This document shows positions 1 through 64,000 of a stretch of DNA of 64,000 bases, in pieces. The translations under genes were made by a program, and so were the position numbers. The stretch spans positions 1 through 64,000 of the forward strand of contig JAEUWP010000062.1 in NCBI GenBank assembly GCA_018524725.1. The letters are read 5' to 3'. The stretch's first letter is position 1; each line of letters opens with the position of its first letter. The notes beneath the pieces are model-generated. The model was not told where the DNA came from, searched no databases, and worked only from the letters and a program-made list of their open reading frames with translations. Source of the stretch: Podaxis mareebaensis (taxonomy: Eukaryota; Basidiomycota; Agaricomycetes; Agaricales; Agaricaceae).

Positions 1-3000
1 GAATTTTCTCCAGGATGCTCTCAATGAGATCTATCAATTGAGACTACATTCATAAATTTTGAAGAGCTTTGAAATAGTGTCTGTCCCAACAGTAGATAGG
101 TCATATTCAATCACAGCATAGTGTTCAGGAAGGTATGATGGCTCAACTGGATGAGTGCCATGATTCTTCCAAGAGGCTCTGGGTTCAAATCCCAGTCTGA
201 TCAATTAATTGGAGGGCATTCTCTCAAATGGCTGAGTGGTGTACTACTATTCCAGTAGGTCCTAAGTTCAGGCTCTAGGTTGGTTAATTTTTGGTGTCTC
301 TTATTGTTGCTTTTCTATGACAATTTACACAAGTTTATGTACCCATGCTGTTGGCACAGACATGATTCAGTCCTCAATAAATATTTATTGGTATATTTAC
401 TAAATATTAGCATAATTTAAGTCCACTGAATACCAAATTCACACCTAAAGTGCAAATTTCATTAACTGCTACTGCTACTTGTCAAGTTGGCACTAACACT
501 ACAAAATCCCATTCAACTCCATGTTAAGTCTTTTTAGCATATCTCTTCCTACCTGTTCTTTGTTTACTCATACCATTGTTATAGGACATGTCTTCCAGTC
601 CTCAATGAAATATTATGATATACTACCCATACCTTAAGTATGTTATAATTCCAACCCCACTGAATACTCAATTAGCATCTAAGCTATATATTCCAATTTC
701 TAATCACCAATAGTTACCACTGACACCACTAGTTCATTCAACTCCCTGCAACACATTTTCTTCTGCCCATGTTACAAGGTTTCTTCTTTGACTGAGTGAT
801 GCCTAAGTCAGAGCCTATCCTTGTAAGAGAGATGAGCAGGGATCCTAGTCCTATACAGGTCAGTAGGAGCTGCTCTGTTTAACCTTGGGTGGCCGTTCAT
901 GTTGTCTCTAGGCAGCAAACTCATATAGATTACACACTCCATAGGACAAGACATTGACAAGAAGCCTGAGAGGGGAAAACTGTCTTCAAGGGTGAAGAGT
1001 TGTAGACTTAACATGCTACTGGTGCTTGAGGAATCTCACAAGTTCCAAGAGGAGGTAACATATGTTAAGATTAGACTTGGCTAATCTACAAGTCCAGGTG
1101 GTGTACATATATGAGTCCAATGACTACTTAAGGAAGTAGATCAATTGTAGCATAGAAGTCAAATATGAGGGAGGATCATAAAAGGGGAACATAGGGCATA
1201 GGGCATAGAATGAAAGTCTGCAAGAGCAAACATAATTGATGCAACATGAGTATAGCAGAAAGGTCAAAACTTATACCTAGTCCTAATAATAGGAAAGTGT
1301 CTAAGAATAGAAATGATAAGTTTAGTGTTCAATCACAGGTTGTCATTACAAGGGAAGTATACTCTGTGATAGTGACATGCTTTGTCTACCTTCTCACACG
1401 TTTCCCAATCAAGCATCTGTCAAAGTTCAGTGGTTTCCTGCCAGAGGCTGACCATCATACACTTCATCAAATCCCAATCTTCATATAGATGCTCTTCAGT
1501 TCCTTCAGTCTCCTCAGTGTTCTCAGAGTTTGCAATATTTGTAACAGCCTGTTTTCCATACTTTATAACTTTATCTTGTATTTTCAATCACCCAATCTCT
1601 TCTCTTATTAGAGCATATAGCTTCTGTTAGCCTTTCATCTTTCATCTATTCTGTCTCCTTTAATCTTAGACTTTATAGATGTTTCACATGTATTCATAGA
1701 TGTGTCAAGTTTCTCGTAGTACTGTACCAAGTAAGGATCTACAGAGGTATGGAAAACCCCCTAGATATGGGTCATAAGTATGAGCAGATACAGGTATAAA
1801 CTAAGACTCAATACTCTTCTCATGCCTATACTTTTGATAGTAAATTGGACATGTTTTATTTTCCTTTATAAAGACAGTGGGCAAGAGTTCTTGAGTATTG
1901 AAGTTATGATTTATATACTTCAAAGTAAGCCAATCTTCAACCTTATATATAGTTGCACCTCAGTCTCTGATAAATATGCCAGAAGAAGTTCCAGCAACTG
2001 TCACTTTAGTTGTATCTGTATAAAGAACCCCATGGGTTTCTTATACCCCCATATCCTTTATACTCCTGATCTACACCTGCAAAAACTTGTAATACTTTCA
2101 CAGACTATGTAAAGCACAGTAGATCCTATTTGTGTATTACACATACTATTACCTACTTGTCTACTCAGCAAAAGGTAATCTTTTATCTCTTATCTTCCTC
2201 TCTCAGAATCTCACTATCTTTTATGACCTGTCTATTTATCATCATCTCATTTTTATCTACTCTACTCTATCCTTCAGGTTGAAGCCCTAACATCAAGTAG
2301 ATGGTGATGTACTGACAACCTATATTTACCCTCACTATTGCTTTCACCTATCTCTTGTGGTCTTTAGATTTTAGTTATAAAGTCTAGCAGTCATCAGACT
2401 TAACCATTCCAAAGTATATCAGCTTATGTCTAGACATTCTCTAGCATACTGGTTTACTTGATTTTACTTAGATTTACTTATTCAATTATATCTACACCTT
2501 GTACAATACCTATTCTAGACTACTAAATATTTTACTCCCTATTATACCTAGGACCTGTTCCTTAAGGCCACTGTTTATCTTCATTGGTTTCAATTATCTC
2601 TAGTACTTCTTGGACTTTAGTTATGAAACTTAGTAGTTATTGCACTCAACTATCCCAGTTCAAGTCTATATTTCCTTTGAGTTTCCTCAGTCCACTGGTC
2701 CTATCCAAGTTTATTAGACATATTCTTTGGTCTACTTAAAACTATTCAAATAGCCTATCTAGTCCTGTTTATTCAGCTTTCTCTATCTAAGTACTCTTTG
2801 AGTGGCAAGGTTCATCTAATTTCATTCACTCTAGCCAACCTGATCCATTGAATTAGTCCATCCAAATAATCACTTAGCCTAGTTTAATTCACTCACCTCT
2901 TGTTGTGTGTGTTCTTAGTTAATTCAACTTGTCTTTCACTCAAGTCTGCTTCTCTGGTCTATCTATAGTCCATTCAAATAGCCTATCTAGTCTAGTTTCA

Positions 3001-3550
3001 TCCAGTCACCCCTCAACTCAAATGCCCCACTCTAGTCTAGTTGGTTCACTCACAATTCACCCAGTCCAATTATTAGTCTAATATTTGATAATCCCATTCT
3101 AAACTGAACCCATAATTCACTAATATATATTGAATGCATGTGTGATGTATGAGTACTAGGTTATAACCCTCAGTTGGAGTGTCACTGCTCCAAATTCTGA
3201 TGTTACTGGGTCAGACTGTGGCCAAACAAAGCCAAGCCAAATAGAGCCAGGAAGTGTTCTGGAGGGGATGACATTTAAACAGCTTAAAAGCATGACTAAT
3301 CATGACTAAGCCTGACTAATGCTGACTAAAACTGAGTAAGCAATATACTTAATGTCTGCTTCTTTATAGAAGATGTATAAGTACATCTAGTATGTTGGCT
3401 GTCCTTGCATACCCTAGAATGATTGTATGGTCCCAAATCCTTTTGTACCTTGCAAAATACCTTCCACAAACATGGCCTTTTGTGGTATTTAGTACATTTT
3501 GATGTATATATTGACTGTTTTTGGTATATATAGTTTTGGCCTTTTTGCTG
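1..3550. other. CpG-poor, AT-rich decayed DNA without a recognisable gene
   Basis: Apart from a tRNA-like repeat near the start, I see no conserved protein in any frame. The open frames here are short and of low complexity. CG dinucleotides are nearly absent while TG and CA are common, as expected of old methylated repeat DNA. Around 2,500-3,100 there are many TCTAGTC / ATTCACTC-like words, and at about 3,290-3,345 an irregular run of GACTAA units. Upstream exons of the split gene that starts at 3,551 could lie in the last few hundred bases, but none was found. Confidence 0.6.
130..300 (+). repeat. tRNA-derived SINE-like repeat, possibly dimeric
   Basis: TGGCTCAACTGG at 139-150 matches a Pol III A box and GGTTCAAATCC at 182-192 matches a B box in which the usual CG has become CA. 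The B box sits in a perfect T-arm: CTGGG, a 7-base loop, CCCAG (179-195). A second weaker pair follows, TGGCTGAGTGGT at 229-240 and AAGTTCAGGCTC at 264-275, suggesting a dimeric head. No clean anticodon arm can be folded, so this is not a functional tRNA gene. The SINE reading is inference. Confidence 0.45.
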
Positions 3551-4212
3551 ATGGAGGTTGCAGCAGATGTGACAAAGAAAGAGACCATCTAGAACCTCAT
3601 TCAGACCAAACTCAACTACCAGCAGTCCATGTTGAAATCACTAGTGAGTACACTTCTCATTTTACTTTTCTGTATTCTCATTCCAATAGATCCAGGACTC
3701 CATTGATGGTACCCAAGCTACCAGTATCCTTGAACTCACTCATGCTGCAATTAATATATACAGAATTGGCAAGGTCAAGTTTTTAATCCAACTGGTTGGC
3801 TGCATGGCATTTTTGGTAAATCTACCTCAGTCCATCACAATTTGGTTACTTACAATGTGTTTACTTGTAGTGCTGGGCCCATCATGAGGCTGAACTGAAG
3901 AAGAAGAAGAAATATTAGAATCTAGTGGATTCAGAGCTGGAAGAGACACACAAAATGTCACCAAACAGGTAGAATAAGTTATTTTCCTTTCACTTTCTGT
4001 TTCATTGTAGTATCTAACATGGAAGTAGATTCTTGAAAGCACTTCTAGTAGAAGATACAGAGCTCTATGGTGGCAAGGCAGAACTCAAAGCTTTGGAAGA
4101 GCAGGCTGAAAATGGTAATCAGGGTGTTGATAATGGCTTTGATGGTGGACCTGAATTGGGCAGTGATGATGATGACAATGACAATGATGAAGGAGGTGAT
4201 GATGACAGTGAC
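3551..4212 (+). pseudogene. Decayed gene with acidic C-terminal region, 5' part (split by transposon)
   Basis: Four exons can be read: 3,551-3,643, 3,690-3,815, 3,871-3,968 and 4,011-4,212, joined by introns of 42-55 bp with GT...AG ends. The frame carries through all junctions but contains three stops (TAG, TAG, TAA), so the gene is dead. The product is helical, with a Lys-rich stretch and then a long Asp/Glu-rich tail beginning after LYGGKAELKALEEQ. The family is not recognised. The frame stops making sense at 4,213, where an inverted-repeat element begins, and resumes at 15,250 after an exact repeat of the last eight bases. Further 5' exons may exist. Confidence 0.65.
4205..4212. repeat. 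Target-site duplication, left copy (ACAGTGAC)
   Basis: Eight bases directly left of the outer inverted-repeat element. The identical octamer stands at 15,242-15,249 directly right of it. Both copies lie in the same reading frame of the interrupted acidic-tail gene. Confidence 0.8.
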
Positions 4213-4370
4213 TACAGTCAGCTGGACATCCAAGGTTGATTTTTCACACACAAGTGGCTGGATGTCCAGTGCTTGTAAGGTCACATCACCAAGTCACAAT
4301 GTCCCAAGCAAAACTATCTATTGCACTTATAGCTATGTAGACCAATTATTAGGTAGATGTAGGTTAGCAA
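4213..4370 (+). repeat. Outer element, left terminal inverted repeat (CpG-decayed)
   Basis: Matches the reverse complement of 15,085-15,241 over its length, apart from the outermost ten or so bases. It contains GGACATCC and GGATGTCC where the right copy has the palindrome GGACGTCC twice. Nearly every difference from the right copy is CG changed to CA or TG. Confidence 0.85.
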
Positions 4371-6961
4371 TAATGTTAGTGGAATAGATGAGTAATGATA
4401 ATGAATGAAAGTCATGATGAATAGGAGGAAAGAGTGTAAGTAAAAAAAGCATCTAGTTTGACAGCTAGGTATCATCTGGTTTATCACTACTGTCATTGTC
4501 CTGGTCCTCTTCACCACCCACAGCTAGATTCTGAAGCTGTGACACTGTGATTAAATTAAGAGGAATATCCTCATCAAAACCAAGCTGTTTGCAGATCTCT
4601 CCACAACAGTGGTCCCTAAGGAATGCATTAATGCCTTTGAGACCAAAATCACCAATTCCTGAATTGCTGAATGGATGTTAATATTCATTGTCCAAAGGAA
4701 GATACAGGAAAGCCACAAACCATTCACCATGTACATCATTGGGTCAAAAAGGATAAGACCATCATGACCATCAATTTGGGTAGGGGTACCTATGTTACCA
4801 TGAGCTAAGCATCAAGAATTCAAAAAAAAAAGGTAAGAGTCACCTTGGATATTGGCAAAAATGAGTGAGCAGTTGCTGTGACCATATGTGAAATGAGTGA
4901 AGGCATATATTGTTGAGCTGCAGAGGTCCTTTCTCATCATCATATGGTTCAGAGTTCCACTGAACTGATAGATGGACTGTGATCATCATTTTTCAACCAA
5001 CCACATGATGCCATCTTCAATGCCAGTATAACTCTTGACATTTGAAGCAGGACTTGGTGCCTTTGTTGAATCCTTGTGAAAAAGGAAGGCATCAGCAAAA
5101 TGGATACTTATGAAGTGGTTGAGCTGATAGATAACTGGTTGAATGAAATCAACTGATGCACCCTTATCAACAGCTACACCAGACTTCAAAGACAACAAAT
5201 AGAAGGCTGACAAGAACCATTGACCTTAATACAGACAGCCACATTCAGCCTGAATCTGAGTATTATACATTTCTATATCAATGCCACCTGGCTCAAGTGG
5301 CCTTGGAGAATTGACTGCATCATCTTCACTCATGCAGAAGAATCATTTTGCAATGTATTGACCCATAGGGTCATGTTCAGCAAGGATAAGCTATAGAAGA
5401 GTGAATATGAAGTGATGAATATAGATTGAAAAAAATAATAAATTGACATACATCATATGCCACCTTCATAGACCCTTTTGTAAAGGGAACATCTTAGAGA
5501 AGGCCATTCACAGGGTCTTCAAGTTCATTGAAACTTACAGTTCCATCATCAGGGCTGACTGTGCAAATGATCTTGCTGAAGGACACTTTTATAACTTTGC
5601 AAATTGTTTGATAGCTCTGTTGGGCTGGCAACCAAAATAATGAACCAATCCCAGAGTTGATATTTCAGTTTGGAACAATGAATGCTAAATAAGTGTATCA
5701 GATATATATGGTGTTTGTAAAATGAAGGATTTGGAATGCACTGCTTGCAGTCCTTACATGCTTGACCAGTTGACTAGCTGAAGCAATGGAATTAGATCAG
5801 CAGCAGCAGTGGCTGTTCTGAGACAAGCATCTTAGCATCATCATTCTCCTGTCCAGTCTCTTTCCTGTATTGTTTATCAAACTGGTGATTGCTGTATCAG
5901 ATTTCATGAGCTGAAACTGGGGTAAAGATGATACATACAATATCAATGTGGATAAACCCCTCAAGACATATAACAGTCATTCTTTGACTTTTAATGAGAT
6001 GCTTGAATTGAGGTATGCCCTGAACAGGGGCAAGTGGTAGTTTTCCTGGAGCAGAATAGTGACATATGAAATCATGGAGTGTCAGGGTAGAAGTTCCATC
6101 ATCAAGGGTAAAGTTGTTGAAAAGCCAAAGTGAGATTTCCAATCTGTATTTAGCTATTAGGTCATTGGTGCTTATGACAGGAGAGATCTGTGATGACTTA
6201 CAGGTTAAGTGCCAATGCATTTGTTTTGACCCATTCAGTATTAAGCACATTTAATATATGACCCTGTATCTCTGATGTTAAAACCCTAAGTGTGAGCATA
6301 TATTTTCTTGTTGCAATGATATATAATGATATACCTGTCAAGTATGTTGAAAGGGAAAATGGATGGCTTCCTGCCCCTAGTTTGGGATCAATTGACTTGG
6401 CCTTATCACTTCAACAGAACTAAAACAATGTGAGGCCATGCTGAGTGAAATCATAATGGAAATCAAGATTAGGTAACATACTTGCCAGTATATCAAAGCC
6501 TTCACCTCCATTCCAACCCCTGCCAAGGCTTGTTCTTGATTCTTGAGTGAGGCAGTTGTGAGATCAGTTCCAGGAACAATGTTATGAAAAGCAGGAGTTT
6601 GCTTGGAATAATCATGGGTAGTAATTACCCAGTTCATATGTACATCTGACAATTCAGCTTGTGAGCTTGATGCACCTGGTGTAATAATGGAGAAAAATAA
6701 GAAGACAGTTCACAAGTGAATAAAAGAGGCAGGCTTACCTGACATTGATACATCTAGGGATTGTACTAATGATGTTCCCATCAATGGAACTTGAGGTCAG
6801 CTATCAGTAGACTTTGGTGAGCTTGCCACTCTACATTCAGGAGCTTGATAGATTTGGAGTCCACTGGTAGCCTTCTTCATATGATGGAATGACTTCCCAC
6901 ACATAGCACATTGTGGCCAATCCTGTGTGTGAATTTGAATGGGGATGAATATGAATTAAAG

Positions 6962-6970
6962 GGTCAGAAT
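6962..6970. repeat. Target-site duplication of inner element, left copy (GGTCAGAAT)
   Basis: Nine bases abutting the left end of the inner inverted-repeat element. The identical nonamer is at 13,036-13,044 on the other side. Both lie inside one intron of the alpha-kinase gene. Confidence 0.85.
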
Positions 6971-7179
6971 CAGACTCCTTCCCAGTCATGTGGGACACTC
7001 TTGAATAATATGATCATGTTGTTCCAAAGCTTTACTGAAACTTCAACAACTTTTAACATGTCCTGTAGACTGGCACACTTGTCACTTTATATTTATTTGT
7101 CTAAGGCATCAACTTGTGAGACAATCAACAAACAGGCATGTGAAAGCATGCCTCATTTCCAAATCAAGCTATCCCACTG
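6971..7179 (+). repeat. Inner element, left terminal inverted repeat
   Basis: 209 bp that match the reverse complement of 12,827-13,035. The outermost 15 bases are a perfect inverted match. The differences are scattered and mostly transitions. Confidence 0.88.
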
Positions 7180-7199
7180 CCATATCCCATTAAGATGTC

Positions 7200-9921
7200 A
7201 GTTCTTGAGTATTGAATTCCTTCAATTCCCAAGCTTCGAAAGGAAGTAGAAGACTTCTTTGGCATTTATTCTTGTGACTTTCAAGTCAGAGATACAATGG
7301 CTCAGCTCCAGAAACAGGATTGCATCACCATAGCTGCCACAGGGTCAGGGAAGACCCTTACATTCTGGATGTCATTGCTTTTTGTCAAGGATGGCATTTT
7401 CATCTTAATTACAGCATTAAATGTTCTTGGAGATCAGAATGTTGAAGAGCTTACAAGGCTAGGGATATCAGCAATCAACCTCACTGTTGACAATGCAACA
7501 GACCAAGCATTCAAGGTGACAATTTGGTTCTCTTTTCATCACAGAAACTCATGATGCATTACCAGGACATACTTAATCTGAAATATCATGTAATCATCAT
7601 CTCACCTGAAAGATTGCTCAAGGATATCTAGTTTCATTGTCTTTGGGAAAACAAGACATTTACCTCAAAGCTATACAAGGTATCAATCGACAAGGGACAC
7701 TGTATTAGTCAATGGGGCACCTCTTTTTGTCCTGAATATACACAACTCTACTGGCTGTGCTGGCTCCTTCCACCACATGTCTGTTTTTATGTCATCTCTG
7801 CCACCTTACCACAATCCATGCTACAGGACATTAGGAACAAGTTAGCTCTTCAGAGTGAGTGCTTGACAATCATATGCACCTCAAATAACCATCCAAACAT
7901 CTTTCTGGCAGTCAAAAAAATGCAGTATGCATTCAACTGCATGTGAGACTTGCAGAGGATACTCCGACTTGACAGTGGGATAAAGCCACTGAAGTTCATG
8001 GCATTTATCAATCAGCAAGTCCTCTCAGAGAAGGTGGTAGGAGTCTTATGGGAGGACTTACCCCTGGCAGCCCACAAGAAGGTCGTGTGGTTTCATTCTG
8101 GAATGAGCACTGAATTTTGGGAGAAACACATCCAACAATTGCACAGCAGGGAAATATGGGGTCTAGTCTGCACAGATGCAGCAGGGATGGTGAGTTCAAT
8201 GCTTTCAGATAAACAATACAGTTAATCTTACAGTGCGATCAACCAGGGACTTGATATTCCAGATATAGAGGTTGTGATACAGGTTGGGTATGTACAATCC
8301 CTTTGTACATTGCTACAGCACCTCAGTCACAGCATGCGGCATAAAGATCAATGTGCAACTGGAATATACCTGGTCAAAAAGCAATATTTTGATGGTCCAG
8401 GCCAGCCAAAGAATAGGGGAAAGCAGAAGCAGACTGGCCACAGAAAGGAAGCCACCAAGAGAGTCTGCTGGAGTGCTCTGGAACCAGAGGGAGAGGTAGA
8501 GGAGGTGGAAGAGGAGGAAGAGGAGACCACCTTGAGTGAGGATGGTGGTGAGCTAGGATACAAAGATAACCAGTGTCCCAAAGAGAAGGGACAGGGTTGC
8601 AGTGGTGAGACACAAGGGACACTGACTTGTGACATGGGAAACGGCAGCTTTTCCAGTGGGGACATGAATGTTGATGATGGCAAAAGTGAGGATGGGGGTG
8701 CCACTGGACTGGAGCCTGTAGACAGGGGCAATATGGGTGATAGTGCTGGGTCTGGTCATCAAGCGGCTGGTGGTAAACACATACCATATCCCTCTGTGGT
8801 CAAAGATCCATGCTGCATCCCTTTTCCATCACATTCATCATTGTCCAGCGAGGAATACGAAATTGCTGTCATAGACCTTTTCATCAACACTTGATCCTGG
8901 GGCTTCTGTTGGAGGGCAGTTTGTGACTGCTACTTTGAGAATCATCTTATAAGTAGGTGGAAAAATGCACAGAGAGATAGGTTACTCACCTTGTACACAG
9001 AGCCATCAAAGGATGAGTGTCGCTGTTTCCAGTGCAAGGATAAATGCAACAATGTGGAATCAGGAGGATCACATCCCTGTTGTGACTCTTGTAATCCAGT
9101 GATGTTTGTCAGCCTGCTGTTACCAAACCCACCACCCAAACCCCCCCATGCAAAATGCAAGTTCAAAGTCAAGCAGCCATATCCCATGTCAACTACTGAC
9201 GGCCACCTGAGAGAGGCATTGGACTCCTGGCATCTTGGGATGATGAAGGAATTGGCAGGGGGGAATGACGACTTCTTCAGTCCTGAATTTATCATGACCA
9301 ACATCCTGATGGAACATATTGTCGACCTAGCCCATTTTGACAGACTCTCAACTACAAATGACCTTGCAGCACAAACCAACTGGTGATGAACAGCTCGATT
9401 TGGTGATGCTGTCATAGCCATTGTCCATCAGTTCTATCTGCCAGTGCTACCACCTCTGCCTCCCCCATCTGCCTCCACCCTCACTGCCTCCATGCTCAAC
9501 AATCAACAAACAGCTGTGGGCCAAGTCAAGCATGTTCGCCACTGTGGAATATGTGGCTCGAAGACTCATATCAGTATCCTGTCTATCTCCTCTCATTAAC
9601 TGTGTATTGACCACATCCTTAGCGAACAATCAACTCTGTCCCCTGTATTCACAATGGTCAGCAAACAAGGAAAACAATAACCTACCACCCACTGCCCCAT
9701 CTTCCATGGGAGCTAGCCAGTCTCAGCAATGTAGAGCCTGCAAGGCCTTCAGTCATATTGCTTCAAGCCAGATCTGTCCTAAGTGGGTGCCCAAGGACGA
9801 GTGTTGTTGTTTGAAAGAGGGACAGGACATGGAGAATATAGTAGATAATCTGGTGAGTATCCTACACTGCAAGGTCCTGTGCTTCGACCTCCTGCTGATC
9901 CTCTGCTATTGTCTCAGGTAA
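7200..9921 (+). pseudogene. RecQ-like DEAH helicase (transposon-borne), damaged
   Basis: The first conserved block is KLRKEVEDFFG at about 7,230. Next comes Walker A (AATGSGKT, about 7,330), an intron at about 7,516-7,544, motif SPERLL, a DEAH motif altered to DKGH in SIDKGHCISQWG, SATLPQS (motif III), and the second RecA domain with FHSGMSTEFWE, VCTDAAGM and GLDIPDIEVVIQ. A long acidic Ser/Gly linker follows (about 8,480-8,760), then a Cys-rich end: CRCFQCKDKC, CCDSCNP, and two knuckle-like motifs, CGICGSKTH and CRACKAFSH (about 9,530-9,790). Such 3'-to-5' helicases unwind DNA and are amplified in Agaricomycete genomes. In-frame stops and the altered DEAH box suggest this copy is dead. The 5' start is not resolved. 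Confidence 0.72.
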
Positions 9922-12708
9922 CAGTAACACATTTGTTGTCTCAATGTCATTCATGCCCAGTAACATTCGGTCCAGCACTGCAAAATGTGACATATATCCT
10001 GGAGTAAATATGTGAGGGGTGTTCAATTCAAATTCTTGGTGCAGCCTTGCAAGTGTCTTGGTCATGTCAGGAGGTAAATGCCAGATAGTCCTGTGTTCCA
10101 AATAAAAGCCTTCCTCAACAGTGACATGACATTTCCTGAAGAACTCAATGAGGATAGACTCCTCTAGGATTCATGGAAGAGTCCAGTTGGAGCCAGAGCC
10201 ACCATAGATGACCTGCCTCTTGTTTAATGAAGCTGTCTATATGCACAACTGGGGGAACACTGACCTTGGTATATAGATTGTTCTGCTCCACTAACCAGTC
10301 CACACCACAAAAGCCACCTTCTTTGCCTGTTGGATTACACAGCCAATTCATGTGTATGAGGTGCCTATAAACATGGTGAGCTCATGCTCTCTGAGAATGC
10401 TTGAAAGGACTGACACAAGCTTTGCAGGATAAACATCCTCAAGGTTGAGCATCATTTGCATCAAATGGAATGTGTACTTATGTTTCCCAGTGGCTTTGAA
10501 GATATAGATCCATGGTAGAAATGTTGCCTCCATGCGCCCAATATCTCCTGAGCTCATTGCATGAACCAATTCTAGGTAAAGGAGTTCATCCCGGTTTTGG
10601 AGCAACTGGTTCTCATAAACCATATCCTGTTCTTTTTCAGTTCCCTTTCATAGCTTCGCAACCTTGGTTGGAGTGCCAACATATGTCTGCATGATGGTGT
10701 TTGACATTTTGACAATGATGTTCCACAATGGCTTGCTTTTCACAAATGCTTCAAGGGATGTATTTGCTGGATCCTGTGCTTGTGCCTCTGATGCCCAGCA
10801 ATCAATCATGGAAGCCCATATATCGTGTTGTATCAGGTGATGCATGCATTGAAACCCTGGTTTCGACACCAGCTTACCAGTGTCATTAGGACGTAGAATA
10901 CCTGCATGTTGATACATGCTATTGCTGTCCTTCCAACCAGCTACTGGTTGGATCCAAGTCTGCCAGATTGCCTCAGCACATGCCATTTCATAATGGAAGA
11001 GTCCTGGTTGGGTAACAGCATACTGGATGTGCCATTTTGGTGTATCCTCAATATGGCGGCTTTTCTTCACAGTAGCAATGTGTTCCTTTGTGAGGAGATC
11101 ACCATGTATGAGGAGAATGTAGTCTGAGATATCAACCACTTTGTCTGACTCCTTATCAAACTCCTTGCCATCCCAAGCTATTGCAGCACCATCCCATATG
11201 TCACTGCCTTCCATTGTATCATCAGATTGATCTGATGCAGTGTCATCTGTGACAACAGCATCAATATCCATCCCCTCTCCACCTGACTTGATGTCCATTT
11301 GTTCATTGGGCCTCTCATCATCTCTACCTTTATCCTTCACTGTCTCACCAAGTCCTCCTTGCTTCAGTAAGTTCTCAAGAACTTGTAGGTTTCCATCCAT
11401 TGTTGACTCTTTGATGTCCATAGCATGACATGGCATTTGTTCAGTTTTGTGTAGTGGTATTGGATTGATAGGTTCAGGCATTCCGAGCTGTGGCTTGAAG
11501 TGTGTGAACTCAGCTACTTGATGAACCAGATATTGTGAACATACCAAGATAAACGATGTGCATGTGCACTCATCTCTTCACCTGGCTTCTTTATGGTACC
11601 ATACTTGTGGTGAAATTGCAGGAGATCTGTGTTGTCAACTGTAATCTTTGAAGGAAGGTCTGGATTGTTGGGGTCTTTCTCCCACAACTCTGCTGAGCAT
11701 CGTAAGTCCTCTTTGCTGTCCAACCCATATATCAGAATTGCTGTGGCACTTGTTGCACTGACAAACATGGTATCCTTTCCAACAGTTGGTTCAGCCACCC
11801 AGAAGGTCATATTGAAATTGTCATATGTAAAGGCCATTGTCAGGGTGCTAACAGAATTGTGGAGCTTTTGGCTTGCTTCCTGGGATAATGATTTGATTGT
11901 GTTGTGTATTGAGGTGAGGGTGATGGACATTCCTGCATGTGCTAGTGTCTCAATGACTTTTTCGGGTACAGATGCTGAGTGGTAAAAGATGCCAAGAATG
12001 CTTTGGAGGTAATTACATCTCTTATTTGTGCTTTGGAGGAGAATTGACAGGATGACCACAGATTTCTAGAACAGTTTAGTAGTTTCATTATTACATGGTG
12101 TACAAGTGACTCACAATAATGTCAAGAGCTGCATTCCAAGCCTCAGTTTGCTCAGCTTTCCTCCTTTTCTTTTTCTGAGATTGACTCTCGTCCTCAGCTA
12201 CTGCTGAGCCATCGGTTGGATGAATAAGTGTATCTCCAAGCTTGTGTCCTTCTTTGTCTGCCTGTCTGCTTGCCAAGCTCCTAATCGAATCCTCCTGGTC
12301 ACAGTGTGGTGGATGAGAATGACGATTGGCATGGAGGACCTCTTGCATCATCCTCCAGGTCCATGGTGAGACTACCTTCATTTTCTCTGCTGCTTTGCCC
12401 ATGAAAGATCCTTCGAGATATGTGGAAGATGCATTTTTGGCATTAAAGTGGAAGCCATGATCCCACTGGCTCAGAGTTGATAGCTCTGTCTGCAGTTTGA
12501 GGAGCACAAGGTCAAACACCCATGAAAAGATAATGTTGGGGTCATAACTGTGGAGATCATTGGCAATCTGAAGGACATTGTCACAAGTGAGTGATATGGG
12601 AGTATCTGTGTTGCTTTTTCTGAGGACACTGCTCATAAATGAAGATATAGTGAGGTTGTGTGCTTGTAACTTTGCCAGAATATCATGAAGACTCTCATTG
12701 AGTGACAT
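9862..12708 (-). pseudogene. DUF6589-domain protein (transposon-borne), nearly intact
   Basis: The start is the ATG at 12,708 (MSLNESLHDILAKLQ). Exon 1 contains a basic KKKRRK patch and ends at a GTGAGT donor near 12,113. The intron has a CTAAAC branch site and an acceptor near 12,066. The middle exon contains FTYDNFNMTFWVAEPT, and a long acidic region follows. The C-terminal DUF6589 blocks are GRMEATFLPWIYIFKATGKH, WLCNPTGKEGG and DWLVEQNNLYTKV, then PDMTKTLARLHQEF. DUF6589 is a basidiomycete family of unknown function found next to mobile DNA. Few breaks are visible, chiefly at 10,624-10,648 and 10,102-10,145. Its place opposite the helicase inside one TIR pair makes it a candidate transposition protein. 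The domain name is from memory. Confidence 0.7.
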
Positions 12709-12826
12709 GGCCAAGGTCAAGATATAAATTACTATCATAATCCAATACAGATATCTGTATATCACAAGGCATCACATGCAGACTCTATTTCCAGAACTTA
12801 TCTGATGTATTAAAATTAGAACGTGT

Positions 12827-13035
12827 CAGTGGGATAGCTTGATTTGGAAATGAGGCATGCTTTCATGCACCTGTTTGTTGATTGTCTCACAAGTTGATGC
12901 CTTAGACAAACAAATATAAAGTGACAAGTGTGCCAGTCTGTGGGATGCATTAAAAGTTGTTGAAGTTTTGGTAAAGCTTTGGAACAATGTGATCATATTA
13001 TCTAAGAGCATCCCACATGACTGGGAAGGAGTCTG
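12827..13035 (-). repeat. Inner element, right terminal inverted repeat
   Basis: Mirror copy of 6,971-7,179, ending CTGGGAAGGAGTCTG. It lies about 120 bp upstream of the DUF6589 start and so probably includes that gene's promoter. Confidence 0.88.
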
Positions 13036-13044
13036 GGTCAGAAT
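13036..13044. repeat. Target-site duplication of inner element, right copy (GGTCAGAAT)
   Basis: Exact copy of 6,962-6,970, directly outside the right TIR. Confidence 0.85.
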
Positions 13045-13181
13045 AGGTAACATACTTGGATCTCACAATATTTCTCAGAGTTTGCCAGGTGGTCCTCCAA
13101 CATGACACACTTTGAACAAGTTAATGTAGCCAAACAAGGAAATTCCTTGCTGCATCCATCACAAATCCATTTGGAGGTCAT

Positions 13182-13435
13182 AGGAGGGCTAGAGTTGTTG
13201 AGTGATTATAGGAGAGCAACTTTACACAGACACAGTGCTCTAGCAACTTGACCTGTTTATATATCCATAAAAGAATGTAGGTTGGATAATAGAATAATGC
13301 ACATAATGCACACAATGCATAAGATCTGGATCCTATTGTCCAGTGTTGATATAAGTAAGTAGCAACTATGCAGCACCAAAGTACCATCCTAACTCATTTG
13401 CTTGTCTTTCTCTTTACCAACTCCCAGTATCTGAA
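13182..13435. promoter_or_regulatory. Divergent intergenic region between kinase and integrase-like genes
   Basis: About 250 bp separate the kinase ATG (minus) from the integrase ATG (plus), so both promoters must lie here. The stretch is AT-rich and contains short CACATAATGCA / CACACAATGCA repeats at about 13,293-13,319. No clear TATA box stands out. Confidence 0.45.
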
Positions 13436-15037
13436 ATGGTTAACCCAAAAGGTGTCAACAGTTGGGGAGAGAAACAGTGTAAGTCACACTAGAACTATTT
13501 TTAGTTCAAAGTTGGCATTATTCATGAAAATGGTTGATAGACCCACCTGACAAGATACTTTGCCCATATCTCCTGGAGCTTGCCAAGCACTCACTTACAG
13601 TGAAGGAGAAGCTCATTTGTATACATTTGGACCTCAATATAGAGATAGGGTAAGTGTTATTTAATTGTGACATCACAAACTCACTGGCTCAGCATCATGG
13701 AAGGCAATTGACATTCTACCAATGGTAGAAGCAGATGGAGATTCCAAGTGTCTGGAAGCCTGGGCTGGCACCAGAGGAGGTCCAGGAAGCTATCCTTGAG
13801 GAAATTGAGGGTGATGCAAACCAGATGAAGAGACCTGCCACTGTGATGGAAAATCTGAAGAATAAGCTTATCCTGGTTCCAAGGTACATCAATATCTACT
13901 GTATACACCCATGATAAATCTTAACTCTGCTTGTAGGCATAGAATTCATGAATTGATGTGGCAATATAGACCTGATGGGTCTAATTTGCACTTCCCTGGC
14001 AAAATATGATGGAAGATCTGTTGCAAACCACTTACCTCTATTGGACGATTTCATGAGATACCTGCAGATGGACACGAAAACTGAATCAACAAGCTTTGAG
14101 TATGGGAAATCTTAGCCTTCCAATATATGCTTATCAGGACAAATGGTCTGGAATGATCTTGAGGCTTTGCACTATACCTAACACTTGTAACTTACCAGGT
14201 GCCATTGGCCATCTCTTTCTTGACTTTGTTCAAGAGTGGGAAGGTGAGTCATTTGTTCTCATGATTCTCAACACCTGCTGATAGTTCAACTAGGTATACC
14301 TTTGTAGTTGACAACTGACAAGGGTTCTGAGATCAGATGGCAAACCACAATTCAGGCTATTTTCAGGTAGGTATTTATCAGACTATACTAGTGACTAGCC
14401 TACTGATTCGGCTGGTATTGTCCAGGCAATTTTATGCTCCTAATGTTGACATGGATATTTATCCTCCTTCAGTCACACTTCCAAGTACATGTAACACTGT
14501 GATTGAGAGTCTTTGGAGGTGGCTGCACAAGAAGGCAGGCCTCAACTTACATGACATCATTCTGACCAGTAAATATGAACATTGTTTCCACAGAAATAAT
14601 GAACATCACCAGTAAGTCACGTTCATGTTTCTTGGACCACAACATCACTAACCCATCACAGTGACTTGTTCTACTGGGTGTTCATGCCCCTCATTCAACA
14701 GGAACTTGACAAATTCCGTGACTATTGGAACAATCACAAGATCAGAAAGCAAGCCCAGAAGCTGATGCCCTCTGGTCATATCCCCACTGATGCATTGTGC
14801 TATCCCATTTTGTTTGGGGGAAGGTCATGTCTGATCTGTGTACCTGAAGAGGCCCAAATGGACATGCATAACATTCTCACTGAAGAGGTCGGACAATGTG
14901 ACAAACATCTCTCATGGTATAGTGAAGATTTTCATCAGGAGGCCTCAGTTGCGTATGGTGCAATTGGCTCTCCCCAACTTTCGTTGGGAAGTGCTTGGGA
15001 GATATTCACTATGATGGCTGAAAAAATGTCACTTTAG
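13436..15037 (+). pseudogene. DDE integrase-like (rve superfamily) gene of the outer element
   Basis: Starts MVNPKGVNSWGEK and is split by at least six short introns, several with GTAAGT donors (for example after about 13,646, 13,882, 14,242, 14,365 and 14,610). The integrase core reads IYAYQDKWSGMIL (first D), LTTDKGSEI (second D) and NTVIESLWRW (E), giving a D-D-E triad. It is followed by LFYWVFMPLIQQELDKFRD and RNNEHH, typical of a basidiomycete integrase-core family. The C-terminus has PILFGGRSCLI and the stop is TAG at 15,035-15,037, 48 bp before the TIR. Occasional in-frame stops (after the HFPGK and IPL blocks) make it non-functional as it stands. As the only DDE enzyme in the outer element it is the likely transposase. 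Confidence 0.7.
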
Positions 15038-15084
15038 AGATTGCGCCTTCATTTAGTCACAGGATTGTATGTTTCTCTCTACTC

Positions 15085-15241
15085 TTGCTAACCTACATCT
15101 ACTTAATAGTTGGTCTACATAGCTACGAGCGCAATAGATAGTTTTGCTCGGGACATTGTGACTTGGTGACGTGACCTTACAAGCGCTGGACGTCCGGCCA
15201 CTCGCACGTGAAAAATCAACCTCGGACGTCCGGCACACCAT
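15085..15241 (-). repeat. Outer element, right terminal inverted repeat (CpG-intact)
   Basis: Carries the CpG-rich version of the TIR, including two GGACGTCC palindromes near its outer end (15,187-15,194 and 15,224-15,231). The CpG-poor compartment stops at or just inside this repeat. Confidence 0.85.
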
Positions 15242-15291
15242 ACAGTGACGATGATGTTGTTGGCTCCGGTGAGACTGAGGAGGACGATTAA
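15242..15291 (+). pseudogene. 3' tail of the split acidic-tail gene, with right target-site duplication
   Basis: ACAGTGAC at 15,242-15,249 repeats 4,205-4,212. In the same phase, thirteen further codons follow, rich in Asp and Glu (DDVVGSGETEEDD), up to TAA at 15,289-15,291. This continues the Asp-rich frame that is cut at 4,212, so it is the displaced end of that gene. Unlike the 5' part it still contains CpG. Confidence 0.75.
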
Positions 15292-15812
15292 GGGACAATA
15301 CATCTCCTATAGTATACCCTGAACTTTTGCTCGAGAGTATCGATTGTTCCATAAATTACTCCTGATCGTATTAGGTTATAAATCCTGTTAATGGTGGCTC
15401 ATTGGGCTCAATCGGCACTGCATATTAGAAATTGATCTTGAAGGGATTTGAAGTGAACTTCAATAGGGGAGTTGATTGATCCTCTACTGAAGATTATTCT
15501 ATCATTTCAGCTTACTATCTTTTGGACAATAATCGTTGGACTTCAAATGACTATTGCTTGCAGTTGAAGGTTAATTGAGACGATGTCTAACTATCTACTA
15601 AACCTAACACTACGTAAACATTGAGGTCAGAGTGGATATTGCGTACATGTCACAACTTAATAACCCAGGGATAGTTAGTAGGTTTGGGTGTGTAGTTGAG
15701 ACTGGGCAGCGGGATTAGGCATTTCGGGCGCTGCGGAGCCTGGGGCAGGGTTGTGCCGAGCCGACGCTTTAGACGTGGGCGACCTGGTGTGGGCGCCTAG
15801 GGCAAATTCGAG
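15292..15812. other. Intergenic, CpG-normal
   Basis: Holds the 3' flank of the split gene and the 3' flank of NBS1. The last 150 bp resemble sequence beside the NBS1 relics near 21,560-21,660. No gene is seen. Confidence 0.6.
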
Positions 15813-17559
15813 TTAGCTAGGTTCGTGAAAGAGAGGACTAAAACGAACCACAAAGGCTGCAAGATCCGGCGATTTTTCCGAAGGTTCTTCATCGTTTGGT
15901 TCAACAGTTTTCGCGCGTCGGGATAGTAGTATCTATTTGAATGTATTAAATATGTGTACAATGATCGTTCGGGGGGCACTCACCCGACGTGGTTTCGGTG
16001 ATTCGGTCTTGATCTCTTCAGGAGCGGGGGGTGGTGTTGGTTTAACTGAAGGTTGTCGAGATGTTGCACATCGAAGGAGACACTTCCTCAGGGGCGGAGG
16101 CTCTTCAGGTGGCATAGACGGCTCGTCAGGTATAGAATTAGGAACGCAATTCGGCAACGAGGTTGCAGAGGTATTAGCTAGAATGTATCACTCGATGTTC
16201 GTGCTAGGAAAGTTTATGGAGACACCCACAGTCTTGTACATCGACGTCCATCGGGCTGGGTTGAGGAGCCGTCAGCAGGGACGGCTCGGCGTCCAGTACA
16301 GATTGGACCACCGTATCTGGGGGAGTAACATGCAATCCAAAGCTAGAAAACCCCGATAATCAGACAGACACATCGAAAAGAGTGCATCATCGTACCTTCA
16401 CACCTCGGCCACTAATGTCTTCCATTTATCCTGCCCAATCGCAGCCTTCATGTCCTTCACATCCGCAACGACGACCAGTTGCCGACTCTCCTTCGCCTGG
16501 CCCCTAGTCAATGCTTTATGCAACCTCGCAACACCCCCAGCAACATCAAACGTCTCAAGAAACCCCCCGCGTTTAATCAGCTCCCTCAGATCACTCTCCA
16601 CTTCCCTAACCTTTTCACCGAAGACCAGGAACCGGTACTCGGCGAACATATTGAGACGCTCCTCATTTGGTTCCCATGCTCTGAAAACCTTTTGTGACGG
16701 GCTGAGGGATGGTGAGAACGTGGGACGGTATTTGCTGATTGGAGGTAGGATGAAGGTTTCTTCGAGTGTTGCTGCGTTCTTGAGGATATCCGTCAACCAA
16801 TCGGGTTTGACAAATTGAGCAGCGGAGATGAGGGACGCGGCGACAAAGGCATTCGCAACGTACGTCGGTGCGATGTGGTGCGTCACCTGCGGGTTCGGTG
16901 TATAGACATTCAATATGCCTGTTCAGGCCGTTAGCAAAGAGGGGAAGCAAAGGTGTGAGTTTACCTAGTTCCGAGCACATTTCAAGAGATATGTTTGACT
17001 TTCCCCGCAGATTAGGAGAATAGCAACATATTGGTTGCCACTTCACCCTAGCTCTTTGGTTAGAAACACAGGAAGAGTTGAAATAGACGGACCCACGTTA
17101 TAGGAAGACCGGTCACAATAGAAAGGATATCTCCATCCTGCAGCTCCTTCGACGACTTGGGATTCGCAACAAGTTGCGAGTCTCCTCTCAGCAACCTCAT
17201 ACCTTTGTCCCTATTATTGACAAACTCTAACGTTGGCCGCTTATCTGGGTTATGCTAAAGGGGAATTCCATCAGCGCCAATTCTAATAGAACGAGGGAGA
17301 GGAAGAACACACCACATCCTCTAACGAATATGGTCCAAAGATAAACTGGCAATGATCATGGGAGACCTTTTTGCTTCCAATCACCAGGGGTTGTCCCTTC
17401 CGACCGGGTGAGTAAGACTTGCCCGTCTTTAACAGTTTTGATTCTATTATGGCATGAGCTCCCGTTGATGTTCGGTCGATGTTCGGTGGAGGGTTGTTTA
17501 CTCTGAAACGAGAGGTCTGCGCCGACCTCTGTGTCAAATGGACCCGTAATTATCCACAT
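15813..17559 (-). CDS. nbs1: NBS1 (nibrin/Xrs2) subunit of the Mre11-Rad50-Nbs1 complex
   Basis: Exons read 17,502-17,559, 17,316-17,443, 17,097-17,254, 16,965-17,047 and 16,918 downward, with later exons to TAA at 15,813-15,815. The start gives MWIITGPFDTE, typical of fungal NBS1. The N-terminal FHA domain has GKSYSPGRKG and KKVSHDHCQFIFG, the phosphothreonine-binding Arg/Ser-His pattern. A BRCT region follows (VTHHIAPTYV, LISAAQFVKPDWLTDIL), then a second, BRCT2-like segment ending near 16,400, and a Pro/Ser-rich tail (SIPDEPSMPPEEPPP; EEIKTESPKPRR). NBS1 recruits MRN and Tel1/ATM to double-strand breaks. The end is short, FVVRFSPLFHEPS, and a classical Mre11-binding motif is not obvious. 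Splicing around 16,340-16,400 is uncertain. Two decayed copies of the 3' half lie downstream of the next genes. Confidence 0.85.
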
Positions 17560-18197
17560 TCTAGGTTCTGAGCCCCGGTTAGCATGATGAAGGCGGAGTA
17601 TCATGGCTATACTCGCTAGATCGTCATAGAAAGTCGCTGAAAGCCCGAGAGAATTAAGTACTCAACAAGCCGGGGAAATTTTGGTATTAGGAAAGTAGAA
17701 CTGTAGAATCTTGTGCCTTGACGGAAGGAGTTTCTCCCTGGGGAGGATTAACAAGCTTCAAGTTTCAAGCACTTGTCGTGAATGACTCTGAGCGGTGGAA
17801 AGGCGCTTCTCGGCGCCCATGCTGCTAAGCGGAGTGAGGTCCCCTGGAATTGGCGGGGGCGGCGGTTTGTAGGATGGGTTGATGAGAGGGTTTTCTTAGG
17901 TGTAGCCTACCTCGACGGACTGCTATCGAGCCCCGGCTAATAGGATAGCGTAGACGCTTCCCGCGGCTCAACGTTTGTAATGGCCGCGCTGGCACTGACC
18001 AGAATAGAATTGATCCAAAAAAAAAAGGGGAAGGCGCTTCTGTTACGCGTCGGTCACGATCAGGCACGTCTGGTAACGCATCTTCTCCTTGCTGTCTTAG
18101 TGTCTTAGTGGACCAGCCACGGGTGTAGTAATATGAGACAGACTGACTCTTTAAAGCCATAGATACATGTGAGCAAGCCTACTTCGCTTGAACCCCC
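17560..18197. promoter_or_regulatory. Divergent intergenic region, NBS1 and unknown gene copy 1
   Basis: Contains an A10 tract at about 18,018-18,027 and an ACGCGT (MCB/MluI-type) site at 18,044-18,049. The last 90 bp are duplicated before copy 2 (about 20,290-20,378), so they probably hold the promoter of the unknown gene. No other gene is seen. Confidence 0.5.
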
Positions 18198-19155
18198 ATG
18201 GCAAACCTCATTCGCTCAGCTAAGCCTGTCGATCGCTGGACCGACTACGACCTTCGCGCTTTTAACATCCAAGTTGTCAACAAAAACACAGACGAATTCT
18301 TTGGCCACCCCCTTCCGGAGCAACTGGACGTTTCTCCTGGTATCTTGAACAATCTGGACGAACCATCTATCACATCCGTCAAAGAGAGTGAATTCTTTGC
18401 GTATCTACGATATACTATCACGTTCTGTACAGAGAAGGACACCTTTGCGATTGACTTTGTTGCTGCCGTCCTCAGACTTACGGGGTATAGTTCTAGTCAT
18501 CATATCATTTACACGCGGACAGAGATCCCGTTTGTGATGTGTGGGGAGAATATGTTTGCCAAGACAGATGTGTGTATCATGGAGGGAGGGCGAGGTGCGG
18601 GGAGGTTTCTGATGCTTGTGCAGGAGGATAAGGTAAAGAAAATTCAATTATTCTGTGTTCACCACGCTAACCAGTGAGTAGGAACCCCCGTGCGACTTAG
18701 GGTATGAGCCAGGGCCTCAGCTCATTGCAGGCGCCATTGCTGCATTCTATTGGAACAACTTCTCAAAATGGCAAGTTGGACTTCCCACAACCCCAGCGGC
18801 CGTGATTCCTGGCATCGTCATCTGCGGCAATGCACCAATCTTCTACAAGATTCCCGTTTCAGAAGCTCTCGTTGAGGCAGTTATCACTGCCCAGTACCCT
18901 CCTACGGTCACCACAGTTGAGAGGCTTGTACCACCTGTCCCTGATCGTCGGACATACCTAGAAGACGGTATGAAGCCTTTGGAGAACCGACGAATTGTCT
19001 TTCAGTGTTTCCAAGCCTTAAAAACACTAGTGGGTTGTCCCGGCTCTTTCAGACGTACACTGACACTCCCTGAATACCTAGGTTCACAATGTATATCCGT
19101 AGTGTGGTCTCTTGCGAATACTCATGTTTTATTTTACCTCAGATTAACATTGTAG
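18198..19155 (+). CDS. Unknown basidiomycete protein, copy 1 (possible PD-(D/E)XK fold)
   Basis: Exon 1 is 18,198-18,632 (MANLIRSAKPVDRWTD... to LMLVQEDK). Exon 2 most likely starts at 18,709 and runs to the stop at 19,153-19,155. Compared with copy 2, exon 2 starts with two extra bases (GGTATGAG instead of GGTGAG), so copy 1 needs a different acceptor or is frameshifted. It also ends later because of a one-base C-run difference. Conserved blocks are FFGHPLPEQLDVSP, KTDVCIMEG..LMLVQEDK, PQLIAGAIAAF, PIFYKIPVSEALVEAV and QYPPTVTTVERLVPPVP. The Asp followed by EDK on a strand-like segment recalls PD-(D/E)XK nucleases; that is inference only. No signal peptide or membrane segment. Confidence 0.7.
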
Positions 19156-19329
19156 TATTACACCGCCGATTATGTTAGGTTCTTCGTAGTAGACTGCAAC
19201 CCATCAACTGACCCGCCTTGATCTCTATCTGTGACGAGCTCATAGTATGTTGGCTCCTCCGATGGCGATGAACCTCCAATGCCAGCCACTTCTTCGCAGG
19301 GGAAGCACTGGCTTCGAACAAAGCTTTAA

Positions 19330-19790
19330 GTTTCTTCAAGGCGCGGGCGGCCTGGTGAGGGTGTTCGAAATGAGGCCGAGTTGGCCGAATGAATGAGGGA
19401 GATGATTAGGACAGCGAAGGCCCTAACGGCTTGTCTGAAGATTCCTCATTTTCTTCAGTCCAACAGTTTTGCGCATCGAGGAATATTAAAAGTGTTTTAT
19501 AACCAATGTGAAAGACCTCACCCGGCATGGTTTGATGATTCTACCTTGACTTTCTCAGAAACGGGATGTGGTGTCGGTCCGGTTGGGAATTACTGAAATG
19601 CTGCGCTTCGAGAGAAGCACATTCAGACATATGCAAAAGAGTAGGTCTTCATACCTTCATACCTTGGCCACTGATGTCCTCCAATCGTCAATGCAAATAC
19701 CGTGTAGGCAAGGTCTTGTCGACCTCTCGGCCTCCCCAAACGCTCAGGTCCCGTCAGCAGCTTCTACCTTGTAGTGAGCTCATCCCCACT
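19330..19790 (-). pseudogene. NBS1 3'-end relic 1
   Basis: Diverged copy of the NBS1 3' region (about 15,700-16,490). It shares CCGAGTTGGCC / TCGAGTTAGCT, CCAACAGTTTTGCGC / TCAACAGTTTTCGCG and CTTGGCCACTGATGTCCTCCA / CTCGGCCACTAATGTCTTCCA. It has indels and no usable frame. Confidence 0.6.
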
Positions 19791-20378
19791 CGTCCCCTCT
19801 CTCCTTTCGTGTCCTATTCCATAAAACTCTCTGCTTGCCGGTCATGTGTCTAACCTCAGACACCCTCCCCGCTTCGCCGCGACGGACCCCTGCACCACAC
19901 ATAATTGCACGTTTACTGTATCGCATGTTTACTTATGCCGCATGTTAATACACCCACTCATCATATCTGAACTACACTCCGTTTAATCTATGGTACTTCT
20001 GCCTGCTCACAAATCCCCTTTTCCGCCCTCTCTATGGAACCATTGTCTCACCTTGTACTCTTCTCCTTGGGTTGCTCATAACGCAGCGACATCATGTTTG
20101 ATGCTCTGATCTCTCTCTGACTAAAACCCCTCGACAAGGAGAGCAAATCTGCCGATGGACTGTTTGTGAGTCTACACAAATCCTGCAATTCCCATCCGAA
20201 TTTGATCAGGGTACCCTACCCCCTATATATAGGGGAGCTGACGCCCTTGCAAGTCGATGTTATACTGGATCAGCCAGGTGTGGAGACGCCAGTATCACCG
20301 GTGGTGGTAATATGAGACAGGCGGACTCCTTAAAACCCTAGAAAACATGTGGGGAAGCCTACCTCGCTTTGAACCCTG
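19791..20378. other. Intergenic with a TATA-containing palindrome upstream of copy 2
   Basis: Nothing coding is recognised. At about 20,219-20,234 lies the perfect palindrome CCCCTATATATAGGGG, about 150 bp before the ATG of copy 2, a possible core promoter element. The last 90 bp repeat the region before copy 1. Confidence 0.5.
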
Positions 20379-21255
20379 ATGGCAAACCGCATTCGCTTAG
20401 CCAAGCCTGCAAACCACTGGATTCAGAGTGATCCCGATGCTTTTAACATCCAAGTCGTCACCAAAAATGCAGACGAGTTCTTTGGCCACCCCCTTCCGGA
20501 GCAGCTGGATGTTTCTCCCGTAATCTTGAACAATCTGGACGAACCGTCGGTCGCATCCAACGCAGACAGTGAATTCTTCGCATGTCTGGAAGAAACCACT
20601 GTCTTCCATTGTAATAGAGAATCCTTTGTGGTTGATTTTGTTGCTGCCGTTCTCAGACATACGGGGTATGGCGCCGGTCATTGCGTCATTCACACACGGA
20701 GAGAGATTCCGTTTGAGATGTGTGGAGAGACTGTGGGTGCCATGATAGATGTGTGTGTTATGGAGCGAGGACGAGGCACGAAGAGATTTCTGATGGTTGT
20801 GCAGGAGGATAAGGTAAAGAATATCCAGTTACTCCGTGGTCGGCCTGCTAACCAGTGAGTAGCGACACCTATCGGGCTTCGAGGGTGAGCCAGAGCCTCA
20901 GCTCATTGCAGACGCCATTGCCGCATTTTCTTGGAACAACTTCTTAAATCGGCGAATTGGACTCCCCACAGTCTCCCAGGCCGTGATTCCTGGCATCACC
21001 ATCCGTGGCAGTGCACCAATCTTCTATAAGATTCCCGTCTCAGAAGCTCTCGTTGAGGCAGTTATCACTGCCCAGTACCCTCCTACGGTCACCACAGTTG
21101 AGAGGCTTGTACCACCTGTCCCTGATCGTCGGACATACCAAGCAGATGGTATGAAGCCTTTGGTGAACCGACGGATTGCTTTTCAGTGCTTCCAAGGATT
21201 AAAAACACTAGTGGGTCGTCTCGGCTCTTTCGGACACACACTAACACTCCCCTGA
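20379..21255 (+). CDS. Unknown basidiomycete protein, copy 2 (possible PD-(D/E)XK fold)
   Basis: Exon 1 is 20,379-20,813 and exon 2 20,884-21,255; both keep one open frame across a 70-bp intron. The start MANRIRLAKPANHWIQ, the blocks FFGHPLPEQLDVSP, MIDVCVMERG..LMVVQEDK, EPEPQLIADAIAAF and PIFYKIPVSEALVEAV, and near-identity to copy 1 in exon 2, mark a recent tandem duplicate. The start-to-start distance is 2,181 bp. The frame is cleaner than in copy 1, so this is probably the working gene. Function unknown. The D...EDK arrangement suggests, but does not prove, a restriction-endonuclease-like core. I recall similar proteins as abundant hypothetical genes in Agaricomycetes. Confidence 0.75.
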
Positions 21256-21549
21256 ATACTTAGGTTCACAATGTATATCCGTAGTGTGGTCTCTTGTGAA
21301 TACCTATATTCTATTTTACCTTAGATTGACATTGTGGTATTACACCGCCGATTATGTTAGGTTCTTCATAGTAGACTGCAATCGCATCGACTGGCCCGTC
21401 TTAATCTCCACCTGTGACAAGTTCATAGTATGTTGGATCCTTCGATGGGCGATAAACCTTCAATGTCGGTCGCTTCTTCGCAGGGGGAGCATTGGCGTCG
21501 AATAAGGCTTTAAATTTCTTCAAGGGAAATCCACCGTCAGGCCCAAGGG

Positions 21550-22045
21550 GTAAGGTAGATAGTTGGAGACGGTGCAACGAGATTAGTCGCTCGGACGCTG
21601 TGACGGAATCAACGTTCGGGGTATAGGTGCCCGGTGAGGGTGTTCAGAACGAGGTCGAGTTAGCCGAATGAATGAGGGAGATGATTCGGGGCAGCGAAGG
21701 CTCTAACGACTTGTCTGAAGGTTCCTCATTCTCTGTAGTCCAACAGTTTTTGTGCGTCGAGGGATAATATCTACTTGAACTATTAGAAGTGTTTTATAAA
21801 CAATATGAAGGGCCTCACTCAGCATGCCAGTTTGATGATTCTACCTTGACTTCTTCAGAAACGGGATGTGGTGTGGTCCGGCTGGGAATTGCTGAGATGC
21901 TGCGCGTCGAGGGTGACACATTCAGACATATCCAAAGGAGTAGGTCTTCGTACCTCCAAACCTTGGCCACCGATGTCCTCCAATCGTCCAACGCAAACAC
22001 GACCCCCACGCCTCTCACATCCACAGCGACGGGCTGCTGACCGGT
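21550..22045 (-). pseudogene. NBS1 3'-end relic 2
   Basis: Second decayed copy, following copy 2 as relic 1 follows copy 1. It reaches further into NBS1: CTCACATCCACAGCGACGGG near 22,015 matches TTCACATCCGCAACGACGAC at about 16,450. The frame is broken. Confidence 0.6.
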
Positions 22046-22336
22046 GGGGACTCGGCAGAGATTAAAGCTTGAAGTACGACAAGAGCTGATATATAGTACA
22101 AGATATACACGTAACTGCCAACTTCTTAGCAACTATCCTGAACGTCTGATACAAATGAAGAAACTAATTACAACGTCGACTATTTCTAAGTTAGGAGGGA
22201 CTCGGAAGCAAACTCATAACCCGGGAAAACTCAACAGGGAATGTGGGGAATCGAAAAGAAGAGGGAGGAAAAGACAGGAAGGTACGCCATGACGACGAGG
22301 TTTCGAATCACAGCAAAAGAGAAGGGTAATAAATAA

Positions 22337-30568
<8,232 letters not shown>

Positions 30569-31841
30569 ATGTCTTGCAACCTGAAGACTTCGCGCGCTCC
30601 CTACTATGGTACGCAGTTCAGCATACCATGTCATGTAACTTGGCTAATACTCGGCAACTCATAGCTGTTCCAGACGTCAGTTCAGAAGCCTCGCTACCTC
30701 GATCAGAGCACGATCAACGCGCCTTCTCCCTTTTCTCATCGTATTTGGATTTCACAGAGTGTTCGCCGAGTCGTAAGCTAATGAAGTGGACTAGCTCCCT
30801 TGAAGGTGCGCACGAATGTCATGCAGATTTTTGAATCTCTAAGAACGGCCCTTCAGATCCCCAGTCGCCGTTATCCCATTGGTTGGACTCGAGCCCGCTC
30901 ATTCCAGAGCTTGATTCCTTCGATGGTAAGCCTTTGTTCTCAATGTCATTGGAATGCTCTAATCATCTCATAGCACCCCCGGGCACTCGGAGCACTTTAT
31001 CCCCGTCAGCTTATGATAACAATTACGTGCCAATGGGTAGGGAGCACCTGCCTCAAGTTCCAACCGAGCCAGCTAACGTAGTTTCAGAAGAAAATAACTA
31101 TCTGACATGGTCATATGATGTATCGGATGTCAACCCTTCGCTCTATGCCCCTTCCACATTACCATCACACCCTGCTTCTCCGTCCATGTCGATTGTGAGT
31201 GCTTCTACGGAAGATAGTGGTATGTAATATTCTTCTTTCCCAGAAGCCCCATCGATCCTCACTTTTTGACGACAGTTCTATCGCCGCCCCCATCGCTAGC
31301 GGAGTTCGCGAACGTTTTCGACTTCGATTTCAATGCTTCCCTCCCGAATGAAATTCCGTCCACGTCTTCCTCGCAATGGCTTCAAGTTCCGGGCCAACAT
31401 CTGCAGTCATCACGTCAACAATCTTTCTCGCCTCCGTCATGTCCCTCTCCGGCCCAGTCATCCGCAAGCGCGGAAGGGTCCGAATCACGACCAGCACGCT
31501 CACGGGAGTCTTCGCCGAATCAAAGTGACAACGACCAAAATAACCCCAGAAGGCGGTACCCGTGCCTAATTTTAGGCTGCACGAGACGTTTCACGAGCCA
31601 ATATACCCTCAAAGTGCACATGGAAGCACATAAGCCTAAGCCACGGGTGTCGTTCCCTTGCACCCTGGGCTGCTCCGAAAAATTCTCCCGGCAACACGAC
31701 CGACTCAGACATGAAGTTGCAAAACATGGCAAGGTCTGTGAATTCTCATGCGAGGATTGCGGACGCTTCTTCTCGACCAAAAAAACACTCGGCAATCACA
31801 AGTGTCCCGTCGCTCAAGGGACTCGATGGGTTAATAGTTGA
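30569..31841 (+). CDS. C2H2 zinc-finger transcription factor
   Basis: Five exons join in phase: 30,569-30,608, 30,665-30,805, 30,857-30,925, 30,974-31,219 and 31,276-31,841. The N-terminal two thirds are Ser/Pro-rich and acidic (LSPPPSLAEFANVFDFDF), like an activation region. The C-terminus has three C2H2 units: CLILGCTRRFTSQYTLKVHM, CTLGCSEKFSRQHDRLRHEV and CEDCGRFFSTKKTLGNHKC. A basic NNPRRRY precedes them. It probably acts in the nucleus as a sequence-specific regulator; the target is unknown. The very short first exon is supported by good splice sites and by the phase. No close family is recognised beyond the finger type. Confidence 0.88.
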
Positions 31842-32598
31842 ACGCAATTTAGTATAATATCCTTCGCGTCCTTTCTTCCTTCTAGGCCCTTTCCTTCGCA
31901 TTTTTCGGATCTTCATTTACATGGACTCACGAATAGTTGATCGCATCTTTCACCCCGCTGGACTCAGGACAGGTTTACTCGCTCTAGTGTATCGCCTAAG
32001 TTATCCGCTTCAAAACTCTGTCTTTTACCTGACACTCTATTCCTCGTCACGTATTGATTTGGGACAAACGACTCAGTCAGAACAATCTCTCTCAATACTT
32101 GATCTGATAGATTCAAAATTCAGTGTGATTACGGCCCGGAGCTTGGTTCTCTGACTGCATTTTGTGACTCATAAATAGGTCACCTGAATAATATTGAAAT
32201 ACACCAGTGTTTGCCGCCTACGCCACCCATCCGATATTCGCGACCAGCCATTCGATCTTTTGCTGTTGTTAGACAGCCACGGAAAGTAAAATTCACTACC
32301 AAAGCTCTTGGCCATCGTCGACTCCGAGCGTAGTTCATACTCGATCTAACTTGGAATCGGGTGTGAATGTACACCTCACGTGCGGTCTATATGGGTCTGA
32401 TGACTCGAGTACTCAAGTCAGATCCGAAGGTGTAACCTAATTTTAGCAACGAAACAAATCATAACTCCCTTCTTATCTTGTTGGGTCCAGGAAGTGTGCG
32501 CCATTCTCACATAATGAAGCACGTTGGTCTGAGGTAAAATCGAAATCACTGCGTTCTTTTTCATTTAACCAAGGAATAACCATCTCTTCACCCCAAAG
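31842..32598. other. Intergenic, nothing recognised
   Basis: The 3' flank of the zinc-finger gene and the upstream region of the monooxygenase. No gene-like exon and no clear TATA box seen. Confidence 0.6.
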
Positions 32599-34311
32599 AT
32601 GGGTAGCCGCCATTCACCAAAGTTGCGCCTCGGTATTGTGTGAGTCAACGATATCTTTATCTCTTGGTCGCCGCCCCTTATACTAAAACCACAAAAGGGG
32701 AGGCGGAATTGGAGGGTTGACGCTAGCCGTTGCTATTGGCCAGATTGACCACGACAAAAACATCGAGATACACATCTACGAGGCTGCGTCAAAGCTTGAA
32801 GAAATTGGTGCTGGGCTAACCATTTTCCACAGAACCTGGGACCTCCTGGGTATCCTTGGTTGTCAGCAAACGATCAAGAAGCGAGCATTCACATATTCTC
32901 GAATGGGCTCCAGAGAGATTAACAATGATATGGTTTTCCAAACGAGGAAAAGTGATCAGAAGGACGGGTTCACCTTCCTCAATATGACGGTTCCAGGTAA
33001 GACCGGCTTCGTAAATGTTGCGAGTTGGTTCACCGATCAAGTTGATCAGGTGGTAGTTGGTCAATTCACCGCGCCGACTTGCACCAAGCGTTGCTCGAGA
33101 GGTTGAAGGACAACTCCCACATACATCTATCAAGCCGTGTTGTCGCATGTGAAGAGCATGGTGATACTGTTACGCTCAAGTTTCAGGACGAAACAACGGC
33201 CAATTTCGACCTCGTCGTCGGAGCCGACGGAATCAAATCCATTATTCGCAAAGGGCTCCTTACAGTCACACTTACAAATGAGAAGGATCGCATTCATCCT
33301 ATCTGGAGTGGGTCAATTGGATACAGAAGTCTGATTCCTGTGGAAACACTAGCACAGAGGGCGCCCGGGCACAGGGCACTTACGACCCCTGTAATGGTTA
33401 GTGTCCTCCCACAACGAGTCTACCGCGAATACTGATGATTCCATCAGTACTGTGGAAAGAACAAGGTCCGTGAGTCTTGTTGACTCACTCAGTGAATCAA
33501 AAATTGAAACACAGTAATAGCATATTGTGGCTTATCCTATTTCCATGGGCCGTCTCATAAATACGGTTGCATTCTACTCGGAGCCAGAGAAGGAAGGAAT
33601 TCCATTCCCAGGCGAGGCTGTACAAGAGGCGTCACAGGATGAAGTTCTCAGTCGGTTCGAGGGATGGGAAGATGAAGCCATTGAACTTTTGAGGGTAGGC
33701 TCGACGCTGAAACGTACACCTGAAGGGGTCTGACAAGGCGCGATCTTTGTCGTTTCAGTGCTTCAATAAGCCGTCTCGTTGGGCGATCTTGGCTTCAAAG
33801 CCCCTGTCTGCGTATGGATGTGGGAGGATAGCGGTGCTAGGAGACGCTGTAGGTGAAACCCCCGCCCATACTTGCCTCCTGACCCCATATCGCCTCGTTT
33901 TGGCAACAGGCACATGCCATGACCCCGCACCTAGGAAGCGGTGCTGGTCAAGCAATGGAGGTGTGTATGAATGTATGGTCACGAATCTGCTCTGTTCATC
34001 ACGTCAATTAGGATGCATATGTATTAGCATCTGTCATAACACTTGGGGTTCAAGATGGTGTCGATGTAGCTCGGATGACAGAGGCCTATAGCACGGTGAG
34101 GCAACCCATGGGAAACTTCGTGCTGAATGCTTCCAGGAGGCAAGGTTTCCGTTTCGAGCTGAACTCGGCTGGTTTAAAGAATGTACGGGAGAACGAGCCA
34201 GTTCAGATTTCGCAACTAAGCGGTCTTGCTGAAGAAATCATCCGAGGTTGGAAGTGGATGTGGAACACGTCTGTGCAGGAGGACCTGAAAAGAGCGAGAG
34301 CACTTGTCTGA
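32599..34311 (+). CDS. Salicylate-hydroxylase-type FAD monooxygenase
   Basis: Eight exons fit in phase: 32,599-32,639, 32,698-32,996, 33,050-33,396, 33,448-33,465 (18 bp), 33,521-33,694, 33,759-33,848, 33,910-33,960 and 34,012-34,311. The GxGxxG FAD motif spans the first junction (VGGGIGGLTLAVAIG). IHRADLHQALLERL, the DG motif (LVVGADGIKS) and the GD motif (GCGRIAVLGDA, then HAMTPHLGSGAGQAMED) follow in the order of group A flavin monooxygenases. Family members use NAD(P)H and oxygen to hydroxylate aromatic acids, salicylate being the model substrate. The actual substrate is not readable. No signal peptide, so probably cytosolic. Only 105 bp separate it from the next gene on the same strand. 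Confidence 0.9.
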
Positions 34312-34416
34312 CTGTTTTGGACTTTTGAGATAATTATGTAATATATATCCACGGTCCCATTTGTTAAGCCATGAATAGTCAGGCTAAGTACCACCGACAC
34401 CACGCTCTCAGTTCTC

Positions 34417-35716
34417 ATGGTAGATCGGCCCCGCAGGTCGACACGACAACCAGTGAAAACTACTGTTACCTATGCAGACAAGCTAAAGTCTGCACCTAAT
34501 GCGGCTATAGAACCTTCACGAGCAACCAAACGTAAGGCGCCGGGGCCTGTCGACCCCCAAACCCAATTGCGCAACATCCTTGAAAGTCCTAGAAGCATCT
34601 TGACAACAACGGACATATCCGTACGTGCTATCGCTGGCCAGCTGACTCAGATCAAATGCCACCAGACATGTCAGGATTAGGTGGCTTTGACTTAATTCAT
34701 TCATTAGGAACTGCTCAGTGCGAACACTTGGGATATGCTCTCCGACGAGTCTCGAAAGGTGCTAGTAACATTACTACCGCCCACAGCCTTCGGCGACTAT
34801 CTACCTGGTGTTGGTCACCCGGCGCAACCCCAACATGATGTAACAACTGCCTCGGACCCATCAGAAAGGGCACTGAACCCTAACTTCTTCAATGATCCCC
34901 ATTTTCTGGATGCCGCGCATACCTTCCAGGATCACTTATTTAGCGGCTGGCTTACCGCCACCCACCAAGCCAAGCTAAACAAATACCTTGACGGAATACG
35001 GGACGGCACTCTGGCTGCGCCGTGGAAAGACGAAGACTGGGAAAGAGAGAGCCCGCACCCTACCTCATCTGCGAGCCCTGTTGATACGTCAGTTTTGGGC
35101 GCCATCCCAGTCTTTGGAACGACAGCAAAGGCGGGGTGAACTAAATTCATTAATTATATACTCAGCCAGGACGCTAATGGCACTTCTACTTCAGTGCCTC
35201 CGCCGACCTCAAATTATCAGACCTGGTCAAGGACCAAGTACTCCGCGCAGGTGACATCATTGCATACAAGCGGAACTTTTCGATCCTCGGAATTCTGGTG
35301 GAAAAAGACACAATAGTAAGTTTCCGGCCTCCGTGTCAAACGGTCTACCTCTCATCTTTGTATTGAATGCATAGATCCAATCTATTGATGCGCTCACACA
35401 TGCCCTGACCGTTCTAATGCCAAAGGGAACGAATAGCGTATTACCTTCTGCACTCACCTGCCATAAACCCGACGATCCTGGATCAGAGATAGTCTCCGTA
35501 ACGATTTCCACACCCCAGATGCTAGAAACTTCCATCTTGGATATAGATGGACGGGTTAAGAAGAGCCAGAGACCTAACGGCAATGCATGGAAGTGCTTCA
35601 CGGTGTGGAGGTGGAGGGATGATTGCATGTCCAAAGATACGGACGATCAAAGAGGCGGCCGTGATATCCATGGTACCTTATTTTATCTTCGAGGTTGTCA
35701 CTATTACGAACGGTAA
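34417..35716 (+). CDS. ASX-type DEUBAD-domain protein (putative PR-DUB subunit)
   Basis: Exons are 34,417-34,620, 34,708-35,135, 35,195-35,315 and 35,375-35,716, in phase. A basic N-terminus (VDRPRRSTRQPVKTTVTYAD) is followed by the ASX homology/DEUBAD core: LRNILESPRSILTTTDIS, then ELLSANTWDMLSDESRKVLV and LLPPTAF, the signature of Asx/ASXL proteins. The C-terminal part contains LRAGDIIAYKRNF and LDIDGRVKKSQRPNGNAW. In animals the ASXL DEUBAD domain binds and activates the UCH enzyme BAP1 to remove ubiquitin from histone H2A. Here the adjacent convergent gene, 300 bp away, encodes a BAP1-like UCH. The family call is from motif recall and is strong. Confidence 0.85.
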
Positions 35717-36018
35717 TATGGTACGAAATGAATTTTTACAGGCTAGTTTTTGTCAGTGATGCAGTCAGAAGGGTAGACAGGCGTTAATATCAAGTCCTTC
35801 GCCAAGTCACCGCCGAAGTGTTCGGGGGTACATTCACTTCCTAGAAAATCATACAAGCGTGTCAGTACCCGCTATTCCATTGTCTCTACTAATACAAATG
35901 CTGGGCTATGTCGGCCACCTATGACCGACGGGGCGTCAACGTCCGACCCGAACTGGAGGAATGACAATGTGTAGATTGTAGCCACAGGAGGCATGAGCTA
36001 TCAAGAAATGATGGAACT
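35717..36018. other. Convergent intergenic region
   Basis: 302 bp between the stop codons of the DEUBAD gene and the UCH gene. It must hold both polyadenylation regions; nothing else is visible. Confidence 0.6.
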
Positions 36019-37645
36019 CTACGATCTCTGTTTCTTCAAGGATGGTTCCTTCGCTTTTCGGCCACCATCATCGAGTCCTAGAATAGGGTAAAATAAGCCT
36101 TGGTTGTGCAATTCAGTCACAAACGCCTTGATGAAAGGTTCATAGTCAAACGTGCGCTTTAGATGCTCCGTCTTCGAACATGAGTTTGATTCGAATGCCT
36201 TGGAAGTGACGGCTCTACTCACCTGCACCTGCACACGCTTTGAGACTTCGTCCTCGAGCGTAGATCGTGCTCGTATCGCGTCTCGCACCACTGTTTGCCA
36301 TGTCAAGACAAGTACGTCTCGAGGCATTTCCATGAACTCGATGTCGCGTTGCATCCGTCTGCTGGCAAAACCTGGAAGATGTTCATAGGCATCAGGAACG
36401 GGATACTCAAAGACTGTCCGGGATTCTTGATACAAGGCTGGATCAACCTGACCTTTGTCAGATGGCGTATATCGTCGTCAAAGAGGACCGGAATCACCTC
36501 CTGCTCCCAACCTGGCTCCATCTGACTCTCAAGGTTGTCTCTGTCCTTCTTCAGAAACTCGAGTTCATCAGTTATTTTGAACTGTGCATCTTGAACAACG
36601 GCAAGAAGGCTAAACCGAATGTCGCTATCTTCTAGGCCAGAACCGCCGTATTTGGCCATTTTGAGGCGTAGCGCGGGTCGAACGACATCCATCCACCCAT
36701 CCCGACCTGTCTGCGAAGCTAATTCTCCCACCTCAAGAGGGCCAGATTTCAGACCGTCCAGCTCCCACACTTTCCCGAAGGCTGGAACATAACCAATGAA
36801 GTGATAGGTTGGATTTTGTTCCTCATTAATTTTCTCTTGCTTCCTTGGTTTGCCAGATTTGCTCGTCCCCGACTTCTGCTGCTTCCCAGTCCTGCCCTTG
36901 GCGCTAGATGATTGAGACCCTTTTTTCTTGCGGTTCAATGTATCGATCGCAATAGCATTTAATGATGCACGAATATCAGCAGGGCTTGAGTGCAGCGCGG
37001 CCCACAGCCGCGAACATAGTTGAATCAATTGTTCCGAAATCAATATCGCGCAGACCAACATACCGGGCGAGCGAGTTGTGCACTTGACGAAGTAAAGGGG
37101 AGTTCGTGATTGCTAATCCTCTCATCTACGCACGTCGGAAAAACCAAATCAGGGAACACTCGGATGCACAATTAAGTCAGAGACATACGAGAGGGGAAAA
37201 GTCTTGTGTTTCTTTTCGGAAGTTTTTGAGCTCATCTCCAAGCTCAATTTCCGGACAATTGAAGAGAACGTTTAAGATGGCATGAGTGGCACATGCATCA
37301 TCACTGAGCTGATTTGCAAACCACACTCGTTCCGCCGCGGGATCGTCAAAATCCGTTGGACGGTGTGTATCTGTATGCCACGTGAAGCAGAAAATTAAGC
37401 CATACGGGTCGAGGTGGTCCACTGCCCAGGGCTCGATGTCGTAAATCTCAACAACTTCGACTCGCTTTGCCCCAAATCCTCTGGTTAAAGAAGAGAAAAC
37501 GCCTACAACATCGAAGATGTCAGATACCTCAGATACCTGTGGGGATGACATTTGTCGACTGACCAGGATCAGACTCTATGACTGCGAATGGACCCCCGAC
37601 GAGGTCAAGTGGTGGCTCGGAGGCGCTTTCGGGTATTCCGTTCAT
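36019..37645 (-). CDS. BAP1/UCH37-like ubiquitin C-terminal hydrolase (peptidase C12)
   Basis: Exon 1 (37,564-37,645) and exon 2 (from 37,502) join as ...AVIESDPG / VFSSLTRGFGAKRVEVVEIY, the UCH N-terminus. The catalytic set is visible: Gln and Cys in FANQLSDDACATHAILNVL, His in YHFIGYVP, Asp in KVWELDGLKSGP. A Lys/Ser-rich insert of about 45 residues separates the Cys and His halves. Later come EDEVSKRVQVQ, an intron with a GTGAGT donor near 36,222, and the ULD motif RTFDYEPFIKAFVTELHNQG, closer to BAP1 than to UCHL5, ending in a basic tail, KEPSLKKQRS. The TAG is at 36,019-36,021. BAP1-type enzymes need an ASX DEUBAD partner, which is encoded next door. The splice site near 36,410-36,460 is not certain. 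Confidence 0.87.
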
Positions 37646-38085
37646 TCTGAGGGAATCTGTGTCAGTTCGTCATGGTCAAAAGGTACACGTGAGAAGTTGA
37701 ACCAATCACAGTCCACAAGAGTCCACGCGGTGGCAACACGCTCCAACTCAAATTCAATGATCTACGTACGTCCTGGGGCCTCAAGCTCAAGTTCTGCTTT
37801 CGAACAACAGAGATTGCCGTAGAAAGACACTTTCTGCCTCCACTCTCTATTTCAAAACTCAACGTTGCAAAAAATCCCAAGATACTAAACTCACCCAACC
37901 TACTAGATGGCGAATCTTGATGTCTAAGCCAACGGGAATTTATCGGGGCTCGGAAGTCTTCTGTCCGGCCCAGGCACCCCAGCGGGCCTGTTTATCCGCA
38001 ATATGGAGGGCTATATAAATACACAGGCGGATAATTCTTTAGCTGGGCTCATTCCAATTTCCCACTCCTTTCTTCACTACTCACC
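37646..38085 (+). promoter_or_regulatory. Divergent promoter region with TATA box for the GH5 gene
   Basis: CTATATAAATA at 38,011-38,021 lies about 70 bp before the GH5 ATG, followed by a short pyrimidine-rich leader ending TCACC-ATG. This is a strong core promoter for a fungal gene. The UCH gene reads away on the other strand from 37,645. Confidence 0.7.
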
Positions 38086-39816
38086 ATGTCGCTTCTCAGA
38101 GTCTCTGGAACAAAGATCGTCGACGAGCAAGGCAAAGAGACCGTTCTCCGCGGTGCTGGCCTCGGAGGATGGATGAAGTGAGTGTAATTCTTCGCGTAGC
38201 AGCACGATCGACCCATTGACATATCCACAGCATGGAAAACTTTATCTCTGGTATGAAGAGCGAGCTCTTCTAGTAACTCAAGCTGATCGATCTACCAGGC
38301 TACCCTGGCTGTGAATACCAGATTCGTGAGGCCCTTGCTGACTCCATCGGTCAAGAAAAGTCGGATCTCTTCTTCGATAAAGTAAGCAATTTTCACCGTT
38401 TCTCTCCCCGCTGCACCTGACATTCGTTCCAGTTTTTGGAATATTTCTTCCAGGATGCCGATGCCGAGTTTTTCAAAAGCCTTGGACTGAACTGCATCCG
38501 CATCGCCTTCAACTATCGTCACTTTGAAGGTGAATACCATTACAATTGCTGTCACGATTCTGACACTAATGTGCTTCCAAGATGACATGAACCCTCGTGT
38601 CCTCAAAGAGTCCGGCTTCAAGCACCTTGACCGGGTCATTGATATCTGCGCGAAGCATGGAATCTATACTATTCTCGATCTCCATACCGCTCCTGGCGGT
38701 CAGAACACTGACTGGCACTCCGACCACGGAGGCCACATTGCCAACTGTAAGATCTGCCGCAGTGGGAAGATGTATCATGCTAATACGGTTGTTTGCAGTC
38801 TGGAACCACAGGGACTTCCAGGAACGTGTCCTCTGGCTGTGGACAGAACTCGCCAAGCACTACAAGGGCAACAAGTGGATCGCTGGCTACAATCCCCTCA
38901 ACGAGCCTACCGATCAGAAGCACCACCGCCTCATCAAATTCTACAACGAAGTCCATGCTGCCATTCGTGCACAAGATCCCGATCACATCATCTTCTTTGA
39001 CGGCAACACCTTCGCGTCTGACTTCTCTCAGTTCGGTGATGCCCACAAGAACTGGGATAACACTGCTTATTCCATCCACGACTACTCCGTCTTCGGCTTC
39101 CCTGGCGCTCCCGAGGTTTACACTGGCACTCCAGACCAGCAGCGCCGTCTCAGGAGAAGCTACGAGAAGAAGCGCGAGTGGATGGATCAACGCGGCCTCT
39201 GTGTCTGGAACGGCGAGTTTGGCCCAGTTTATGCTCGCAAGCAATATGAGGGTGCAGAGACGGAGTCTATCAACGAGACCCGCTACAAAGTGCTCAACGA
39301 CCAACTCGAGATCTACGCCAAGGTATGACTCTTACGCTAGTCCAATCCCTCCAGACCTCACCTTGTTTCTAGGATCGCCTCAGCTGGTCTATCTGGCTCT
39401 ACAAGGATATTGGTTTCCAGGGCATGGTGCATACGTCCCTCGATTCTCCTTATATGACACTCTTCAAGGACTTCCTTGCCAAGAAGCACCGCCTTGCCGT
39501 CGATGCCTGGGGCGCTGACGACAAGGCCGTCCGCCACGCTTATCAACCCCTCACCGACCTTATCATCCAAGAGATCCCGGAGAAATACCGCAGCTTGTAC
39601 CCCGCACCCGTTTGGAAGCTCAGTGATCGCATCACCCGCCTCTCCCGTAACATCTTGGTTGCCGAGTTCTTGGTCAAGGAGTGGGCTGACCACTTCATTG
39701 GCAAGAGTGAGGCTGAAATCGATGCAATCGCCGCTAGCTTCAAGTTTGAGAATTGCTTGAAGAGGGACGGTTTGAACGCTGTCTTGACTGCTAACGCGAA
39801 GCTCGCCCAGCAGTGA
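38086..39816 (+). CDS. Glycoside hydrolase family 5 (exo-beta-1,3-glucanase type)
   Basis: Seven exons in phase: 38,086-38,177, 38,231-38,250, 38,299-38,381, 38,433-38,529, 38,582-38,746, 38,799-39,322 and 39,373-39,816. GH5 features are LRGAGLGGWMNMENF near the start, NCIRIAFNYRHF, YTILDLHTAPGGQN, the acid/base Glu in YNPLNEPT and the nucleophile Glu in CVWNGEFGP. The enzyme should cleave beta-glucans, with a role in cell-wall turnover. The start MSLLRVSGTKIVDEQGKETV shows no signal peptide, so this member is probably intracellular or unconventionally exported. A strong TATA box and many C-ending codons suggest high expression. Confidence 0.88.
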
Positions 39817-39941
39817 TCGAGGACTACTTATCTGTATCCACGTTGTATCGATGAAACCAAGTGTATATTAAATCTCTGAAATGTCGACTCCTGAAATGTT
39901 CTTCTCATGGTGACGAACGTTAACCCTCAGGCCCCAAGCCT

Positions 39942-41042
39942 TCAGCAGTTGTTAAGAATGCTACTGATAGCAGCCTTTTCTGCAGAATCGACAGTGAGTT
40001 TGTAATAATGCTTCACTTGGACCCACGCCTTTGCATACGTGCAGACGAAGCTGCTCAGAGGAGGAACCCAGTTAGCGATGTCTACACACACCCGAGAGGT
40101 TAGCTTCAGCTTTCTGTTCCTAGTTCCGCATAAAGCTCACCTCTGTCACCTGGGTTATGGGAAGATTAGCTCTGTTGGTAGCTTACGAACTGAAAATAAC
40201 AATAGTCTCGTACCTTTGGACTGATTGAGACTTCGGACGATCAAGTGAGCCTAAGTTAAACATGGTGACAGTTGATTGCAGCACTTACTTATCTGTGACC
40301 GCTACAAGTTGTGGCCTCGTCAAATCATTCGCAAACGCTTCTCTTTGAGCATCTGTCCAATCCCTAGCCCCTGATATCCACGCCTGTCAATGGCATCGCA
40401 ACGATTAATCACCTAACTTCAGCAGACGTATGGAACACCCTCACCTCTTTCAGTGGGACAAGATGGTCCTTAGAAGACCATAATTCAGTATGGCCGGGCT
40501 GGGTATTCAATCACTGACTTACGATGTCGAGATCGCTCGCAAGATTAGTAGCAACTCCATCATAAGGGGATACCCAGTGTCCGGATGTTACTGAGCAAGC
40601 ACTGTCGGTTACGACGCTCGTTCCATCCCGCTTCAGAACGGCTGTTTTACAGAGTGAGTGGTTCGATCAAGGATACGCTAGCATTCTTAGGAGGGCTCAC
40701 TTTCACGGGTATCGCAATTCCCAGAAACTACGTGATATCAATTAAGCATTACGCGTGTGCCAGAATGGAATAAGCCTCGTCTTAACTGATATCCCAAGTC
40801 TTGAACCTATCCCGGCTATACGCAGGCGAATTCGAGTCTACTGCAACCTTAACTGCAAAAGCAAACACGAGTTAGCACAGGGCTCAACCGGAAACATGTA
40901 ATAAAAGTCGCTAACGTTCAGAAAGATAAGTCTTGGCGGTCGAAACAGCGATAGGAGTAGGCAGAGCTCTCGGTTTAAGTGGTGCCGCAGAAACAACCGC
41001 ACCCAGGAGCAATAGGAGGGAAAACGACATCTTGGGGAACAT
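39942..41042 (-). CDS. Secreted DUF1524/HNH-type nuclease family protein
   Basis: Begins MFPKMSFSLLLLLGAVVSAA, a classic signal peptide; the inner Met at 41,030 is an alternative start. After intron 1 comes LKVAVDSNSPAYSRDRFKTW. Later exons give LKRDGTSVVTDSACSVTSGH, DHLVPLKEAW (the HNH-like His), AFANDLTRPQLVAVTD, NQSKG and NWVPPLSSFVCTYAKAWVQV, ending SSILNNC before TGA at 39,942-39,944. An exon of only nine bases (GTGACAGAG, 40,141-40,149) is needed to keep the frame. The family (GmrSD C-terminal/DUF1524) is common in bacteria and fungi as a secreted DNase-like protein; the true substrate is unknown. The gene is convergent with GH5, 125 bp apart. Confidence 0.82.
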
Positions 41043-41905
41043 TGCGATTTACCACCGAGGCGTGTCAGCGAGGTTGTCCGGTAGCACCGATACGCCCCTA
41101 TATACATTTCTACCCTTTGACAGGCATGAGCTAGCATGGGCCACCTCCACATGAATAAACTGACTAAAGGTGATATCCATCACAAGCCTGATCCCTTGTC
41201 GTATTGACTTTGCAACGAACAAGGCTTCTATTAGACGTCCAGCATGAAGTGAGCGGGAGATAACGAGGAATATAAATAGAACTGGCACACCTGACGGCGC
41301 ACATCTCACTAATCAGGAAGTTCATTTACACCTCGGTTCTTTGTTCGGCCCACCCCACATCGCCGTCATGCATCAATTCTTCCTTGGCTTGTGCGCTGAC
41401 ATGTGCAAAGACATATCACGAAGGCCAATACCACATGTTTTTGTCGCTTCTTCATGAAAATATGTCTGAAATATGCGGATTGTGATCCGGTAAGGGCCCA
41501 CGTTGTTAGGTAGAAACTCCATGATCATGTGTTCCTATCGATGTCATCCACTGCTTGAGAGGCGAAAAGGCTCAAAACGTGCGATAAAGCCACAAGCAAA
41601 CTGCCCAAGCATACACCACCGTTGATATCAGGTTTGAGAGTTTAAAGCTTGATGGCAAGACTGCGGCTATCAAAAGAATACCGAAATCCATAGATCACAG
41701 GCTGAATGGACGACACCAGGCCCGATAAAATATCAGAATGCTTGAGAGAATAAATACAGTGATCTGTAATGCAGGAAGATGCAAGAAAGAGATGGTGAAA
41801 TAGGGCGTACCACCAATACAAATCACAATAAGCTACAAGATCAACGAAATTGTCCGTCATAGCCATCATGGTATACCCGTTACCCGACATTGATAACCTC
41901 ATGCA
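41043..41905 (-). promoter_or_regulatory. Upstream region of the secreted nuclease, with TATA box
   Basis: TATATA at 41,099-41,104 (minus-strand reading TATATAGG) lies about 57 bp before the nuclease ATG. The rest, up to the kinesin stop at 41,906, shows no convincing gene; an 86-codon frame at 41,642-41,902 has no support. Confidence 0.55.
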
Positions 41906-44380
41906 TCATGTCGATCGCGACTGCTTCTTCGCAGTGCCTATCTGTGTATTATTGACCTGAGGAACAAAGTGTTGGGGAAAGATAAGCGCATAAAAGGTAG
42001 GGGTGAAGAACACACCTTCGTCGCAAACCGAAGTGAAGTCAACGATTCATTCAAATGCACAGCCAACGGCGACAAATTCAAAAACATCTACATATTTCAT
42101 CATCAACTCAACAACACCAACGCGAAAAGCGCCTCTGGAAACCACTCACCAAAGTCTTCGAGTTCCCACTCAACGAATTCTGCAGCAAATACGTCAACTT
42201 GGAATTCCTATACGGCACATGCCCCTTCTCCCCCTTCTCATTCTTCTCCCCAAGCGCAGCAATAACATCCCCAAGCGCACTCAAACTCTTATTAATACTC
42301 TGCGTCTCCTTCACCCTCTCTCGATCGGGTAACCCTGCCCCGGGCCCACTTGCAAAACTCACGTTCAACCTCTCACTCCCAGCCAAATCCACGAGATTCA
42401 AACATCCCTCACAGCGTTCACCTGTCCCGCCAACCATTTCTCCGGAATTTTCACCTTCCCCTGGAAGACCAACGTTGACACCAGCTATACGCAGAGTAAA
42501 CACGGAATGGGAACGGGAGGACCGTTCATTCACGAGCGTTGCAGCAACGCTGCGTCGGGAGTGTGCGAGTGCGAGGAGTGAACGGACCTGGGAAGGCGAG
42601 TGGAGGGGTACAACAGTGATATCTGTTACGCGTGTGCTACCGGTTTTAGGATCGTGCTTGATTTCGTGTTTCTTTTTGTCGAATTCGCCTTTGCCGAGGA
42701 GGTCATTGATCGTTTCGTTATACTGAGGGTGCGTGTGGAAAGAGACAAGATGAATGGAGTGGAAGGTGCTAAAGGGGGATCAGACGTACGATTTCGAGGA
42801 ATTGTCCCTCGATAGAGTATTTCCAGCCTTTCGATTTCATTTCTTCCGCGACACGGAAGACTTGATCCACTGCGCGCGGGATCATACCCGCCAGTGCTTC
42901 TGTCTAAATCAACATTCAGAGTATGCACCTATTATAATGAGTTGAACGACGTACTTGGCCTCCCTCCATGGTAAAGGATTTCCCGGATCCCGTCTGCCCA
43001 TATGCAAAGATACACACATTATACCCGTCCATGCAACTTTGGGCCAACAGCGATATCTCCTCAAATACCTCTGCTTGCGTCGCAGAAGGCTCGAACACAC
43101 GGTCGAACGTAAAGTTGTAGACTTCCTTCCGCTCTTGGCCCGTAGCGCTCTCGCTCGTCGAGGACAGTACAATTTCCTTATGATTTTGGCGGTCGGGGAA
43201 GGTCATGTTAGCTTGGGCTTCACGTTTGAGATGTTCAAACTCTTCGGGGGCGGGCATTGAATTCCTTGATGATACAGACGACGGGGACGAGGATGAAAGG
43301 GCTGGGTTGTTGGTAAAGTCGGATGGAAGGATGGGTCGCACACGACAAAATACGCGAATATTGCCCTTGAGTTCTTGCACCATATTATGCAACTTTCTCC
43401 GCACAATCTCGCTCTCCAGGATCTCCTTCTTCAACTCCGCCATTTTCTTCTCGCTACTTTCGAGTTGCAACTGATATTCAGCCACCGTCCTTGCAAAGGC
43501 ATCGTTTTGATCTTGCAACATCGCATTTTTCGCCTGCAAAGCCTGGATCTGTGTCGTAAGCGAGATATGCGCCGTAGACTGCTGCGAAATCGTAGCCTTG
43601 AGCGTTGATACTGTTTCCCTCTCCCTCTCCAAATCACTCCTACACAACCTCAAATCCTCGTTAACCTCCCGCAGCTCCCGATCGCGTTTCTGGAGATCCA
43701 TTTCAAGATCCATAATCTCCCTCGCATGCTTTTTCTTTAGACTCTCGATCTCGTCGGAGGCGTTGACGAGTTCGCGGCGTTGGTTGAGCTCTTGCGAACG
43801 CGCATTTGCAAGTTCGCGGGAGAGGGCGAGGTGGTTGGCTTGCAATTCTGCTACTTTGTTGCGCTCGGCTTCCATATCTGCAGCAAGACGAGCTGCGTCG
43901 GCTGCCCGCGCAGATTCAATCGAAGTGAGTTGTTCCTGGAGCTTATTGAATCGTTTATCGTCTCCGATAGTCTTTCCCCTGGTAAAAGATCCAGAGACAG
44001 TCCTCGTAGGGGGATTCCTCCCAGTGCCACTAGGTGGCTTTGATGCAGGGGCTCGTGTCGGTGGTGCACTCGTCCCTCTCGTCGTCCGAGTCAACGTCGG
44101 AGGTCTTGGCTTCGTCAGCGGTTTTGGTGCTGGTGCCGCCGTCATTCTTGCACCATTAGTTGCGGTGCGCGTGGGTTGTAATGGTCGATTAGGCCTACTG
44201 GCTCCTATAGCGGCTACTTTTCGGGGTTGTTGGGACTCGACGAAGTCCTTGTCCTCCTCCTCCTCCTCCTCGATGATGGCTTTGCGCTTAAGACTGCGCG
44301 TTGTTGATGGCATGGTTGGACCCAGATTTGTGCTGTCCGTTGCTGGCGATGAGCTGCGCAGCCTCGGCAAACGCGACATT
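41906..44380 (-). CDS. Kinesin-14 (C-terminal motor, Kar3/Ncd type)
   Basis: Starts with the ATG at 44,380 ([16 protein letters not shown]). A basic Pro/Thr-rich tail (likely microtubule-binding) is followed by a long coiled coil (from about [16 protein letters not shown] at 43,950 to [10 protein letters not shown]). The kinesin-14 neck runs into the motor: [14 protein letters not shown]. The motor has the P-loop [16 protein letters not shown], switch I NERSSRSH, switch [12 protein letters not shown], and [14 protein letters not shown]. Short introns lie in the motor part, and the last exons give [19 protein letters not shown] and [12 protein letters not shown] before TGA at 41,906-41,908. 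The motor at the C-terminus implies minus-end-directed movement, with roles in spindle assembly and nuclear migration. Confidence 0.92.
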
Positions 44381-44548
44381 TGCTGAGTGAATATTAGGGA
44401 CAAATCCAAATCCGGTAGTCCCGCGAGAATCAACCGGACGCGTCAGATCACGTGATGGTGTCCTCTGCCCTGATATTTTCGTCAATATTACATAATTAAG
44501 ATTTGGCCCCCTGTGATTGCTTTTGCGGGCTGAGTGTTCGCAGTAACC
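44381..44548. promoter_or_regulatory. 168-bp bidirectional promoter of kinesin-14 and Mid1
   Basis: Two palindromic sites stand close together: ACGCGT (44,438-44,443), the MCB site of the G1/S regulator MBF, and TCACGTGA (44,448-44,455), an E-box for bHLH factors. The MCB site is 58 bp from the kinesin start. Use of these sites is inference. Confidence 0.6.
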
Positions 44549-46135
44549 ATGCTGCCCACTGCTCTCCTCTGTCTAATATCCCTTATTTTATCTACAAATG
44601 CACAGACAAGAACTCCACTCTCATTAAACTCCGTCACTTTCTCAAATTCACAATCTTCATTTTCAATTCCTGGCCAGGACGAATTAACAATCACCGTTGC
44701 ACTATGCTCGTCTTCCTCTCCTCGTTTCTTCGTTTCCAACAGTACAAATTCTGCTATAGAACATGATCCAGGGCCTGACGGCGGCGAGGACATATATGAA
44801 ATAAATATACAGGATGGGTTTGGTAGTTGGAAAGGAGCGTTCCCAAGTGGTGGTGTGCTTGCGGTGGATGGCCTACCTCAGGGGGCATCATTTGAAGTTG
44901 GTGTTTCCAATGACAGTGCGTAGACAATACATCCGGCAATTCATTCTCCCTCACCTTGCGCTAGCTCCTCTGCATGAAATTCTACCCTCTGATCCACTGT
45001 TCGGCGACTCGACAAGCAACCAAGCAATACTTTTCTCTCATAGCTTCACAGACCCGCCAATCATCTCGAAACCGCAGTACCCTAACTATACCTTGCCTGC
45101 CGCAGATTCTGCATTATCAGAACCTCCGCCTTCTGCTCCGAATCTTACTCTAATCTTCACCCAAACGTCGGATAAGCCCTTGTTCCGCACTGCATGTTTT
45201 CTCAATTCATCCGCTGTCTCCACGACTGGCACCGTTGTGAACAGCTCGCTGTGGCTGAGAGGCCCTCAGGACGGCTGGCGGAACGAGTGGCTATTAGGCG
45301 GACTGGTTCCCTCAACAAACTATACCGCCTTTGTTATCCAAGACACCCACAAGGTCTCCGGACCTATCAACTTTGTCACAAAATCTGGTATGTCCCCAAC
45401 TAATCCCTCATACTCGCTAGTCACTAACCACACACCGCCTCAGCATCCTTCGCATGCACCCTTGTCCACTCCCTCCCCTACTGTCCCTCCACCACCTATG
45501 CCCTTCCTCTCCCCGCACTCCCAAACACCAACTTCCCAATCTACGATTCTACCACCCTCCCCACCCAAATATCCTCACAACTTCTCGGCGTCCTAACCAA
45601 CTTCACCACGTCCTTGACCACCTTTGCCTGTGGCAGAGATTGGTACTCTCCCCTCGTCGGCTGCGACGACTGCCAACGCGAATATCGCAAATGGCTCTGC
45701 TCCATCATCTTCCCCCGTTGCTCCGAACCCAGCCCATCCAACCCAAATTTCCTTACCCCAAACCCTAGCTCCATCGGCCTTATCAACGCCGGCTCGACGC
45801 CAACACCAACTAAATCGTCGTCATCGCCCACGGGCGCGCCGGCACAGGTGGTCTTCTCGGCTTTGTCCCCTGTACCGTCACAACAAGCCCCTGAGGACCG
45901 ACCCCTACCATATATGAGCGGCGCATTCACAAAACTACTACCATGCATTGAAACCTGCACGGCCGTTGATCGTGCGTGTCCGGCGTTCTTGCGTTTCAGG
46001 TGTCCTTCGGTCAACTTTAATGGGGCGTCGAGTTACGGGTTCGGATATATTGATGGTGCGAATGGGGATGAGCGTGGAGGTGTTACTGGAGCTGCGCAGG
46101 ATCGATGGGGTAATGTGTGGTGTAATCCCGGATGA
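44549..46135 (+). CDS. mid1: Mid1-type stretch-activated calcium-channel subunit
   Basis: Exons 44,549-44,915, 44,966-45,387 and 45,444-46,135 join in phase. A signal peptide (MLPTALLCLISLILSTNAQT) is followed by a long Asn-glycosylation-rich ectodomain with LLGGLVPSTNYTAFV. The Cys-rich C-terminal half includes SFACTLVHSLPYCPSTTYA, FACGRDWYSPLVGCDDC, YRKWLCSIIFPRC and LPCIETCTAVDRACP. Mid1 is the regulatory partner of the Cch1 calcium channel in fungi (NALF/FAM155-related) and supports calcium influx under stress and mating signals. Length (about 490 residues) and Cys pattern fit an intact protein. It shares its promoter with the kinesin gene. Confidence 0.9.
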
Positions 46136-46596
46136 TAATTGGACGTTGACTGTGAGTTGGCGAGCATGGTGCTTTCGTGCTATATCATGGACTTATGGAA
46201 TTAGAAATATTTTATTCGGGGACTTTATGTATTTTATTATTGCATATATGTAATCTAGACGGCAACTAGTGATCGCATATCACCCTCATGACAAATTCAA
46301 CAAGACAGGAAATAGATGCAACATGGACACGGTGCGTTTCTGACGCCAAACATGTTTCTCTTATCAGTCATGTCATCCTTGCTTCTCGTCTATATACGCT
46401 CACTGATCTGCTTTTCCTGCAGGGAAATATTTGGGTGACAAACCTCGTCGGACTGAACGTCATTCTCGGTACCTATTCCTCCCTGATGCGTAGTGCTTAT
46501 ACCGCCAGAATTGCAAAAAGTAAAGACATGTGATCATAATGAACATATTACACATACTACGCCTATTCCAACTCTTGTCACCCCCCCCCCCCTCTT
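46136..46596. other. Convergent intergenic region with a C12 run
   Basis: No gene is recognised. A homopolymer of 12 C (46,581-46,592) lies just before the stop of the next gene and is a likely sequencing weak point. Confidence 0.55.
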
Positions 46597-47568
46597 TCAA
46601 ACTCGATCCGCAAGGGTGGAACCACCCTCACTGCGCCCAAAACCACCATCATCCGCTTGTCCCTGGACACGCTCCTTCAACCACCTCTGCGTCCTAATCA
46701 TCTTCAACTGGAACCCAAATCTGGTCGCAACCCAAGTCTGGTGTAACTTCTCCTTAGGGCTCATCGTCACCTTGTTTTCTCCTCCGCCACCCTCGTCCCC
46801 TCCACTTGCCAGCTCCTCGAAATCCTCACTCTCAAAGGTATCTTCCACAGTGTCCTGGTTGCCTTTCCCTTTACCCTTCCCCCTCCCCCGAGTCTTCATC
46901 AAGACACGCCTCCCAGTCTGTCCATCAATCCTAACAACAGGTTCATCCTCTCCAGCAATCGCATATTGGATCCCGTCACCCACACGCGCGTAACCTTGCA
47001 CAGGAGGATAGTTATACCGAATGGACGGTACAACAGCTGATTCCACATCCGATGATTCAGAGTCGGCATACATTGATTGACTATGTGGAAGGCTGAATGT
47101 TTCCCAATATGCCAAAGGAGGCGATGTCTGTGAGGGTTTCACAGACCGACGATTCCAACTACCATCAGGAGCCATACCCGCATCCAACCGATAACTCGAG
47201 GCTCTTCTATCAGTTGACGGAGGCACCCGACTTTCGAATATAGGCGGAAATGGACGGTGGTCAACATCATGCAAATGGCCTGCGGTGTCGACATAGTGAT
47301 GATACCCGCTCATGACCTTGCTTCCCCCATAGCCGAAATCACTATTCGAGTAAGGACCACTTTGAGCATGGCCATAGCCGACTGCGGATGCTCTGGAAAG
47401 ATAATTTGGATCCATTATCCTCGAAACTTCCCGTACTTCAGCCTCAAGCCTCCGATTCCGAGAGTCTTTGCGTTTACGGGGGTCAAAGATCAGAGTCGAT
47501 GATCTTCGTGGAGTAGTTTGATACACAGAAGAGCTGGTGGTAAACGAGGGGGTGTACGGAGCGGCCAT
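46597..47568 (-). CDS. Hypothetical, largely disordered protein (323 residues)
   Basis: A single open frame from the ATG at 47,568. Composition is rich in Ser, Tyr, Gly, Arg and Pro. Features are an Arg/Lys-rich patch (DPRKRKDSRNRRLEAEVRE) with a possible short helix, a basic run RGRGKGKGKG, an acidic stretch (TVEDTFESEDFEELASGGDE) and a C-terminal helix LHQTWVATRFGFQLKMIRTQ. No known domain is seen. The open length, normal codon use and position between two genes support a real gene, probably nuclear. I do not recognise the family. Confidence 0.65.
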   Translation of the reverse strand: MAAPYTPSFTTSSSVYQTTPRRSSTLIFDPRKRKDSRNRRLEAEVREVSRIMDPNYLSRASAVGYGHAQSGPYSNSDFGYGGSKVMSGYHHYVDTAGHLHDVDHRPFPPIFESRVPPSTDRRASSYRLDAGMAPDGSWNRRSVKPSQTSPPLAYWETFSLPHSQSMYADSESSDVESAVVPSIRYNYPPVQGYARVGDGIQYAIAGEDEPVVRIDGQTGRRVLMKTRGRGKGKGKGNQDTVEDTFESEDFEELASGGDEGGGGENKVTMSPKEKLHQTWVATRFGFQLKMIRTQRWLKERVQGQADDGGFGRSEGGSTLADRV

Positions 47569-48242
47569 TATTAGACGAGTCGCACTGGAGGTCGTCTGCT
47601 CTGGGGGTAAATCGTAACTGGGGCAGTGAGACCTTCATGTTCTTTATTCGAATTTATCTCATCTTCGCCACAAGTGCGTTTCCAAACACCTGCGAGGCTT
47701 GGGACATAGACGGGGGTGCATTGACACAGGCAGAGGAGCGTGTTGGATGTGAAAAGCCTTGCATGGAAACTAGATGGAAAAGTGTGATTTGTAGAGGTGC
47801 GCATCGACTTGGCCGTGATTTCGACGTGACTGAGCGCTTTCGTAGGTCTCCTTCATATGGAATTTAAGTTTGTTGAGGGAAGGTCACGCTTTGGCTCGCG
47901 AGGGACGACGTGATGAAAGCCTCGAGTGAGCGTCTAGGGCCGTGGTTGGTGGTAAGTGATCATTGATCGCGTCTGCGTGGCTTGGACGCACGTCAAGGTG
48001 TGTTATTGGTGATTCAGAATTCCCTACAGAATCTATAATCCATAGGCTGGGGAAAAAGAGGAACGAAGTGTTCAGGTGATTATCGAGTGAATGATTTTTT
48101 AATTCATGCAACACACTGGTATTGTCCGGTAGTATAGAGTGATATATGTCCGAACACAGGTAACAGTCATATTCTAGAGTAATGGTCCGGTATTGAAAAA
48201 TGATATCATTTGCGTAAATAATCGGAAGTTGTCGGTCAACCA
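47569..48242. other. Intergenic, nothing recognised
   Basis: Contains the 5' flank of the hypothetical gene and the 3' flank of the membrane-protein gene. No coding signal is seen. Confidence 0.55.
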
Positions 48243-49641
48243 TTAAACCTCCACGCGTGTTTCATTGAATTCCTCCGATACTGGTTCCAGGCTGCCGCTT
48301 ATGAACGTCGCCTCCGCTGGGTGGCTATGAGTGAACATGATGCCATGGGATACAGTTGAGCCCTCATTCATCCCGGGGAGGTCTGAACGGTGATACGACA
48401 CCATATCAAAGTCGGGATGTGGTGCATTCCTGCCTCCAGTGATCGTGAAGCGGTTGTTTAACAGAACAAGTATGGAATTACTGTACAGCTTGCCGAGGGA
48501 AAGACCGGGAATCATGAATCCATCGGGTGACAGTGACGAGGGTGACATCATTGACGTGGCAGTATATGAGATAGACATTGCAGCTGTTGTTAATCACAGG
48601 CAGTTAGGCAGTTTCAGTATTGAGCTCATGGTAGAAAGATACCTGTTAAAAGTCCTGTTTCGAGCAACAGTCGTTTAACCTTGGTTAGAAGCGCCTGCGT
48701 TGCCCTAGGTGCCCGCTTCAATTGTCTAGAAAGCTGCATCGACGGGTCAGCAAGTTTCAGCGGCCGCGGGTCGGATGGGAGTGGACACAAAACACGTACG
48801 AAAATGACCATGTATACCGTAATGACGATATCGCACAACGCTCCAATCAATCCCCAAACCTGGCAGCATCTCGTATAAGTTGATAATCACCACATCCTCG
48901 CCGCATATGTTAGGTTCTGGCTCACCGCTATGTTCACTAGTACCCCCGCAAATTTTGCCATGTACTCACTGCTAACATTGCAATTATAGGGAATGGCAGC
49001 AGAGATCATACCCGTTATCAATTGGAGAAGGGCTAGCTTGGATTGCATTATTACAATTCCCCTCAGCGATTAACAGGGCCATCGTTACTCACCACAAATA
49101 CAACTATCGTGATGAGCTTATTTCCAGAAATTGTATATATTCGGTGTGCATAGAATAATTGAGCAGCAACAGCAACTGTGCATACCCGGCTGCGTCAGGC
49201 CAAAACGTGGGAGAAGCACCGTAGCAAGAGATAGACATACCAAGTGCGCTGCTGACTGGGATCGTGAACCACATGAATCCAAAACGATGCAAGTCAAAAG
49301 TATGACCATCTGATGTACAGAATAGTATGTAGAAGTCATGAAGAGCAAAGGCTGTTTGCAGGGTCCCGATGACATAGACGAAGTATACGATTGATTTGGT
49401 CAGCCGCCTGTCATTCGGAAAGGCGAGATAGTAAAGATCTAAACACAAGTCAGCAATACTTAAATCACTCACCGACACAGTACATACAGGTCTGGACAGT
49501 TAGGATGCCATAGAGGAGAATGTCTAGACAATAACCAAAAAGCTATATAGCATATCTGTTAGAGATACTATATCTCTGTAGATCCCTTCAGAGCTTGATG
49601 ACACTCACAGCGAGTCCCCATGCTCGGTAAAATTCGGCCAT
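48243..49641 (-). CDS. DUF6534-type multi-pass membrane protein
   Basis: Exon 1 starts MAEFYRAWGLA at 49,641 and joins LFGYCLDILLYGILTVQT, then YLYYLAFPNDRRLTKSIVYF (49,104-49,478 region), FGFMWFTIPVSSAL, AVAAQLFYAHRIYNFWK, KLITIVVFV, LALLQLITGMISAAIP, LIGALCDIVITVYMVIF, TKVKRLLLETG and KLYSNSILVLLNNRF. A soluble tail ends at 48,243. This is the pattern of the basidiomycete DUF6534 family: about seven hydrophobic helices with a cytoplasmic tail, function unknown and sometimes compared to receptors. Introns of 45-65 bp fit. Borders in the 48,800-49,080 part are approximate. The gene lies next to the CpG-poor compartment but is itself CpG-normal. Confidence 0.75.
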
Positions 49642-50008
49642 TTGGAACAAATGCGGGTGGTGTTGTTCACGATCTTCAAGTTGTTATTCTGGGAAAGCGA
49701 AAATGGGCCAAGAGAGTAGGAGATGCTAATGCCAGTACAGAGAAGTCAAAGGAGGCTGCAGCCCTCCGAGCCACAGCAACATATTTGTAGTCTTCCGCCA
49801 AGGTGATGATGAGAAAAGCCATCGCGTTTGCTGTGCAGTCTCTGTATATATAATAATTCCAACTATCAAGGCATCAAGCTTCCATATTCTGATATCAGAC
49901 TGCGCCACAGCATTATCCACCAGCACTGCTGGTGATATGTGATGGTATCAGCTGCGGTTGCACAGTAAATAGGGACACTACACTACATACACAATGGCTT
50001 GACCTGTT

Positions 50009-50275
50009 ACAATCAAACTTTGGGCTGTATGAGTCGGACGTGATGGAGGACCGTGATGGGATTCAATGACATTTTCATTGAGTGCCTTTGCTCTTTTTCT
50101 CCAAATCTTCTGGCTTTTATTGATTCCACCACTGACCTACAAGTGAATTGGGGCATCCATCATCCCAAGCTCTCCTGTCAGCTGGAAAATTGTAGCACAG
50201 AATCAGTTGTGAGTAAATATATTGCATGGCTGGCATCTCTTATTCAAGCTAATGAATAGCAGGAGCATGATATAT
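50009..50275. repeat. Direct repeat A, copy 1
   Basis: Closely matches 50,582-50,830 (shared words include GAGTGCCTTTGCTC, TCTTCTGGCTTTTATTGAT, ACCACTGACCTACAAGTGAA). It marks the left edge of the repeat-rich compartment and still keeps a few CpG. Confidence 0.75.
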
Positions 50276-50335
50276 CAGATGAAAGGCCTCCACAATTCCA
50301 TGATCATGAGCAACTTCTGTGACTGCAACAAGCAT

Positions 50336-50336
<1 letters not shown>

Positions 50337-50367
<31 letters not shown>

Positions 50368-50378
50368 CAACTTTTATT
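50337..50378 (-). repeat. Poly(A) tail of a retroposed sequence (T28 on plus)
   Basis: Read on minus, AATAAA (50,373-50,378) is followed after eight bases by 28 A. This is the 3' end of a reverse-transcribed polyadenylated RNA (LINE, SINE or retrocopy). Its body would extend to the right into 50,380-50,580, where no protein is recognised. Confidence 0.6.
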
Positions 50379-50581
50379 GCAATAGACTAGCTACTACAAA
50401 TGGGTGCACAATAGCAGTCCCAAGAACTGAAACCTAAAAGAAACAGAGATAGGAAAAGAAGAAAGAAGAGGATGGGAGTAAGGGAGCTAGTGACAAGGCA
50501 AACAACCTGAATAAAGAGAGATCATGAACATGAGAGTTAGAGATGAAAGTAAAGAGAAAATAGGAAGATGGAGCTAGCTAA

Positions 50582-50830
50582 CTTTGGGTTGCATGAGGAA
50601 TGTGATGGAGGAGCATGGTGGGATTCAACAATGCTTTCATTGAGTGCCTTTGCTCTTTTTCTCCAAATCTTCTGGCTTTTATTGATTTCACCACTGACCT
50701 ACAAGTGAATTAGGGTATCCATCATCCCAAGCTCTCCAATTAGCTGGAAAATTGTAGCACTGAATCAGTTGTGAATAAATATATTTGACACAGCTGGCAT
50801 CCCTTATTCAAGCTAATGAACAGCAGGAGC
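50582..50830. repeat. Direct repeat A, copy 2
   Basis: Second copy of 50,009-50,275, more CpG-decayed, ending at the edge of the copia LTR. Confidence 0.75.
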
Positions 50831-50833
50831 TTG

Positions 50834-51198
50834 TGTTGATAATGTGAATTACAACATGTGTGCTAACTAGAGTACTACACATGCACAGTGGTTTGTCTAA
50901 CTACTAGCTTGTATCTAAGACTTACAGAGAGTAGAGCTTAGAGCTTAGAGTTGCTTCAGTGAAGACTTAATTTATTGTGTCAAATGTACAGCTCTTATAT
51001 ACAAAATACAGATGGTCCATGAGTGAGTACACATATGCTACAAGTCCTTTGTAGAACATAATAGAGATGAAGCAAACAGCCTTAAAATAATAATAGACAT
51101 TCTGTGAACATCCCTGGATAAGGGCATAAAGCATAAAAATAGATATGAATAGATATGAAGTCTAGAGCATTGTATGGAACATTTGAAGAAGTTTAACA
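50834..51198 (-). repeat. 3' LTR of a copia element
   Basis: 365 bp, read on minus as TGTTAAACTT ... TTATCAACA. A polypurine tract (AAGCAAGAGGGAG, 51,199-51,211) directly precedes it, and a TATATAAG box lies at 50,994-51,001. The RNase H end of a copia pol gene lies just upstream. Confidence 0.75.
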
Positions 51199-51247
51199 CT
51201 CCCTCTTGCTTGTAATGACTTCATTTCTCTTCAGATAATGATTGAAT

Positions 51248-51548
51248 TCAAAAGAACTCAAGACCATAGTCTGGAAGAAACTGTCTAAACTTGGTTGATC
51301 CAAGATTTTTAGTCAAGAGATCTGTGGGATTTTCATTGCCATTGATATGAAGCAGTTCAATATCCTTTGCTTCAATCAAATCTCTGGCATAATGATATTT
51401 GATGTTGATATATTTTGAATGACTTTTGACAGCAGGATTTGATGATAAAAAGAGAAAACTCATATTATCACTGCAAACAGGAATAGGCTTCTGTTTAAAA
51501 CCAAGTTCAGTAAGCATATTCTTTACCCACATTGTCTGAGTGGCACAG
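51248..51548 (-). pseudogene. Ty1/copia RNase H C-terminus (fragment)
   Basis: The minus-strand frame has the copia signature SHSKYINIKYHYARDLIEAK, then NENPTDLLTKNLG and KFRQFL before the stop. It is cut at about 51,548 by the LTR of another element, so only the last ~95 residues of pol are present. The remainder may lie beyond the window. Confidence 0.85.
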
Positions 51549-51808
51549 TGTTATGACCTTTGTATGAACTCAGGTTGCAACTAGGCAAAGACTCAAGGAT
51601 GAGCAAAAGGGGAAGAACTAGTTGGTAAAGCATAAGGAATACAGACATGGTACCTAGGATTTATATACTGATGAGGGAAGAGCTAAGAATAGGTGAAACA
51701 TGAGGATGAGTAAGTGGATGACTAAGGCAGAGTATAGCAAGGGGCTGAAATATAAGCTGAAATAGTAGGCTGAGTAAGTATGACCTAAATATAGATGAGA
51801 CTGTAACA
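51549..51808 (-). repeat. LTR of gypsy element B
   Basis: 260 bp between TGTTATGACC and GACTGTAACA. On minus it follows a polypurine tract (AAGAGGAGGGTGA, 51,809-51,821) and carries TATATAAAT at about 51,659-51,667. Its left flank CACAG could be half of a 5-bp target duplication; the partner is not in view. Confidence 0.7.
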
Positions 51809-52003
51809 TCACCCTCCTCTTAAGGTGTCATGACCACATAAAAATAGTGTAAAGGTCCATGTAAGATGCAACATATTGAGAAGGTGAAATGAGCTAGGAA
51901 ATTCTGGGCTTCTTCAAATGTTAGAGGCTCTCATAGTTAATGAGTGACTTTGCAAGCAATGTCCCTCTTGTTGGGGCCAATGAAGTATTGGTTGGTGGCC
52001 TTC
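51809..52003 (-). pseudogene. 3' internal end of gypsy element B
   Basis: The region just upstream of the element B polypurine tract. Its minus-strand frame (ATNQYFIGPNKRDIACKVTH) is continuous with the frame on the far side of the chromovirus at 61,178 if one cop of the TTCCA duplication is kept. Confidence 0.6.
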
Positions 52004-52008
52004 TTCCA
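52004..52008. repeat. Target-site duplication of chromovirus, left copy (TTCCA)
   Basis: Identical to 61,173-61,177 on the other side of the element. Confidence 0.85.
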
Positions 52009-52655
52009 TGTTATGTAGAGACAGTTTCTACATGTCGTCTCAGTGCGGAGAGATACTGTCCTAAGACACCCCGACACTATTAAGTTCCTAAAGTGGAATG
52101 CCTGTCCGTTCTCTGGAGAGAACTAGAGGCTGGTCGGCAATCTTGCAGGGACTGCCTAGGGAGAGATATGACTTGTAAGGTTACAGGCTACTCTGTAGGT
52201 TTAGCTGTTACGCCAGTTATCCTGTCAAGGCAGGTAGAGCTCTCATGTGGCAAGAAGATAAAGCGGAAGACAGTCCTTGCTATTCTCATGCTATGTACAA
52301 ATGATCGTAAAGCTAAGTTCTACTTACTTTATGAGCTATCTAAATATGAAGGCGATTGCTATTCTATGTGTCCTCAAGGAGAATCTTTGTAGTTACTCCA
52401 GTACTCTAAGTATAGAAGACTGAGCCTGAGGTAAGATGAGATCTTCGGGAGGCAAGCTATTATTACACAACATATCACCGAGCCCAAGTGCTAAACATAG
52501 TACATCTTCAGAAGCTCTGAGGTGGGGCCGAAGTTGCAATGGAAGGCAGGTCAAGATGGATGCTTGGAGTTGGGAGGCAGAGAGGTGGTCGACAAGCAAT
52601 CAGGTGGGAATGCGAAAGAGGCATGGAAGACAGCAGAAACAAGAGGAGTGTAACA
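52009..52655 (-). repeat. Chromovirus 3' LTR
   Basis: 647 bp, TGTTA...TAACA. The TATTTA box on minus lies about 32 bases before the predicted transcript start at 52,314. The 11 bases 52,304-52,314 keep the intact self-primer sequence (AGCTTTACGAT on minus). Confidence 0.92.
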
Positions 52656-52689
52656 TCATCCCCTTTGTATGATCAAACTCCGGATCAAT

Positions 52690-54327
52690 CTACCTATAAC
52701 AGGTGTCGACTTCTGTGAGGCATTGCTTGGATTGGTTTTGAATGGGGATGTTGTTGGTAGTGACGTGTCGTCCTTCAGTCTGCTTCATGATGGGGTTGAA
52801 GGTATACTTGGTGGTGGTATTTTCTAACGCTCCATGATTGCAAGGAACAGGTCGAGGGATAAGGGTAAAGGCATCTTTGTACAACATATTCTGTCATCCT
52901 CTTTGGCTGAGAGTCAGAGCATTGGCAAGAAACCGGACACGCTTCTTGGCTTCTTCATACGTAGGGCCGTTAACAGGGGATTGATATCGAGACAGGATGA
53001 CGGGAGTCTGAGGATGTTGAATGCACTGCCAAGAGTGGTGATTTTGTCCTTGACAGAAATGGCACATGTGGTTAGGACAGTCTGAAGTGATATGCCCTAT
53101 TCCTAAACAAAGCCAACAACCTTGTGTGTATACTCTGAGGAGATTGGGAGGAAGGAGTTTTGCAACAGTAAGAGGAAGAGTTCATCGTCAAATGTGGCAC
53201 TCCCAGTTGGGGTATTTGGAGAGGGGATTCAGTTCTCCTTGCAGAGTCAAGACGTTTATGAGGGTTGGTAGGTTCGGGTAGGTGGCAATGTCAGGCTTCT
53301 GTTTGACTGAAGCCTTAGCTCGAGACTGAAGGGTCTCTGGGATGAATGGGTCAGTTCATGTTCAGTGGGAATAGGCTTTTCCCTCAGCAACAAGGATTCC
53401 TCGATTTCATTGATATTGCCAGGGATAGTTCTCTGGTGTAACTCATGTTCGGCTTCCAGTATTTGTTGCACTGGACTCTTGAGACTGAGATACTCAATCC
53501 ATCTCTGCACATTGGGCATGAGTGGAGGAGGAGGGGTTTGAGGCAGAAGAGTGTGCTATGGTGTGCTTGCTTCCATACTGTTGATGGAGCGAGGCGATGA
53601 AGGTGGGGGTCTCTGCTGTCGAGGCAGTGGTGAGGAAGGTACACACCTGTCTGATGAGGTTCTTTGTGTATTGGACCTGATGCTGTGTTTGATACTGCAA
53701 AGCGACATTGTAGAGGGGTCGTGCTGCTTGGGTAGCTGCATCTCAGAAATTAAACCATAGCTCATCTCTTGGTTCCAGAGCTGGTGGGTTCCAGCTTCGT
53801 GGGTCTGTGAGTACATCGGCTGCACTTGGATAACCAGTGGCCTGGGTGAGGGAGGTAGCGGTCTAGTAGATATTACTCGAGGAGTTATATGGATGGGAGA
53901 TATCAGTCAGATTTCCAGATGTTTATGGGTCCAGCACTCAATGGTGTTGTCCCGATGGATGACAATCTGGGTTCCTTTGGGGAGTGGTGGCAAGGGCTTG
54001 TTGAAGGAAATTCTGATAGTTTTCATCTTCTGGAACAGTCGTTGTGTGGTTTGGAAGACTGGCATGTGGTGGATCGGAGGTAGGTGTCGTAGATGCTGGA
54101 TGATGGTATGTATGTTGATGGAACAGGTTGGTACTAGTGATTGGGGATGGTTCACTCTGGATGGTAGTGAACTCGAGGTGGTCTGAGGGAGACGTCACGA
54201 CATAGTCACTGTCAGATCCTCTGGTTGGAGAGTCTCTGTGGAGGAGCTCTGTGAAGCTTTCTGTTCTGGACGTCGCTGGCTCGATGGTGGCATAATTGTT
54301 GACAGAAAAGGAGCTAGCATTTGACAT
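52690..54327 (-). pseudogene. Chromovirus ORF3 with two CCHC zinc knuckles
   Basis: Starts with the ATG at 54,327, overlapping the end of pol (stop 54,314) in another frame. The N-terminal ~130 residues are Ser/Thr-rich and disordered (MSNASSFSVNNYATIEPATS). The middle part has helical segments (TKNLIRQVCTFLTTASTAET; RWIEYLSLKSPVQQILEAEH). Two tandem knuckles follow near 53,060-53,130: CWLCLGIGHITSDC and CHFCQGQNHHSWQC, both CX2CX4HX4C. The last 130 residues are soluble and end at TAG, 52,690-52,692. At least two frameshifts and several stops, mostly TGA, break it. A nucleic-acid-binding role is inference; the 5' gag already supplies one knuckle. I do not recognise the family. Confidence 0.7.
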
Positions 54328-57300
54328 GAGTGAGTTTAGAAGTGGCAAGTTTTTGGAATGGAGGAATGAAATGTCTCTTCTTATATTCTATCAAGATTTT
54401 TGAAGCGTTCCTTGTCAAGTTTTCTTCGTCTTCCCAAGTGTTGTCTGAATTCGGATAACCTTTCCAGTGGACGAGATAGGCAGTTTGGCTTCAGCGAATT
54501 TTGTGGTTAATTATAGATTCAATTTCGTACTCTTCTTCTCCATCTATTAACTCCGGTTGAGACGGTTCAGGTTCAGAGATATTCTGGTCAGTCTTCTTGT
54601 ATCATTTCAAGAGAGAGACGTGGAATGTGGGATGAAGTTTCCATGTGGTAGGTAGGGCGAGTTCATATGCGAGTGGTCCTTTTCATTTCTTGACAGTAAA
54701 GGGGCCATATCTTCAGGGATGAATCTTCGCTTTCTGTTCCTGCAGAGGGAGGTTTCTAGCATCTAACCAAACTTTGTCACCTTTCTTGTATGTCTCAGTT
54801 TGAGGCGTTCTTCAGGCGATCATTCATTTAGCGTTTTCCTTCATGACTTCTGTGGCATTGCATCAGGATTGATCTATGTCAAATAGTCATTTGTTCAATG
54901 CAGGGGCATTGGTTTGGATGAGGAGTTCAGGGATAGGGGGAGGATTGTATCTGTAGAGGAGCTTGAATGGCGTCTTCTCATTTCTGGCATGCATGGTTGA
55001 GTTATACTTGTATTTGAAGTGTGACAGTTTGTCAGCCCATGACTTGGGATCTTTGTAGCAATACTTCAATAGGTATACTTCGAGTTCCTGGTGCGATCTT
55101 TCTGTTGCTCCATCTGACTGAGGGTGATAAGCAGTGGATAGTTGTAAGTCGATACCTAGGGCAGAATAAAATGCTTTAGCAGCTTTCCCTGCCCATCTTG
55201 GATCTTGATCTGCTACAATTGAGGCAGGAATTCCACAGCATGGATAGAAGTGCTTTGTAAGCAAAGTGGCTATGTCTTTGAAGGTCACCATTTTCGTAGT
55301 CGGTAGTACTAGTATCCCCTTTGTAAGTCTGCGGTCCACCACAGACAATATGGTGTCATAGCCTTCTGCGGTCTCAGGTAGACCTGTGACAAGGTCCATG
55401 GACACATCTGTGAAGGGATGTAATAATGGTGATGGCTCCAGGGGGTGAAGGGAAGGGTGATTGGGTCTTCTGTCAATATTAAATTGTTGACAGATATGGC
55501 AGCCTGTAACGTAATTTCAAACGAAGTCTCAAAGGCCTGGCCAATCAGTTTCTGTGCGAACTTGGCGAATTGTTTCATCAATGCCTGGGTGTCCTGCAGA
55601 GTGATGATCGTGATGTCACGTGAGGATCTTGCATTTTTCATCTAACAATGGTTGTGATATGGAAGATGATTGTGGTGCAGTCTGGAGTGATGGTGATGGA
55701 GGTAATGTACCATCTGCTGTGATAGCATCGACAAAGAGTTCTTTCAGGAGGAGGACTATCGATGTTCTCTTTTGACTTGTTGACTTTGTGGTCTGGTTGT
55801 CTAGAGAGTGTGTCAGCGACTGGTATTGCCTTGCCTGGATAATGTTTGATGCAGAATTTGTATTCCTGCAGTTCAACCCAGGTTCAGACGTGTCATTTCG
55901 ATAGTTTTCTGGCATCTTGCCAGTGTCAGAGGTTGTCATGATCCGATCAAACTTTGATTTTGTAGGGAGTGGAGTGTAGGTAGTGGCACCATTCATCAAA
56001 GGCTTGCTTGATTGCCAGGAGTTCCTTATTGGGTGTGGCATAGTTTCGCTCTGTTGGGGTTAATGACTTTGATTGGAATGCACATGGGTGTTCATTTCCA
56101 TTGTCATCTTTTTGGATAAGTACTCCACCAGTGGCATAATCAGAAGCATCAGTCTTGACGATGAAAGGTCTAGACATATCTGGTGTGCGAAGGAGGGGTT
56201 CTTTCTGGAAGGTCTCCTTCAAGGCTGTGAATGCATGGTCTGCAGCATCGTTCCATTCGAAATTCTGGTTCTTTCAGAGGAGTGCATTGAGAGGGGCGCA
56301 TAGATGGGAATAGTGATGTATGAATTTCCTATAAAAGTTAGCAAAGCCGATAAATTTCCATACATCTCGGACACATTTCAGTCTAGGCCAATCTTTGATA
56401 CCAGCCAGTTTGTCTTTCGACATTCTGATCTGATTATGAGAGATGTTCATCCCAAGATATTCAACAGATGTCTGTTCGAATTTACACTTCTTGGGTTTGA
56501 CGTAGAGATCATTCTCTCTCAGCCTCTTCAGAACTTCACAAGTTTCTTTTTGCAAAGAAGAGAGGTCATCAGAGAAAATAAGGATATCATCCATGTAGAC
56601 AATGACTGTGGTGCATCTGGGCTTGTCTATCAGGTCATGAAAGATATGGTCCATCATTGCTTGGAATGTGGCCAGACTGTTAGTCATTCCAAAGAACATG
56701 ACGTTTGGTTCGAAAAGACCAAAAGGGGTTCGGAAGGCGCCTTTCCATTGGTCACCTTCTCAAATGTGGATATTGTTATATCCTGCACAAATATTGAGAG
56801 TAGTGAAATACTTGGCGCCCTTGAGGCGATCTAGTATTCCAGAAATAGAAGGAATAGGATATGCATTTTTCACCGTGAACTGGTTCAAATGTTTGTAGTC
56901 TTGAACAGGTTGCAGCTTTCCATCTTTCTTCGATATGAAGAAGAATGGTGTGGCTTGCAGGCTTTTGGACTTCCTGATGTAACCTTTTCATTGGTTGTCA
57001 TCTAAGAATTGCTTTAACTCTAACAGTTCATTGTCTGTCAAGTGGTACAATTTAGCTGCTTCGGGTTTAAAGTCTGGTTTTAGGTCAATCTTGTGATCAT
57101 ATGGTCATGAAGGAGGATATCTTTCTGATTCCTTTTCACTGAATAGGTTTAGGTAATCCCAATAAACTTTTAGGACGATGTCCTTCGGATCCACTGACTT
57201 CTTTGAGCTGTGGTATGCCTGATAGGACTTCTGTGCTTCTGAGATCTTGGTGTTGATCTCTAGAGTGGCATGCGCTAGGTCAAGCTGTGCTTCATAATTG

Positions 57301-58045
57301 AGTCTAGCTTTCCTGCGGATGGAGTGTGGAACATTCTCAGTTGCCTTTTCGGCTAACTGGATATGGTCGATCTGGATCTCATTTTTGGTATCCATTTTAT
57401 TGACATTTATAGCAGGGATCTTAGATCTCCTGTTTCGCCATCGAAAGGTATGTTTCATCCAATTGATGTCAGGGTTGTGTTTCTCGAGAAACGGGAGGCC
57501 GATGATCATTGGTCACTCTCCAATTTCTGCAACATAGCAAGTAACATCTATGTCATGATTATCTATGTGTAGCTGCAATTCTGCTTGTGCAGTAATGGCA
57601 TGTCCTACGTTCATAGTACCATCGACATTTCACACAGGTATTGGTTTAGTCAAGGGTATTGTTCTTAACCCAAGCTGTTGAATGGTCGAGGGAGAGACGA
57701 AGTCTCCTTGAGCACTGCTGTCAAGTAGTGGGTAAATAGTAGCAACTGTGGAGGAATTCGGATTCTTTAGTATGGCCGGGATATACAGGGATTTGTTGTT
57801 GGTTGATGCTGACAAACAGATTTCAGCTATCATTGGCTCAGTAGAAGAGTGGGTAGTCAAAGTCTGGTCTGAGTTTAGATCTGTAACCGGTACAGGAGGT
57901 TCTCTAGACAGTTTCCTACTTTCTATTTTATGAGCGAGATATTTTTGAGTGGTCCAACAAGAGTCATAATGGTTCTGTATATCGAAAGGAGGTTCAAAGT
58001 TCATACTAGAATTCGAAAGCTTGGGAGGACTCAGAGGCGTTGCCT
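54314..58045 (-). pseudogene. Chromovirus pol: protease, RT, RNase H, integrase, chromodomain
   Basis: Lies in the -1 frame relative to gag. In order: aspartic protease (PLLDSSAQGDFVS, with Ser where Gly is usual; IIGLPFLEKHNPDINW), reverse transcriptase (FFISKKDGKLQPVQDY; FFGMTNSLATFQAMMD; VIVYMDDILIFS), RNase H (VKTDASDYATGGVLIQKDD; PNKELLAIKQAFDEW), HHCC zinc finger, integrase (DLVTGLPETAEGYDTI; STAYHPQSDGATERSHQELE) and a chromodomain (AYLVHWKGYPNSDNTWEDEE, about 54,400-54,480). TGA codons replace expected Arg codons in many places (for example 56,274-56,276). A one-base frameshift near 55,750-55,800 separates RNase H from integrase. No standard slippery heptamer was found at the gag-pol junction. 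Confidence 0.9.
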
Positions 58046-60397
58046 CTACTCTGGTCCTTGCGGAAAAGACTGTTGTTCTTCTTCGACGATTTTGGCCATT
58101 GCATGATTAGCCAGTTCATTCTGATCTTCAGCAGTCATTTCAGTGAAAGCAACTTTGATCGCATTGAGGGTGTTAAGACGGGATGAGGAAGGATTAGAAG
58201 AAGAAGAGGAAGGGGAAGGACGTGGTCGATTTGAGGGGGAGGAAGAAGTTGAGGCTGAAGGCCAAGAGGAGGGTTGTTTTCCTTTCTGGAAATGTCTCTG
58301 ATTCATCAGGGATTGTCGGTTTCTTCGAAGGGGGCATGAACACGCCCAGTGGTTCATGTTACCACAGGTGATGCATGCTCCTCATTTCATTCGATCTCGT
58401 TGTCGATCTGTCAGGATGGCGTTTACTGAGATGCCTTGTTTGGCATAGTTGTCTTCTTTGTCCAAGGAAAAATCAGGGACTTCTTCTTCGTCTCTGGAAG
58501 AGAATTCTTCGAGTGCATCGATATCCATGGGTTTGCCTGGTGGGAGTCAGTGCTCTTTGTAGACAAACTTATTTCGAGGGGTATCGTTGAAAGCATCATT
58601 AAAATAAGATAGCTGGGAAGGGGGTCCTCTACCAGTCTTATGCATTTGGTATTGCTGGAAGTTGTTAATGATCCTAGCAATGTCAGCTTGCCATTGGGCG
58701 TAGGTAGTGGGAGGTTGGGTCGTTAAGTAGAGTTGTCACTGTACCCAGTCAGGAATAGAGTCAACATAGAGATGGACTTTGTGGTTGTCATCAGTGATGT
58801 TCACTTGATTCAAGAGGTAAGTAAACATCTGGTTGAAGACAGCAATGTCTGTCTTGGAAATGTTGAGATGAGCACATCAAAGCTTCTCTGTAGCTTGCAT
58901 TGCTTCAATCTTCGGTTTGAAGTGGTCTTCAAGTTGGATGTTGAAATCATCCCAAGTACCATACTCATAGGCATTGTTGGTGGTATTCCACTTTTCTTTC
59001 ATGAAAGCATTGTGGAATCCAGCAGTGTTGCCTTTGGTCATGTACTGGAGAGTATAAAGGATTTTCTTTTGGTCATCGATGTTATTCTGTGCATTTTGAA
59101 ATGTGGCTCGATGGTCATCAAAGACGAGTTGAAGTTGATCCTGGAATGTCTGGAAGTTACGAGGTTCACCGTCGAATGGTTGGATCTTCGGGGCTTTGGG
59201 TGTGGCCATGGCTGCATTCTGTTGGTGAGTGGGTGGTCCATGAGGTGGGTTAGGAGGAGGAGGTGGAGATGGTAGTTGATTAAATGGAGTCAAGGTCGAT
59301 GATGTAGTACCTGGTACTCTCAGTGTCAGATGAGTCAGTCTCTGTGGGTGTGTCTGATCAATAGGTAACTCTGGCCTCTGCATCTCTGTAATAGATCGGC
59401 TTGGAGGTATAGTATCGGTCAGCATTGGGGTTTGGGATGAATACGATGGTGACTCGTTGGTTCCAAAGGTATCAGAGGTTTGGGTAATGGGTACTGAGAG
59501 TAAAGTTTGTGTCTCTGGGTACCTCAAGGAAGGCTGTGTATCCGGTCCTAGCCACGAGTGCGGAGATAGGGGCAAAGGTGTATCGATCTGAGTCTCAGGT
59601 TGTACACTCATTGCAGATGCAAATGTAGAACTCTGTGATTCTGACTGCTCGGTTAGCAATGTGGTACACCTGTGCGAAACAGCTCGGATGGTGTTGGTTG
59701 GGATTGGTTCTGGGGTTGACAGTCGAGTTGAATGATATGATGGTGGTTCGATAGTTTGGAACCGTTGCAGTGGGTTCGAGGGTTCAGACTCTCTGGTAGC
59801 CGTCCACTCGGCTAAAGGGGAGGTGGTTGAGGTAGTAGTTAAGGGAAGGGGTACCAGTGTAGTTGTGCACTGACGATGGCTCAAATGGCATTCAAAGGCT
59901 CTAAGGAGTGCTTCAGCTTGGTCGATCTCTCGAGGGGAACCTGTCCAATGGAGATGTAGACTCTGAGCCTGCTTGGCTTGTTGGAAGCGTTCTTCAAACT
60001 GTGCGAAGAGAGTGGGATATTCAACAAAAGTGGGAAGGGTTTCAAACTGCCAGCTGTGCTGGAGCTTGTAGCAAAGGAGGATGTCAGTGTCTTGGTAAAC
60101 ACCAAGTGGAGATTTGGGAAGTTCTGCTTTGCCTTCTCGTGAATAACAGAGGGTATAGTAGACTCCTAGTAGCTCTCGTTTTGTGTAGGATTTGCCATCG
60201 ATAAGGATTATATTCTCTGTACTGTAGGTGTAATTGTCAAGTCAATTTCAAAAGTCACTCTCAGAGCGTGCTCTCTGAAGGAGGTTTTGGAGTTCTGTGA
60301 AGCGGGAGTCAGAGAAAGGTCGGTAGGAAGGAGGAGGGAGTCGAGGATATGGATTAGATGGTGTACACCTGGTAATAGGCAGGGGTAGATGAGACAT
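58046..60397 (-). pseudogene. Chromovirus gag
   Basis: One frame from the ATG at 60,397 (MSHLPLPITRCTPSNPY) to TAG at 58,046-58,048, about 783 codons. Landmarks: ENIILIDGKSYTKRELLGVY and LHWTGSPREIDQAEALLRAF near the N-terminus, a long Pro/Ser/Thr-rich region, then a capsid-like part (IQPFDGEPRNFQTFQDQLQL) and one CCHC knuckle (CITCGNMNHWACSC, about 58,330-58,370). Several TGA stops sit where Arg is expected (for example after DF, ATEKL, WVQ, KEH, RMK). Gag would package the RNA and form the particle. Confidence 0.85.
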
Positions 60398-60512
60398 GTT
60401 GGATGACAGTCCAGACAAAAGGTCGGAGGGTGCTCCACTGAAGTTATCTTGCAGGAGACTTGGGTCAACTCATAGCCATGAGGACAAAAGAGAAGGAAAG
60501 GAGTGGAAGTGG

Positions 60513-60523
60513 AGCTTTACGAT
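60513..60523 (-). promoter_or_regulatory. Candidate self-primed primer-binding site
   Basis: Read on minus, ATCGTAAAGCT lies two bases after the 5' LTR. Its exact complement, AGCTTTACGAT, stands at the predicted transcript start in the 3' LTR (52,304-52,314). In the 5' LTR (60,821-60,831) one CG has become CA. This is the arrangement of self-priming Tf1/sushi elements. Confidence 0.65.
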
Positions 60524-60525
60524 TC

Positions 60526-61172
60526 TGTTATGTAGAGACGGTTTCTACACGTCGTCTCAGTGCGGAGAGATACTGTCCTAAGACACCCCAACACTATTAA
60601 GTTCCTAAAGTGGAATGCCCATCTGTTCTCTGGAGAGAACTAGAGGCTGGTCGGCAATCTCGTAGGGACTGCCTAGGGAGAGATACAACTTGTAAGGTCG
60701 CAGGCTACTCTGTAGGTTTAGCTGTTATGCCAGTTATCCTGTCGAGGCAGGTAGAGCTCTCATGTAGCAAGAAGATAAAGCGGAAGACAGTCCTCACTAT
60801 TCTTGCACTATGTACAAATGATCATAAAGCTAAGTTCTACTTACTTTATGAGCTATCTAAATATGAAGGCGATTGCTATTCTATGTGTCCTCAAGGAGAA
60901 TCTTCATAGTTACTCCAGTACTCTAAGTATAGAAGACTGAGCCTGAGGTAAGATGAGATCTTCGGGAGGCAAGCTATTATTACACAACATATCACTGAGC
61001 CCGAGTGCTAAACATAGTACATCTTCGGAAGCTCCGAGGTGGGGCCAAAGTTGCAATGGAAGGCAGGTCAAGATGGACACTTGGAGTCAGGAGGCAGAGA
61101 GGTGGTTGACAAGCAATGAGGCAGGAATGTGAAAGAGGCATGGAAGACAGTGGAAACAAGAGGAGTGTAACA
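60526..61172 (-). repeat. Chromovirus 5' LTR
   Basis: 647 bp, the same length as the other LTR. Almost all differences from it are transitions at former CpG sites, in both directions. The predicted transcript start is 60,831, with TATTTA about 32 bases upstream. Confidence 0.92.
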
Positions 61173-61177
61173 TTCCA
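61173..61177. repeat. Target-site duplication of chromovirus, right copy (TTCCA)
   Basis: Matches 52,004-52,008. Confidence 0.85.
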
Positions 61178-63050
61178 GGCCATGAAGAATGGGGCATAGT
61201 CAGGACCTCCACTGTACATAGGGATTATGGTGCCTCAATAGGTAGCACTGGTGTTGCTGTGCTTCTTGATTAGGACTTGTAGTATCTGCTTCCAGTAATC
61301 TTTATCTTCTTTACCATGTTTCTTCAAAGTTCTGAATGGAACAGAGGGTACACATGGTTTGACTCTTGCAGGCCCAGTACAACTTTCCTGAGTATGTGTT
61401 TCAGGGTGAAATCATATTCTTGCAGCTTCAGATACCAGTGTATTTGTCTCATGTTGATTCATCAGGGTGATTGGAAGTATTCCAGGTTCTTGTGACCAGT
61501 CCAGACCTTGAATGTCTCCCTCACTTTGAGTAGGTATTGTCTCCATGTCTTCAATACTTTGACAATTGCAAGGAGTTCCCTGTCATAGATCTCATAGTTG
61601 TATTTTGTAGGTGATAGCATGATGGCATATTTGGATACATTAATTTCCACTCTGAATTTTCTGTTGTCTTGGGGAAGTACCAATACTGGCTCTTCTGTGA
61701 TGCATTGCTTCAGCTTGTCAAATGTCTTCTGCTGGATTTCTCCCAATTCCCATGGTTGACCTCCCTTCAGTCTGTGTAGGAGTCCTGCAATGTTGCTGAA
61801 TCCTTTGATAAATTGCCAGTAGAAGTTTGTGAAGCCTAAGAAGCTCTTGATGTCCTTGACTGTAGTTGGTGTGGACCAGTTCTTGACTGCTGCAATTTTC
61901 TCTTCCTCCATTTTGACCTTTCTATCTCCTACCACCATTCTGAGTATGGGTATTTCTTTTGCATTGAATATGCACTTGGACCATTTGAGGTATAGTTTGT
62001 ACTTGTCTATGATTTTGAGGAAATGTATTGTCTGTTCTTCAAGTCCTTGTTGTGTCCTGCCAGGGATGATGAGGTCATCCCTGTAGTTGACCAATATGCC
62101 CTCTTATAGTAGTTCTCAGAAGACTGTATTCATCATCCTTTAGAATGTTCCTGGGGAGTTGTACAGTCCAAAGAACATGACTGTGAACTTGAATCATCCT
62201 TCATTTGTCAGGAATGCTGCCTTCTATTCATCACCTTCCTTGATGTGTATGTTGTTATATCCCCATATAATGTCTAGTTTGTTGAAATACTTGGCATCCT
62301 TCAATTTGTCAATGATTTTGCCAATTAGTAGTAGTAGTGTCTTGTTCTTGATTGTGACACTGTTGAGCTTCCAATAGTCCTGTACCAGTCATTTGGATCC
62401 ATCCTTCTTTGGAATGAAGAAGCATAGTAATACATAGGGAGATTTTGATGGTTGGATTTGTCCTGATGTGAAGTTCTCTTTAATGAATTTGTGGAGTTTT
62501 TCCTTTTCCTTGACTGTTGTGGGGTAAACCTTTGCTGGTAGTTCTTGTGGGCTTTCTTCCATAAGGTTGATCTTGTGGTCCCATTCTATGTGATCATAGC
62601 CTATTGAAATTCTTCTTGTTGAATAGATGCATGTAGGTCCTAATGTAGCTCAGTAAGTCTGTTTCATTTGTTTTGTCTGATACCTTTTCTTCCTGTGTCT
62701 GTGTTCTGTTTCTCTGTAGTCTTAGTATGTCAATAGTTTCATATTCAATCTTGCACTTGGATGGACATCTTGTAAATTTGATCTGTCTGCTGTTCCAGCC
62801 AACCTTGGAATTGTGTTTTGCCAGCCAGTCATGGCTTAAAAATATGTCTGCTGAGTCAATGTGTGAAATGACTGCCACTAGTTGTTCCTTGTATCCATTG
62901 ATGTCCATTTCCAATTCCATGTATTTTGTGATGTTTTGTCTCTTGTTACATGTCCCATCTGCATTATAGACTTCAAATAGTTTCTCCAGTTTCTTTGTTG
63001 GTATCTCATGTTCTTTGACTGCCTTCTTTGTAATGCAGGTGTCATGAACT
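61178..63050 (-). pseudogene. Ty3/gypsy element B pol fragment (protease end, RT, RNase H)
   Basis: Read on minus: protease-side segment (LFEVYNADGT; DIFLSHDWLAKHNSKVGW), RT (FFIPKKDGSK; VMFFGLYNSPGTF; NYRDDLIIPG, where YMDD is usual; FLGFTNFYWQFIKGFSNIAG) and RNase H (EINVSKYAIMLSP; YDRELLAIVKVLKTWRQYLL). Several stops interrupt it. After RNase H I find no integrase; the frame soon runs into the segment that continues at 52,003. So B is internally deleted as well as being split by the chromovirus. Its 5' side ends near 63,050 inside the protease region. Confidence 0.8.
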
Positions 63051-63853
63051 CACCCTGGCCATTCCATACCAATGCTATTTACTACACCCTTATCTATGAG
63101 CTTGGTCTCCCCAATGCCTCTCAAGGCATTACTACTGATACCACTGATTCTGCCAGCAACTCAACTCACTACTGCAATGAGGCTTTCACCAATCAATACC
63201 TCCCTGGCCACACATCTCTCTTCTCTAAAGACTGGCCAACCCTTGGCCCTCTCTTCTACTCCACTGACTGTATGATGACTGAGATACTGTGCATCACCTA
63301 GGAGAATACTTCCTTCATCTATGTCTTTGATCCTAATAGCCTATACATTCAAATGATTACCAATAACTTCAATTCATCCTGGGCCCATTGTTGGAAGATG
63401 ATCCCTTATACTAGAGAGCCACTTGTATTCCTCCATCCCTACATGATGTACCCACTAGAAGTTGTCCCTCATACTATCAAATATGAAGTCACACATGGGC
63501 TTTACTTTTGAGGAGTAGAAGTCTATTATATTGATCCCAACTCCAAGGATCCACCCTCCATCCCTCTGCAGCATACTCAACTCTCTCTACTCTTCAGCAT
63601 TGATTCCAATATCCCTGGTATTGATAAATCATCTTTAGAAGAACCCACCATTGCTCCACCTCCACCTCCACCTTACCCACCTCCCTATGTCACTGGAGAC
63701 ATCTCCTCATTATCATCATCATCATCACAGTCACCATGCCACAGCTCTATGGCTGAGTCAGAAGAATCTGACTCACCACTCATTAAGAACTTCACTATTC
63801 CCTCCTCTGTCTCATCTCCTAGCTTATTCACCTCCAATTCCTCTAATGGATAA
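63008..63853 (+). pseudogene. Unrecognised broken ORF, probably transposon-derived
   Basis: A plus-strand frame of about 280 codons with only two stops (TAG near 63,300; TGA near 63,510). It contains YYTLIYELGLPNASQGITTD, FVYVFDPNS-like and YIDPNSKDPPSIP segments, a run of Pro (APPPPPPYPPPY) and a Ser/Glu tail, ending TAA at 63,851-63,853. It abuts element B head to head. No homology is recognised; a gag-like or transposon ORF is inference. Confidence 0.4.
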
Positions 63854-64000
63854 CTTCACCTACACCTTGATTTATAGTATACACCTCCTGCCTATCAATC
63901 AGGATGTATGGATGCATCTCTTAGTATTACTTTCTATCTTCCTTCTCTTTCTCAACTCCCTGACTACTCATTTTGTATTATTCTTGGACTTGATCTATTT

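Follow-up and report, generated by a model that had tools for sequence, protein, structure and literature searches.

A decayed two-gene DNA transposon in Podaxis mareebaensis, probably of the AcademH type, with a RecQ-type helicase and a putative DUF6589 transposase

Introduction

Positions 1 to 64,000 (forward strand) of contig JAEUWP010000062.1 of Podaxis mareebaensis (assembly GCA_018524725.1), the whole stretch analysed here and called the window, contain two converging genes enclosed by inverted repeats, one for a RecQ-like helicase and the other for a protein with the Pfam domain DUF6589 (PF20231). Is this unit a transposon, which of its proteins would move it, and is it of a new kind? 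A sequence-only reading had proposed a new transposon type mobilised by the DUF6589 protein, with or without the helicase. It named empty sites and a DUF6589 model with an acidic cluster as checks, and ends matching a Mutator-like element (MULE) with a separate transposase as the contrary outcome.

Results

Ends, target duplication and genes of the window element

The element was a DNA transposon of 6,065 bp at window positions 6971-13035. Its ends, read from the letters, were CAGACTCCTTCC on the left and GGAAGGAGTCTG on the right; it starts with CAGACTCCTTCCCAGTCA, and the right end is the reverse complement of this sequence. The left terminal inverted repeat (6971..7179, plus strand) and the right one (12827..13035, minus strand) were ~209 bp long and 90% identical, with the outermost 25 bases the same at both ends in the alignment. 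Immediately outside them, the 9-mer GGTCAGAAT was found exactly at 6962..6970 and at 13036..13044. When the two flanks were compared at lengths of 2 to 12, they agreed at 9/9 positions at length 9 and at no more than 3 at all other lengths, and 90 mismatched flank pairs used as a control agreed at no more than 6/9. The inverted repeats with their coordinates, the exact nonamer on both sides and the two convergent genes starting just inside the repeats (RecQ-type, plus strand; DUF6589, minus strand), all proposed by the sequence-only reading, were thus confirmed. The flanks of this copy matched only themselves, and no empty site for it was found in the assembly.

The helicase gene was spliced, contained in-frame stops and ran from 7216 to 9801 on the plus strand, an approximate extent set by the last plus-strand translated similarity to a second copy (on contig C264, see below), which ends near 9801. 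It matched PF00270 (E 2.5e-7) and TIGR00614 (E 5.9e-35; 120.9 bits, under the curated cut-off of 219.8 for that model), and its top matches in PDB were RecQ1 and BLM, followed by WRN and others; the TIGR00614 and structure matches bore out its RecQ-like identity. Motif I, ATGSGKT, was placed at 7336-7356 and a motif II-like sequence, SIDKGHCISQWG, at 7683-7718.

The DUF6589 gene was also spliced (9865..12708, minus strand), with an ATG at 12706-12708 and the C-terminal end near 9865. PF20231 matched two exons (E 1.5e-39 and 1.2e-22), and the protein was 43-47% identical to Agaricomycete proteins P0001-P0003.

A second copy and its empty sites

A PF20231 search of the P. mareebaensis genome (36.95 Mb in 429 contigs; at least five matches, all five candidates scored) gave matches at two loci, one in the window and one on contig C264, and both lay within elements bounded by terminal inverted repeats. 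The C264 element (L014, 1614-7662) was 6,049 bp long with 216-bp inverted repeats at 97% identity, the same terminal 18 bases as the window copy and an exact 9-bp duplication, GTAGGTACT. Its two convergent genes, helicase and DUF6589, were laid out as in the window copy, so that both full copies had a RecQ-family helicase.

The C264 element was inserted in a dispersed repeat. Its joined flanks gave 23 matches in the genome, namely the two flanks themselves, 10 places spanning the junction and 11 partial matches that did not cross it. The 10 spanning places ran from base 82 or 92 to base 399-400, past the junction at base 200, at 90-97% identity. In 8/8 aligned spanning loci GTAGGTACT was single and nothing was inserted, which is direct evidence that insertion of the C264 element was precise at both ends and duplicated 9 bp. 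Empty sites, asked for by the sequence-only reading, were thereby found for this copy. Besides the C264 locus, this repeat was present in no fewer than 10 further copies (90-97% identity; L041-L048; contigs C190, C91, C5, C374, C1, C4, C280, C383, C235 and C64).

Decay of the window copy and selection on the two genes

Both genes of the window copy were broken, which the sequence-only reading had not remarked. The helicase gene was interrupted by TGA and TAG codons; the DUF6589 gene had in-frame stops, including one TGA within the Pfam match, and an apparent frameshift as judged against the C264 copy. Within the element the CpG observed/expected ratio was 0.13, compared with 0.83-1.00 between 16 and 48 kb of the window. 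With both genes broken and CpG depleted, the window copy is read as long dead. The C264 copy was less decayed (CpG ratio 0.40).

Between the window and C264 copies, the helicases were 49% identical in amino acids over 578 aligned codons (pN/pS 0.39; differences at the three codon positions 228/172/378), and the DUF6589 proteins 55% identical over 824 codons (pN/pS 0.37; 274/209/490). Judged from these codon patterns, selection has maintained the protein function of both genes during at least some of the period after the two lineages separated, so the helicase seems to be more than a passenger. Helicase matches reached 40% identity or more on six contigs and 24-31% on C415 and C32. Among the six, C353 was without an inverted repeat flanking the helicase, C150 had degraded ones only, and C394 had inverted repeats but no duplication that was found (see below).

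Several neighbours of the element were also seen. The ~7 kb to its left (window 1-6970) had a CpG ratio of 0.01 and no open frame above 115 aa in the scan, and is apparently an old block decayed by methylation. Just to its right, at 14331-15034, were open frames with a FRDYWNNHKIRKQ...MPSGHIP stretch, which we take to resemble fungal integrase-like transposon proteins. Adjoining open frames at 18192-19155 and 20373-20858 encoded similar proteins with the common stretch FNIQVV.KN.DEFFGHPLPEQLDVSP, by their similarity an uncharacterised gene that was duplicated locally. At 54887-63049 were retrotransposon frames, presumably Gypsy-like with integrase and reverse transcriptase, and apparently of two different elements.

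Short relatives

The 18-bp terminus, allowing up to 3 mismatches, was found at 107 places in the genome, against 42 for the reversed control. Among these, the places in the extracted regions and the window were examined, and ten terminal pairs were tested. A 9/9 duplication was seen at the window, C264, C275 and C268 elements and 7/9 at C130; the other five pairs were without a duplication (2-5 of 9). The four duplications (GGTCAGAAT, GTAGGTACT, TCATGAGCC and TGCTAAGTA) were 9 bp long and varied in sequence, and none was TTAA. The C275 copy was a 102-bp MITE, of which 92 bp aligned with the C264 repeat at 95%. On C268, a derivative (L051, 4189-5220) with ends CAGGCTCC and a 9-bp duplication, the ends being placed with the help of the duplication itself, carried a 5' fragment of the helicase; a DUF6589 match was not found in it. 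A deletion derivative on C394 (L049) had 206-bp inverted repeats at 99% identity and a helicase fragment, and no duplication was found for it.

One exact 17-mer of the element terminus was seen in an IMG/VR contig (L053, 2870-2886), probably by chance.

Conserved residues and predicted fold of DUF6589

At least 178 DUF6589 proteins were collected from mushroom-type fungi and metagenomes, and the named homologues, among the matches listed, were all from Agaricomycetes. In their alignment, three acidic residues are candidates for a catalytic triad (D304, D509 and E699 in P0001 numbering). On the minus strand of the window, the candidate first Asp, in a YDN motif, is encoded at 11820..11822 (D in 126/133 aligned proteins) and falls upstream of the Pfam domain; the candidate second Asp, in an HGD motif, at 11098..11100 (117/120); and the candidate Glu, in a GDxGRxE motif, at 10528..10530 (99/101), with the Asp of that motif at 10543-10545 (99/101). 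A G-x-x-H stood between the second D and the last E, its His at 10993..10995 (H in 126/128, and G three residues before in 121/128).

The nearest folds to the predicted structure were those of Hermes (hAT) and the P element, with an RNase H core interrupted by a helical insertion, as in hAT; a 16-sequence prediction (pLDDT 53) was left out of this comparison. A check named by the sequence-only reading, a DUF6589 model with an acidic cluster, thus gave a transposase-like predicted fold with conserved candidate D, D and E. In a viral fold library the top match was a Pandoravirus protein named for a hAT dimerisation region (E 0.043). When PDB sequences were searched with a DUF6589 profile, the single match, to an unrelated designed protein, was at chance level (E 0.25), and no relatives were confirmed in viral contigs or prokaryote genome contigs.

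A second DUF6589 subfamily, of YDNLN type (P0016 and P0092-P0178), was 20-28% identical to P0003. Both loci found in the P. mareebaensis genome belong to the first.

Discussion

On the predicted fold, the conserved acidic residues, the location of both genomic loci inside such elements and the empty sites, the transposase of the element is most likely the DUF6589 protein, in support of the sequence-only reading. As a DDE transposase, it would bind the ~210-bp inverted repeats, cut at CAGACTCC with its D-D-E site and, from the fold and the duplications, join the ends to the target with a 9-bp stagger, whose repair by the host would leave the target duplication. The selection on the RecQ-like helicase suggests a dedicated accessory factor, an obligatory or favoured partner, which might unwind the ends or clear a strand-transfer or gap-repair intermediate. 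The gene-less MITE-like copies, given their shared ends and duplications, may move in trans.

Terminal inverted repeats are a feature of Academ, and they were present here (209 bp at 90% and 216 bp at 97% identity). As far as the extracts of the literature describe them, AcademH elements are helicase-bearing DNA transposons of animals and fungi with 9-10 bp duplications (Kojima 2020, Mob DNA 11:15; PMC10045372); AcademH and KolobokH carry DEAD and Helicase_C domains, and few copies of AcademH occur in Basidiomycota, Ascomycota and Mucoromycota (PMC10799480, in part); and Academ is counted among the DDD/E superfamilies in the available part of PMC9587614. The present element resembles AcademH, so described, in being a low-copy DNA transposon of a basidiomycete with a helicase of the DEAD plus Helicase_C type, in its duplication (9/9 at four of the ten terminal pairs, a single 9-mer at the eight aligned empty sites) and in its DDD/E transposase, a feature seen in the predicted fold and conserved residues only. 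It fits AcademH in each feature tested. The label, like the putative identity of the DUF6589 protein with the Academ transposase itself, is drawn from the helicase and the duplication length and not from a sequence comparison with an Academ transposase, and the named DUF6589 homologues listed are all from Agaricomycetes. The window element is thus read, with a probability of about three in four, as an old and inactivated AcademH-type DNA transposon that carries two genes, one for a DUF6589 transposase and one for its helicase partner. The claim of a new transposon type was not supported, since helicase-bearing AcademH elements with 9-10 bp duplications have been in print since 2020, and the kind of transposon is very probably already known.

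A doubtful alternative is that DUF6589 founds a DDE superfamily of its own in Agaricomycetes, separate from Academ, with a hAT/P-related fold, the G-x-x-H and a RecQ helicase recruited independently, as in KolobokH. hAT and P elements make 8-bp target duplications, whereas those of the present family are 9 bp. Like Hermes and P, the DUF6589 protein has, in prediction, an RNase H-like core, a long helical stretch between the second D and the E and a conserved His in between; unlike them, it has G in the C/D place of C/DxxH and a helicase partner, and the profile search of PDB sequences found no sequence similarity to them. C/DxxH between the second D and the last E marks the hAT, P, MuDR, Kolobok and Dada group, and the superfamilies with this motif omit Academ, in the available part of PMC9587614. 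The fold nearest to Hermes and P, the G-x-x-H and the restriction of the named homologues, among the matches listed, to Agaricomycetes are on the side of a separate superfamily; however, a helicase with 9-bp duplications is the AcademH combination, and to suppose that this arose twice independently is less simple.

Mutator-like elements have long inverted repeats and 9-bp duplications, and in both respects the element is MULE-like. It is nevertheless very improbable that it is a non-autonomous MULE with two captured host genes, moved by a transposase encoded elsewhere: the MULE transposase domain PF10551 was not found in a six-frame search of the assembly or in the ten element exon pieces scanned, the two genes were kept by purifying selection in two diverged copies, and DUF6589 itself has a transposase-like predicted fold. 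A MULE origin was rejected on the PF10551 result, and the contrary outcome named by the sequence-only reading was not seen.

Kolobok duplicates TTAA, and by the length of its varied 9-bp duplications the present family was set aside from it. A RecQ helicase within a fungal DDE transposon is indeed known from the KolobokH lineage, in which it lies downstream of the transposase domain, according to the part of PMC9587614 available, whereas in the present element the helicase has a convergent gene of its own; by duplication length and gene layout, the element is hardly likely to be a KolobokH.

Least credible of all is Helitron-like mobility driven by the RecQ helicase with DUF6589 as accessory or cargo, as the C268 derivative might suggest with its helicase 5' fragment, terminal inverted repeats and 9-bp duplication and no DUF6589 match found, since inverted repeats with duplications point to cut-and-paste transposition, RecQ helicases to our knowledge have no strand-transfer chemistry, and DUF6589 has a DDE-like predicted fold; a Helitron was rejected on the inverted repeats and duplications.

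In the open-licence literature searched, no relevant paper was found for DUF6589 or PF20231, nor for a RecQ helicase with terminal inverted repeats in Agaricomycetes, so the assignment of DUF6589 as a putative transposase may be new in annotation. A Pfam domain without an assigned function would thereby become a predicted transposase whose candidate catalytic residues are named; that the Pfam model begins after the first of them suggests why this identity was missed. On this assignment, annotated DUF6589 genes, together with some of the "RecQ helicases" in Agaricomycete annotations, may be transposon genes. Why a cut-and-paste transposon keeps a RecQ helicase of its own becomes testable, and if DUF6589 should instead be a separate superfamily, helicase recruitment would be a recurring solution for such transposons.
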